A stretch of DNA of 64,000 nucleotides from Astropecten irregularis (taxonomy: Eukaryota > Echinodermata > Asteroidea > Paxillosida > Astropectinidae): NCBI GenBank assembly GCA_963971285.1, contig OZ020244.1, positions 9,238,001-9,302,000 of the forward strand. Reading direction: 5' to 3'. Made by a program: the position numbers and the translations under genes. The notes beneath the pieces were generated by a model. It worked only from the letters and a program-made list of their open reading frames with translations. It searched no databases and was not told the origin of the DNA. This document shows, piece after piece, positions 1 through 64,000 of this stretch (positions are counted from its first letter, which is position 1; every line of letters starts with the position of its first letter).

Positions 1-299
1 TTTTCGCGTTGAATTAAATCGAAAGTTTTATAACCTTCACTTCTTATGCTAGCATAAAAATTATCAATGTACTGATTTTGAAGTTGAAACGAGAGATAAA
101 CATTTTCACCATTACGAAGAGCGCTTAATTCTTCTTGTTGTTCTTGTGTACCACCACCTCGTAAATTATTTAATCGAGCTTGATTTTCTTCAGTATCGAG
201 TTCAGTATCATCATAAACGGAGTTGTCAAATTGTTGATCCTCTCTATCTTCTGTTTCATTTAACATGGGATCAGTCTCTTTATAATCAAATTCAGTCAT
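1..299 (-). CDS. Partial ORF of Polinton-like element 1, runs off the window
   Basis: The ATG is at 299-297 on the minus strand and the frame stays open to the window edge, about 99 codons. The N-terminal 35 residues are rich in Asp and Glu, followed by a short Gly-rich turn (GGG) and a Gln/Glu-rich stretch. It sits 27 bp downstream of the next ORF in the same direction, as expected of compact viral-type gene packing. I do not recognise the product; its position suggests a small accessory or structural gene of the element. Confidence 0.5.
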   Translation of the reverse strand, partial: MTEFDYKETDPMLNETEDREDQQFDNSVYDDTELDTEENQARLNNLRGGGTQEQQEELSALRNGENVYLSFQLQNQYIDNFYASIRSEGYKTFDLIQRE

Positions 300-325
300 C
301 TTTAATTATTTATTATATACACATT

Positions 326-715
326 TTAAACTGTAGGTTTATTTATAATACTACCCGGTAAGATTCCCTGCGTGACCAGCCACTGTTGCGTTGCTAAAGA
401 ACCTCCGACTAATGCGGTTAGTTTAGCCGCATCTTCTACGCTAAGCCTATCTAAATCAGGCGATTTAATTTTGAGTAATTTTTTACTTACCATCGAGTAC
501 AATAAAAAACCTATACCGCCTACTAAAATTAAACCGCCAACATAAAGTAATCTCGAATCAGGGATATTTTGAATAATCTCCGACTCCGACTCTTCTGTTT
601 TCATTTTAGCTAATTGCTCTTTCATTTTTTTATTATGTTCTGCCAGGCGTTTACCTTGTTCAACGCGTTTAGCGTTTTTAGGTTTTACGGTTTGTTTTTT
701 AGTTACTTGGGTCAC
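326..715 (-). CDS. 129-aa single-pass membrane-type ORF of Polinton-like element 1
   Basis: The N-terminal third is strongly basic (motif TVKPKNAKRVEQGKRLAEH). A hydrophobic segment follows at about residues 57-77, and the protein ends with a QGILPGSI motif. The same two signatures occur in two neighbouring ORFs of element 2: a lysine-rich IKNPKKVAAGQ motif (32223-32639) and a QGILPADI ending (31872-32111). This is good evidence that elements 1 and 2 share a gene family. The start overlaps the stop of the upstream ORF by 4 bp. Function unknown; a small membrane or core protein is an inference. Confidence 0.6.
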   Translation of the reverse strand: MTQVTKKQTVKPKNAKRVEQGKRLAEHNKKMKEQLAKMKTEESESEIIQNIPDSRLLYVGGLILVGGIGFLLYSMVSKKLLKIKSPDLDRLSVEDAAKLTALVGGSLATQQWLVTQGILPGSIINKPTV

Positions 716-1056
716 TGGGGTTGTTGGTATCGGTGTTGGTGCTGCTTGTTTTGTCGTTCAATTTTTGATATTTGATTTGTTGGGGTTGGAAAACCTATCC
801 CATCAAAGTTTAAACCATCATCTAATTTATAAGTGCTTGGTCTTGCCTCCTTAATTTGATAAGCCGGATTTTTCCTCTTATTTTCTTTAACCTTGTCAGT
901 ATACAGTCCTAATGCTGATCTTATTGCCCATCTAATACATTGATCGTCTTTGTTTAACACATTAACAACAGCATTTTTGTTTTTAATAAATGGAGGTAAT
1001 TCTAGATAAGAACCAACATTAGCAAAGATATATCTACCAAAATTCATATAAAACAC
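712..1056 (-). CDS. ORF resembling the polymerase N-terminal region of Polinton-like element 1
   Basis: The 114-aa ORF contains a pattern of the form VVNVLNKDDQCIRWAIRSAL followed by DGIGFPTP and a polar tail. I recall the arrangement 'x-V-N-(I/V)-x-N-x-D-(D/N)-x-C-(F/I)-x-W ... DGI-x-FP' from the region before the catalytic body of family B polymerases in invertebrate Polinton/adintovirus-like elements. It lies between the helper-domain ORF (1087-1884) and the 129-aa ORF. Identification is by motif memory only. Confidence 0.5.
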   Translation of the reverse strand: MFYMNFGRYIFANVGSYLELPPFIKNKNAVVNVLNKDDQCIRWAIRSALGLYTDKVKENKRKNPAYQIKEARPSTYKLDDGLNFDGIGFPTPTNQISKIERQNKQHQHRYQQPQ

Positions 1057-1086
1057 TTCTATTTTATCTAAAACTAAATCCGAGTC

Positions 1087-1884
1087 TTATAAATTATTAT
1101 TTTCGACTTTGTGTATTAATTCTCCAATATTTTTATTTACCTCATTTACTATTTCACTTTCACTTAAAATAAGTCCTTGACCACTTCTAAAAGTAAAATT
1201 AATAAGACTTTCCGTTGTTGTTTTTCCATAGGTTATTTTTATAGCAAATTGAATCTTATAGGCTCTATGTTCTCTAAACATGGATTTTACCTTTTTTACA
1301 ATATCCCCACGATGCTGATTAAAAAATACTGTTATATCTCGATAATTTGATTGTGGTCTCATTTCTAAATTTATCAAATTGTTTCTAAAACGTCTAGTTC
1401 CTCTCCAGTTAATTGCTTCGTTAATTGTTGTCGGTGCAACATAATCTTTAATTGCTTTGATATAGTCTCGTCTTATTATTTGTTCCCTATAACCAGTTGG
1501 TGTAACATTAAGGTTAAATCTTCTTGTTAATTCTCTAAGATATTCAATTTTTTTTTCATTTAAGTTTAAAAATTGGTTTTGAAAACTTTTAATCGAACTA
1601 ATATAATGTTTACGAGTATTTCTTACTTGTCGGTTTAATAAATTAAACAAATCATTTTGTATAATATAATTTTCTAACCTTGATTTACTCCAACTTTTAT
1701 ATCCTCTTGCTCTATCAGGCTCCGCACTTTCAATTACACGTATCAAATCATTTCGAGTAGATCTAAGTCTTTGTCTAAATGGAATTATTTCAGATTCAAC
1801 AAATCTTTCTAGTTCTATTTTTTTCCATTTGTTATATCCCTTCGCAATTACACGACGCGGCGTTTGATTATTTTCTCGATCCAT
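1087..1884 (-). CDS. 265-aa helper-domain ORF of Polinton-like element 1
   Basis: An open 265-codon frame, very rich in Asn, Arg, Lys and Ile. Two repeated segments near the N terminus (AKGYNKWKKIELERF at about residue 14 and ARGYKSWSKSRLENY at about residue 59) look like a duplicated SAP-like helix pair. The C-terminal 60 residues (FAIKITYGKTT, then SEIVNEVNKNIGELI) match in pattern a domain found before the polymerase in related elements, and a similar pattern occurs in element 2 near 29.4-29.6 kb. It is probably part of the element's replication module; no catalytic role can be read. Confidence 0.5.
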   Translation of the reverse strand: MDRENNQTPRRVIAKGYNKWKKIELERFVESEIIPFRQRLRSTRNDLIRVIESAEPDRARGYKSWSKSRLENYIIQNDLFNLLNRQVRNTRKHYISSIKSFQNQFLNLNEKKIEYLRELTRRFNLNVTPTGYREQIIRRDYIKAIKDYVAPTTINEAINWRGTRRFRNNLINLEMRPQSNYRDITVFFNQHRGDIVKKVKSMFREHRAYKIQFAIKITYGKTTTESLINFTFRSGQGLILSESEIVNEVNKNIGELIHKVENNNL

Positions 1885-3102
1885 CTTATTTATAATAATA
1901 TAAAATAATATTTTATAAAAAAAAATTCAATTTTTTTCATTTTTTTTTTCACATTCCAATCTACAACTTTTTAAATTTACAACATTTTTTTTCGCGATAA
2001 AATGAGGCATTTTGATTTTTATTTTGGATTTTTTGAGATTTGTGAAATGGGGGTGAAAATTGGTGAGATGAAATCTATTTTTGAATGTGGCAGTTAAATG
2101 TGGAGTGGAGAGACTGAAAATTGGGTTTGGAATGATAGCCCCCTTTTCATACTACTGGCGGTTAAAAGAATGGGTCCGTCAAAAAGTGTTTTTTTCCCCC
2201 TGTAGTTTTAGAGCCCATGGCCGGTGAGGGACTAGTCTAGATTGCTAGACGTAGTTATCGTACCCGCCACCACGAGAGGGCGTATCGTGACAATCCGCTA
2301 GCGACACACGAGTGCACGACTACTAACTTGGACATCGATGACTACGTCTAGACGATCTCTGACTATTTACCGTATGCGCGCGCACCTTCCGTGCCTAATT
2401 ATATGACGTATGCATAATATATCCTGCATAATTAGGTCATCAAGCAATGCATATTCATATGTCTAGTCCCCTGACTTACCTCGCACCGTCTATAATGCAC
2501 TGCATGTAATGTACTGTACAGTACTAGTACATATACAGTACACATGTATAAATAACATATTGTACTTCACAAAGTTTTGTAAAACCGTGAAGGAATTTCC
2601 ATGGTAAAACAATGGAGGAAAACTGTATGTAGGCCTACACGAAATAATGATGCTCGATATGATCGGTAGGTACAAACCAACATAACCCATGCTGCGGGTA
2701 AATTACCACCGGTGCAGACACAGCGCGTGGGGGGCTTCATGCGACGCATTTAGCCCGAGGCATGGGCCCGTGATAGCCAGTGCGGTCCATCCGCGCACGG
2801 ACGTTCGTGTAGTTTTAATTTTTTTATGCGAGCCCGCACAGCCTGCAAGTGACTGAGTCAGTCACCCGGTCCCCGTTGCATTTTTTTTGGGGGGAGGGGG
2901 ATTTTCGAGCGGAGTGGGAAAGCCTATAGAGAACATTTTTTGTCATACATGAACATCATTTCATGGCCTCAAAATATTTTTGTGTCATCAAAATTATATT
3001 TTGTGTATTCATATGGAAATCTTTTCGGTCCCTCAAAACATAGAGCTAGGAAGAGATCGAAATTGTTTCATCGATCATGTCCCCAAATTCCTTTTGTCAA
3101 AA

Positions 3103-3680
3103 ACATTACGTCAACTCGCAAACATTGTGTCAACTCGCAAACATTACATCAACTCGCAAACATTACGTCAACTCGCAAACATTGCGTCAACTCACAAACA
3201 TTATGTCAACTCGCAAACATTGCCTCAACTCGCAAACATTAATTGCCTCAACTCGCAAACATTGCCTCAACTCACAAACATTGCCTCAACTCGCAAACAT
3301 TGCGTCAACTTGCAAACATTGCGTCAACTCAAAAACATTGCGACAACTCGCAAACATTACGTCAACTCAAAAACATTACGTCAACTCAAAAACATTGCGT
3401 CAACTCAAAAACATTGCTTCAACTCAAAAACATTTTGTGAAAAATTCTGAAAATCCTTATTTATGTTTTCAACATGCATAACCCAAGAACGTGTAAAAAA
3501 TTGCCGGGGAAGAATTTCACCGTTACGTCAACTCGCAAACATTGCGTCAACTTGCAAACGTTACGTCAACTCGCAAACATTGCGACAACTCGCAAACATT
3601 ACGTCAACTCAAAAACATTACGTCAACTCAAAAACATTGCGTCAACTCAAAAACATTGCTTCAACTCAAAAACATTTCGT
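3103..3680 (+). repeat. 19-bp tandem repeat blocks in fold-back copy 1
   Basis: The unit ACTCGCAAACATTGCGTCA (19 bp) is repeated about 17 times at 3103-3440 with single-base variants (GCG/ACG/GCC; CTCGC/CTCAA). A spacer resuming at AACATTTTGTGAA leads to a second block at 3524-3680, and a short third block lies at 4570-4632. The spacer, with AAAATTGCCGGGGAAG, is itself repeated, so the larger unit (array plus spacer) is duplicated three times. Because 19 is not a multiple of 3 and the unit lacks stops in any frame, all three frames stay open and spell the same 19-residue repeat. Confidence 0.9.
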
Positions 3681-3726
3681 GAATAATTCTGAAAATCCTT
3701 ATTTATGTTTTCAACATGCATAACCC

Positions 3727-4523
3727 TAGCCTTGACCAAAGTTATGAAGCTGTTCCCGGCGAGCGATCAGGGGCACCCGGCCGTACTGTCCCCCGCCGCT
3801 ACCGTACGTACCGCGTACCGAGCCAGCTAGCTGCACGGATACGTACCGTGCATACGTACACGCATACGTACAGTAATCCGCCCCCAGTTGAGGCTGGATC
3901 ATAGCCTTGACGCAACCGTCAGTCTTTTCTTATGTGTTTCTTTATATTTTCGGCCAATAGATTTTTTATCTTTAAACTCTGTGATCTTTGACCGGATATG
4001 CATATTCATGAGCTTTTCACTGTGTGTAGGCCTACGGGTGTAACACATGACGATAATACGGCATGTCAGTATATTGTAGCATATACAACTGAACAATGGC
4101 GGTGTCGCGGACTCAACTCGTTTGTTATCCGAGAAGTAAATGTAAGTCTCAACTCTGGCGTTCATAAGTTACAAATTGAGGATTTTCCACTTGAGTAGCG
4201 GACTGCCCTTCAGTACTTTCTTGAAGGATGACGACGATTTGGTAAATTTGCCGACCAGATTCCGGAAATCTCAGCGCCGTAAGATTGTGCAATACTTATA
4301 AATATTCATTTTTCTTGACAGGTGTTATCCAATGAGAGAAGACTGTTTACCATAGCGGCTATAATTATCATAATTATCAAATCGCGCTTGCGTCAAGGCT
4401 ATGATCCTGGCTGAACCGGGGTCGGCGGTTACTGTACGTATACGTGTGTGCGTGGTCGGTACGTACCGGGTGCCCCGTACTGATCGCTTGCCGGGAACAG
4501 CTTCATAGCCTTGGTCAAGGCTA
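3727..4523. mobile_element. Second fold-back-type element nested in copy 1 (9-bp TSD)
   Basis: A 797-bp insertion whose ends are TAGCCTTGACCAAAG and the inverse CTTGGTCAAGGCTA, flanked by a perfect 9-bp duplication GCATAACCC (3718-3726 and 4524-4532) of the host fold-back spacer. The terminal repeats run about 55 bp (CGGGAACAGCTTCATA is shared). An internal inverted pair (GGATCATAGCCTTGACGC near 3896 and its mirror near 4391) gives a second hairpin. There is no coding sequence. It shares TSD length and general architecture with its host element but not sequence, so both may use related transposases. Confidence 0.85.
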
Positions 4524-5337
4524 GCATAACCCAAGAACGTGTACAAAATTGCCGGGGAAGAATTTCACCGTTACGTCAACTGGCAAACATTACGACAACT
4601 CGCAAACATTGCTTCAACTCAAAAACATTTTGTGAATAATTCTGGAAATCCTTATTTATGTTTCAACATGCATAACCCAAGTACGTGTAAAAAATTGCCG
4701 GGGAAGAATTTCACCGCCGACAATCATTATTCAATTTATTGTGCACAAGTATTAATGGGACTTGACTTACACATGTGGGCCATGTTTTCTCCGAAGGCGA
4801 AGACCATGCCCGGCTGCCGTCCCGGTGGGGAGCTCCCCGCCTCGCCGTACGCGTAGGCCTACGAGTACGAGGCGAGCCTGGTTACGTACACACCGTACCA
4901 GTCCTCCCGCCTACAGGCCGAGGAACTTCCAGCCAGTGGAAGAACAAGTGAGCTACCTGGCTATTGTGCATTTTCGTGATGTGTGTACGCGTGCGCGAAG
5001 CGCAAATTATTCAACAATATCGCGCACGCGCACTAGTTTCCCCCCGTTTTTCGGGGGGAAATAATCAGAGATCGTCTAGACGTAGTTATCGATGTCCAAG
5101 TTAGTAGTCGTGCACTCGTGCGTCGCTAGCGGATTGTCACGATACGCCCTCTCGTGGTGGCGGGTACGATAACTATGTCTAGCAATCTAGACTAGTGAGG
5201 GACTGGCACGGGCGGGTGCGCAAGGACCCCCATTATGAATACTATGACACAGGTAGCTCTTTTTCCAAACTACGTGTAAATTGTGAAACTAAACTTGGTG
5301 TAATACATAGAACTTGAGTATATTCAGGTTCTCCAAA

Positions 5338-5773
5338 ATGAGCAGATATGCTTTTGATGGAAGTGAAGTCAGCGACGACTACGTGGGCAATAACAAGCGA
5401 AAAAGTGAGTTGTTCTTTCAAAATGTAAACCAGGAATAGACCATCCGTTAAGTGTGCCATGTAGCTTTCATGAAGGCGGGTATATACATTCCCTATCGTC
5501 TTTTTGTTTAGTATAATTGTTGTTGTTTTTTGTTTTTTTACAAACGCAGCATTCATTTTTTTTCATGACACTTTTTTTTCATCAAAATGGATGACAGCGG
5601 AGACTCGGATGATGAGATATTGTTTTTTTCAACCGAGCAATTCATATTTTGTGATGAATAATGTAGTCAATTCTTGATACTTAGTCCTTCATAGTGGATG
5701 ACAGCGGGGACTCAGATGATGAGATTGCACTGCGGGATTGGGAACCAAACTCAGGGAAAAACAGCGATCGCAG
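5338..5773 (+). CDS. Two 5' exons of an unrecognised acidic protein (partial)
   Basis: Exon 1 (5338-5404) starts at an ATG and encodes MSRYAFDGSEVSDDYVGNNK; it ends at a GTGAGT donor. Exon 2 (5695-5773), after a TTCATAG acceptor, joins in frame (phase 1) and gives MDDSGDSDDEIALRDWEPNS, ending CAG before GTAAAA. The joined N terminus is acidic and low in structure, as in many transposase-derived or nuclear proteins, but no domain is visible and no later exon is found. A partial copy of the start of exon 2 lies at 5586-5622. It may be a real gene start or a captured fragment. Confidence 0.4.
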
Positions 5774-6760
5774 GTAAAACACATGTTCCAGCCTGCAAGT
5801 CCGACGCCACAAGATGTTACGTCCGATCGTGACCCGATTCTAGATATCCTACGGGCAGTGTTTCCACAATCAAAATGACAATTTCCTCATTCCGAAACTC
5901 AAATTTCCTTATTTTCCTCCCGATTTCCTTATTTTTTCTTAATCACCAAAAAGTCTATTAAACATGTACTAGGCCTACTATAAATGCTTGATATGCTGAG
6001 GGTACTTAGGAGGTCTGTAGAGAGATCAAACATAACCATAATTAACACTGCCTTTCTGCGCGCGCACAGTGCAAATTTTTTTTTTAAGCGCCCTCTCTGC
6101 ATCTTTTACTGATAACACTGATGTTCGAGAATTGTTTATATTTTGCTACTGATTTGGAAAAATAATGTATAAATTACTCAGAATTTAATAATTTCCTTAG
6201 AATTTCTCTACATTTGGAGGATTTCCTTAAGATTTCCTTAGTTTTTTTCATTTCCTTAAATATTCCTTCAAAAGTAAAAATTTCCTCAAAATGAGGAAAT
6301 TTCCTTGAAAGTGGAAGCGCTGCCTACGGGAAACCAGGAAAGAATGCAAAAGGAACAATAGCTTATCACCGAGAGACAGGATCGGCTTCGAGATGCAGTC
6401 AAGGTTGTCTTGAGCAGAGTGGCCGCTAGTCTTGGTCCAAGACTATAATGCTTGATAACGGACTCAGTCCTGCCAATGCGCCCTCTCGGGACTTCATGTA
6501 GCCCAGCTGCTCGCATTACAGTCTTGGGCATTTGCTACAAACCGAGGCGTGGCCTATGTATGCAAATTGGTACCTTATTATGAATATTCATAATTTACTC
6601 TGGAATGCAAAATAGTATGCAAAGTAGGCCGTGAGACCGCGCGCTAAAATGTAAACAAACACGAGATTTGGGTCCGGGGCCAGACAGTCTCTGCATGATT
6701 TTACAGTCAGAGCTGGTTCCGTGCTTGTTAAATCGTGCGATTGCAGACACTCGAAACAAC
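5774..6760. other. Non-coding stretch with no recognised feature
   Basis: No convincing exon. It holds a cluster of short variants of ATTTCCTTA (about 5890-6310), which looks like low-complexity amplification, followed by unique-looking DNA. Short ORFs here have no recognisable features. Confidence 0.4.
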
Positions 6761-9700
6761 ATGGCGGCTACATTGACATCTATGCGATAGTGTCTCGTTT
6801 GTGGAAAGGAATTAATTACTTGCAAATCTTATCGATCACTGAAAATTTGTCCTGACATTGTTGCTAATTTAACCATAATCGTAGGGGATATTAGTAAATG
6901 TGGCTCACACCACATTGGCAGCATATGCCTGAGACAAATTGAAAAACTAAAATCAGTAACACTGATTCAGAAGGAAATTGAACAAAAATTTAACGCAACC
7001 CTGATTACGCACACATCAGCAGCTGGCCCTGCATCATTTTCTCTTGGGACACCCTCTAGGCCTAAACAATGTCCTAGCGAAAAGCCTGAACCAGCATCGC
7101 CACAATCACATAGGCCTAGAACAAAAAGACCAGCTTTGTGGAGGCCGGGCACGCCATCGTCAAAGGTAGGTGAAGGCTGAAGCCGTACGGTGTATGTATA
7201 CAGTTAGTTTTTGCATATTACTTAGGCCTAGGGTTTCAGGTCAACTCGGTCCGTGACCAACTCGGTCCGAGCCTAACGTAGGTACATTTCATTTTGTGTC
7301 ACACCGATACAAGGTAATTGTCACACCAATACAAGGTAATTCACCAGGAATTCCATAACTTTACTCATTTCCCTCTTTAGTACCCGGTAACCAATTACCA
7401 GTCTGCATCCGGAATTCAATGAGATGTCATAAAGTCAACTACAAACATTTTCAATGGAATTAAAGACGCTTAGAATTGATAGGATTTGTACACAGCTATT
7501 AACAATTGTGTCTAACTCTTTCCTTTACACTGTACTGCATTGTGCCATTTTGTATACATGTGTTACATAATGGAAGAAGGATAACCATGAATTCCATTGA
7601 TGACCATCACTTGTGCTCAACTCTATGGAACCAGGGCATTTTTTAAGAGATTAATGACTGCCGCAGTATTCAAAGTGTATCATTGTAGGTAAAAAAAAAA
7701 AACATGTAAAACTCACTTTTGAGATATGCTATCCCATTGTTACAAAGCTGCGATTGAAGTTCATCAAACCAAGAAGTTAACTGGAAACCTTTGGAGGATA
7801 AACCTTTGTTCGTTATCTGAATATCGTCATTTGTGGAATTTTCTTTCTGAAGGAAGGAAACACATCTGTCATGCCCTTGCAAGTACAAGGAATTAAAAAT
7901 GTTTTTGTATATTGTATTCATTGCAGCCATGCCAAAAGCGCACACTTTTCAGAGATGATGATAGCAACTTGAAGTATTCAAAGTCACGCAAGGGACAAGC
8001 TAAGGTAGGTTCGCCGCTGCGATGGACTTGGATTTTTACCTGTTGTCAATAAAACTATTGTAATGATTTTCATTTTGTAGAAAAATGTTTTGGTTCGATA
8101 GTTCTTTAAGCACTGACCCATGAACAAGCTATGAACAAGTCAGACAGTACTCAATAATCCATTTGTGGCAGAACCTGTTAATTTCGCCTATTTGAAGGGA
8201 GCATGTATTGGAAAATGCAATTGTATAGAAGCATTCCTGGACATCAAGACAATGACCGGTGGAAGCAGAGGCAATATAGCGATTTGCATGTAAGGCTGAA
8301 GTAGCATCTGGAGTGGTGCACTGACTTATTTTAACACCTCTGATATCTAAGTCTCTCAGTTATAGATTATTGCTGTTATCCAGTTGTTTGGACCAAACCT
8401 GTTCTTCGTAAACGTTGGTATTACCTTCACTTAATTCTCACTCGTGGTAAATATGGATAATATTGTGTGGTGTCTCTTCACTCTCTTGCATATAATTACA
8501 TGTATTCAGCACAAGGGATAATCACATCAATGGGAATATCTGCTGTACAGTACTCTGCTGTCTTTTAAATGCCATTCAGTGATCATTGGTATTTTGACAA
8601 ATTATTTGTTTTCTCTTAACAGGTCAGCTGTTCTCATGACAAGGAGTATTCGTTGGATGTAGTATTGGCAACCATTACCAGAGAGGTGAACACAATTTGT
8701 GCGCCCCAGACACAGTCAAGATTCAGGGATTCAACCTTGAAAGGTTTGCAGGATGCAAGTTTCCAGCTTCAGTTTGAGGAACTCCAGAAATATACACCAG
8801 TCTCTTGAAGATTCTTCAGTGCATTGCAGTGAGGCCAGACATAGGAAGCAACAAGATCAAAAATGTTGCATCTCTCACTCCAGCAATCACAAGTGCAGCA
8901 GGGGTGTTATTCAACTGTCGTTCACAGGACATGAACAATCAACAGGTTCTTACAGGCCTGACTCTTCTCGCGGGAAATAGTAGCAAGGTTGCATGCCAGG
9001 AAATTGTCATCTTCTTACAAAACTGTTATCAACAAGCAAGTAATGCTTGGAGATAACCATGATCATAAGGTCAAAGAGTGGGCATCTTCCATTCAGCAGC
9101 AACAACAAACAATAGTCAAGCAACAAGATCAAGGAACATCAACTCAGTTTCAAAGCTCTACTCATGTTGAACCTCAAGAAGTGTTGCTGGAAAGTAGTGA
9201 TTCTGCCAATGCTGAAGTCCGGCCTGAGGACAACACATACTTCCAATTAGTGATGGACAATGTTGACATTAACATTCGCTCCAGGTACACTTCCAGAGAT
9301 CGGCACGGTGAAGATTATCATATGGCTAATGTCATGGCAGTTATGAATCGTGTGAGTGCAATGCACCTGTCTAATGAAGTGCCAGTTGTAAATATAGACT
9401 GTATTGACTTGGGCCAATTACTCCCCACTATTGATGACAACAAGCTCTTAATGACCGAGTGGTCCATCTTAATTGGGCATATCATATCGGATCACATTCC
9501 TTCATTGGCATGGATTTCCAAAGAACTACCCAAGGAGATTCTCCATCGTGACATGTTGGAGGCAAAAAAGAAGTCTGAAGTGGTAAGTAAAGGCAGTTAT
9601 TTTGAACTCGTATTTTTGCCCATAATGTAAACTGAAGAGATTAATTCATAATACAATACTTTGCAGAGTGCACGTTAAGTTAATTATTGTGTTTCATAGT

Positions 9701-10927
9701 GTGCCCAAAGTTCCTTGAGTGTAACGTTTGGATGTACAGTTTGTGGTTCATTGTTGCTGGTAGGGCTGAATCTGTTCATAATAACACAAGACCATGTTTA
9801 GGAAAAACATATTTTTTTCTGTAAGACACGTTGTACTTTACCTTGTATATTTTGGACAGTGTTTGGTTTAACCCTGATGTCAGACCAGGAAAGATTGATT
9901 CCTAATGAATCCATGTACATGTGTACATTGCATGTATACACTGTAGTGCGAATATAGGTTTTACAATGTTCTTGTGTGTGACACCAAAGCTAACCATCTG
10001 TTTAAGTGTTCCCTTATACATGTGTTGTGATGTGTTGTTGAGTCTTAATGGAGAATGAAAACAAGGCAGATGGGATCCACAAGATACTGAAGCACATGCA
10101 CACCTATGCGCCTGGTGATGGGACAGAATCTGTCAGCCAACTCTTGAGTGCAGGGGATCTGTTAACATGCGAGAGAGAGAGTAACTTCATTGACGAACAA
10201 CAGAACTCCAAGTCTCCAAGCCAACGATTTTTTGGACTTCTCCAAGCGATAGCAGATTTCCACACGTTTGCAAATTTCTTGGTGGTATTCATACAATGCA
10301 TTATTATTCTTTCTTGTGTTTGTTCTCATACGTGTCATACTATCAAAATTGTAGCACTTCTGCACTAAATGCTGATCTTTCGAAGACACAATGACAAATT
10401 AGAGGCGTGTAATTTGTGCGTGTAATATTGTTTGAAGTTACTGGGTTTTTTTCTTCATATTCTGAGTTCTTTTTGCCATAATTTTACTTTTCTTTGTAGA
10501 CCCTGTGGCAACATTTGTATGATCCATCATCAGGCGCTGACAAAAGGGACCCTGTATGGAGCAAGAAACTACATGCAAGCCAGAAATGTTACTAAAGACC
10601 CTATGAAAGACATCAATGCTGCTAGTGATTTGGTCGAGGTCTATACAAAGGCTTTAGTTATTGCAGCTGTGCTAAATTATTTTGGAATGGATGATGTAAT
10701 GTCTGAACCACAAAAAAATGCATTTGATTTTGCAACTCATCAAGACCCTAAGGCATTTGTCAGACAAACACTGATGGACATTGTAGAGAAGTATGTCATT
10801 CCAGAGATAGATGAAGTCAGTAAGATGAATGCACAATTTCAGTGCATGGAGTGCTCTAAAGTGTACAAAACAAAGAATGGTTTGAAAAAGCACATTAAGA
10901 CCAAACATGGCTTTGAAACAGCAGCAA
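6761..10927 (+). pseudogene. DUF6589-type multi-exon gene, decayed
   Basis: Exons are readable at 6761-7165 (C-x2-C cysteine pairs, then CLRQIEKLKSV and a Pro/Ser-rich tail), 7927-8004, 8623-9582 (FQLVMDNVDINIRSRYT, then DYHMANVMAVMNRV), about 10041-10281 (NENKADGIHKILKH, SAGDLLTCERESN, IADFHTFANFL) and 10500-10927 (GTLYGARNYMQARNV, DPMKDINAASDL, and a C2H2 finger FQCMECSKVYKTKNG). All junctions except the fourth have clean GT/AG sites. This order matches large uncharacterised animal proteins carrying DUF6589; their role is unknown and a transposon origin is possible. Damage: an in-frame TAG at codon 10 of exon 1, frame changes in exon 3 near 8800 and between about 8985 and 9040, and one near 10545 in an AAAAGGG run. 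The 3' part is missing. Confidence 0.6.
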
Positions 10928-11111
10928 GTAAGTCTTCATCCTGCAGTGATGGTAGCCAACATGATGCAGTGTTCAACTATACACGTTGTGCTCTCAGTAT
11001 GTGTTTAATTGCACTAAATTTCAATCTGGTGTATCTGGTTAAGTTGCTTCACACAAAGGTTTTGTTTTTATTATCTTCTTTGCATCATTTGATCCATTAC
11101 TGTGCTTGGAG

Positions 11112-11406
11112 CAGGCGCGGTTCTGGGGGGGGGGGGGACTGTAGCCCCCCAAATTTTTGTCTAGGCCCCCCCCCCTCCCCCCCAAAAAAAAAATTCTTGA
11201 AAATACTGGATTTTTTCAGTTATGAAGCGCCAATTACATTAAAAAAACGCGATGTGTGATAATGTGCATGCTTTTTCGACCCCTAATGACACTTAGCAGA
11301 AGCGAGTGTTGGAAGAACCCAAAATATTGGGCCTTCTAGCCCCCACCCCAAAAATAATGACTCTTCTAGCCCCCCCCAAAAAAGTTTGGATCTAGAACCG
11401 CGCCTG
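11112..11406. mobile_element. hAT-type MITE with fold-back G/C homopolymers
   Basis: The ends are CAGGCGCGGTTCT and AGAACCGCGCCTG, a perfect 13-bp inverted repeat with the CAG...CTG form of hAT elements. Flanks GCTTGGAG and CCTTGGAG agree in 7 of 8 bases, consistent with an old 8-bp duplication. The interior has long G, C and A runs that also pair. No coding sequence. Confidence 0.75.
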
Positions 11407-12646
11407 CCTTGGAGTATTATTACCTTCCAAATTAATGCATATTTGTCCAAAAATCACAAATGTTCCTGTAGTTTCAATATTAAATTGCCCAACCCTCACA
11501 GCACTCTCTGTTAATAACAAGTTGTGAACATGGCATACAATGTGCATGTTCCTTTTTAAAACGAAAGGTGTCTTAACATTTCTAGATGTGGATACATCCC
11601 CCACTAGAAAGATGTAACATCAGTTGCTTCTTTTCCAATGTCGCAGAATTGGATATGGATTACATGTACATGTCCATAGACTTTCCTAAAACTTTGCTGC
11701 AAAATCAACAAGTCTTTCATAATTTCAGTTTTGTTGTAAACCGGTTTCATTTAATGACAACGTAGCACTACACTGCTTGTCTTTCCATGAGTTTGAACAA
11801 TTGCTTTATTTATTCAATGTCATTCATTGGCTGGTGCTGTCAATTATAGAAGTAGGATATACGTTTAACGTGCATGTCCGAAAAGTTAATAGCTTTCCAT
11901 TTTGGCACCATCGTGTGAGACTTTATTGTACATGTAGCCGTCATGTTGTTTCCAGTCCCCTTTTTAAGTGTACCTGTAGCATGTCTCCTCTATATACAAA
12001 TATGTATAGGTTGTGTTTGTGAAAGAACAGACCTTAGAGGGTATACTTGGAGAAAAAGGCAAGTCTACTATTTATTTATGCCATATTTATTGTCATATTG
12101 TTCAAGAAGGAAAGAGATATATACATGTATTATCTAAAAAAAAAAATGGAAAGGCTTGCTGGACTGTCTTTATTTACCATGTACACTTACATATAAGCAT
12201 CCCCCCCCCCCAACTCCAGCATCTGAACAGCTACCTGTACATGTATACTTTAGTCCGACAAAGTTATGCCATATCCGTAGATTGTCAAATCATATACATG
12301 TAATTCCTTATTTCACAACTAGAATAAGCATAGAACTCGGTAGATGATGTAGAGAAATAGAACCAAAGTGGGAGAAAAATATGTATTTTCACTACACAAA
12401 CACAACTAGAGGGCGCTGTTCGCTTAGCTGCCTGTGTTTTTTATCCTGTCTGTCTGCTCCAATTTTAATCCGTCTTTTTATCAACTTATATTTGACATCC
12501 ATGTTTGTATTTGATCGTAATGTGTTGAGGGGAGTTTTGTGTCACTTTGTGGGTGATTATTTTGTGTCGTCGATGTTGGAAACCGAAGTTTCATGTGAGT
12601 ACATGTACTGTGAACTTTTGAATGTCTACATACACACCACATAAAC
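11407..12646. other. Non-coding stretch before the LINE
   Basis: AT-rich DNA with scattered TACATGTA words and no supported exon. The last few hundred bases probably include the LINE 5' untranslated region, but I see no target duplication that fixes its 5' end. Confidence 0.35.
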
Positions 12647-15600
12647 ATGGCTGCTATTGGAGACACTACCAGTACCAGTACCACTACCGACACTAGTACC
12701 AGTACCAGTATGAGATTAGCCCGACTGCTAGTGTGCCTTGGTCTCTTGCTGTGTTCGTGCCATTCTACATGTAAATCACTGGAAGTAACAACGGATGATG
12801 TTGTGGCCGCACCCCTGATTCAGCCATTCCACCGGGGTATTGTGTTATCACAGTCAGCCATTTTCGTTGTTCCCAGCACCCGCCCAGTTATGATACACCT
12901 GTGCCCTACGGGCTTTAACCATTCAAGATTACCACAGAAGAAATGGTCAAAACATGGATGCACCTGTCTTTGTGTGTCTGGTCATGATCCACCTATAGAT
13001 ATAACTGTCTATATGGATGTCTCATCAAATCCTGGCCCAAGTGGTGATCCATCTCCAACTTCGAGCCATGACGTTCAGATTCCATGTGTGCCTACAAGTG
13101 CATCTTCTTCAGACATCAGAAGCCAAGGACCCGTCCCAATCAGACATGTTTTGGGAAGACGAGTATACAGCCGACAACTATTGCTCAGTCTGCGTGGTTC
13201 AGCGGTGCGTCCAAGGCCTGGGGTACTACACCAGTTGAACATGAATGGTCTTACTCGGAGATACCGGGGAAAACGGGGTAGAAAGAATAACAACCCAACA
13301 TACTCCATACCAGTCCATATGTCAGAGAGACGCCCTCACAGATATGAACATGACATCCACCAAGCTTGGACTAATGGACAGGTTCATCTGGGTGGTAACT
13401 TTACAAACATGAGTAATAGTGGTGTTCATTTATCCAACCTTGTTAAAATTCCTAGGCTTCAAATCCAAACACCACGTAAACTGTGCATGCCACGTTTGAT
13501 GCTATGCAACCCTCGTTCTTTAATCAATAAGTTTGACGAATTTAGATCGTATTTACATGATCATAGTATACAAATTGCTTGTGTTACTGAAACATGGTTT
13601 AAGCAAGACACACCCATTGATCAGATTAACATTGAGGGTTTTTCTCTTTTCTCTAAAGAAAGATCTAGTCGTTGTGGTGGTGGTGTGGCATTTTATATTA
13701 ATGACTCATTTCATGCAGTAACGTATGATACTTTTATCCCTCAACAATTGGAGGTGGTCTGGGTCAAATTGAGACCCCCTTTTTTACCACGGTCAATAAC
13801 CAGTTTATATTATTGCGTCGTTTATTCTCCGCCTAATGATTCTAATGCAGACCTGTTAATCTGTCATCTATTAGAAACTATCGATAAAATCACTACTAGC
13901 TACCCTGATGCCGGAATTGTTATTGCTGGTGACATGAATCGTCTTGATATTAGTCAACTCACCACAGGTCAATTTGTTCAGGTGGTTAACTGCCCTACTA
14001 GAGGCTCAGCGATTTTGGATAAGATTATTACCAATGTCTCCTTACAATATCAACCTCCTGATATCATGGCGCCACTTCATCGTAGTGATCATAATATAAT
14101 TATGTGGTTTCCAAAAACTAATGTCACCAAGACCAATGAAACTTATGTCAAAACAACTAGACCGATAAAACAGTCTTCAATTCGTTTTTTTGGTCAATGG
14201 ATCACACAGTATGATTGGTCAGAGGTTTACAGTGCATTAGACAGCCAAAATAAATGTAGCGTTTTTTATGACATTTTAAATAAAGCCATCAGTGAGTTTT
14301 TCCCCACTAAAACCATTAAATTACATGTTCAAGATAAACCCTGGATGACAGCAGAAATTAAGGCCGTAATTAAAATTCGGCAGACTTTATTTTCTGATGG
14401 GAATAATAGATGGAAGTCCGTTCGGAATAAGATCATTCGTATGGTTGCTTCTGCAAAGAAAAATTATTACCACAATCGTGTTCAAAAACTTAAAACTTCC
14501 AATCCTGCAGGTTGGTATCGTGCCATAAAAATGATGACAACAGGCACTACTCCCAATCCTTCAATCATTCCGCCACCAGGAGCGAATTGTGATAGTGATC
14601 TGGATATTGCTAATATCATCAATGAGCATTTCACCTCGGTTGGAAATGATCTTACTCCTATGGATTTGTCATCTCTTCCAACATATCTCCCTTCTCCCGA
14701 ACCTTGTCCAAATGTTCAGGAATGGGAGGTATATTCTCAACTCAAGAAGATTAGTTGTAGGAAGGCAGGTGGTTTAGATGGAATTCCAGCACGGATCATC
14801 CGTGAATTTGCCTATGAATTAAGCAAACCTCTGACAAACATCTATAACTCATCGTATCGTGAAGGAGTGGTTCCTAATGAGTGGAAAAAAGCTATTGTTA
14901 TTCCTTTACCAAAAAGTTCTCCTCCAACTTGGAATAAGCTCCGCCCAATTTCTCTAACTGATCACTTTGCTAAAGTGGCTGAGCACTTTGTTGTTCAGTG
15001 GATTATTTCTGACATTCATCAGAACTTGGATCCTAATCAGTTTGGTAATAGGAGGGGTGTGTCAACATCTCATTATTTAGTCAAACTTGTTGATCACCTA
15101 GCTGCTCATGCCGACCTTCCGAAAAACCACAGTTCTTTGGTTGTCACAGATTTTAGTAAGGCATTTGACCACATTGATCACAACATCGTTATATGTGATT
15201 TACTTCAGTTGGGTACACGTCCATCAGTCATTCCCTGGGTCTGTAGTTTTTTGACTGAGAGATTACAGTGCGTTAAGTATAAAAATATCTTGTCTAATTT
15301 TAATGTGCTTAAAGGTGGACTACCGCAAGGTACTAAATTTGGTCCATTGGGTTTTCTTGCCAAATTTAATAGTGCTGTGTGTCTGGATGATTCTGCCAAC
15401 ACTAATGGTCAGTTACTTAGTCTGAAATACGTGGATGACATGACTATTGTGGAGAGCTGTAGAGGAAATGATCCTCATTCCATCCAATCAGTTTTAGATC
15501 AATTTAGTCAATGGGCTGTGCAGAATAACATGAACATCAACCCAGATAAATGTGCTAGCATGACTGTATGCTTTATGAGAAATATTCCACAGTTCCCTGC

Positions 15601-16168
15601 TTTACACATTTCCTCTACCGATCTCCACATTGTCGATTGTGTCAAGATTCTAGGTGTTTTAATTAGTTCTGATCTTAAATGGGACAAACATGTCGACCAG
15701 ATTCATCGTAAAGCTAGTAACAAGATTTATATGCTTAAACTCTTAAAAAAATTCCATTTATCTCTTGATGATTTGTTAACAGTGTATAAGGGATATATAC
15801 GACCACTAACAGAATATGCTACACCTGCCTGGAATGCTGGACTAACCAGAGTGCATATCAATAAATTAGAGAGTATCCAAAAACGTGCCCTTAAAATTAT
15901 TTTGGGCCAGGGTTACTTAGATTATGAACATGCTCTTTCGAAGTGCAATCTTGTCTCTCTTCATGATCGCAGGAAAGGTCTTTGTATTGACTTTTCAACT
16001 AAACTGAAATCTTCGGATTTGTTCCGACAGTGGTTGCCCCAGACCAGAAGCTCTAGTGTGCAATATCAATTAAGAAATTCAAATAACCTCTCTGTAGTCA
16101 AATGCAATACAAACAGATATAAACTTAGCCCAATACCTTATTTTGTTCGTATCCTTAACCATTCATAA
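12647..16168 (+). CDS. LINE ORF: signal-peptide-like start, 2A-like motif, APE endonuclease, reverse transcriptase
   Basis: 1173 codons without interruption. The N terminus is Ser/Thr-rich (a CAGTAC-type minisatellite encodes STSTTTDTSTSTS), then a hydrophobic run at residues 24-38 looks like a signal peptide. Residues 124-131 read DVSSNPGP, close to the 2A consensus D-x-E-x-NPGP but with Ser at the Glu position. An APE endonuclease follows (ETWF; GDMN at 428; SDH at 480-482), then a reverse transcriptase with LPQGTKFGPLGF and the catalytic YVDD at 928-931, and a thumb/C-terminal region. Published sea urchin LINEs of this group carry N-terminal 2A sequences, so the motif is probably homologous. 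The exact clade (L2, Crack or Daphne-like) is not resolved by eye. Most likely one polyprotein for target-primed reverse transcription. Confidence 0.85.
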   Translation: MAAIGDTTSTSTTTDTSTSTSMRLARLLVCLGLLLCSCHSTCKSLEVTTDDVVAAPLIQPFHRGIVLSQSAIFVVPSTRPVMIHLCPTGFNHSRLPQKKWSKHGCTCLCVSGHDPPIDITVYMDVSSNPGPSGDPSPTSSHDVQIPCVPTSASSSDIRSQGPVPIRHVLGRRVYSRQLLLSLRGSAVRPRPGVLHQLNMNGLTRRYRGKRGRKNNNPTYSIPVHMSERRPHRYEHDIHQAWTNGQVHLGGNFTNMSNSGVHLSNLVKIPRLQIQTPRKLCMPRLMLCNPRSLINKFDEFRSYLHDHSIQIACVTETWFKQDTPIDQINIEGFSLFSKERSSRCGGGVAFYINDSFHAVTYDTFIPQQLEVVWVKLRPPFLPRSITSLYYCVVYSPPNDSNADLLICHLLETIDKITTSYPDAGIVIAGDMNRLDISQLTTGQFVQVVNCPTRGSAILDKIITNVSLQYQPPDIMAPLHRSDHNIIMWFPKTNVTKTNETYVKTTRPIKQSSIRFFGQWITQYDWSEVYSALDSQNKCSVFYDILNKAISEFFPTKTIKLHVQDKPWMTAEIKAVIKIRQTLFSDGNNRWKSVRNKIIRMVASAKKNYYHNRVQKLKTSNPAGWYRAIKMMTTGTTPNPSIIPPPGANCDSDLDIANIINEHFTSVGNDLTPMDLSSLPTYLPSPEPCPNVQEWEVYSQLKKISCRKAGGLDGIPARIIREFAYELSKPLTNIYNSSYREGVVPNEWKKAIVIPLPKSSPPTWNKLRPISLTDHFAKVAEHFVVQWIISDIHQNLDPNQFGNRRGVSTSHYLVKLVDHLAAHADLPKNHSSLVVTDFSKAFDHIDHNIVICDLLQLGTRPSVIPWVCSFLTERLQCVKYKNILSNFNVLKGGLPQGTKFGPLGFLAKFNSAVCLDDSANTNGQLLSLKYVDDMTIVESCRGNDPHSIQSVLDQFSQWAVQNNMNINPDKCASMTVCFMRNIPQFPALHISSTDLHIVDCVKILGVLISSDLKWDKHVDQIHRKASNKIYMLKLLKKFHLSLDDLLTVYKGYIRPLTEYATPAWNAGLTRVHINKLESIQKRALKIILGQGYLDYEHALSKCNLVSLHDRRKGLCIDFSTKLKSSDLFRQWLPQTRSSSVQYQLRNSNNLSVVKCNTNRYKLSPIPYFVRILNHS

Positions 16169-16484
16169 GTTTTTATTCCAACATGTTTCAAATTATGTCC
16201 TTGTGTGTAATCGTTTCCACTTTTTCTTGTTATATATCTTTTTACATATCTGTATTTTATATACATGTTAGGTAAATTGTTTTACTCCAGTTTTTCTTGT
16301 TATACATATCATTTTACATAATATTTATATACATGTTGGGTAAATTGTTTTACTCCAGTTTTTGTAAATATTTCGTTAGCTTGTTTTTTTTATCTGTACA
16401 CGATGTAGCAATTTAGCCTTTGGGCTACAAGTGCATTGTTTTTTACAATAAACCAGAATAATAATAATAAATAATAATAATAAC
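12647..16484 (+). mobile_element. CR1/L2-group LINE with microsatellite tail
   Basis: A non-LTR retrotransposon with one long ORF, a 3' UTR and an (AAT)n tail at about 16450-16484. A short tail repeat rather than poly(A) is normal for the CR1/L2 group. The 3' UTR contains a direct duplication of about 70 bp (two copies of GTAAATTGTTTTACTCCAG near 16273 and 16339). The 5' limit is not determined. The intact ORF indicates recent activity or recent insertion. Confidence 0.75.
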
Positions 16485-16540
16485 TAGCCGAGGCAATGAA
16501 AAATCATCAAATAACCACAAGGGAAACTGACCGAATTTAA

Positions 16541-16708
16541 AGTCATTGAAAACTGAACAAAGAAAAACTGACTGGAGTGGGTTTCGAACTGTAAACCTCC
16601 TGAATACTGTACAGAGCACGTGTACATGTACGGTATTCAGGAGGTCACCGGACAGCTGGTTTGAATCCTGCTCCAGTAAATTTTTCTTCGTTTAATTGTC
16701 GATGTAAT
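16541..16708. repeat. Fold-back repeat with tRNA B-box-like motif
   Basis: Two inverted arms of about 75 bp (left 16541-16614, right 16632-16708) flank a short loop containing GTGTACATGTAC. The right arm carries GGTTTGAATCC, close to the tRNA B box GGTTCGANTCC, and the left arm holds its mirror. It may be a head-to-head pair of tRNA-related SINE tails or a MITE that captured such a tail. No complete tRNA fold is visible. Confidence 0.5.
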
Positions 16709-17182
16709 TAAAAATCATTACAAATTAAACATATTTTTGGCAATATTGACAAATTTAACATCAAAATCCATATCTATCGATTACTAGTGTCTTCCTAGCT
16801 GAGACATTCCTTATTCAAATTGACAGAAGTTTTCGATAATGAATGGTTGTGTTACAAATTATACGACAGCTTGCCTGCAACAGAAGTGGATACTCAAGTT
16901 GAATGTCTCAGATACGTCATTCATATGAACATGTACCAACTTTATGTACCAAATGACAATGATTTATATTTCCAGTGAGCACTTCAAACATTTCAGTCTA
17001 AAAAAAAAAGATGCAAAAAACCTGGTAAAGAAAACGGTATTAATTGCAATACACAAGCAACGAGTTTAACAGGAAACCGAAGGATAATATGACCCAACAA
17101 ACCACATTGCTTGTGATGTTTTTTACAGTTGAGAAATTGTGCCAGAAACTTGACCATAATGTACATGAACATGTAAATCAGT

Positions 17183-19685
17183 TCAATCACTTTCATCAAT
17201 ATCACTATGTACAATACAAGGTTCAGCATATGCAGCAAGGTCACCTAATTCATCTTCATCACTGGAACCACTCTCACTTTGACTCTCATCAGAATCTGCT
17301 TGAATTGAACTTTGAGTTGAACTTGCCAGATTCTGGCTCAAAATTGCCCACACACGGTCTCTTATTTGGTTATTGCCAAATATGTATCTGTCACAAAATT
17401 GAGGATATGACAACACCAAAGAAATCTCTGCCAATAATTTTGAAATTATGTCACTTGAAAAGCCACATGCCACATCATGCCCTGCATAGACATGTTTTGA
17501 ACTACCTATCGGTTCTTGTTTGAGTTCTTGAAGTTTTTCTTCTATTGATCTGTAGTCATCTTGGGATACTGTTCGAGTCTTCAATTTAGATCTCACTGTA
17601 CATGGGGAAAGGCTTTCCCTCAAAACTCTTTCCACCTTGAATGGTACAGCACTACATGAGGCCCCCCCCCCCCCCACAGGAGCAGTTTGAAGTACAGTTA
17701 TCGCAACAATTATGTGGTGCAATTTCTGGCACTTCTGTACAAGGTACTGGAAATGCTGCATGTATTTTCTCTCTCCTGCATTGTGTAGTAGTAAGAAAAT
17801 CTTTCATCAGTTTCTGAAGTGGTGCCCCTCTGTGAACAGGATAGTTCACGATAAGAGACTCTGTTGGCCAGCTGCACATAATCATCGATCTCATTTGGAG
17901 CTCCATAGATAATGATATCGTGGACTCCTTTGACATCAACCCCTAGTCCAAAAGCTATTGTTGCAAACAACAAACGTATTACTCCATCAGGATTGGAAAA
18001 GCTCTGGATAATCTCCTCTTGTACATCAGTTTCCGTATTAGTGTGGTACATTTCAAAATGTTTGTGATAAGTTGCTGGAACACTTGAGGAGAAAATGGAG
18101 TATAGCTCAGCGCAGGTCTTTCTGGAATGACAGTAAATAATAATTCGTTCCAACTTCTCTTGCATTCTGGATACTTCTTCGGAGAGCCAGCTGAAAATCT
18201 CTTCTGCATCCCTCTTTTTGGTGCTTACAACCACATGTTTAATGTTGCTGCAAATTGGACTCTCTTGAGCTAGTAGTACATTCTTCATCTGAAGGGCTTC
18301 AACAACTGCCAGCTGAACGGAACTACTTGCAGTTGCAGTCATTGCAACAAACACAGTGGCAGGCTTTATTACGCTTCGAAGTTCACCAATCTGCCCTTAT
18401 AGTTTGCGGAATGCAGCTGTCTTGTTTGATGTTTGACCCCTGTAGTATAGGAGAGAAAAATGGATGATTTAGAACAGATATCCTGCATTTTGAAGACGCA
18501 CCTGCATCAGCTACAAGATTGGTTTTGTTTGTTGAGAAAAGCATTTCCCTTACTTCCTTTACTTTTTCTGATTGGAGGAAAATTGCTCCCTGAAATTTAA
18601 ATGCAAGTGAAACGTCTTTAAACCCAATCTATTCAGATAGATAAACATCGATTTTTTGTTCCCAATAGCAAAATGTTATTTTTGCATGTTATTACAAATT
18701 ATTTTTCAAGGTGCAAAATAATCTCTTTTTAGATTTGCCCCAAAGTACAACAAATGGTTTCCAACATACCTGTAGACACATATTTTCAATTGCAAAAAAA
18801 CCCCAACAATTAAGAAAGAAATTAAATATATGTTTGCTGCGATTTCCTGGCCTTTGTTTTGGTTGGGTGCACTATGGGTGCACCCTATGTCAGAGCATGG
18901 ATGTCTACATCCATGGTTAGACTGAGGACACTCCACAGTCTCCTCGAAACTTGAGCCAAACTTCTGGAATTCTTGTAATGAAATTTCTTGTTCGACAAGT
19001 AGGGCCTAGGCCTTTATAAAATATTAGGCCCACAGGCATCATGTAATCAATCAACTTAATTTTTTCACTGCGACGATTTTAACTACCGGTAACGTATCCT
19101 GCGGTACCTTGTAAGGATGTATGCAATCAGTCTTATGACATTAACAAATTCAACCATATGACAACGCAGAGAGTGAACGTACCATTTTGTAACACAATGA
19201 CTTTCATCAACGAAGAGGCCACAGAGACGTTGGTAGACAGAGTCCAGCTGAAGAAAGTCCCTTCCCCTCTTGCTAAACAGCGCCTCGGGACTGGTGAAGA
19301 GGAGGGAATACCCACCCCTGCTGCTTTCTCTAAAACTTCTTCACTAAATTCCCCAATTGCCATGTCGGCATCTATTCCAAGAGACTTAAGCCATTGCACT
19401 TGGTTCACGGCCAAAGACTTCAACGGTACGATGAATATGGCGAGGGGTTGAACGGGAATGTTGTCACCCTTGGTTGTTCAGGATATCAAAACACATAGGC
19501 GCTGACTGAAAAATCAAACTCTTGCCGAAACCTGTGGGCAAGCACACAAACACATACTTTCCCTGAAGAATCGCATCAATGGCGTCAGCTTGTAGTTTCT
19601 TCAGTTTTGTTACGTGAAGTTTGTCACAGGCGTACTTCTTCGCTTCTTCCATCAAAGGAATAATAGTGCTATCGACCGCAGCCAT
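17183..19685 (-). pseudogene. RecQ-like DNA helicase gene, decayed
   Basis: Read on the minus strand. The start at 19685 gives a 73-codon piece with Walker A PTGFGKSLIFQ at residues 50-60. Then come VPLKSLAVNQVQWLKSLGI, the box LFVDESHCVTKW, MTATAS (motif III, near 18345), IIYCHSRKTC and LFATIAFGLGVDVKGV, a Cys cluster CCDNCTSNCSC, and a C-terminal tail ending in acidic residues. Domain order is that of a RecQ helicase. Frame changes occur at about 19468, about 19305 and in the 17.65-17.95 kb region, and the stretch 18.36-19.15 kb holds only scraps of exons, so this copy should not make a full protein. A poly-C run near 17660 lies inside the Cys cluster. Confidence 0.65.
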
Positions 19686-20287
19686 TTTTCACACCAACAG
19701 TTTATAGTTTTAGTTAAATAAATTTATACAGTGACTAGGCAGTAAGCACACTAACCCCAGTTAACGTTAGTTTATAGTGGATTATGTCATTGTACTGCAT
19801 TGGCATGGTTACGTAGGTCATACATTATACAGGTCAAATCCATATTCATTAGATGGTAATTCAACTGGATTTTTTGCGGGCGCTGATTGGTTCCTCCGGA
19901 AATCCGAAGGAAAAATAAAAAAAAAAGTTAAACAATTCACAGCAAATACCCAAGACTATAATGCGAGCAGCTGGGCGACAAAAAAAAAATGGCAAAATCC
20001 CACAAATAAACAGGGCCCTTGTGCAGAGCATATTTCATGAGGCGAAAATGCAATGGTACACAGACAATAAAAGCAAAACCGTAGAAGCTTTAAACGTATG
20101 TTGTAAAAGGGCTCGATACAAAAAGAAGAAAGTGACAGACATCTATCTAGAAAAAGAAATCCAAATTCCGTGGTTAATTCAACATTCAAATTTGTATACA
20201 AAAAAATAATACAAGTAATAAAATGCTGCAAACTGCTCATCAGCCAAAATGACCTTGAATATATCAAATGCTTAGAATAAGGAGGAC
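19686..20287. other. Non-coding, no recognised feature
   Basis: Contains ATTCATTAG-type AT-rich DNA and a short Lys-rich open frame at 19961-20209 with no recognisable motif. No splice context supports it as a gene. Confidence 0.35.
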
Positions 20288-20372
20288 CTGACGCGTTTCG
20301 ATCCTAGCAGGATCTTTCTCAAAGGCCTTTGAGAAAGATCCTGCTTGGATCGTAAAGCGTCAGGCCCGCCTA
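20288..20372. repeat. Near-perfect palindrome with hammerhead-like core
   Basis: Two head-to-head copies of a 40-bp module meet at GGCC (about 20326-20329). Each arm reads TTTGAGAAA, then a GATCC-TGCT-GGATC hairpin, then GAAACG (left arm, minus strand) or GTAAAGCG (right arm), then GTCAGG. A conserved GA-rich box, a short stem-loop and GAAAC is the layout of minimal hammerhead ribozymes in Penelope-like elements and retrozymes, but the canonical CTGATGA box is not intact. It is an inverted repeat for certain; ribozyme ancestry is an inference. Confidence 0.55.
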
Positions 20373-20539
20373 ACTTTAAGCATTTTTTAATTAGAACCTT
20401 TTCAGGAATATGTATTCTTGGCGTCATTGGAGTTTCGACAAACTGACCAGTCTTTGGATTGTCATTGGCGATCATTATAAAATTAAACGAATTTAGTAAA
20501 ACTGACGTGTTGTACATACACGTTTTTGGTGTCACCTGT

Positions 20540-21704
20540 ATTTATTTCCTGACGTTACAAATAAATATAGACAAATATAAAAAGCCAGCGTATATGCCAC
20601 ATGTATTTCGATCATTTAAATAGTGAATCCATATTTTAATTTGTATGTGTCGATTCATGAAGTGGAAGATCCCTTAGTGTAGCCTTTTTAAATCCCGTAT
20701 TCACCAAGACTCCTGAAAAAAAAGCAGAACATTGTTACATTTAAGAACACATGCAGGAATACACTTATTATGTACATGTACATGTGTTTCTAGAAGAATC
20801 AAATCGATTTAGAAATAAAGTCTAAGTGAAAACCAAACCACAAACACAGGCCAAAGCTAGCAGAAAAGGGAGGACAATGACACGTCCCCCCCCCATGATT
20901 TTGGAAGTGGGGGACATAATGTCGATTGTCCCCTCCATGTTTTAACCCTTTACCATGAGCAATTGTTTTTGTCGTCTGCGCACTGAACGCTTGCTCATTC
21001 CCAATGTGCAAATTGTGTGAACTGTCGTGTTTGCCATGCGACTCAAATCGACGACGTGCAGTTGAGATGCCCCTGCATGGCCGGCCCGCATACATACACG
21101 TAACGTTTACTGCATTGAAATCGACTTAAACCGCATACAGTCTGCATACGTATACATTCTTGTGTATACAAATCTGGTTACGCGTCTCCCGTTCGACTCA
21201 TCCATTAAAAACCGTTTGTTCCATAGAGCACCATGCTCGAATCCGATGACTTTGCACTGACTCATGACGGATTTAATCTCGTTCGTCGTCGGAGTTTCGC
21301 GAAACTTCTTACTGCGTTTTGAATGAGGTTGCTTTAATCAAACTATATTTCCGAAGAATTCTCGTACATCCATAAAAAAACACAAGGTGCTATATTTGAA
21401 AATATTAAGGTACATTTATATTTATGATTTGTCATCTGTCATTACGTTTGTAATGAAAGTAAAGTTCTCATGATTTTTCTGTGGAATTGCAGAATGTGAG
21501 TACAATAGAGTACAGTATAGAAATCTACCTAGGCCCATAAAATACAGTGTCTTCATTTAAAAACTTAATGGTTCACCCAAGTATTGTTTTCAGCTGAAGC
21601 AAAACATTTGCATTTTCTTCATTCAAAATATGTTCATCATTTTGAGGTTTACATTATTTGCTTCACCATATAGGCATATTTCTAAATACAACACAGGATC
21701 TTTT
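20540..21704. other. Non-coding, repeat-like stretch
   Basis: No supported gene. A CCCCCCCC run followed by ATGATTTT and its inverse GGGGGACA (20886-20945) suggests a small fold-back repeat. The rest is AT-rich and unique-looking. Confidence 0.35.
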
Positions 21705-21880
21705 TAAGATCAAAAATTATTTTCTGTCGTTGTTTTACTAATTTCTTGATAAAGTACACCATTTCAGGCAGAACAATTGTGATGGTATCTGCCAGCACCA
21801 TCTTTATACCCTGTAAGTAATAGGTAAATATGTGAACATTTCTGTTTTGATTTTCCCTACTAAAGTATGATACAACTCCT
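21705..21880 (-). repeat. Interspersed repeat family R1, copy 1 (partial)
   Basis: On the minus strand this matches the other R1 copies: a C-A-A-A-A-C-A-G-A-A-A-T box, then ACAGGGTATAAAGATGGTGCTGG, a CCGCCTGAAATGG-like box and a run ending near TTTTTGATC. It covers about the first half of the about 350-bp family. Confidence 0.65.
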
Positions 21881-21887
21881 TTAATAC

Positions 21888-23310
21888 CTTTGAAACCCCC
21901 AACTTGCGTGTTTTCTCAACCACCCACTCACCCAGATCAATAACTGAAAAATAGACGTTTGGAAAATTAGGAAGTATAGGAGTACGTAGTGGTACTAATC
22001 TTTATTTATAATCTTTTATTTTAAGTTCTGTTTAGTAATTATGTGCTAAATAAATGGAAGTCTGATTAAAATTACTGGCATACTGGCCGGAACATCCCGT
22101 TATCATGCTCTTTTCAGACCAAATAACGTACTCACACAAGAGTGTCACATGATGTTACCAAAAAGCCTATTATGTTCTTCTATACCATGCAAGTCTGATT
22201 AAAATCTTTTAAACTTTCCCTAAAAAAAGTCTGAGAAAAAGTGGCCAGGAATTGCCTTAGAATGCACTACAGAGCATCTAGAATCAAAATGTTGCCGGGC
22301 CCTTAAGCGGGCCCCGGACCCCACGCCGTAACTTCATTTCTTAAAAAAAGTGATAGGATTTTGCAGACCCACCCCATACTACACAAGAGTGTCACATGGT
22401 GTTACAAAACAACCTGTACTTCTACCATGCATAGCCTCATATAATTTTATTTTTCAAAGTTGGAGAACACTGACTCGTGATCGGCACACCTACCATACAT
22501 TACGATACGGTACACAAACATGCAAGCGTATGCTAGGCCACAGGCATGGCACTGTATACTGAAAGTTACTCTCTTATGAAGTGTAAATTGATGCCCCCCC
22601 CCCATGATCGGGGAGGGATTTCCGCCCATGGGCACAACTCATGTTTCCGTTTTACATGGTAATACATTGTCTGGCCAAATGGATCATTTTACACTGACAA
22701 ACATCCTGTTTCTGCTTTGTTCTATTTCGTTTTGATGTGTTTTGTTTGCATTGATATATTCTTTTTTATTCCTAACCCTACCCGATACTATGAGGTACCA
22801 CGAATGTACACAATTTATGTAAATAAATTAATACCTTTGAAACCCCCAACTTGCGTGTTTTCTTAAATCACCCACTCACCCAGATCAATAACTGAAAAAT
22901 AGAAGTTTGGAAAATAAGGAATTATAGGAGTACGTAGTGGTATTAATCTTTATTTATAATCTTTTATTTTAAGTTCTGTTTAGTAATTATGTGCTAAATA
23001 AATGAAAGTCTGAATAAAAAATTTCAAAAACTTTCGCTAAAAAAAGTTTGAGGAAAGTGGCCAGGAATTGCCTTAGAATGCACCACAGACCATCTAGAAT
23101 CAAAATTTTCCCGGGGCCCTTAAGCGGGCCCCGGACCCCACGACCTAACTTTACATGGCTTAAAAAAGTCATAGGTTTGCGAGCGACCAGAGCATACTGG
23201 CTGGAACATCCCGTTATCATGGCATGGCACTGTATACTGAAAGTTACTCTCTTATGAAGTGTAAATTGATGTCCCCCCCCCCATGATCGGGGAGGGATTT
23301 CCGCCCATGC
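21888..23310 (+). repeat. Local direct duplication of a repeat block
   Basis: Three blocks occur twice in the same order: CTTTGAAACCCCCAACTTGC... (21888-22080 and 22836-23020), GGCCAGGAATTGCCTTAGAA... with the GC-rich box GGGCCCTTAAGCGGGCCCCG (22208-22330 and 23035-23160), and TGAAAGTTACTCTCTTATGA... with a C-run and CATGATCGGGGAGGGA (22544-22632 and 23223-23310). The second copy is shorter between blocks. No coding function is visible. Confidence 0.75.
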
Positions 23311-23787
23311 AAGCAACAACCAGGTCAAGCAGCCAATGGAGCAGCTGAAGACATCCGCACTCAAGGTGAACGTTGGGTTTAATTGGGTGAAAAAGAATTA
23401 TCTGGAAAAATGGAAAATAAGTTTTATGATTACCCTTAGGTATTGACTACACGCATATGTTTCCATGATTGTGCACAAAAGAAATCGGCCCAAAGAAATG
23501 ATGAATTCCCTACCTACTGTATTTTGCTAAGAAACTTGCATTTTATGTTATCGTTAGTCATGTGTTCAGAATACGCCACTTTGATTGGACAAGACGCGCT
23601 GCATCGACAAGATGGAAGATCGCGCATGCGCAATGGTACATCTTCTGCGCTTCCGGCTCTAGCTAGCTACACGTACACAAAGTCATGACGTCGTTCGTTT
23701 AAAGTTTTGCTGACATCGGTCCTAATTATTAGGTGAATATTAACGTGATTTCAACAACAAATACTTTCGATTTGTCGTGACATTTGC
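23311..23787. other. Probable upstream region of the 23.8-kb gene relic
   Basis: About 23590-23660 is relatively GC-rich with GCGCATGCGCAATGG (an NRF1-like palindrome, TGCGCATGCGCA type) just upstream of the first exon, which would suit a CpG-type promoter. This is an inference from position and motif only. Confidence 0.35.
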
Positions 23788-23853
23788 TTGAGAATGTGTT
23801 CGAGGGACCAGTGTCTCGCCGAGGCACTGAACGAGCTGCGTGATGCCAATCTG

Positions 23854-24854
23854 GGGGTTAGTACCTTTTACGCCACCAGGATTATTTTGAGACAATTATT
23901 AGCTTCTAGTTTTTCGAGTTTCCTTTTCCCTGTCAGGTCTCCGGTCTTGAAGTCAATCTGTTTCCTTTGTAACAGTTCACGAATGCCCTTCTTAATCCAT
24001 GGCTTACTATTTGGATATATACCAATTGTCTTTCGTGGTATAATCATATCCACACAAAATTTAATATAGTCAGTGACAACCTCCGTGGCCGTGTCAACCG
24101 TAGATGCATCGGTGAGAATCTTCCAATCTGTGCATTCGAAACATACCCGGAGAACTTCAACCCCGTCCTTTGTCCATTTCTGATCTCCTTCACTTGCGGT
24201 TTCTCCCGTTTCAGTTTCTGTTTGTAGACTGGAACTAAGTGGACTATATCATGGTCAGATGAACCCAACCCGGCTTTTGTGTGAGATTTGTAGGCCTTCT
24301 AAATATTTCCGAAATGAGATTTTTACTTTTAAAAGCAAATGTTCCTGGGTCCTGACAATCCTAGATTGAACAAATTTTCACAATATTTTAGTGTAAAAAA
24401 TACAATTTCCCTACCCGCTTGTTGCAAACTTGACCAAAGCCTGCCAGTCGCGAGACGCCATTTTGTCAAGAACTACCTGACGGTGGAGGTCAGTCTCTGA
24501 TACTCTCGACCAATCATAAATTCGGATTTACCATGCAACTTTTTCATCAGCCAATCACCGACGCTCTGGTCGGGTTAGTCTGGTACCAGACCAAACATAT
24601 CATGAGTCATACAAATCATGGCGGAAACCAGACTACATTCTGCTAAAAAGTTTCGTCGGTAAAATATGGCGCGTCTTCGTTACCGTTTTACCTAATAATT
24701 TTCCTTAAAAATCAAAGCCCTCCCCTCCTTCCACGAATTTAACCTTGCTAATATTGAAGAGGACATCACAACCTACTATTTAGGTGAGTTAGTTTATTGT
24801 TGAAGCTAATAATTGTCTCAAAATAATCCCGGTGGCGTAAAATATACTAACCCC
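23854..24854. mobile_element. 1001-bp TIR element with 8-bp TSD inside a gene exon
   Basis: The ends are GGGGTTAGTA and TACTAACCCC, with inverted homology extending about 50 bp (TTTTACGCCACC and GGATTATTTTGAGACAATTA are shared). The target duplication CCAATCTG is perfect (23846-23853 and 24855-24862). Taking one CCAATCTG away restores a continuous host reading frame, which proves the insertion. It carries a minus-strand LINE fragment and no transposase. GGGG-type ends with 8 bp do not match the CAG form of hAT, so the superfamily is open. Confidence 0.85.
23868..24290 (-). pseudogene. Rex1/CR1-like LINE fragment carried in the TIR element
   Basis: On the minus strand, GSSDHDIVHLVPVYKQKL (end of an APE endonuclease, SDH motif) at about 24265-24200 is followed after a frame change by DMIIPRKTIGIYPNSKPW and KRKLEKLEANNCL at about 24050-23870. 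This is the linker between endonuclease and reverse transcriptase in Rex1/CR1-type LINEs. Truncated at both ends. Confidence 0.6.
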
Positions 24855-25879
24855 CCAATCTGGACCGTGTAGAACACGATGTAATGGGTTTTGTCGAAGC
24901 CTACTTCGTCAACACTGGCTGCGATGATGATGGTGGAACATCTTCGTCGGACTCGGATTCATCATTTGATACAGACACCGAAGCCGAGGAAGATGACCAA
25001 GAAATGTCTGGATCTGATGAACCTGAAAGGCCTTTGGTAGTAGTACACATCATTACCGATGTTTAAAATACCGATGGTGTGTTGGAGGTTGATGACCAGC
25101 TCGCAAAGGCCAGGAATTTCCGCTGTTAGTTTTAGAATTTCAACGGCGGTCCCTGTTCTCAGCGCTACACCGTTGATGACTTAGTCAATTCTCAGTGCGA
25201 AATGGCTGAACTGACAAGAGGTAAGCCATCCACAATTACAGGAAAATACCTACTACTACTAGGACTACTAAGTGCTATAGTAATACTATTATTAAACATT
25301 TTTTTTAAGACAAAAATATAAGATCGTGACATGTGTGAGTGTTTTGTTTTTTTTCCTCGAGAATTGTAAAATAAACCTTTTAAACTTTAGTTTCAGGATT
25401 TCCTTTTTAGGGGATAGTAGGATTTTATTTTGAAGAATCATAATTATTTTTTTCAGGTGATTGGTATTTTTTAGGGGGAAAAAAACATTCCCGTTTTCTT
25501 AAAGAAATTTTCAGAACCATTCAAAAATAGTCAAACGAGTATCTTGGTCGGTGTACGAGATGACCAACACTCATTGAATTCCTCTGAACAGCATGGCACT
25601 TTGGCATCTTTTTATTATTGAGTCTAAATTCATTGGGTCCAGCTGTGCTTTGCATAGGTTTAAAAATGGATACAAACAATGAATAATATTTGTTATTTAT
25701 TTTGTTTTTAAGGAGAGACAGACATGTTCATCCTTGGGCAGATCCATCGGTTGTTTTGGCCAGCAGACAGCCTACTCCCGTGTGAGGCGGCAAAAGGATC
25801 GACAACGTCAGAGGTCTTCATTCTTGTTTTACAGCCAGTCTGTCTGGAAAGCTACGTTCCTGGTTTTTACACAAGTAAG

Positions 25880-26010
25880 AATAGCGCTCCGCACTAACGC
25901 TAAAAATAGCATCCGATCTCAGACAAACATTGCAACTATGCAAACGTGCGTGAGACAATGTTTGTCTGACATCCGGGGATTTTGTGACGTCATTAGTGCG
26001 GAGCGCTATT
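25880..26010. mobile_element. 131-bp MITE, AATAGCGCTCCGC family
   Basis: The ends AATAGCGCTCCGCACTAA and TTAGTGCGGAGCGCTATT are an 18-bp perfect inverted repeat. A second internal pair (CAGACAAACATTG / CAATGTTTGTCTG) flanks the centre. No clear target duplication. A sister copy is at 59445-59587. Confidence 0.8.
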
Positions 26011-26046
26011 GGGGTTTTTGCATGTCACCTTTCTTGGGGCTGAAGG

Positions 26047-26225
26047 CTTAAAGGTAGTAGGCCTATCATACTTTGGTAAGAAGGCAAAACAGAAATTTTC
26101 ACAGATTTACATATAACTTACAGGGTATGAAGATGAAGATGGTTGTGGTAGAAACATACCGTTAAAATGTTTCCGCCTGAAATGCTGTATTTATCCAGAA
26201 AAGAGTAAAACGACGACCGAAAATC
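26047..26225 (+). repeat. Interspersed repeat family R1, copy 2 (partial)
   Basis: Contains ACAGAAATTTTCACAGATTT, ACAGGGTATGAAGATG, GGTAGAAACATACC and TTTCCGCCTGAAATG as in the copies at 42125 and 44756. Confidence 0.7.
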
Positions 26226-26280
26226 TTTTTTGATCTTTTAAAAGATCAAAAATAAACTTGGAGAAAATACTTAAGAAATA

Positions 26281-26752
26281 CAGGGTGTCCCAGAAAAAAC
26301 GAAACCGAGATTTGTCAGTGTTTAATCCTATTTTAATTTCATTTATGAATAATAAATGACACACATATGGAAAGCTTATTTCCTCAGCTTTCATTTGATA
26401 CCATTCACAAGATCCATACTTCACGCATGAGTGAGTAAATATATGAGACAATATGAAGCAAGGCTATCAAAAAGTAATTTGACTGAGGAATCATTTGAAA
26501 GGCCAGGAAATGTAGTTTCTAGAAATGTGATTGATTCTTTAAAATAAAAATATCGTTGTGCAAATTACTTTTTGATAGTCTTGCTTCATATTGTCTTTAC
26601 TCACTCATGCGTGAAGTATGTATCATATGAACGGTATCGAATGAAAGCTGAGAAAATAAGCTTTCCAGATGTGTCATTTATTATTCAAAAGTGAAATTTA
26701 AATAGGATTAAACACTGACAAATCTCGGTTTCGTTTTTTCTGGGACACCCTG
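26281..26752. mobile_element. Mariner-type fold-back MITE, 472 bp
   Basis: The element begins CAGGGTGTCCCAGAAAAAAC and ends with the inverse, flanked by TA on both sides (26279-26280 and 26753-26754), as expected of Tc1/mariner insertion. The inverted arms are about 210 bp each and meet at a short centre, so nearly the whole element folds on itself. Arms differ at a modest number of sites. No coding sequence. Confidence 0.85.
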
Positions 26753-27213
26753 TACTGTGAGTGTTTTTCACTGTTTTCTCAATAAGTGGGCACCGTATGG
26801 GACTGAAATTTTCACAGATGACTGTTACTGTATCTGTCTTGATACTTTTGCCCATGAATCTGCATTTCTTTGACAAACCAAAGTATGATATTACCTTTAA
26901 AAGTAATGATATTATTGATAACGCATGGTTGTTCATCAAGATGTTATTCTATATTGCATTTTTAGTGACAAGCACTCTTCCCACTGAGATGTTCCAGAGT
27001 AGTCCATGTCTCCAGGATCTATTTAATTTCTTATCTGAAATACAAATTTCTTTCCCGCAAAAATAATGCATTGTATCTTGTTCTTTATATTTTTATTTTA
27101 TTTTAGTATGAGCAGCAACAAGTTGGTTGCACTACAAAAGCACTTGAGAGAAAATGGGAGCAAGCCGAGGGTTCACCGCAACAGTGGGAAAACCTTCCCC
27201 AACCATCTGAATT

Positions 27214-28287
27214 GAATTGAATTGATTTGATTTCGGTTTATTTGTTTAAAAAAACATTAAAATGGACACAAGGCGACAGTCCTGAGACTGAAATCACCAA
27301 GTTTACAAAAAAAAAAAAATAATAATAAGTAATAACATAAACATTACAATTACAGAGGGTACATATACAGATAAGTAAGAACACGATGATTTAAAATGAC
27401 AGACAAACATTATTTCAGAACATCACACAATATCAAGTTGATAAAATTGAATGAAATACTGAAAGCTCAGTAGCCCCCACATTAAAAGCAAATTATTCTA
27501 AAGGATGACTAAGTTTATGACTAAGTTAAGATGCCTAAGGGTATTGTCTGTCAACCAGCCAAGTTTCCAATTATTAACAATTATTTTGCAATAAAAACAG
27601 AGGGTATACAAATCAATTATAAATCAGTGGTGGTAGTTCGGCACACACACGGGCAAAGTGTGTACTCAGATCATGGGCGATTTCAACGGAAGATTTCCTT
27701 GAATCTGGCAGAAGAGGGGCCTTTTTACTCATACCAGTCAAGTGCCTAATCTGTTGGTGCCATTTGCCTGGCTCGCTTTGCTTCAGATGTTCGATTTTGC
27801 GTGAGTAAAATGACACTTTCTCTCTCTTGATCTCTCTTTGAACATGGTTCCTCAATCTGCGGTAAGTATGACCATCACCGCGCTTGAAACTGGCATCTCG
27901 GCTGATGATGAGTCTTCGTAAATGGCCATTCATCCAAGCTTTATCATTCAGTCGTCTGGTGTTGGTGACCATATTGCAGTGGTGGTTATACTCAGAGGAG
28001 ATAAACTCCTGAAACCATGAAGCCTTGGCGTCGACATCCATTTCATCATTCATCTCTGACCAATCCGTTTGCGTTATGTGTTGGCCAAAAGAGCGAACAG
28101 CAGAATCACGATATGGCTTGTGAGAGACCATGAATTTGGCAGTCGGACTGTGTTCATTCCCTTGCTTTGGCTTAAGTAAGATGGTTGAATGATCACTATT
28201 TGCTATAGGAGCACATATCAAGGGATCATTGTACTGGTCGGCAATGTCAGTGAAGATTTTGTCCAAAGTTGCATCAGTAGTATACAC
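27214..28287 (-). pseudogene. Truncated CR1/L2-like LINE
   Basis: The minus-strand ORF 28287-27613 (224 aa) contains the endonuclease end (IANSDHSTILLKPKQG) and the linker SFGQHITQTDWSEM ... LNDKAWMNGHLRRLI ... KVSFYSRKIEHLKQSEPGKW, typical of the region between endonuclease and reverse transcriptase. The reverse transcriptase is missing. The 3' tail at 27214-27330 reads on the minus strand as AAATAAACCGAAATC followed by AATTC/AATC repeats, a typical L2-type end. The 5' side is cut by Polinton-like element 2 at about 28290. Confidence 0.7.
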
Positions 28288-28597
28288 AATGGGGGTTCTG
28301 GCACACCGCGCCCGAGCACCGGTCGTGCCCGGCCGGAGAGAAGGGGTTGGGTCTTTTATTTGTGGATTTTATGCTTTACACACAGGGGGTCTGGCCCCTG
28401 GCACACGCCACGATCGCCTGGGCGGGTGCGGTCCAAAGGTCGCTCTATAGCGCGCCGCGTTAATTTTTAACACCAACACCAATCATTTACCCGAATAGGA
28501 ATTGTACGGTCAAAAGGTCACTACTACATGGGTTATTGAACCAATTATATATACCTGTTATGATAGGTATACCTGAGGTATTATATTATAGCATACG

Positions 28598-28843
28598 ATG
28601 AAGGGTAAGAACAATTGCCAGTGGCTCGCTCTAGGCTCTAAGGAGCTTTGTGGTCGCAGTTGCCATGGAGACCATTGCAAAATTCACCTGGCTCGACTTC
28701 GAAAAGGCAGGACAACTTATGCATGTCAAGGTTGTGGGATAGGGGTAAAAACAGCCCTGGCTTGGTGCCGCGCCTGTGATGGTGGCAGCAGTCGTGTGCG
28801 GGCCTGGCGTGAAAAGCAACGAACCTTTAGATTAGAGTTTTAA
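28598..28843 (+). CDS. Small Cys/His-rich ORF of Polinton-like element 2
   Basis: 81 aa, with a C-x10-C-x4-C-x4-C-x2-H series (LCGRSCHGDHCKIH) followed by a second cysteine group (CQGCGIGVKTALAWCRAC). It looks like a two-part zinc-binding protein. I recall similar short proteins beside polymerase genes in cnidarian and echinoderm Polinton-like elements. DNA-binding is an inference. Confidence 0.5.
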   Translation: MKGKNNCQWLALGSKELCGRSCHGDHCKIHLARLRKGRTTYACQGCGIGVKTALAWCRACDGGSSRVRAWREKQRTFRLEF

Positions 28844-28911
28844 AACGCCTTGCAGCGATAAAGATTTTCAATTCGAGAAGTGGATACGCATGGACATACT
28901 CATCAAGCACC

Positions 28912-29279
28912 ATGCCGATGAGCGCTGAAGCACGAGAGCGTAAAAGCCGCATCGCGCGCGAACGATGGGCAGCACGTACCCCGGAACAGATAGAGCGGGA
29001 CAGGGCCAGGCTGGCGAGAAATCGACATGACCGCCGAGAGAGAGAGAGGGGGAAATGCCAGATGTCGCTCAGTTATTGGCTGAAGTTGAAATACCAGAAC
29101 CAGCCCGCAATGTGGTAAACAACATCTTACATGAGCCAATCCCCGAGGAAGTAAAGAGGCGCCTGCTTAAGCCTCTGCTTCCAATGGCACATCGGCCAAC
29201 CATTCCTCTTCGCACGAAGAAGGTGAGGAAAAGACAGGCCATTGTGGAGGAGTTTGATCCGATCACTAAAGTTTGGTGA
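28912..29279 (+). CDS. Two short overlapping ORFs of Polinton-like element 2
   Basis: 28912-29118 gives a highly basic Arg/Glu-rich peptide (MSAEARERKSRIARERWAAR). 29055-29279 gives 74 aa beginning MPDVAQLLAEVEIPEPARNV with a basic RTKKVRKRQ box. They overlap in different frames just upstream of the polymerase region. Functions not recognised. Confidence 0.4.
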
Positions 29280-30637
29280 TAGGGAGTTTTCTGCGGGGTT
29301 GGTAGCTGAACATCCCCAGGAGCATCCCCTCGAAGCAGACCCCAAAGCTCTCCTAGAAGGTTTGCGTCCCCAGATTCACAAGAAGCTCGAGGAGGAGATC
29401 AAGGCTCTGAAAGAGGGGAAAGATCCAGCTGGCTCTCAAGGTCCAGCTTCGAAAAGGCAACCCAGATGGTTCCGAGGAGTATACAGACCCAGTGTTTCGA
29501 CACAAACAGGAACCGCTTCTTCAGACCGGTGAAATCAAGGAGGCGCTTGACAGATCTTTCCCAGTCATCCAGGAGGCCGTTGAGAAATGGACACAAAGGG
29601 GCTCTGGGTTGGTGGTTGACAGAGTGCTGACTCTATGGCTGAACATCGCCAGATACCAGCCCCTTAGAGGAGGCTCTTAGAGAAGAGCTGCACGATGCGC
29701 ACAGTGCATATCCGTTGGCTCCAGAGCGCATGGTGGTCCAAAAAGAGTGGATGTCGGACTATCAGCACAACCTTCTTGCTGCCGGGGCGACGCCCACTGA
29801 GGTTGAGAAGCTGGTCCCCAATCTTCGCAATAAGGAACGGTACGTGCTTCACTACCGAAACCTGCAGCTCTATGTGTCAGAATGAACACTGAACTCCGGA
29901 AAAAAGCAACCAGCGACTTTGAGAAGGATCTCTACAAGCTGATGAACAACAGCGTCTTCGGCAAAACCATGGAGAACCTCCCGCAAGCGGGTCAACGTAA
30001 AGCTCGCCAGGGCTGATGAAGAGGACAGACTCAGGCGCCTTATCGCCAGCCTAGCCTTCGCGCGGGCAAACATCTTTGATGACGACCTCGCGGCCATCCA
30101 AGTCCACAAGAGCAGACTGGTTCTCAATCGCCCAGTGTTCGTTGGGATGAGCATCTTAGATCTCTCTAAACACCTCATGTACGACTTCTAATATAACCAG
30201 ATGAAGGGGCAGTACGGAGAGCGCTGCCAGCTCCTTTACACCTATACGGATAGCCTTCTCATCGAACTCCAAACGAAGGACGTTTAGAAAGACATGGCAG
30301 AGTGCGCGCTTCTCTATGGCACGTCCGGCTACCCCGAGGAGCACCCACTACACAGCAATACGAACAAAAAGTGCTGGGTAAGATGAAAGACGAGTGCGCA
30401 GGACGCCCTATCGCCGAATATGTTGGTCTGCGCCCTAAAATGTATTCAATCCTACAGGCTGATGGTAAAAACATAAAGAAGGCCAAAGGTGTGAAAAAGT
30501 CAGTCGTGAGTCGTGAGCGCCATCGCATCTATGGGCAGCGTCTAAACAAGGTATCTCTCTCATCCTTTGATAGCATGCGCTGGATCGTGGGAAATGGGGT
30601 TGACACCTTGGCCTACGGACACAAAGATGTGAGATGA
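29242..30637 (+). pseudogene. Family B polymerase region of Polinton-like element 2
   Basis: Recognisable parts, in order: a helper domain (LRPQIHKKLEEEIKAL), a palm/fingers region ([18 protein letters not shown]) and a C-terminal region (YVGLRPKMYSIL, followed by a basic stretch). The [12 protein letters not shown] motif is characteristic of protein-primed family B polymerases of Polintons and related viruses. Fossil and broken; only the family and parts are given. Confidence 0.65.
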
Positions 30638-30641
30638 ACCA

Positions 30642-31696
30642 CTAACGCCGTAGAACCCCATCCGGCGGTAGTTGGGTATCAGGAGGCACCACGAGGAGCT
30701 CCTCCCGGACAAAGCCACGTGCAGGCCCATCCAGCAAATAGTAGAGCACGGGCTCGTTGGGCTTGGTCACCGAGCGCCCGAGCCGGTACACATCCAGGGA
30801 CCACGCTGGATCGGTGGCACGACGGCGGCCGCCCTCCAGCTCGCCGGGCTGATACAGACAGAGAACACCAACGTCTGAAGGGATCCTTTGCTCACGAGAG
30901 CCAACTGGGCGGCCTGGAACGACGGAGGAGGGCGTTTGCGTCACCGTTTTAGCCTTGATGGCCTCAGACGGTCTTTTACCAGTCAACCGAGTCACTTCTC
31001 CATTTAAGGCAGCAACTACGACGGGCAACCGGGCCACCCATTCAGTCGACCTTTGGCCCTCAGAAAGCCTCATCTTATGAGCGTATTGGTGGCCAAAGAG
31101 CCGCTCAGCCAAGGTCCGGTTGAATCGCTCCACGATTCTCTTGTCCCGGTGAATGTCCACACGGCCTCGCCTGATCTCGACGTTGTGCTTTGCGAGCAGC
31201 TGATTGACCGCACCCATTAACTCACGTCCAGGGTCGACCTGAAGCAGCCTGGGCCATCTCAACGGACCTCGCTTGTAAATGCGAGACAGGGCATCGGCAA
31301 CCTCCTTAGCCTCCTTTGTTGCCAGAGGTTCAGCTTCCTTATAGCGCGAGGCAACATCAACGATGGTGTGCGTACTTGTATGTCTTGCGGCCGGGGCGGT
31401 CGCGGGGGAGAAAGAGCAGGTCAGCTTGGTGAACCTCATTGGGCACGCCGACATCGAATTTTGGTCTTGTATTAAACGTGCCTCGGAGCGGGGAGGTAGA
31501 TCTGCCAAATTGCCTGCCTTTTAAGCCAAGCCCGAGCAGCCTCCTCGGAGATCTTAGCAGCAGCCGAGAGGTTTTTAATCGCCGCTAGCCCCTTCCAGTA
31601 GCCGCGGGGGCTATAGTAGATGCGAGACGGCCTTGCTGTCAGGCGAGCAGATGTCGGACTGGCGGTCATGTCTTGCGAGATATTCAAGCAACCCAA
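30642..31696 (-). pseudogene. Retroviral-type integrase of Polinton-like element 2
   Basis: The minus-strand region contains HTIVDVASRYKEAEPLATKE, WPRLLQVDPGRELMGAVNQL and ERFNRTLAERLFGHQ. These fit the first Asp, second Asp and Glu blocks of an rve/DDE integrase, followed by a basic/Pro-rich C-terminal domain. It converges with the polymerase gene. Family identification is by motif order. Confidence 0.7.
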
Positions 31697-31871
31697 TCAG
31701 TCTCCAACAGGCTGGGCTCAGGTGGGTTTTCACCTGGTGAGCATATAGGCTGCGACCGAAGTGGCTCCCAGTCCAACGACCACAAAGGCGATTTCTCTAT
31801 CGCGCTGCTCCGGCGATGGTTGGTAAAAATCTGACAGCCTGGGTTCCGGTTCCTGTGCTAGCACAACGTGT

Positions 31872-32111
31872 TTACTTCAATATGTCAGCGGGGAGTATCC
31901 CCTGCTTCACGAGCATATCCTTGGTGGCAATGGCTAGACCCACATCCATAATGACCATGCCGACATCGTACGGCACAAAGTCCAATTTTGGCGTAGCACC
32001 TTTCGTGATTTTTTTGCCAAGTGCGGCGTACCCCATTACGAGCCCACTCACAACGGCGGAGTGGTATGCCAAATTGGCAAGCTGTTTGCCGTCTGTACTG
32101 GGAGTAGACAT
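31872..32111 (-). CDS. 79-aa ORF of Polinton-like element 2 with QGILPADI ending
   Basis: Starts MSTPSTDGKQLANLAYHSAV, has a hydrophobic middle and ends DMLVKQGILPADILK. The last motif matches the end of the 129-aa ORF of element 1 (QGILPGSI). Probably a small membrane-associated element protein. Confidence 0.55.
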   Translation of the reverse strand: MSTPSTDGKQLANLAYHSAVVSGLVMGYAALGKKITKGATPKLDFVPYDVGMVIMDVGLAIATKDMLVKQGILPADILK

Positions 32112-32222
32112 GGTGGCAGTGGCATCCAGCGTTACTGCATATGAAAGGGGTCAGACTGTTCGTCTAATAGTACATTTTTCCTTGCCTCGAGTCCGACAGG
32201 GGCGGCTTTTGCCCGCGCGCCT

Positions 32223-32639
32223 CTATTTGCAGCAGGGGGAGCGGATTTTTGCTTTTTTGGCCGCAGCACCCTTTTGACCAGCCGCGACTTTCTTCGGGTT
32301 CTTAATCGTCACCCTCTCTTGCGTTGGAGGGGTCGCCTCCTGGGCAGGTTCTTGCGGGGCTGTCTCCTGCGGGGCCGTCTCCTGCGGGGCATCGATTTCA
32401 ATGTCGTCTCCTCCATCTTCCGTATTTGTAAGAGATACCTGCTCTCCAAATCGACAGTGTTTAGCTGTGGTAATCGCCGGCGTCATCGGAGCTAGGTACA
32501 TCCCATAGCGATAATATAGCTCGCAGCAAGCAGTCGTCAGTGCATGCTGAACAAATGGGTCTTCGGAAAGGTCTGAGACAAGCTGGGGCTTATTTTCAGG
32601 CGGAATGGGTAGAACTCCGCCCGCTAACATCGCATACAT
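32223..32639 (-). CDS. 138-aa ORF of Polinton-like element 2
   Basis: N-terminal half: SDLSEDPFVQHALTTACCEL and RYGMYLAPMTP. Middle: a Glu/Pro/Gln/Thr repeat (APQETAPQET). C-terminal basic segment: VTIKNPKKVAAGQKG. The basic segment resembles the N-terminal part of the 129-aa ORF of element 1. Together with the 79-aa ORF it covers both ends of that protein, so the element 1 version may be a shorter or fused form. Function unknown. Confidence 0.5.
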   Translation of the reverse strand: MYAMLAGGVLPIPPENKPQLVSDLSEDPFVQHALTTACCELYYRYGMYLAPMTPAITTAKHCRFGEQVSLTNTEDGGDDIEIDAPQETAPQETAPQEPAQEATPPTQERVTIKNPKKVAAGQKGAAAKKAKIRSPCCK

Positions 32640-32836
32640 CTACAGCGCGGAAGCTCCTAGCGTTTTTGTCATTGAGGCCCCTAGGCGCGCCTCATAGCGT
32701 CCATAGTGTTTTGAGACTTACATTTCGAGATTAAATTGCCAATTCGAGATGAAATCATCGCTGCATACCTTGTTCACTTAAAAACAAAACAAAAGAGCCA
32801 AATCAGACAGTCTCCTCCTAACTTCAGCAGCCTCCG

Positions 32837-34607
32837 TAGTCTAGATTGCTAGACGTAGTTATCGTACCCGCCACCACGAGAGGGCGTATCATGACAATCC
32901 GCTAGCGACGCACGAGTGCACGACTACTAACTTGGACTTCGATAACTACGTCTAGACGAACTGCTATTATTTCCCCCCCGAAAACGGGGGGAAACCAGTG
33001 CGCTTGCGCGATATTGTTGAATAATTTGCGCTTCGCGCACGCGTACACACATCACGAAAATGCACAATAGCCAGGTAGCTCACTTGTTCTTCCACTGGCT
33101 GGAAGTTCCTGGGCCTGTAGGCGGGAGGATTGGTGCGGTGTGTACGTAACCGGGCTCGCCTCGTACTCGTAGGCCTACGCGTACGGTGAGGCGGGGAGCT
33201 ACGGACCGGGACGGCGGCCGGGCATGGTCTTAGCCTTCGGAGAAAACATGGCCCACATGTGTCAGTCAAGTCCCATTAATACTTGTGCACAATCAATTTA
33301 ATAATGATGGTCGTCGGTGAAATTCTTCCCCGGCAATTTTTTACACGTACTTGGGTTAATATGCATGTTGAAAACATAAGGCTTTTCAGAATTATTCACA
33401 AAATGTTTTTGAGTTGACGTAATGTTTTTGAGTTGACGTGATGTTTGCGAGTTGTCGCAATGTTTGCGAGTTGACGTAATGTTTGCGAGTTCAGACGCAA
33501 TGTTTGCGAGTTGATGCAATGTTTGCGAGTTGAGGCAATGTTTGCGAGTTGAGGCAATGTTTGCGAGTTGAGGCAATTAATGTTTGCGAGTTGAGGCAAA
33601 GTGTTTGCAAGTTGACACAATGTTTGCGAGTTGACGCAATGTTTTTGACAAAAGGATTTCGGGGCATGAACGATGAAACAATTTCGATCTGTTCCTAGCT
33701 CTATGTTTGAGGGACCGAAAAGATTTCCACATGAATACACAAAATATTATTTTTAAACACAAAAATATTTTGAGGCCATGAAATGATTTTCATGTATGAC
33801 AAGAAATTGTCTCTATAGGCTTTCCCGCTCCGCTCGAAAATCCCCCCCTCCCCCCCAAAAATGCAATGGGGACCGGGTGTCTGACTCAGTCAACTTGCAG
33901 GCCGTGCGGTCTCACATAAAAAATACTACACGAACGTCCGTGCGTGGATGGACCGCACTGGTTATCACGGGCCCATGCCTCGGGCTGAATGCGTCGCAAG
34001 CCCCCGGCCTACGCGCTATGTCTGCACCGGTGGTAATTTACTACCACCGGTGCAGACAGCGCGTGGGCCGGGGGCTTGGTAATGCACCCGCAGCATGGGT
34101 TTGTGGTTTGTGCCTACCGATCATATATCGAGCTTCATTTTTTTCTTGTACATACAGTTTTCATACATGGTTTTACCATGGAAATTCCTTCACGGTTTTA
34201 CAAAACTTCGTGAAGTACAATATACCTGTACATGTCATGTATACCTCCGGTTTTTTTGTTTATATATCTATTATATGGTGTACATTGTACATGTACATGT
34301 GTGTATGTACTACTACTAGTACTGTACAGTAAATTACATGCAGTGCATTATAGACGGTGCGAGGTAAGTCAGGGGACTAGACATATGAATATGCATTGAT
34401 TGACCTAATTATGCATGATATATTATGCATACGTCATATGATTAGGCACGGTAGGTGCGCGCGCATACAGTAAATAATAGCAGTTCGTCTAGACGTAGTT
34501 ATCGAAGTCCAAGTTAGTAGTCGTGCTCTCGTGCGTCGCTAGCGGATTGTCATGATACGCCCTCTCGTGGTGGCGGGTACGATAACTACGTCTAGCAATC
34601 TAGACTA
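32837..34607. mobile_element. Fold-back TIR transposon, copy 2 (complete, inverted relative to copy 1)
   Basis: Same ends (TAGTCTAGATTGCTAGAC) and about 137-bp self-folding terminal repeats as copy 1, with a different perfect 9-bp duplication CAGCCTCCG (32828-32836 and 34608-34616). At 1771 bp it is shorter because it has one array block and lacks the nested element. It contains the GC-rich tail on the left and the CATACGTCAT-type AT-rich head on the right, so orientation is opposite to copy 1. Two complete copies with different clean TSDs prove a transposing family. Confidence 0.9.
33405..33645 (-). repeat. 19-bp tandem repeats in fold-back copy 2
   Basis: On the plus strand the unit reads TGTTTGCGAGTTGACGCAA (19 bp), about 12 copies with GAGGCAA and GACGTAA variants. 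It is the reverse complement of the copy 1 array. Confidence 0.85.
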
Positions 34608-35340
34608 CAGCCTCCGCCTTAAAATGGGTGCATTCTCTTGCCAATACTAAACCAAATCCCGTGGATTCACCCATAGTGCAAATCATACTGAGCGGTAGAC
34701 GTCAACTCCACAAGCCTCCGGTCCACAAAGAACCAATTTCAATTCCAACGGTCAAAAGAATTATATACAAATTTGGGGGTCCTAACAATGACTTAATGGA
34801 TCTTAGAATAGCTTGCTACGTTTCGTTACAATTTTCCTTGCTTTTCAGACATGACGAAATGTCCCAAACTCAAAGCTAGTCATATTTCTGAATTGCCAGA
34901 GGGGCAAGGGCTATCAATTTTCATACCGAGATCCAAAACAGATGTTTTTAGAGATGGTTCAACAGCAATAATTTCCATCACTCACGATGACTACTCTCCA
35001 ATCTCCCTTTTAAAGTTGTATCTGTCTAGATGTAACACTAAATTTGGAGAAGATGTATTCATTTTTACCCCTTTGTCTTACCACTCTAAACAGAAAATTC
35101 ATGTTCCGCTTAAGAATAAGCCTCTAAGTTATTCCAGGTGTCGTGAGCTATTCCTTGATGCTTTGGGAAAAATAGGAATTCCGAACCCTAAAGCGTACGG
35201 GTTGCATAGTCTACGGTCTGGAGGGGCCACTCATTCAGCCAATAAAGGTGTTCCGGAAGATCTTATCATGCAGCACGGTCGATGGAAAACTGTCTCTGCC
35301 AAAAACAGATATGTCTAATTAGATTTGGGAAAAAGGTTGT

Positions 35341-35898
35341 GTGTTTCTTCTACTTTGAGCCAAGAATAAATCGTTTTGAATATTGTATCTGAGTTTTTAT
35401 GCATCAAATTTTCTAGTAATACTGTAGTGTCTTAGACGATTCATTGACAATATAATGGAGTCGACCCCGTTGTATTATTCATGCTTAATTGAATTACACA
35501 TGTATTTCTACAGTAACATTTTACACTACAGCGTACTCTTATATTTGATTATTTCTGATTAGTTATTTCTCCAGTCATCAGTTTGGCATGAGATAGTAAG
35601 CATGGGGCCAAACTACGTTTTTATTTTTCCAAAAGGGTTTTTGAGTTTTCGTAGCCGGCTACTACCACGACTGAAGTAATAACTTTTAGGATAGTTGTGC
35701 ATTGTTGAAGCCTATTGTTTCAAGATTTACACTTAATACGTTACGCCTGTAACGAACGAATTATTGATAGGATATTGTTACATTAATTCTAAATTGATAT
35801 TTATGGATTATTTATAAAATTGATTTGTTATTACTTTACTCAAGAATGAATTAAGATAGCATTTCCAATTTGAGGGAATCAGCCTTATACAGTGTGTA
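35341..35898. other. Non-coding, no recognised feature
   Basis: AT-rich DNA after the recombinase; I see no exon, repeat end or RNA gene. Confidence 0.35.
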
Positions 35899-36480
35899 TA
35901 AAAAAAAAACGCAACAGGATTTAAATTCAAATTTGTGAAGATTGTGTTAGCTTTCCAGCAAAGTGAATAGTATCATGTTAAAGCCACATTTTTCCTCTTT
36001 CCAATGATATGTTTTTTATTCATACACGGTCACGGATGACCGAGTAAAAATTATTTTTGGACAATGGGTCAGAATGGACTTGAGACCAATATTACACACG
36101 GCTTAGAGCATCAAACTCATCAATGATTCTTTGTCGGAGAGTTGCAATATCAGGTGGAGGGGTAATTAACACTTTCCAAAAGAAAAAAGTTACAAATCAG
36201 ACCTGGAAATGGATACTTACAGATTTTAAATGAAAATGTGATTTGGATTACTGAATTAATGGAAAACTTTCCTATGCAACAAAGGGGTATGTTCCGACGC
36301 CTATGGTGGGCTCAGGATGGCGCATCAGCCCATCGACTAGTTGCAGTAAGAAACAGATTGGCTGAGGTTTTTGGACATCGAGTGATTGCTTGTATCATGA
36401 TGTGGAGTGGCCATCGTGATCTCCGGATCTGACTTGTTGTTGTGACTTTTTCTTCTGGGGTTATCTCAAGAGCAAAGTGT
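35899..36480 (+). pseudogene. Degraded mariner-like transposase fragment
   Basis: The left part begins CAGTGTGTATAAAAAAAAAAC, a common mariner-like terminal sequence. At 36205-36480 the reading gives LQILNENVIWITELMENFP, RLWWAQDGASAHRLVAVRNR (second catalytic Asp in QDGA) and, after frame damage, SPDLT..CDFFFWGYLKSKV (third acidic block region). The first catalytic block is deleted and no right terminal repeat is visible. Confidence 0.6.
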
Positions 36481-37099
36481 TTATTATTATCTCAATAACA
36501 AAGTGTACATGTAACTCTCTTCTTTGCCATTCCTGTTTCGGAATACTTAAACTTTCGTAGCAGATTGATTTGAATATACAATGTACATGTAGTTTGTGAT
36601 TCGAATGGACTTGCTCGTTCATGGTTAAGAACTTTATTTTCCTTTTTCAGTATACATGTATGTGAAGTCTTTCCATTGATTGAAATTTAATTGATTCCGG
36701 GAGACTGCCGGAGAGCTTATAGAGCTATGATTCAGATGAATCATTAAGGAATGTATGATAATTATGGTTTTGCACTTTTTGTATAGATCCGAGTAGTTTT
36801 TTAATTGAATATAGTTCGTGAATTGAATGGTCTTTCATATACATGGCTGGGATCTTACGTGTTTTCAGAATACTTGTATTTATGTAAAATGTTCCTTTTA
36901 TTGAAATCTAATCGGTTTGTTTATGCTTGTATAAAAGATACTACATGTACTTATAAATCAGTTGAGATTCCGGGTGACACCCGAAGAGCTTGAAGAGCTA
37001 TGATTCAGATGAATCATTGATGAATAGAGTGTGATATTATTATGTACTCCAATAAAATGAAATTGTTTTTCATGCGTATGAGCGAAGCGAAGGAGCATG
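36481..37099. other. Non-coding with a local repeat
   Basis: Two related blocks (GAGCTTATAGAGCTATGATTC at about 36713 and GAGCTTGAAGAGCTATGATTC at about 36986, each followed by AGATGAATCATT) show a local duplication of about 270 bp. No coding sequence. Confidence 0.45.
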
Positions 37100-37640
37100 A
37101 AATTGCTCATAGCATTCGGGTCCAGTCCTCTTTTTTTGACGAGAGGACGAACAATTGCACTTTTACAACTTGCTGGGAAAACCTCAGAATCGAAGAATAC
37201 ATAGGGTCAAGACTACATGACTTCGAAGGCATTTTACCGACAACAGACCTAATTTCATCCGAAGACATTGAATCTAGCGATGACAGTTCCCGATGGTGCG
37301 AAACCACGAGTTCATCATAAGGAGTCCCATTCGACAAAACGGCTCTAATTGTGACAATTTTCTTGGAGAAGAAGTCCGCGAACGTTTTCGGAAGATCGGA
37401 GACTTTAAACATCATTCGGAAAAATGCCTGCTGAGGATTTTTTGGAACCAGAGATATTGTCAACGATGCGAAACAATTCTTTTTGATCGGCGGTCACAAT
37501 CCGGTTGCGATGAAAAGCTGACCTGGTTTCCTCAAGTTTTCCATTGTATGCTTTCAAAGCGCTCCTGAACATTTGTCGGTGAATCTCTAATTTCGAGGTC
37601 AGCCATTGACCTTTTAAGTTTACTTTGGATGTGTGTATTT
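37100..37640 (-). pseudogene. CR1-like LINE fragment
   Basis: The minus strand reads AYNGKLEETRSAFHRNRIV, then VPKNPQQAFFRMMFKVSDLP, FADFFSKKIVTIRAVLSNG and MPSKSCSLDPMYSSIL. This is the linker leading into the reverse transcriptase domain (S-x-KSC-x-LDP block) of CR1-type LINEs. It ends near the 5'-truncated Helentron. Confidence 0.65.
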
Positions 37641-37796
37641 ACACAATCGGGAATTATCAGCTCAGAAAGAAGTGTTTCGTGTTTGTGGTCTGAGGTTGAA
37701 AGAGGGTTCTAGAAAAGTGGAGTTTATACCTGTTGGTGAAAATCCTGTACGAATGAGTTTGCCACTAAGTGTTATGATGATGATGATGATATTTTC

Positions 37797-39031
37797 ATGA
37801 CTAGTAGAGTTGATCGTTATAAAGCAAGGCCAGATATTGATAAATTTAATGACATGTGCAGAATTATTTACAATGGAGGAACATGTAATATATCAAGAAA
37901 GTCACCAGTGTATGCATTGAAACATGGTCTGGGTCACATACAGAAACGAACAAAAACTGAACCAGCAGTCATAAGATATCCAAGGTTTTCATTGACCAAA
38001 TGTCCAGAGAAATATTACCACAGTATATTACAACTGTTTCTTCCATATCGTGTTGATATTCAACTGAAGCCATCACAGTTTCAGAATTATGAACAATTTT
38101 ATAGGAATGGTTCTGTTAGTCTTAATAATAAAATGAAATCTGTAAGTGTTGGTAGTTGAAAGTAATCGGTTTAAATATGAGAAGGATGCTGAGGCTCTTG
38201 AAGCAGCTAAACAATATGTGAACATGGTATGCAGGAAGATGCATGGGCTTTAATTTCCCCAATATCTGAGCAGGAAAGACTGGAATGTGAAGCAGAGCGT
38301 GAGCCAGTATTATCAGAAGATGATGATTTTGATATTCCTGACCTACAATCTGACAAAAAAGACAAAGTGTGTAATATTGAACCACATTCAGTGAAAATAT
38401 CAAAGCAAGATGCACTAAGTTTATTGAGGTCATTAAATGTACAGCAAAGGGAAGTGTTTAATAAGATTCGGGACTGGTGTTTACAGAAAGTACAAGGCAA
38501 AAACCCTGAACCATTTCATGTATTTATCACTGGTGGAGCTGGAACTGGGAAAAGTCATTTGATAAAATCAATACATTATGAAGCAACAAGACTCTTTACA
38601 AGAATTGTTCATAATCCTGATAATGTGTCTGTAATGATAACTGCACCTACTGGAGTTGCTGCTTTCAATATAAATGGGAGTACAATTCATAGTGCGTTGT
38701 CAATCCCCACAGATGCACGTTTTCCATACCAACCGCTTGGTGAAGAGAAATTGAATACTTTGAAGAATGAATTGCAAGATCTTCAGATTGTTATTATTGA
38801 TGAAATATCAATGGTTGATCATAAAATGTTGTGTTACATTCATGGACGTCTGCGTCAGATTTAGCAAACACGTGATCTCAAGCCATTTGGAAAAGTGAGC
38901 ATTTTAGCTGTTGGTGATTTTTATCAATTGCCCCCTGTCAAAGGGAAATCATTGTATCAGAGAGATATTACAGTAGATCTATGGAATGATTGTTTCAAGA
39001 AAGTAGAGTTGATGGAAATTATGAGAGAAAG
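37797..39031 (+). pseudogene. Helentron helicase, N-terminal half
   Basis: 37797-38159 encodes the pre-helicase region (RVDRYKARPDIDKFNDMCRI ... RYPRFSLTKCPEKYYHSILQ). 38229-38864 encodes the helicase with Walker A GGAGTGKS at residues 102-109, [19 protein letters not shown] (residues 139-157) and Walker [10 protein letters not shown] (189-197). One TAG follows GRLRQI at 38862-38864, then the frame continues as [16 protein letters not shown] and VELMEIMRE up to the insertion. A frame change lies near 38150-38230. PIF1/RRM3-type 5'-3' helicase; it would unwind DNA in rolling-circle transposition. Confidence 0.75.
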
Positions 39032-39150
39032 CACCCGATACTCACAAACTATGTCAGTAACTACTGTCAAAAGGGACAAATTTCGCATCAGTCTTACCGA
39101 CATAGATTACAATCTGTATAATCTGGGTTAAGATCAGTGTCAGTAACAAC

Positions 39151-39387
39151 CATTGATCTCCATTAGAAAGACTGGATAGGACACGCGCACGCAGATGCAT
39201 TGCACGGATTCAAAAACGCGTGGACAGCTGGAGAGCGGGTTTGGGCAGTGTTAATTGTATGGAAGGCCTACGTGCGCATGCGTGCTGGACACTTCAAACC
39301 CCTTGTCAAACCCGCTGATCAAGCGCGCACGCGGTTACAAGATGGAGGGCGCTGTGTCCTATCCAGTCTTTCTAATGGAGATCAATG
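39151..39387. mobile_element. 237-bp MITE in the left TIR (8-bp TSD)
   Basis: The ends CATTGATCTCCATTAGAAAG and its inverse form an arm of about 34 bp that runs on through ACTGGATAGGACAC. They are flanked by perfect duplications GTAACAAC (39143-39150 and 39388-39395). The 8-bp duplication suggests hAT or a similar superfamily. The empty site is preserved in the right arm of the big element. Confidence 0.85.
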
Positions 39388-39612
39388 GTAACAACTGATA
39401 CTGAGGGTAATCTTTATTCAGTCCTATGCAGTCTGTGGGTTGCTTTGGACAGAGAGCGAGCATGCGCAATTAATCCTTCGTGGATCCCTGGCCGCTGCCT
39501 AGCCTGCATGCAACAATGCGCCAATGCAATTTGTACGTAAAAATGTATTCCGGTCGTGTCCATTTTTATGTTGAATACAGAGATTTTGTAAGGCTTTCTA
39601 CGACTCTTGATC

Positions 39613-39631
39613 ATGATTGATCGATTAAATG
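39613..39631 (+). CDS. Candidate first exon of the gene carried by the 16.2-kb element
   Basis: ATG followed by six codons (MIDRLN plus one base) and a strong donor G|GTAAGT at 39632. It lies inside the terminal repeat, so the repeat may supply the promoter. The link to later exons is inferred from strand and order only. Confidence 0.3.
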
Positions 39632-39905
39632 GTAAGTTATTTCCAAAATATAACTGTTTTGGCGTGTAAATGTGAAACACTGGGGTTATGATACGCGTTT
39701 TTGTTTTGTTTTTGTCCTGTTTTGGGTTTGTTGTTTTGGGGGAAATTGGAGGGATGGGGTCACCTAGCCAGGGCCTAACGTTAGTGCTTCATCTATTTCG
39801 TGAATAACTGAAATTAGGCTCTTCATTAGTCATGTCAGCCTACATTACTACAGTATACATCCATATTGAGGAGTACTAGGCCTATAATAGTAGGCCCTAT
39901 ATGGC

Positions 39906-40097
39906 AGTGTATATTTTGCCGGCGCCGGCAATCTTCCTGCTGCAAACGCTATTTTGGCTTTTTGCCTTTCCCATTGGCTAATGATTGCAGTAGGCCTACT
40001 AGAATGTAGGCCTACCTCCGGCAAAATAACCTTTAGAGAAAGAAGACCTGCTTTGCCAACGAGAAGAATGCATTACGGAGCCGGCAAAATATACACT
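39906..40097. mobile_element. MITE with GCCGGC-containing TIRs
   Basis: The ends AGTGTATATTTTGCCGGC and GCCGGCAAAATATACACT form an 18-bp perfect inverted repeat. No clear target duplication. No coding potential beyond a short chance frame. Confidence 0.65.
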
Positions 40098-40781
40098 TCC
40101 TTTTTATATCGTCAGTGTACCTGTTTTCGAGTTTAGTTTTCAAGGGTTGACCTTAAGTTATACGTCACTATTACCACCATGCTATTACTTAGCGACGTGC
40201 AAGCCTGTACCACACAACCAGTTGATTTGTTGTGTGTACGGTATATGCTCCACTGCAAGCCAAACTACAGTGCCAACACTCAACAGTTTACTTCTTTATG
40301 TAACTATTTGTCTTGCTTGGAATAAATGCTTACACCCTCGAAAACCGGTACATCGAGGATAGTACATGTAGTAGGCCTGCTGGTACTGTAACGTTAGGCC
40401 CTAGGCATATAGGGCGTTACCGGAGATTAGTACACTCAGGGTAGCTGGTACCCAGCTTCTACAGTAAACTAACTCACCTGAATACGACTCTGTCATGGGT
40501 CAGGTACCAGCTAACCTTAGTGCACTAAACTGAGGTAGTAACCCCCATATCTGCATATAGGCCTAGTAGGCCTTCTAAGTAGTAGTAGGCCAACTAGTTT
40601 CTATCTAGCTAGCACTTTGTAGCAGTATAGGCTAGACCCCTACTATAGGCCTACTACTAGTTGCGATGATCGTTACCATTGGTCTGACCATATCAGACAA
40701 TTAAAGGGTTACGATAATCGGAACTATAGCTAGTAGTACTAGTAGTAGGTGGCCTATACTGCTAGTACTTTAGTAGGCCTG

Positions 40782-40928
40782 GGGTCGATTTCACTAACGC
40801 TTTGCGATCATCGTAAATCCCAAATCCATCGCTAAACGGAAAATTGCTATGCAAAGTAGCGATCGATTTTCTATTTAGCGATTGATTTGGGCTTTACAAT
40901 GATCGCAAAGCGTTGGTGAAATCAGCCC
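40782..40928. mobile_element. Harbinger-type MITE, CTG target
   Basis: The ends GGGTCGATTTCACTAACG and its near-inverse CGTTGGTGAAATCAGCCC, with inverted arms of about 38 bp including TTTGCGATCAT. Flanked by CTG (40779-40781 and 40929-40931). The 3-bp duplication and GGG ends match the Harbinger element at 42510. Confidence 0.8.
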
Positions 40929-40931
40929 CTG

Positions 40932-41051
40932 GGGTCGATTTCACCAAACTCATCGCAATTCGTTGCAGCTGCACGAGAAGTTGTATGCATATGATGGTTA
41001 TCCTTCGTAACTCAAGTTATGATCAATCGTAGGGCTTCCTGAAATCAGCCC
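40932..41051. mobile_element. Second Harbinger-type MITE, adjacent, sharing the CTG
   Basis: Starts GGGTCGATTTCACCAAA, ends TGAAATCAGCCC, flanked by CTG at 40929-40931 and 41052-41054. It sits directly against the previous MITE, sharing its right target copy, as if one had inserted at the duplicated target of the other. Confidence 0.75.
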
Positions 41052-41370
41052 CTGTAACTATGCCAATATTAAAACAGGGTCCAGATGCACCACTATGCTC
41101 AGATCTGGGCCCTGTTTATGTAGGCCTTAGATGCAAATTATGGGTCTGTAAAAAAAGAAATAGTATTTGACGGTTGTCCTACTACAAAAATACAAGATTT
41201 TGTTCAGGACCAAATTAAGAAAGGTCGCCTAAAATTTCACCTGCATTGAATTGCATGGGGTTGCATATCTGAAAAGTGCATAAATACAGAATGTTTTATT
41301 ATTTCACACCTTCAGAACCTGCAGATATTTCAGTACCCTTACATTGCCTATTTTGGTATTTTTCTTGCAG

Positions 41371-42130
41371 ATGCCTAAATGTAAGCTGGAAAAAACTTCA
41401 CACTCCATACAAATGTAACTTGCAGTTAGCAAGGCTAATTGTTTCTGCAAAGAGGAAGTGTTAACGGGCAGATGTCTTTAAAGACATTGAAGACACAGCT
41501 ACCGGTACATGTACATGTACGAATCTGAAGCAAAGGTAATTTTTCATGCGGTGCTCTGTTGTTTTTAGTTTGAGTTTGCCTAATTTTAACTGCATGAGCC
41601 ATCATTCCCATGCGATTAGAAAGTTAAATCATTTTGTATGTAGTCAGGTTTGAGTCAGGTTTTTCTCACATCTCGGATGTCCGATTGTTTGCCATGAATT
41701 TAACCCTAGTTCATTCCATATACTCAAAGGTCACTGAGTCCACACACAAGATGGACACATGGGAACATATGGGATGAAGCAGGTCCCTCCAGATGTGACA
41801 GCCACATGTCAAGGAGGTTCAAGGGATGTACTAGCTGGGAGGAGAAAAATGCGGACAACGTGATTTGCTGCATGGATGGCAATGATGAGACAGGTTTCCA
41901 TCAAATGTGGTAGGTTCTCATTAAAACACTTTTTTCATTGAGCATAAACTTTTTTTTAGCTGCAAATGCCTATTTGGAGAATGCAGTTCTGCTTATAATT
42001 GACTTTTGCTTTCTTTCACAACTACAAAGGCTACATATACTTGAAGTTTGTGTTTCACTTGGTTTACAAAGCTTAAATTGTATTTTTTTTTTAGGTGTCT
42101 GAGTTGTATTAAACAGATAAACAGATAGGC
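41371..42130 (+). CDS. Candidate exons of an unrecognised Cys/His-rich gene inside the 16.2-kb element
   Basis: Three segments have splice-like borders. 41371-41535 follows TTTTTCTTGCAG and ends AAAG|GTAATT, with CLNVSWKKLHTPYKCNLQLA in one frame and a stop before its end. 41751-41909 is open over about 52 codons (SHMSRRFKGCTSWEEKNADN, CCMDGNDETGFHQMW) and ends at GTAGGT. The segment from 42095 follows a TTTTTTTTAG acceptor and joins in phase to give W-C-L-S-C-I-K. The combined C-C ... F-H ... W-C-x2-C pattern recalls the end of a PHD-like finger, but key residues do not all fit. It is an inferred gene model; R1 repeat DNA follows directly. Confidence 0.35.
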
Positions 42131-42485
42131 CTATTTGAAAGGGATTGGTAAAATACCCAAACAGAAATATTCACAGATTTGTATATGTTTTCAGGGTATG
42201 AAGATGGTGCTGGTAGAAACATACCATTAAAATAATTTCGCTTGAGTTGGTGTATTTATCCAGAAATGAGTAAAACAGACCAAAAACGGTTTTATAACTT
42301 TGGGTATTAAAGATCAAAACCATTCTTTATGTTTTATAAGAAAAATTAAGTCAGGTTTTTCTCGCGACTCGGATGTCCGATTGAGCTGAAATTTTCACAG
42401 GGTTATCATTTCATGTACATGCTGTACCAGACAAAGTTTGAGTGTTGTTCTGTGACCTTTACCAATCATGTATTATACCTTTCAA
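42125..42485 (+). repeat. Interspersed repeat family R1, copy 3 (near full length)
   Basis: Runs from GGGATTGGTAAAATACCC through TTTTCTCGCGACTCGGATGT and CCGATTGAGC to TGTTCTGTGACCTTTACC and ATCATGTATTATACC. Matches 44756-45115 and the minus-strand copy 51420-51720. A short partial copy (TTTTTCTCACATCTCGGATG) lies at about 41640-41700. No coding potential or TIR is evident; possibly a SINE-like or old non-autonomous element. Confidence 0.75.
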
Positions 42486-42744
42486 TTGAATCACTCTGTG
42501 TTTGACCTGGGGTGGATTGCAATAAGCGGTCTTAAAGCTGTCTATGTGCCTTAGCCGGTCTTAAATGGCTTGGAGTTAGTTGGTCTATAAGTTAGACCAT
42601 TGCAATGAAGCAGTCTTAGCGCTTAGCCAGTCTTTAAAGAGTTAGCCTGCTTGGAGCAGGCTTAAAACTGTCTTTAATTATATAATTGTTGGGAATTTTC
42701 CTAATACTTGCTTGCATGATGTTGACATAACTTTTGTTTCCAAA

Positions 42745-43918
42745 ATGGCGTTGCAATTATTAGTTGTTGAAGATTTGAACAGAAGAGCCTTGCGTAGACA
42801 TAGAGTATTCAGGGACAGACTGAATCCTCTGGATAAATATGATGATGATGAGTTATACCGAAAATATAGATTTCCAAGAAATGCAATCTTGGAATTGACA
42901 GATTTGATTGCACCGAATTTGAATCAGACAAACAAAAACCACGCAGTTCCCCCGATACTGCAGATGTGCACTGCTTTGAGATTTTACGCTACCGGTGTTA
43001 TTCACAACGTATCCGGTGATATGTCAGGTAGGAGAAAACGGCTTCACATTATTTAAAAAAAAGAATATTTATGGGATTAAATTCAAAGACGTGACAAATT
43101 TTACAAACATATCTTTCAAACATAAATTATGATAAGAATTTATTTATGTTTGCATTAAATTTTAATGCAGGGATGCACGAGTCCACGGCATGCAGAATAG
43201 TGCGAAGAGTATCATTGGCTCTGCAGAGTAAATTGAGAGACTTTGTCACGTTCCCCAACCAAGACAGAAGTCTAAGGGCGCAGAAGGTGGGGTTCTACAA
43301 CATAGCAGGGTTCCCTAATGTGATCGGAGCAATAGATGGGACACACATAAGAATCCAAGGCCCAAGTGATCAAGAGTTTCTCTACGTTAACCGGAAAGGA
43401 TATCTATCATAGCTTAAACATTCAAGTAATATGTGACAGCCAAATGAAGTTCACAAATTGTGTATTTCGCTGGCCTGGGTCCACTCATGACTCCCGAATC
43501 TTTCGTGAAAGTGCCATCAAGACAGTCTTTGACGAAGGTCAAGTTGACGGTTACCTTCTTGGCGACAAAGGCTACCGCTCTATCTCCGTACCTTCTTACA
43601 CCATACATCAACCCTCAAAGCGACGAGCAGCGTAGATACAATCGTAAACATGTATCAACGCGATGCATTGTAGAGAGAACTATCGGGGCATGGAAGCGAC
43701 GGTTCAGAGCAATGCATGAGGAGACAAGAATGGCACCAGATAGAACCTGTGCAGTGGTTGCAGCTACAATCATTCTTCACAATATCGCCAGACAGCACCG
43801 CCTTCCTGATTTCGACGACGAGGAGGATGTCCTTGAAGAGGCTATCGAAGAGGTTTTTAATGGACCTGTTGCAGCTGAAGGGCGAGCAGTGCGAAATATG
43901 ATCAGCCATGAACTCTAA
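42745..43918 (+). pseudogene. Harbinger transposase, two exons, frameshifted
   Basis: Exon 1 (42745-43027) begins MALQLLVVEDLNRRALRRHR and ends at a CAG|GTAGGA donor. Exon 2 begins 43169 after TTTTAATGCAG and joins in frame (S-G-M-H-E-S-T-A-C-R). The DDE triad is readable: GAIDGTHIRI, WPGSTHDSRIF and ERTIGAWKRRF, with LLGDKGYR before the last. A 4-base gain near 43400 (ATCTATCAT for ATCAT) and a 1-base shift near 43575 break the frame. The remaining frame runs to MISHEL and a stop at 43918. The product would cut and join DNA at CTG/TNA-type targets together with the Myb-like partner. Confidence 0.8.
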
Positions 43919-44755
43919 AATGATGGGTAACTTAGTACAGCATTTTTAATGTGTCTTTCTTTGCAGATCATAAATGTTTGCTTTGTAAATAATAAGTGAC
44001 AAGGCAGATGTCTAAGGTTGTGTTTGCTCCTTGGTTATTATCAATGCACTCACTCACAAATACATGTAATTAAAATGATTAACAAAAAGAGTTGTACTTC
44101 TCAAGTATTATTTTATTTCATGCTGAGAACAAGATTGAAAATGTCAAGTCTTCAAACAGTTTGCATCACCTTTGAAACTAATAACACAAGTTTTAGGGCT
44201 ACGAATTAAATTATTGCTCATTAAATAATAAATAACAATAAATTAAACAATCATCAAATTTACAAATTGTACAAAACTGGCAAAGTTAAAAAAAGAAGAA
44301 GAAGATTGGCAGCCATATCAGTAAGTTACATTAATTCTTTGTAATTACTATGTACATGCAGATTAAATTATAATGTAATTCCAAATATTATACGGTAGGC
44401 CTTTATGTTATTGTATATAATTTTCCTTGCTTATTGTAATGCTTAAATAATAAACAATCCTTTTTGGTTTATGGTTTATGGTTTTTAGCTTAAGTGTTGG
44501 CTATTCAAGATTGCTGCCAAACAAGTGAAGCACAACCAGAATGTTCACTGTCCTTTATATTTTTATCATAAGAGAAATCATTTTATTTTTGATATGCATA
44601 TTTGACACACACAAACAGGAGAGTTCATGTGGCATTTCTACCTTCAACTTTGTAAATAATTATCAATTAAACCAACATGAATCTTTTTGAAAATGTTTTT
44701 AGTAATCTTGTCAACATATTGTCGAATGAAAAACAACAGTGAACAAAAGTTCAAT

Positions 44756-45115
44756 TAAAGGTACAATACAGGATTGGTAACATTCCCAAACAGAAATGTT
44801 CACAGACATAAATTTCAGGGTATAAAAATGGTGCTGGTAGAAACATACTATTCAAATATTTCCGCCTGAAATGGAATATTTATCCAGAAATTGGTAAAAC
44901 GAAGACCGAAAAAAGTTTTGATATCGGGGTAAGATCGAAATAATTTTGTATGTAGTAAGACAAATTGAGTTGGTTTTTCACTATTTTCTCGGGACTCAGA
45001 TGTCTGATTGAGCTCAAATTTTGACAGATATATTATTTCATGTACATGTTTGATCAGACAAAGTGTGGATACTGTTCTGTGACCTTTACACCAATCATAT
45101 ATTATATCTTTAAGT
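44756..45115 (+). repeat. Interspersed repeat family R1, copy 4, inside the Harbinger element
   Basis: Begins AGGTACAATACAGGATTGG and follows the same order as copy 3 to CACCAATCATATATTATATC. It lies between the transposase gene and the last exon of the Myb-like gene. Confidence 0.75.
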
Positions 45116-45186
45116 TTTTATTCTTCTACGATTATGACCTTTGTTGCCAGGACAGCAATGTCCATTTGTACCTTTTGCTGTTGCAA

Positions 45187-47042
45187 TTAAAGTAGTTGTG
45201 TCTCTTCTTTGAGTTTGTCTTCCTCCAACTGCATTTTATAAATTTTCGCTTTAGCAAGGGAAATCCCCCACCTCAGATACTCATCATACAGGCCACTGCT
45301 TTGACATCTTTTAGTACTAGTCTTGGCACGTGTTGGTGTGTTTGTCTCTGTGGAACTACCTGGTATGCCTGGAGGCCGTGCTGCTGCAGATTCCTCATTT
45401 GCCTCAGAATCTTCCTGGCTTTCACCGAAGATGGCAGTGTCTGCTCTCTTACCTAAATAAAAACATCAAACATCTATGTGTTACCTACATTTTTATACAA
45501 ACTCTTTGCTCACAGAAGTTCAAGTTTAGGATAAGGCTAATTATTTCTGATTGATATACTATTCTTGTTGATGACTTAATTGCAGGAATTTCTGTACAGT
45601 CTGAAATCAATTTGATGGTCACAGAAACTGTATGTCAATACTGCTGATACTGTTGAATTTTCCAAGTGGTCGTAGAAGTGTTGGATGATGGGATGCAGAT
45701 GGTTTTCTATATAGGCCTTTACAACTTTAAAGTACCAGATTATTACAAGCCAGCAATCAAATGACAATTGATTTATGCGGGCACAATATGAAAGAAATAA
45801 TGAATGTTTCGCATTCGTACGGAATGGTAAAAATAATTTCATGAGCTGACAGAGGCTTCACTGTCACCTTATGAAATTATTTTTACCATTCTATGAATGC
45901 GAAACATTCATTATTTGTATAATGTCTACTCACCCCTATCAACTCCATCAAGACCTGTTTCAATCCCTGATGAGATTCCACAGAACAGCTCACTCTCTGT
46001 ACCTCCGAAAATCTCAGACACGAGACGAGAGGACTCCGGCAATGTTGAAGGTGGCGCCCCACCAGTAGGTGGATTCTTAATCTAGTGAAAAACAAAATAA
46101 AAATCCCACCCAACTATAAACTTCAATCAAGCACAAATAATACTTAGCATTTCCTGTGGGTTTTAAATGATGTCCAATTAGACCTTATGATGTGTAGACC
46201 TTTTTAATAAATCATTTATTTGGAATCTGCAGTTCTGCACCAAAATAGATTGAATCAGGAAACCAGTCTTCATGAAGGCCCTAATCTCTTTCAATTTTGT
46301 TTTTAATTTAGGTGCATCAAACGCCAGACGGATATGGTATAGGCTTAGGCCATGTTATGTGGCGCCGTAGGTCCATACAAATATGACTTGTCAATGCCTC
46401 CATCAAGTGTTCCTTTAATTCCAACAAATACTGCATTACCCATGTGCGCTGCATGCTGTAGATGTCTGAATTATATAATCTGTAACCTATGGAAGCTCTA
46501 GGCTAGTGAATCGAAGTCTGTGATCGGCCTAGTATAAAGTACTACTAGTAGGGCCTTAATATCAATTCATGTAGGCCTAGGTCCTATCCCCACAAAAAAT
46601 TACAAACACACAGATCTAACATGTCACATGAGACGAGTACTAACTAAGTATGAGTACATGTTTCCGGTAATCCGATGGTTTTTATTTAATGGAGGCTGGT
46701 AAATTTTGATAAATGTTGATTACTTAATCAATGTTACCTTCCCAACATCTTTTTTCGTATAGCCACAAGATTCTTCCATTTCTTCTTCACTTCTTCTCGG
46801 TTTCTTACAACTGCGGGATTTATGGCATTAACCGCCGTCGTGATTTCGTCCCACGCTGCCCGCTTTTCCTGTAGCGTAACTGCATTAGTCAGTTGTGATT
46901 GTAGTTTGTCTTGATTCACTGAGTAGCCCTCAATTAGTGCCAGCTTTTCTGCCTCGGTGAAGGCTGGGCGGCGAGGTTTCGAAGAGATTTTTCCCCTTTT
47001 GTTTTCCGAACTTTCCATTTCTAAGTGGAAGCCGTTCAGCAA
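45187..47042 (-). CDS. Harbinger Myb/SANT-like DNA-binding protein, three exons
   Basis: Exon 1 (47042-46738) encodes RRPAFTEAEKLALIEGYSVN, VVRNREEVKKKWKNLVAIRK: a trihelix Myb-like domain of the sort carried by Harbinger elements. Exon 2 (46081-45934) reads NPPTGGAPPSTLPESSRLVS and GISSGIETGLDGVD, the usual linker. Exon 3 (45452-45187) has the C-terminal KAKIYKMQLEEDKLKEETQL coiled-coil-like tail and a TAA. Splice sites are GT/AG. The phase between exons 1 and 2 does not match exactly (2 versus 0), so either a small indel has occurred or the junction is misread. Its role is to bind the element ends and bring the transposase to the nucleus. Confidence 0.65.
45793..45916. repeat. Long perfect-like hairpin inside the Harbinger Myb gene intron
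   Basis: Arms of about 47 bp (AATAATGAATGTTTCGCATTC ... at 45793-45842 and its inverse at 45870-45916) flank a 27-base loop. It sits just beyond the exon 2 donor. It may be a small MITE or a regulatory hairpin. Confidence 0.7.
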
Positions 47043-47333
47043 ATTATGTGCACTATGTAGAAGTCCGTAATCACGTAAAGCATGCAGTATTAATACGGTT
47101 AACCGGCCACAGACTGCACACTGTACGTGGAAATTTTTCGGTAACTATGGGCTAACAAATGTTTGTTCGTGAATCATTACTCCACAACGGACTAAAACAA
47201 GACTGGCTTATTGCAATGGGCTAACTTCGTGGTCTTACTCAAGACCGGCTAAGAGAAAAGTCGGCTTTAGTCTATATCCTTAAGCCCACCATTTAAGACC
47301 GTTTTATTGCAATCCGCCCCTGATCTCTTGCAG

Positions 47334-47795
47334 ACTTCATCATCATCAGGACTGCCATGTCAGGACTGCCATGGCAATGTTTATTGCAGTCATCCTGATC
47401 CAGCATACAGAGTCTCAGTCAGGAGCGCAGCTCTTCAGCGCTGGTGGGGCCAGTATCTCTCTTGAGCTGGTCCACTACGATGTCAGACTCAGTGTCCAGT
47501 GAACTTCAGATGTCACTGCGGTCACTTGCTGATCTTCTGTGATACTCATGATATGCCCAAGACCGACATTCATCATGTGACTAAACCACAAGACATCTAT
47601 TTTCTGTACCCAGCATATGGGGGTAGTGCATATAGCAACCATACAGCGACTTACAGTAGTATCGACTCCACCGTTGACACGAACAGTGACCTGTTGAGCC
47701 AGTTGCTCAGGGCAGGACATCCACACACAGACCACGCTTGTCCTTGTCCAAGGTACTTGAATTGGGGCAGAGCTTCACAAGTTCCCCCAGTATAA
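47334..47795 (+). CDS. Candidate Cys/His-rich last exon inside the 16.2-kb element
   Basis: Follows the acceptor CTCTTGCAG. One frame gives TSSSSGLPCQDCHGNVYCSH, then ALQRWWGQYLS, an in-frame TGA, then AGPLRCQTQCPVNFRCHCGH, LLIFCDTHDMPKTDIHHV and a polar tail ending at 47795. The pattern C-x2-C-x5-C-x-H and C-x3-C-x5-C-x-C-x5/6-C-x2-H looks like zinc ribbons. A partial copy of CTCTTCAGCGCTGGTG-x-GGCCAGTAT recurs at 50621-50645. I cannot name the family; cysteine clusters beside transposases (the CxC type of KDZ elements) are one comparison worth testing. AATAAA follows at about 47800. Confidence 0.4.
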
Positions 47796-50700
47796 CAATA
47801 AATCAGTTGTACTCTTGAATTTCAATGACAGATATGACAAGATTTCACTTGTACACATTTAGTTTGTTCCTGTGTTTTATAATGTCTTGAATGTAATTAT
47901 CATGTTGTCTGTACTGCTGTTTACCTGAGATATAATAAATTAAATGAAATGAAAAATGTGAAGCAGATACCTCGTTCAGTAGCTGCTGAGCCTGCCCTAT
48001 GTGAACTCTTCATTTGAATCAACCAAACTAGACAGGCAGATCGAGTTACATGAATGTGATTGACAATTTCTTTCTTATGAGAACTGTTACTTATTATACA
48101 CAATATCAAGGTGATGGGGAAATGTTATTAAATGTTGTTATACTATGAGAGTAGAATGCTCTCAATATGAACATTATATCAATTTGAAAGCCATTGGTTT
48201 GGAGGATATTTAGAAAAAGGAAGGTATTTTGTGCATGACCCTGGAATGGCCCCCTAATGGTCGATCTAGGGCAGTTATATTTATACCTTTTTGTTTTGAC
48301 TTTCAAAACATATATGAAAGTAAGACCCAGGTGGCAACCCATCCCCCTTCCCCCCAGGTCTGAGGATCGCATCTGTCTATGACACTGCTTACCAAACTCC
48401 TAATTAGCAGTTTTCTTTTGACTGCCAAATACCTCTGTTAAGGAAGTTAACATTTTCCTTCTTATTCTGATTTTGATGGCAACCACAATATGAAGATTAT
48501 AGAACACATAATAATGTTCATGTGTACTACATGTCTACTTATTTTTGTGAAACAATAGATCTGTGGATGACAACAGCTAAATTGTATTAATGGGCAGTAG
48601 CTGCACTATACATTATATCTTTCATCATTGTTTTCACTTCAGCAGGTCTTGATACAACCCTGCTGAGTATGTATTGGCCTGAATTTGACAGAAATTCATC
48701 CATATGCAAGATGTAAGAGTATGGACTGTTCCAGCTTTGCTCGTAAGCCCCGCCCACATGTGTGTTTTACATACCACTGGTGAGTGGTGACTTAGTTTGA
48801 CTGAGGCTTTTGTGGTCACCTGATTAAAATGTGTTTTCCAATTGGTCAATGCGTACAAATTGATTGACAGGCCGGAAGGGTCCATTAATTGATAACATTC
48901 ATATTGCTGTTCAAAAATTAACTTACAATCTAAATGATTGAAAATGCGTGTAGGCCTTTTTGGATTCTAGTGTAGAATAACTCTGATAATTTCGTCTTTA
49001 ACTAAGGCTTGTGGTCATGAATCAAGATTTAATCATTAATGTCGTGGCCATCATTCAACATCATGCAGTCTTAAAGTTGAATTTAAAAGTATTTTGTTAT
49101 ATTATGGTATTACGGAACTATACTGGTACATGTATTGAATAAGGAACAATAAAGTTATTTCGGATTTAAACCAGAACATGTATGGTATATGTTTGTGGGT
49201 TTATTTCGCACTCTTTTGGACGGTTGCCCCATTTCGAATTTGAAAATTGGAAATGGGATGGAATTTACATAATTTCATGTCCTACCACACCGACACTCCT
49301 GTCAGATTTGTTACCTTAATCTCTTCGCCACGCACAACTTTCCAATGTAAGCAACTCCAAACCAGGTGAGGTTAAAACGAATAAACTCACTCCCGCGGCC
49401 TTCAATCCCCGCCTTGTCTACTTTTGTGGTAATTACATGTATTATAACCATTGTTTTATTCAATAACAACAATTTATAAGTATCACTGAAAATCTCCAGA
49501 GGTATGGGTATGACTAGTTTTTCGTATCGTAGACCTGCAAAACTTAACCCCAACCCTGCACGCGGTGAGCTGACTGCGGTGGCTTGGAGAAACTGCTGTA
49601 CTCATACGAAATAAAAAGAAGACTGATTCTTTCGTGTTATGCAGCATTTCCGGTTGTTAATTTGACACCCTTTAATTAAAGTAATCAAATTTGTTTATTG
49701 TTGATATTACAGTTGAATAATATCATCTCACAATCGTAACAATAAAGCGCATAAAATAGGCCTATAATCTCGAGCAGTCGAAAAGCAACATTCCTTGCTG
49801 CGGAAAAATGAGAACCACACCTTACATAAACGCGCCGCGGTTATTCACTGAAAAATTGAAAGGAACCTAAAAATAAAAAAAAAAATTTCCATCCTTTCCC
49901 CACTGAAATAGTCACTTTGATAAACTGATAGTATGAATTGCACGTTTTGAGCACTTTTTTACGTGCGAAAATATTTTAATTTCATTTAAATCGATTAAAA
50001 AAATCACGGGAGCAATTATATGTAAATTAGGTCATGCGAGAGGGCGCTAGCATATAGCATCCTTTGGGAATTTTTTCAAGATCTTGTGATTTGAGGGAAA
50101 TTTATGTACGCGGCTGTACGTTGCACATGCGCAGCAATGTACATGTATTCCACTGGGGGCCGCAGAGTAATTGCCGTTGCCTTGTTAACTCTTGAAAATT
50201 TTACTCAAGAGTTGTGCGTCTTGATAATTCTTAGGAATTCTAGGGGCTGTTATGGGAAATAGGTGAAAAACACTAGCCTTTTACAGGTTTTTTCTTAACA
50301 AAGACTAACTTGCATGATTATTTGCAAATACGGCAGAAACTATGACACAGTACACCGTTTTTTTTAGCAGGCTCAAGAAAATCCGTTGCTTTGTTTATTA
50401 GTTTTAGTTACATTTGTACTATTTACAGAAATTTCATTCTAAAAAAATTATAAATGCAGACATTTCCCCCAACATGATTTCAGTTGACAACCACCCCAGT
50501 TGATTTTGTTTGGAGCATAAATTAATGCAGTAGGCAAATTTAACTTGACTTGCACAAAGTCCCATGGTATTAGAACACAAATCCCTATAATTATTCATTA
50601 TTATCTCGAGAATGTTACTCTTCAGCGCTGGTGAGGCCAGTATGATGTATCCATTTATTTAGGGAGATATTATGCATTCTAAAACTAAATGACAACTAGA

Positions 50701-51419
50701 TGCTTGAAATAATTTTACAAATTGTGCAGTGCAGTGTCCTAACATCTCGAGTACAATCTGAGTGAGAGTCCTTTTAGGAATTTCAACAAGTGTTACAGGT
50801 GGCGAATCCGAGTCCTCCAGCACTGATAATGTGTAATTTAGTATAATATTAATGTATTAATTAATAAAAGAATGTAATCCGTGTACACATAAATTGAAAG
50901 AATTTTTTTTTCAACTCTTTATTTCTTCATGACAACCTGCAGTGTAACAGAGCTCATTTTAACCCATATAGTGGCACATGGGGAAGTCCACATGTAAAAA
51001 TTAATTAAAAAAATTAAAATAATTAAAATAAGCCAAAAAATTATAATTTAAAAGCAAAACGTGTAGTCAAACTGTACATCCCAGATAATATTTTTTCTTC
51101 CACTTCATGATAAATTGATAGAAAAATGTAAAAGGCATCAGAGATAATTTACGTTAAATTTGCTTCCTAAAGTATAATATGTCTCAATTGTATTGTGCAA
51201 AACTCTGCCTGCATGCAGAGGGTATATTTTTGAGGAAAATAATTTTTATAAAAATGTATAAAATAACACTTACATAAATATTTTTTCTTTTCCATTGTTT
51301 ATATAAACTGTCTATCAGCTGCATGAACTTACATGTTCTTCAATATGTTGAAATACTCAACCATACAATAATGATTTACCTCAATGAATTATGTTCACAG
51401 TGCTGACTACAATATTATC
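47796..51419. other. Non-coding part of the 16.2-kb element
   Basis: No convincing exon in either strand. Possible poly(A) signals occur near 47800 and 49147 (AATAAAG). The block at 50020-50160 (GTCATGCGAGAGGGCGCTAG, CACATGCGCAGCAATG) is GC-richer and promoter-like but has no attached gene. 50621-50645 is the short duplicate of the Cys-rich exon. Confidence 0.35.
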
Positions 51420-51720
51420 CAACACTGTTTCTGGTTAAATGTGTAATACATGATTAGTAAAGGTCACAGAACAGTACTCACACTTTGTCTGATCCAGTAA
51501 GTACATGAAATAATAAATCTGTCAAAATTTGAGCTCAATCGGACATCGAGTCACGAGAAAATAGCGAAAACCCGACTCATTTTTCTTATGAAACAAAGAA
51601 TGGTTTGATCTTACCAAGAGATCGAAACTGCTTTTGGCATTTGTTTGATTGATTTCTGGATAAATACACCATTTCGAGCGGAACATCCTGTTTGGAAAAG
51701 TTACCAGTACTGTACTTTTA
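51420..51720 (-). repeat. Interspersed repeat family R1, copy 5
   Basis: Reverse complement of the R1 pattern: on the plus strand TAAAGGTCACAGAACAGTAC, GAGCTCAATCGGACATCGAG and TTTCTGGATAAATACACCAT. Confidence 0.75.
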
Positions 51721-53678
51721 ACGGTTAAGCACAAATGAATGTCAACAAAAGTGAGTGTCATCCACAATTATCAGGGCTAATTTTATTCATACAGTATCAA
51801 AGAAAGGAATGTTAATTTTATGGGAGAATTCACACACTGTCACTAACAACAGAAAGGTCACGGTCACAGGTATCCTCATCTTCAGTAACCAGCCATCTTC
51901 TTGCTTAAAGCACTGTACCTGTGGAAATAAGAAATATGGAGAAAAATTAGGGTATGACATTAACAAACAGCGATTCTTAACTGTCATCACAGCTTTAAAG
52001 GACAAGCTGGCGAGCCTTGTGTACATGGTCGCATGTACATGTTTCACGGAACTGAGGCAGCACAAAAAAAGGGATGATATCTACTGGCTTTTTCTCATAA
52101 TAAAACATGACCACGGAACTAGTGGGTTGGGGAATCATGACAGTGTCAACTGCCACCAAGTTTATGAATTACACAATCATTTAAGTTATAAATTCTGTTA
52201 TCTTGTGTTCACTCATGGAATATGGGTGAACACAGCACCGTAGTACCGTACCAAGTATGTATGCGGAATTGCAGGTTGTGCATTTTTTCAATGCCTTGTT
52301 GGATGGAAAGCATGATCATAATCAGAGCAATACACAGCTAGCTGAGCACTGACCAATTAGAATAAAATATTCTTACTTGTATTCACCATATTTTGAAGAC
52401 CACTTTCCAAGACTTTGATTCCACAGTTAACAGGAATCTCAAGTTCTCAACCACTGCACCTATAAAAAAATGATGAAAACAAGACAAGCATGAAAAACAT
52501 GTTAAAGAATGTAATACATTAATTCAAATAAGTCATCTTGGTCAATTACAACACAAATGATAAATTTCAGTTAGTCTAAACATACTAAATGTATGTGCAC
52601 GGTGTACATGGTTGGGAGATCTAAGCCCTAATTCTGGTGGGAACACTTAAAAATCACCTACATGTATTCCCAAAAGAGTTCTAAAACTCTTCATGTTCTC
52701 AGCATTTCTAACAAGTACATGTATCTGGAATGTTGTACTTAATCTGCTGTAACCAAGAAAAGCATGTCAGCCATTCAGTGCAAGTTCACCATTATGTACC
52801 AATGCACTAATGAAATTTCCGGTATGCAGTCTATGATTCATATAATATCTGACCCCCCCCCCCCGCCAAAAATGTCCCTCAACAGCCATGCATAAAACAA
52901 TATCTGTATACATGTACCTTTCCAAACATTTAGGATGTAATTCTCTGATCTTTCTTAAGGAACAAGGTTCTATTGTGAAAACTTAAAAGTACAATTTGAT
53001 ATTGGAAACATTTGTTTAATACTAAAAACTATTCCACATAGTCCCGTACTACACGGTATTACTGTAAGTGATACCATGGAGGAAGGATGAGACCATGCAG
53101 AAAGCAAAGTACATGCACATGTACTATGACTGTGAACCCTTTGTCCAACATGGGAAAATGGACCCAAGGGTTAATACGAGGTGGTCTAATTAATCATTCA
53201 GTGCCAGGGAATACTACTTCATGTACTGGTCACCAGCACAGAAAGAAATGACACTGAACATATTGAAGGTATCGGGATTTCCCCGTTTGAACAATGTAGG
53301 GTTACTAATTAGGACCGTCCCATTGCAACTATAGTCTCCATGATTACTCACTGCTGAATGTGGAGGAAGTGAGAAGGGGTCTAGCACTGTAGTAGACAGG
53401 GTGTAGTATTGTAAGACGATGCCGGATGAAGCACATGGAAGGGATCAGTCTGTGGTTGAAGTTAAGCTGCAGCATCTCCATGAAAATTTACTCACTGATG
53501 AATCTGGAGGAAGTGAGAAGGGATCTTGCACTGTAAGGTTCGACCATTAGCAATGTAGTACATCAAGTATCTGGAGCCAATTATATTTGCATTTTTATTA
53601 CTCCTTATTAACAATTCTGATGATCTGGATATTCTCTTGGTCGCACATCCCACCTTTTGTGTAATGTGAGGTCACTGA
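51721..53678. other. Non-coding part of the 16.2-kb element with one direct repeat
   Basis: A block of about 48 bp (ACTCACTGCTGAATGTGGAG / ACTCACTGATGAATCTGGAG, then GAAGTGAGAAGGG) is repeated at about 53347 and 53490. An open frame of 162 codons at 51755-52243 has no recognisable motif and no splice context. Minus-strand TTATTTCCACAG near 51917 could be an acceptor. Confidence 0.35.
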
Positions 53679-53860
53679 GCTGTTTGACAAAATGGCTGGA
53701 GCGAAAACAGTCACGCCTAACACAATGCGTTGGAATATTGTGCCTACACTGAAATTCTCATGGTAGGCAATACGTCACTTCCCGCGGTGTAAGCTTGCAC
53801 ACTCCAGTGTATTGTGTTATTATGCACAATTGTTTCACTCCAGCCACATTGTCAAGCGGT
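53679..53860. mobile_element. Small TIR element (MITE)
   Basis: Imperfect inverted arms: GTTTGACAAAATGGCTGGAG ... CTAACACAATG on the left and CATTGTGTTATTATGC ... CTCCAGCCACATTGTCAAGC-type sequence on the right. About 180 bp; no sure target duplication. Confidence 0.5.
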
Positions 53861-54849
53861 TCACCGGTATCTGTATGAGTCGACCAGCAGTCCTGGTCAT
53901 GCCAGGTTCTGGATCTAGGCTAACGTGACATGGGATAGCATTTTAAAATGTTGTAGGCCTAATATCACTCATATTTCATCCAAAAAAAGCCGCAGCAGGT
54001 TAGGGCATTTTTGTAAATTCTTAGCCCACACTGCCCCTCTGGTTATAGTCTGGTAACCGGTTTCTACAGTAAAGTAACTCGCCTTAAAATGTACGACTTC
54101 ATGCATCTGTTGGGTTTGGGTACGAGGCTAACCATGGAGCTGAGTAGACTATTTTTTATTAAATGTATACGAATGCCAGGAATCTCGGGTCCAGCCCAGG
54201 CTCTGGCTCAATTTAGTGAATCCGTTCTAAAATAAAAAGGTATAAAAATAGAGGCTTTGGCTGCAGTTCGGAAGTAGGGCCTTGTATTAGGCCTACTAGT
54301 ACTACTAGTTACTAGTTCTAGTACTAGGCCTAGCCCTCGATAGTACATTATATACAAGTAAATAGTAGTACTGTAGGCCCCTACGTTATCTAAGAAGTAG
54401 GAAGGCCTACCGTAGTAGGGCTAGTACTTGACTAGTACTTAGTAGTACTAGTAGTAGGCCTAACTGTTAGTACTCAGTACTGCCTAGCATGCTTAGTAAC
54501 GTTACTACTAACGTTACTAGTACACTAGACACAGGGACCTAAGGCGCTAGTACTACTACTAGTGAGCTGAGCTAAAGCCGTTTTGGAAGGGATAAGCCTA
54601 ACAGGGTTTGGTTTCAGCATTAAAAATGGAAATGCACAACCTATATTTTTAGCATATGGATTACAGAGGCGAAGCTGGAGCATGAGCCAGAGGCGAGGTT
54701 TAGAAAAGGGCCCTAGCATGCATTCCCCAGGCTAGTTTAGTCAGCAACGGAAATATATTTTCACGAAATAGATGAAACACATGACAAAGGCCTAGTAATT
54801 AGTATAATTCAAACCCCAATCCCGGCCTCCAAACAACAAATCAAAATAA
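53861..54849. other. Subterminal non-coding region of the 16.2-kb element
   Basis: Rich in ACTAGTACTAC and TAGGCCT words. A block at about 54043-54125 (TTTCTACAGTAAAGTAACTC) resembles 40450-40520 near the left end (TTCTACAGTAAACTAACTC) in the same orientation, so the two subterminal regions share more than the inverted arms. Confidence 0.4.
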
Positions 54850-55258
54850 CCCAAATATTTCACATTTACACGCCAACACAGTTATATTTTGGAAATAACT
54901 TACCATTTAATCGATCAATAATGATCAAGAGTCGTAGAAAGCCTTACAAAATCTCTGTTTTCAACATAAAAATGGACACGACCGGAATACATTTTTACAT
55001 ACAAATTGCATTGGCGCATTGTTGCATGCAGGCTAGGCAGCGGCCAGGGATCCACGAAGTATTAATTGCGCATGCTCACTCTCTGTCCAAAGCAACCCAC
55101 AGATTGCATAGGACTGAATGGAGATTACCCTCAGTATCAGTAGTTGCTAACACTGATCTTAACCCAGATTATACAGATTGTAATCTATGTCGGTAAGACT
55201 AATGCGAAATGTGTCCCTTTTGACAGTAGTTACTGACACAGTTTGTGAGTATCGGGTG
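54850..55258 (-). repeat. Right terminal inverted repeat of the 16.2-kb element
   Basis: Reverse complement matches the left arm from CACCCGATACTC through ACTGATACTGAGGGTAAT and GGATCCCTGGCCGCTGCCTA to CCAAAATATAACTG. It lacks the MITE present in the left arm, which dates that MITE as a later insertion. Confidence 0.85.
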
Positions 55259-55265
55259 GAGAAAG

Positions 55266-56022
55266 GGATGATATGCAGTTTGCTGAAACTTTGAATAGGA
55301 TACGTGTCAGAACTAAGCAGGAAAAGTTATTGGATGAAGATGTAGCAATGTTACAATCACGGGAAACTGGAGAAGAGTGGGATGATGCTTTACATATATT
55401 TCCATGTAATAAACAGGTTGATGAATACAATAAGAAGATACTGTTTGCAAAGTGCAGTGATTATTTCTGTATTATAGCAAATGATTTTCAGAAAGAGTCC
55501 CATAAAAAGACAAGCCAAGAAAAAATACCCCCAAAATCAGTGCATACAACTTTGCCTGAATCATTGTGGCTAGGTACTGGTGCTAGAGTAATGCTGACAA
55601 GAAATCTTGATGTTTCTGAAGGACTTGTTAATGGAGTACTTGGAACTGTGTGTGAAATCATTCTGTCACATGATGAATCTACCCCTGAATACATACATAT
55701 TGTATTTGATAGCAAAAATGTAGGATCCAAAGTGAAAAGGAAAAGTGCAACAAATGATGGATTTATTAGAATTCAGAGGGAAGAAGAACATATAAGCAAA
55801 GAGTGGATAAGGCGACAATTTCCATTGAAATTAGCTTGGGCCTGTACAGTACATAAAGTACAAGGAGTGACTACAGACAGAGCAGTTGTGTCTCTTGAAC
55901 GTACATTTTCAGCAGGTCAAGCATATGTTGCACTAAGTAGGGTAACATCTCTAAATGGACTAGTGTTTGAAGGGTTAAATGAAAATGTGTTTATTGCAAT
56001 AAAGCAGTCAAGGATTCATTGA
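55266..56022 (+). pseudogene. Helentron helicase, C-terminal half
   Basis: Continues the helicase after the insertion: RDDMQFAETLNRIRVRTKQE, then SLWLGTGARVMLTRNLDVSE, LKLAWACTVHKVQGVTTDRA (motif V region) and GQAYVALSRVTSLNGLVFEG (motif VI). The stop at 56022 follows KQSRIH. This half is undamaged over about 250 codons. Confidence 0.8.
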
Positions 56023-56089
56023 GTAATATGATGGAATATATTGAAGAACCTTATGTTAAAGAACACTACCATCAAATGGCACTGTAACT

Positions 56090-56458
56090 ATGATGCATAA
56101 TATCCAAGGATTGAAAGAACACTTTACAGACCTAGAATGTAATAATAATATAATGTCAGCAGATTTCATTTGTCTGACAGAAACATGGAGTGAGAATGAG
56201 TTTGACTGTGAGACAGAATTAAGTGATTTCAAATGCTACCATCAAGTCAGAGGTGCTTCATATGATAATTCATGTAGTGTTACTCAATTGTTGAGCAAAC
56301 GGTGTCATGGAGGTGTTGCTGTGTATGGTAGAAGGAACAAGACATTCAGTAGACTGGTTTTACCTGTACACAACTTGGAGTATATTGCAATACAAGTAAT
56401 TTGTGAAGTGTCATATTCTGTGGTAACAATTTATCGAATGTATAGTACACGTACATGA
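56090..56458 (+). pseudogene. Helentron APE-like endonuclease, N-terminal part
   Basis: Begins MMHNIQGLKEHFTDLECNNN, then SADFICLTETWSENEFDC and CHGGVAVYGRRNKTF: N-x-Q-G, L-T-E-T-W and G-G-V-A are the early blocks of exonuclease-endonuclease-phosphatase domains. It starts 68 bp after the helicase stop. The later catalytic GD-x-N and SDH blocks are missing, so it is truncated. Confidence 0.7.
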
Positions 56459-58404
56459 TGTATATGGTTGTCACATAGCCCATTGGGGCTCCATCGGACA
56501 TTGTATAATTTGGTCTGAACGCACCACTGGACAGGGACACAAAACCATTGACGCTTGCTGACACCAGAGTACATTTAAATCAAGTTTATTTCCCTGAGTT
56601 TATTCTTATATCACTCAGAGGAAGGGTCTCTCTCGCTACTTTACTGCCCTTAAGTTATCTTCATGTATCATGGCACAATCAATCATAATATAATAATAAG
56701 ACTCACTAAAAGAAAGAAAAGGAAAAATATTAATAAATGAGTAGCTGCCTTTACTACTTGCAAACAGCTCAAAGCTTTATCCGCTTTCTCCTATGACCCC
56801 ATTTACGAGTACTTCCTCTATTGGGGACGCCTACTGCAACCGGTTTCAAATCTCAAGTTATATACTAAACCGCACCGACACCATTACAAGGTTTTCACTC
56901 ATATTTGGAACACATTGGCTTCAATGCCACGCCCGCCACACTGTAATCAGTTATCATGCATTGGCTTCTGTGTCACTCCAAGATCACCTCCCATGTTTAT
57001 ACCTGCCGGACTCGCTTTAGCCCGCTACATATACATTTATCAATTAATCATAATCCTCTCAATCAGCTAAGAACAGAGGCCATTTCCTGGCGTGGGCCTC
57101 TTATGCCCTAACAAGTTCAGCTTAGTTCGCTTACTTCACTACATTTACTTTACTTACTAATCATACATCAATCATGAATATTAATATCAATCAATTATAA
57201 ATCATTAAATGTTGGGCAGTTTCACTCTCCAAAATTATCGTTCAAACCACTATCATTTGCGGAACAACTGTTTACACTGATTTAACAGCAAAACGTTGCA
57301 GGAACAATCAAAGTCTCTTGGCCCTCTCTTGGAAGCAAATGTTCTTGTGCTTAAGGGGCTTTTCCTGCCGAGTTTCGAGTTCATCTTATGATGATGCCGT
57401 ACTCCGAAGTTATGACTACTCGGCCTGGCCTTCCCCTGATCCTCCCACGTAGGGCTAAAGGTGGTTGGGTTGTCTGCCACAGCGGTAGTTCAGCTGAGTT
57501 GACCAGCCACGGTAATTAAATGAAGGACTTTACTCCAGTCCCCTTGCCATCTACAATCAAATTAATACACAATCCACAATCCCCTTTTAGTCTCATCACA
57601 ATCAAATCCTAGTGCTAGAGATCGTGTGTGTGAGATACGCCCAAGCAAGGAATTTTGCATAATTTCATCCTTCAGTAGTAACCCCACTACATGCACATAC
57701 ACTGTACTGCTAACCATGGCACGTAACAAAGGACTCACTACACCTTCCACACACAGTACACAATGGCCACACTACTACACCTTTCTCTCAATTAGATATT
57801 CATTATTCAAAAGACTTTCAGCCAATGGAAACTAGGGAACATAAAAGAGGAACAACTCTGTGTATAACACAACAATGTAATAAAAAAAAAGGACAATTTA
57901 TTTAATTTACAGCATGCAAATAGGTCGCTTGTGACAATGGTACAACAACATTTTTATGTCAGCGCACACATGCCAATACTTAACATGTAAACCTGCACTC
58001 TTATTTCATGTCTGGGAACAAGTTAGCAAAATGCTAGTTATCTCAAAGAGGTAGCAGAGCTTGCACCTGACATTGAGTACCATACAATTTTGGCAGGATA
58101 TGGAGAAGAAACTCCCAACCCTTGAACTATTGCAACTGCCATTCAAAGTCTTGTCAGTGCCTGAAATTTTCTGTCCCAGTTGAAATAATTTTTAGCAGGG
58201 TTAGGATTATCATGAGGCCACATCGGGCTCGGTTGTTTAATATTCTGATACACTGACGAATCTTATGTTCCTGAAGTGTAATGAAGGTTAATTGGGTCTT
58301 CAAGGAACTTGTCATAATTTCCAATAAAAAGTTGCATCTCCCATTGTTGCACATGATACATGTATTTGTAATTCTTTTGTAATTCTTTTATTATATTTTA
58401 CACA
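56459..58404. other. Non-coding stretch, origin unknown
   Basis: Begins TGTATATGGTTGTCACATAG right after the endonuclease break and continues without exons, inverted ends or tandem repeats that I can define. It could be a large insertion that truncated the endonuclease. Confidence 0.35.
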
Positions 58405-58540
58405 AGGTCTCGAGGTCATGGTCTCGGTCTCGAGGCATCAGGTCTCGGTCTTGGTCTCGACCTTAAAGGTATTGCTTTGGTCTCGGTCTCGAACCAGGTC
58501 TCTGTTGGTCTCGGACTTCCAGGTCTCGACTACAACACTG
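58405..58540 (-). mobile_element. hAT-type terminus with GGTCTCG repeats
   Basis: On the minus strand it starts CAGTGTTGTAGTCGAGACC and continues with many CGAGACC/AAGACC repeats. This terminus is widespread in fish and marine invertebrate hAT elements. Only one end is present. Confidence 0.6.
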
Positions 58541-58872
58541 AAATCAATTTACTTGAAATATTATTTAAAGATAGAATCTACATGGCATGATTGACTTTTA
58601 CCATAAGTAAATATATTTATCAAGAGATATGCATTGAATATCAAATTAAAAGAATACATAGTAAGGAAATACATAGTAAGGTTGTTATGTCAATATGTGA
58701 TGTTTTCTACGCAATTAATTGTTATGTCAATTAATTGGTATTTAAAGATGAACATATTTAGAGGTTTAGAGATACGAGTTGAACTTGGAATTGAAAGAAG
58801 TTACGGTGTATAATAAGGTGTTTGTATCACTATGATATGCATTTTACAGAGGTTATAATACATGTCAATGAA
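58541..58872. other. Non-coding, no recognised feature
   Basis: AT-rich; AATTAATTG words and a short direct repeat of ATACATAGTAAGG. Nothing else seen. Confidence 0.35.
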
Positions 58873-59444
58873 TAGTCTAGATTGCTAGACGTAGTTATTG
58901 TACCCGCCACCACGAGTGCACGACTACTAACTTGGACTTCGATAACTACGTCTAGACGAACTGCTATTATTTGACATAATGTTTGCGAGTTGACGCAATG
59001 TTTGCGAGTTGAGGCAATGTTTGCGAGTTGACATAATGTTTGCAAGTTGACGCAATGTTTGCGAGTTGACGCAATGTTTGCGAGTTGACGCAATGTTTGC
59101 GAGTTGAGGCAATGTTTGCGAGTTGAGGCAATGTTTGCGAGTTGAGGCAATGTTTGCGAGTTGAGGCAATTAATGTTTGCGAGTTGAGGCAATGTTTGCG
59201 AGTTGAGGCAATGTTTGCGAGTTGACGCAATGTTTGCGAGTTGACGCAATGTTTGCGAGTTGACGTAATGTTTGCGAGTTGTCGCAATGTTTGCGAGTTG
59301 ACGCAATGTTTTTGACAAAAGGAATTCGGGGGCATGATCGATGAAACAATTTCGATCTGTTCCTAGCTCTATGTTTTGAGGGACCAAAAAGATTTCCACA
59401 TGAATACAAAAAATATAATTTTGATGACATAAAAATATTTTGAG
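58873..59444. mobile_element. Fold-back TIR transposon, copy 3 (truncated)
   Basis: Begins TAGTCTAGATTGCTAGACG like copies 1 and 2, but the left terminal repeat lacks about 33 bp of its centre and the GC-rich tail region is missing: the terminal repeat is followed at once by the tandem array. The right end is replaced by the MITE 59445-59587. No target duplication is found. Confidence 0.8.
58973..59312 (-). repeat. 19-bp tandem repeats in fold-back copy 3
   Basis: About 17 units of TGTTTGCGAGTTGACGCAA with GAGGCAA, GACATAA and GTCGCAA variants, and the same GGCAATTAATGTTTGCGAG irregular unit that occurs in copies 1 and 2. Confidence 0.85.
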
Positions 59445-59587
59445 GCTAAAAATAGCAACGGACCTCAGACAAACATTGCAACCATGCACACGTGCGTGGA
59501 TGTCCGCGTGCATGTACACTACCTGTGTGAGTCAATGTTTGTCTGACATCCGGGGATTTTGTGAGGTCATTAGTGCGGAGCGCTATT
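59445..59587. mobile_element. MITE of the AATAGCGCTCCGC family, left end missing
   Basis: From CTAAAAATAGCAACGG it follows the copy at 25880-26010 (CAGACAAACATTG, CACGTGCGTG, CAATGTTTGTCTGACATCCG) and ends TTAGTGCGGAGCGCTATT. The first 20 bp of the family are absent; fold-back copy 3 abuts directly. Confidence 0.75.
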
Positions 59588-60385
59588 GAGTTGTTTTAGT
59601 TGTCCCCTTTCACTCAAAACCCGTGTTTTGCAGACACATTTGCATGCAGTTGTTCCTAGCCATGATTTACAAATAACGTATTCTATTTAATTGTGACAAA
59701 ACCACTTATTAAAAAAGTGGTAACTATAGTTTTGCAATAAAAGAAGTCATTTACCCCAAAAATAAAAAGAGTCTTAATTTCTTGTATTACTGTTGTTTCC
59801 AGTTTCGTCCTGATCAGAATAATAGTATCACTGTCTTTATATGATGGAAACCAAGAGGAAATAAGCTGTTGTGAAACTGATTCAAAGTCATTGTCCAAAT
59901 TCAGTATCCAAAATGGGATGTTTTTTATTTTCTGGATTTTGTGCACAGATGATGAAAGACAATAGAGCTAATCATTATTATACGCCAACACAACATAAAA
60001 GTATCAGAATTCGAAACGGAATATTTAATTGTCCTCGCCTTTCATAATTATTACAAATCATGATGGCATTATACAGTATACTGTATACTAGTACAGCTTC
60101 GGCAATACATTCCACAAGTACAGTAATGCATGTGTATTATTAGTGTATGCATAGTATTCAGTATACGTTATACGATAATTCCCTCACATGAGGGCGCACT
60201 TTACAATTCGTACGTTCTCACAACATATACAACTGTCAAAAAATTCATTGGGCCTGTTTAAAACAACATCGTACCATGTTGTCACCGGGTGGTTTTTACA
60301 GTTTTGCAATTTTTATGTCATCGTAATGTAACAATACACGTGAACAGTTTAGCAATGCAACTCTTTATTAAAAACAAGAAAAAAA
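59588..60385. other. Non-coding, no recognised feature
   Basis: AT-rich, with ATACTGTATAC-type palindromes around 60075-60170. No gene supported. Confidence 0.35.
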
Positions 60386-61570
60386 CTAGATGTGTTTGTT
60401 GACAAACACAGCTGTTTTGCGTATGTTTTTATAAATAATTGAAAAACAAACATGAACGCAATTGTCCCAGTACAGAGAAATTGCGGTGTTTTAATTGTTG
60501 TAAACAACTATAAGGAGCGTCGTCACTCGTCCATTAATATACATATATATACATATACATACATCATACATATACATACACACGACCATGAGAAACACAG
60601 AAATGCCAGAGTCTTTCTACACTATAGGCCAGCGCGCAAAGTATGTATGGTTGTGCATGGGCGGTGGAAACTGCAAAATGACTGATTTTCTAGCTCGTCG
60701 CACTATGTTTACATGTACACAATTTGCCCACTACTATGGATAGCCATATCAGCGGTCCAAGAATTTTCAAGGCCCGTGTTTTGTGTTATGTTTGACTCTA
60801 AAAGGCAAAATGATAAAAAAATTAATTAATGATTAAAAAAAAATCAATAACAATTCAATCGATGACGTCATCGTGACGTCACTTCATATTAAAGATACTT
60901 GTACCATTTCCTACCTACCCACCAAGTTTCATTTCGATGGGATATTCGCTTATATGTTTTTCTGGGAAAAACTGGCTAAATTAATTATTCAAAAATCAAT
61001 AAAAAAATCAGCCGATGACGTAATCGTGACGTCATTTCACATTTCCAATACTAGTATCATTCCCTACCTACCCACCAAGTTTCATCACCATCGGATATTC
61101 CCTTATATGTTAATCTGAAAATCGGCTTTTTGATGACGTCATCATGACGTCACAACTTTTTGGTATTTTGTGGCATGTGCCTATAGCCTAACAAACATTT
61201 TGCAGAAAGAATTTCGAAAATACCATTTGTCGTTCATGAAATATACAGAAAAGGTCCAAAAATTGAATAATTCGTATAAAATAACATGATGACGTCATCA
61301 ACACGTGACTGCAATTTTTGTCTATAACACGTCCCCATATACTCACATACCAAGTTTGAGTTGCATCGGACGTGCCGTTCCGGAGATAAAGAGCCCTAAA
61401 ATCTGTACTTTTATGATGACGTAATTGTGCATGTGATGACGTCACGATGACGTACATACGCGGGACACTATTCGGGGTGCTGGTCTAACTATATGCCAAG
61501 TATGAAGTTAAACGGAATTGGCATAATGGTAGAAGTGACTTGTAGAAAAAGTGGAAAAAAATAAAAAAAA
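60386..61570 (+). repeat. CRE-rich tandem repeat, unit 1
   Basis: Starts ACTAGATGTGTTTGTTGACA and holds, in order, AACATGAACG, a CTCGTCCAT-rich part, GTATGTATGGTTGTGCA, TAGCCATATCAGCGGTCC, and then blocks CCTACCCACCAAGTTTCAT separated by GATGACGTCATCRTGACGTC pairs. About 1185 bp. The TGACGTCA octamer occurs seven times here. Confidence 0.8.
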
Positions 61571-63243
61571 ACTAGACCTGTGTTTGTTGGTAACAAACAC
61601 TGAGCTGTTTCGCGTATGTTTTATAGAATATAAAAAAATTGAACTTGTACACAACTGGCCTAGAGAAATAGCAGTGTCTTAATTGTCGTAAACAACTATC
61701 AGGACCGTCGTCACTCGTCCATCAATAAGGGGTTTTCGATTGTGTCGACGAGGACGCCGTTCACGTCCACAACGGACGTTCACTCAATTAGTCAACACCC
61801 CGCGTTCACCTCATTTTGGAGGCGTTTCGTTAACAGTCGACGCACGTCAAGACGTCACGTGATGTCTTTGCAATAAATATTCATAACGTGCGCCATCTTG
61901 ACCGATTGATTAAGTGTCATGGTAAACCTCCACCGACTACGTGAAGCTCTTGTTTTGTATTATTTTGACGACGTGTTGGATGATGATGAATTTATGTTGT
62001 AGTTTGAAGTTGTTTCCATGTTGGACAATGGCGCTCCTTCAATGTCTGTGAATGTGAACGTGGTCACGCGTTCTCTATTGAGGTGAACGGCAAAAGGGCT
62101 GTGGACGCGTCCTAGATTCTGCCAGTGGCCGTGCCAGTGGACGTGGCGCTTGCGCAGATTGTAAAAATGACGTCATCACGTCGCAGTCCACTATGTGAAC
62201 GCGTCAATCGAAAACCCCCTATTACAAGTACGGTATACACATACACACGGCCATGAGAAACACAGAAATGGCCGAGTCTACTAGGCCAGCGCGCATAGTA
62301 TGTATGGTTGTGCATTATATGGGCGGTGGAAACAACTATATGACTGATTTTTTTGCTCATCGTGCTACGTTCACGTGTACACATTTGGCCCACTACTACG
62401 GATAGCCATATCAGCGGTCCAAAAAGTTCCAAAGTCCGTGTTTTGTGTTATGTTTTGACTCTAAAATGGCCAAATTAATTCTCAAAAAAAATCCAAAAAA
62501 AATCAAGCGATGACGTCATGGTCACGTCACTCCACATTAGGGATATTTATACCATTTCCTACATACCAACCAAGTTTCTTTACGATCGGATATTCGCTTA
62601 TATGTGTTTCTGGAAAAAAATGGCGAAATTAAATATTCAAAAATCGATAAAAAATCAGCCGATGACGTCATCATGACGTCACTTAAAATTTATGATACTA
62701 GTACCATTCCCTACCTACCCACCAAGTTTCATCACCATCGGTTATTCCCTTATATGTGAATCTGAAAATCGGCTTTTTTGATGACGTCATCATGACGTCA
62801 CAACTTTTTGGTATTTTGTGGCATGTGCCTATAGCCTTATAAACATTTTGCCGAAAAAATTTCGAAAATACGATTTGTCGTTCACGAGATATGAAGAAAA
62901 GGTCCAAAAATTTAATAATTCATATAAAATCACATGATGACGTCATCGACACGTGACTGCGATTTTTGTGTATAACACGTCCTCATATACTTGCATACCA
63001 AATTTGAGTTGCATCGGACTTACAGTTCCGGAGAAAAAGAGGTCTGAAATTTGCACTTTTATAATGACGTCGTGGTGCACGTGATGACGTCACGATGACG
63101 TACATACGCGGCACACTATTCGGGGTGGTGGTCTAACTATGTGCCAAGAATGAAGTTGATCGGAACTGGCATAGGGGTAGAAGTGACTTGTATAAAAACC
63201 CTGTGTTATGTCTATGGGAAAAAAGTGAAAAAAAAAATAAAAA
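61571..63243 (+). repeat. CRE-rich tandem repeat, unit 2 (with a MITE inside)
   Basis: Starts ACTAGACCTGTGTTTGTTGG; same order as unit 1. Without the insertion 61729-62219 its length is about 1180 bp, equal to unit 1. TGACGTCA occurs seven times in unit sequence and once in the inserted MITE. Confidence 0.8.
61729..62219. mobile_element. About 490-bp TIR element inside unit 2
   Basis: The ends GGGGTTTTCGATTG and CAATCGAAAACCCC are inverted repeats. The interior has ACGTC-rich sequence (GACGAGGACGCC, GAACGTGGTCACGCG) and CGCCATCTTG. The target duplication is unclear (TAA versus CTA). GGG-type ends suggest a Harbinger-like MITE. Confidence 0.65.
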
Positions 63244-64000
63244 ACTAGACCTGTGTTTGTTGACAAACACTGAGCTGTTTCGCGCATGTTTTATGAATAA
63301 TATGAAAAACAAACATGAACGAAATTGGCCCAGTACAGTACAGAGAAATAGCGGTGTTTTAATTGTCGTAAACAACTATCAGGAGCGTCATCACTCGTCC
63401 ATCAATACATGTATACAGATACATGTACATACACATGCCCATGGAAAACACAGAAATGGCTGAGTCTACTATAGGCCAGCACGCATAGTATGTATGGTTG
63501 TGCATATATGGGCAGTGGAAACAGCAAAATGATTTTGATTTTCTAGCTCATCGTGCTCCATTCACGTGTACACAATAATATTGGTCCACTACTATAGATA
63601 GCCATATAAGCGGTCCGAAAAGTTCCAAAGCCCGTGTTTTGTTTAATGTTTTTGACTCTAAATGGCCAAATATATAAAATAAAAAAATCAATAAAAAATC
63701 AGCCGATGACGTCATCATAACGTCACTTCATATTTAGGATATTAGTACCATTCCCTACCTATCCACCAAGTTTCATCACGATCGAATATTCGCTTATATG
63801 TGTTTCTGTGAAAAAATGGCAACATTATTTATTTAAAAATCAATAACAAATCAGCCGATGACGTCATCGTGACGTCACTTCACATTTTGGATACTAGTAC
63901 CATTCCCTACCTACCAACCAAGTTTCATCACCATCGAATATTCCCTTATATGTGAATCCGAAAATCGGCTTTTTGATGACGTCATCATGACGTCACACCT
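63244..64000 (+). repeat. CRE-rich tandem repeat, unit 3, cut by the window edge
   Basis: Starts ACTAGACCTGTGTTTGTTGA and follows units 1 and 2 to the edge, with five TGACGTCA octamers in the part seen. Confidence 0.8.

Follow-up and report, generated by a model that had tools for sequence, protein, structure and literature searches.

A recently amplified family of large transposons with 413-bp terminal inverted repeats and 7-bp target site duplications in Astropecten irregularis, probably mobilised in trans

Introduction

Non-autonomous DNA transposons are usually short. Target site duplications (TSDs) measure 8 bp in hAT elements and 8-10 bp in MULEs. Polinton/Maverick elements, of a size class similar to the unit described here, have arms of several hundred bp and carry replication genes. 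Published descriptions give Polintons 6-bp TSDs (PMC10045372), and P elements and Pdre2, from Drosophila and zebrafish, 8-bp TSDs and terminal inverted repeats (TIRs) of 13-31 bp (PMC10983969, PMC7776569). Galileo, of the P superfamily in Drosophila, is described with TSDs of 7 bp and in a few cases 8, long TIRs and copies lacking transposase (PMC4168063, PMC3573991). For Dada, reported features are 6-7-bp TSDs, U6/U1 elements without TIRs, and insertion into small-RNA genes (PMC3706591). In the literature searched, we recognised no account of a 7-bp-TSD, ~10-kb family corresponding to the unit studied here.

Results

Within the window (the whole 64-kb stretch analysed), positions 39032-55258 are a single inserted unit of 16.2 kb lying in a Helentron helicase frame. 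Its boundaries are as follows, the TIRs being defined by their pairing with each other and by genome search.

39025..39031, left TSD, 7 bp, GAGAAAG, perfect duplicate of the right TSD
39032..39689, + strand, left TIR, interrupted by a MITE
54846..55258, - strand, right TIR, 413 bp
55259..55265, right TSD, 7 bp, GAGAAAG, perfect duplicate of the left TSD

Rejoining the flanks with one GAGAAAG produced an open Pif1-helicase frame reading ...LMEIMRERDDMQFAETLNRI..., and Pfam recognised PF05970 and PF21530 on the two helicase halves flanking the unit. The TIRs, the perfect duplication and the reopened frame confirm the proposal of an initial annotation that the 16 kb inserted as one. That annotation also held that excision restores the Helentron frame; this is correct across the junction, but the frame still contains one stop (ORF end 38864), located 167 bases upstream of where the unit inserted. 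The Helentron frame was thus broken independently of the 16-kb unit.

Left-arm pieces 39032-39150 and 39390-39689 paired with 55258-54846 at 95% and 96% complementarity. Global alignment of the two arms gave 412 columns with 18 mismatches and a single break, the 237-bp MITE in the left arm; the inverted ends are ~413 bp by alignment, in line with the first estimates of ~400 bp and, by eye, ~15 differing sites. The tip CACCCGATACTCACAAACT matched the window twice at up to 3 mismatches, only at the two unit ends (0.01 matches expected). The family has the end sequence CACCCGATACTCAC.. and the inner arm motif GTGTCAGTANNTACTGTCA, and its ends CACCCGATACTCACAAACTGTGTCAGTAACTACTGTCA... contain a short inner palindrome, CAGTAACTACTG. 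Viral contigs, a set that may leave out source-genome records, gave no match when scanned for the tip.

The 475.7-Mb source genome was searched with the 413-bp arm, and all 15 candidates were scored, giving 16 rows. Thirteen rows were both ends of six copies (the window left arm being split in two), two were unpaired ends (C11, C10b) and one was a weak relative (C19, 75%). This end-sequence search thus recovered six complete copies, namely the window copy and five beyond it (C15, C10a, C28, C1c and C1b). In every one the tips enclose a common core and are flanked by perfect 7-bp TSDs, all different (GAGAAAG, GTCTTAT, GTGGGAC, GGAGAAC, TTTTGGG and CATAGGC). Because each of the six has its own perfect duplication, the copies, at least six of them complete, form a real transposon family. 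The initial annotation had suggested searching the genome for the ends and would have called the unit a chance composite had they been single or lacked a common core; neither outcome was found. A 2-kb core stretch matched seven family copies in 9 of 33 genome rows, the other 24 rows being weak and no longer than 127 bases. The family is low-copy; leaving aside large nested insertions, its members measure ~10.3-11.2 kb and transpose as single units.

Segmental duplication, or virus-like Polinton insertion, would be an alternative source of the copies, and ~16 kb with arms of several hundred bp does recall Polintons. However, the six copies share tips and differ in flanks and 7-bp duplications, which refutes such an origin for these six. 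Polinton TSDs are moreover 6 bp (PMC10045372), and the frames scanned gave no Pfam match to polymerase B or a retroviral-type integrase. We therefore reject a Polinton identity and regard origins of this kind as highly improbable.

Comparison of copies resolved the 16.2 kb into an element of ~11.2 kb, a 4.8-kb PIF/Harbinger and a 237-bp MITE. The following passengers and repeats were found.

39151..39387, nested MITE, 237 bp, 8-bp TSD GTAACAAC (39143-39150, 39388-39395)
40782..40928, Harbinger-type MITE, TSD CTG (40779-40781, 40929-40931)
42142..42482, dispersed repeat, with self-matches within the window
42510..47319, nested PIF/Harbinger, 4.81 kb, TSD CTG (42507-42509, 47320-47322), ends GGGTGGATTGCAATAA / GGGCGGATTGCAATAA
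42646..43918, + strand, DDE_Tnp_4 transposase pieces of the nested Harbinger (PF13359, E 1.1e-10 and 7.5e-12)
46737..47144, - strand, Myb/SANT-like DNA-binding partner of the nested Harbinger (PF13873, E 2.2e-13)

By its DDE_Tnp_4 transposase, Myb-like partner and 3-bp TSD CTG, 42510-47319 is a PIF/Harbinger element. The unit, first described as lacking a recognisable transposase, thus does contain one, within a nested passenger that has its own TSD. The 237-bp MITE was missing from the other family arms found and occurs at 39 further places in the genome (84-99%). The Harbinger-type MITE is absent from C15, C10a, C28 and C1c; the C1b alignment runs through. Relatives of the dispersed repeat lie at 44771-45111 (in the Harbinger), at 51437-51671 (inverted) and, outside the unit, at 21709-21847 and 26087-26223. 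The nested insertions of the window copy are later than the family element itself.

The nested PIF/Harbinger encodes the sole transposase inside the unit recognised by Pfam, and could be imagined to mobilise the entire 16 kb. By contrast with the 7-bp outer TSDs, however, the Harbinger has separate ends and a 3-bp TSD, and its precise empty site, GACCTGATCTC, is found in four of the five other copies (C15, C10a, C28, C1c), C1b missing the region. These empty sites refute the Harbinger as mover of the outer unit, and we give this explanation practically no credence.

C15, C10a, C28 and C1c were pairwise 99.0-99.6% identical over about 10 kb (10.2-10.8 kb), showing a recent amplification of the family. 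The window copy was 95.6-95.7% identical to these four (~4.3% distance). Within each of the four, the two arms were 96.7-98.5% alike, whilst between them left arms were 98.2-99.8% and right arms 98.5-99.5% alike. The two arms thus already differed before the four young insertions. Arm divergence within a copy does not date its insertion. The window copy, initially judged not very recent from its arms, is indeed older by its distance from the young copies, but the arms are invalid as a clock.

Larger size differences among copies are explained by nested insertions and by one further segment. The insertions are the Harbinger in the window copy and, judged by eye, an LTR-retroelement-like sequence in C28 and a LINE-like one in C1b, where a segment has also been replaced. 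The further segment is the following.

53760..54392, ~0.6-kb segment, absent from C15, C10a, C28 and C1c, whose matches resume at 54390-54454

The C1b match spans this segment, and parts of it are covered by C11 (from 53902) and C10b (from 53989). It marks two sub-lineages of the family.

The coding content of the core was assessed over the following features.

39690..54845, element interior, ~10.3 kb outside the Harbinger, no recognised coding frame
51755..52240, + strand, open frame of 162 codons, exceeding the maximum frame length of all 100 shuffles

Six-frame Pfam scanning of the window element matched the Harbinger only. The first 9,800 of the 10,776 bases of C15 gave none in six frames at an E limit of 10, where HMMER filters discard most matches above 0.1; the other 976 bases were covered by their window counterpart only. 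Open frames shared by all five aligned copies (gap-free columns, C1b left out) reached at most 75 codons, and the longest in C15 was 122 codons, on the chance scale given by shuffling 7.5 kb of the window interior (mean maximum 113). Both scans could miss a transposase whose gene is divided into many small exons or varies by indels among the copies. Window-C15 changes at the three codon positions of 22 partly overlapping open stretches numbered 24, 28 and 37. In one 62-codon stretch (C15 2008-2194), third positions accounted for 7 of the 9 changes, and excluding it the sums were 22, 28 and 30.

The 162-codon frame, previously read as a Cys/His-rich gene, is not conserved as a frame in C15; a protein search returned 13 candidates, none at E 0.001, and PDB sequences gave none. 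On present evidence it is not a gene. A TIR-borne first exon is likewise unsupported: a donor-like GTAAGT is seen by eye in both arms, with the preceding ATG confined to the left. Splice-like sites are visible by eye in the window copy.

The element could nevertheless be autonomous and represent a new 7-bp-TSD superfamily, if its transposase or other mobility protein were too divergent or intron-split to recognise. That four copies at least 99% identical kept the whole 10-kb interior is odd for pure ballast, and the splice-like and donor-like sites and the 62-codon stretch point the same way. Against this stand the restriction of Pfam matches to the Harbinger, the shortness of the conserved and C15 frames, and window-C15 divergence that runs through the whole core (1.7-10.4% in 250-base windows, the final 27 bases excepted). 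We consider autonomy unlikely.

As no coding frame was found in the shared interior, the element is best read as non-autonomous, with a transposase from elsewhere. Of the initial suggestions, a new large transposon type or a cargo-carrying derivative, the latter comes close to this result. Perfect 7-bp TSDs in 6/6 complete copies agree with the 7 or 8 bp of P-type elements. The genome holds at least 87 P-superfamily RNaseH_N matches, in at least six of which the open frame extends to 809 codons (five having the same score); among the others are open frames of 819, 789, 776, 743, 739, 712 and 683 codons. With these features and the long TIRs, the P superfamily is the foremost candidate. Six-frame translations of the window element and of the 9,800 bases of C15 contained no recognised THAP domain or P-type RNase H-like transposase.

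No autonomous partner was found: by coordinates, none of 33 tip matches (up to 2 mismatches) lay within 99 kb of the listed P-superfamily matches, and the upstream end of one P family (two copies, 809-codon frames) did not match C15. Tip matches at C15:1632039 and C15:1644160, considered as a 12.1-kb partner element, belong to the two arms of an inverted duplication (90-96%), and each carries a 35-42-bp scar built from the two tips, so there is no partner element here. Matches of the form CACCC(C/T/G)ATACTCACAAA.. were rejected as distant relatives and taken as chance resemblances, since in 10 of 15 listed loci (L056-L070) they directly follow GGCTCTTTTCAGAGCC, the histone 3' stem-loop (4 exact, 5 slightly changed, 1 degenerate).

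The distance to listed P matches and the differing upstream end would also suit mobilisation of the same non-autonomous element by a transposase outside the P superfamily (hAT-, MULE-, Dada- or unknown type), an explanation that departs from ours only in this last step. The TSD lengths of hAT and MULE elements misfit, as all six TSDs are 7 bp. Dada has suitable 6-7-bp TSDs, but TIRs are missing from the U6/U1 elements and the targets of Dada are small-RNA genes, unlike what is seen for this unit (PMC3706591). A non-P transposase is plausible but less likely.

Discussion

Our results indicate that the unit is probably a non-autonomous DNA transposon of large size and recent activity that depends on a transposase supplied in trans, for which the P superfamily is the leading candidate. 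Such a transposase, most likely of the P superfamily, would recognise both ends CACCCGATACTCACAAACTGTGTCAGTAACTACTGTCA..., where the palindrome CAGTAACTACTG may be a binding site. It would then cut and paste the unit, a mode we infer over another TIR mechanism, and insertion would duplicate 7 bp of target DNA. It is also conceivable, if rather unlikely, that the family constitutes a distinct type of DNA transposon, with 413-bp TIRs, strict 7-bp TSDs and a ~10-kb interior, lacking recognisable genes, that was kept intact through a recent burst. In that case the interior would either serve the spread of the element, through a functional RNA or small spliced peptides, or encode a transposase from a superfamily not yet described.

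The recent spread involved at least four copies of a piece of ~10 kb in which no genes are recognisable, and these copies are still within 1% of one another. This raises the question of what lets a trans-acting transposase move so long a cargo, and whether the interior contributes. The family also illustrates a trap, as arm-to-arm divergence overstates insertion age when the arms of the parent element already differed, and it is a source of clean insertion markers.

Amongst known systems, Polinton/Maverick elements differ in their 6-bp TSD and replication genes, neither of which is in the window unit. In the window copy PIF/Harbinger is present only as a passenger, and its TSD CTG contrasts with the 7 bp of the outer unit. 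Dada resembles the family in its 6-7-bp TSDs but not in its targets or ends, since the family has 413-bp TIRs and the window insertion lies in a Helentron-like helicase; for this insertion, ARAGORN and Rfam found no small-RNA genes in the 64-kb window. P elements and Pdre2 differ by their 8-bp TSD and 13-31-bp TIRs from the 7 bp and 413 bp seen here. P-type transposase matches do occur in the Astropecten irregularis genome, however, and Pdre2 ends start with CA like those of the family (PMC10983969). Galileo is classed by its THAP/P transposase, none of which was found inside the window family, and differs from its long shared ~10-kb core without recognised genes. The likeness in description between Galileo and the window family lies in 7-bp TSDs, long TIRs and copies without transposase.

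Insertion of the element into a helicase gene

The element at 39032-55258 is bounded by inverted arms that differ at 18 of 412 aligned positions (leaving out 237 bp inserted in the left arm), and GAGAAAG adjoins both ends. The initial annotation had described inverse ends matching over about 400 bp with GAGAAAG on each side, and both features were recovered. Its proposal that excision with one GAGAAAG restores a Helentron helicase frame also held: the joined flanks read ...LMEIMRERDDMQFAETLNRI... without a break in a Pif1-type helicase, whose halves on either side of the element match PF05970 and PF21530. A stop codon lies 167 bases upstream in the Helentron frame, which is thus otherwise broken. 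Within the window, the tip occurs only at the element's two ends (expected 0.01).

Other features were recorded elsewhere in the window.

3101-3680, 33402-33644 and 58978-59311: a 19-bp tandem unit in three arrays that share flanking repeats
12614-16168: LINE-like frame of 1184 codons, reverse transcriptase and endonuclease
30642-31520, minus strand: rve integrase core match, under the curated cut-off
34812-35318, plus strand: Phage_integrase match, under the curated cut-off

The last two are perhaps further mobile-element genes. The LINE-like frame contains DVSSNPGP, which we take to resemble a 2A-type peptide motif. At the left end of the window, two open frames (326-757 and 1087-1926, minus strand) gave no Pfam match.

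Six complete copies with 7-bp duplications

A genome search with the element ends, suggested by the initial annotation, revealed a family. The 413-bp right arm returned 16 rows in the 475.7-Mb genome holding the window (15 of 15 candidates scored): six units were represented at both ends, two ends were unpaired, and a further row was a weak relative.

Complete copies of the family
Window copy: C1:9277032-9293258, 16.2 kb
C15: C15:3222511-3233286, 10.8 kb
C10a: C10:6224276-6235095, 10.8 kb
C28: C28:6485898-6502927, 17.0 kb
C1b: C1:9566736-9577517, 10.8 kb
C1c: C1:7464126-7474467, 10.3 kb

All six are flanked by perfect 7-bp duplications, each of another sequence. Units with the same tip thus stand at different sites with a duplication of constant length, the product of a recent burst. 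The unpaired ends, C11 and C10b, retain a right part of about 3.9 kb and 1.3 kb, respectively, before other DNA begins; 20 kb of sequence examined at each showed no second arm, and both look truncated.

Age and sub-lineages

Pairwise identity among C15, C10a, C28 and C1c is 99.0-99.6% across 10.2-10.8 kb, and the window copy is 95.6-95.7% identical to these four. Judged by core distance, the window copy is older than these young copies. C1b shows only 88.4-88.5% overall identity to the four, a value lowered by a replaced segment that takes up 11 of its 44 250-base windows; of the 33 remaining windows, 31 differ from C15 by 0-3.6%.

The initial annotation had dated the insertion by arm divergence, which proved unsuitable. 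The two arms of each young copy are 96.7-98.5% alike, whereas between young copies left arms are 98.2-99.8% and right arms 98.5-99.5% alike, a small gap in which some values tie and one pair of left arms falls slightly below. Arms more alike between than within copies indicate that they differed before these insertions, and their divergence therefore fails as a clock.

Three nested insertions were delimited in the window copy.

42510-47319: PIF/Harbinger passenger (Harbinger), TSD CTG, ends set by sequence
Left arm: MITE of 237 bp, 8-bp TSD
40782-40928: Harbinger-type MITE of 147 bp

The exact empty site of Harbinger, GACCTGATCTC, is present in four of the five other copies, C1b being without the region; the DDE_Tnp_4 pieces and the Myb-like gene both lie inside this passenger. 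The family of the left-arm MITE occupies at least 39 further places in the genome at 84-99% (40 of 120 candidates scored). The 147-bp MITE is missing from C15, C10a, C28 and C1c, and the C1b alignment runs through it. A 6.2-kb insert of C28 contains gag- and integrase-like frames, and an insert of C1b contains a reverse-transcriptase-like frame (both read by eye, without a domain scan). With Harbinger and the left-arm MITE subtracted, the window element measures 11.18 kb. A segment of about 0.6 kb is kept by the window copy and C1b, is absent from C15, C10a, C28 and C1c, and is retained in C11 from 53902 on and in C10b from 53989 on, indicating that at least two sub-lineages moved.

Coding capacity of the interior

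A six-frame Pfam search of the window element gave Harbinger-type matches only, the weaker rows being other transposase models on the same stretches; C15 gave none in six frames of its first 9,800 of 10,776 bases. The longest frame in C15 has 122 codons, and the longest gap-free stretch open in all five aligned copies has 75. Window-C15 changes at codon positions 1, 2 and 3 number 24, 28 and 37 (22 printed stretches, partly overlapping). Third positions hold seven of the nine changes in one 62-codon stretch (C15 2008-2194), an excess that would point the other way, toward coding; with this stretch taken out the sums are 22, 28 and 30. A 162-codon frame at 51755-52240 exceeds the longest frame in each of 100 shuffles; it is not conserved in C15, and a search for relatives found none. 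A spliced gene within the interior is conceivable, and youth alone can explain the intact interior of the four copies.

The stretch 53629-53752 (about 0.1 kb) has 20 weak genome relatives at 71-85%. By eye it starts like a short exon, with an ATG in good context and then GT, and is maybe a captured first exon or an old repeat.

Older relatives and possible excision scars

A 173-bp MITE-like copy at C18:16449282-16449454 is 74-82% alike to the family arms, its flanking 7-mers agreeing at six of seven places, and five more arm remnants are 79-88% alike to it; the lineage is thus old in this genome. The tip also resembles, at 17-18 of 19 bases, DNA directly after GGCTCTTTTCAGAGCC, presumably a histone-like stem-loop (tip-matching loci L057-L060, L062, L063 and L066-L069). 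This likeness was taken as chance.

We infer that a DDE-type transposase supplied in trans would act on the tips with a 7-bp staggered cut, and probably also on the inner palindrome CAGTAACTACTG. Of six diverged relatives, three have CAGTAGTTACTG at this palindrome (two being copies of one locus) and two others have CAGTACTTACTG and CGGTAGTTACAG; in the sixth it is truncated.

Tip matches at C15:1632039 and C15:1644160 (L050 and L051) lie in the arms, 90-96% identical, of an inverted host duplication. These arms hold 35 and 42 bp, in which 26 bases of one tip are joined to 9 or 16 of the other: a single event in two copies. The fusion is likely an excision scar but not proven, as the flanking 7-mers match at only five of seven places.

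Comparison with the P superfamily

No partner element for the family was found in a partial genome search. The genome holds at least 87 matches to the P-superfamily RNaseH_N domain (PF21787; for example C1:14487373, C9:7911140, C14:16356354, C19:1448848 and C19:6008117). Six have 809-codon open frames, five of them scoring equally, and two copies are 99% alike across 2.2 kb upstream; this 809-codon family is possibly live. P-transposase-like matches are dense across about 3 Mb at C11:18990731-22091849, their frames mostly short or interrupted.

By coordinate comparison, all 33 tip matches are more than 99 kb away from these P-superfamily matches, and the end upstream of the 809-codon frame, read in two copies, does not match C15. 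We therefore do not claim P membership; inside the element itself, no P-type transposase was found.

The element nevertheless shares 7-bp TSDs and long TIRs with Galileo of the P superfamily (PMC4168063, PMC3573991). P-element transposase cuts one strand 17 bases inside the end (PMC7776569). A cut of this kind would be expected to leave remnants of the tips where P-group elements excise, a lead for placing this family.
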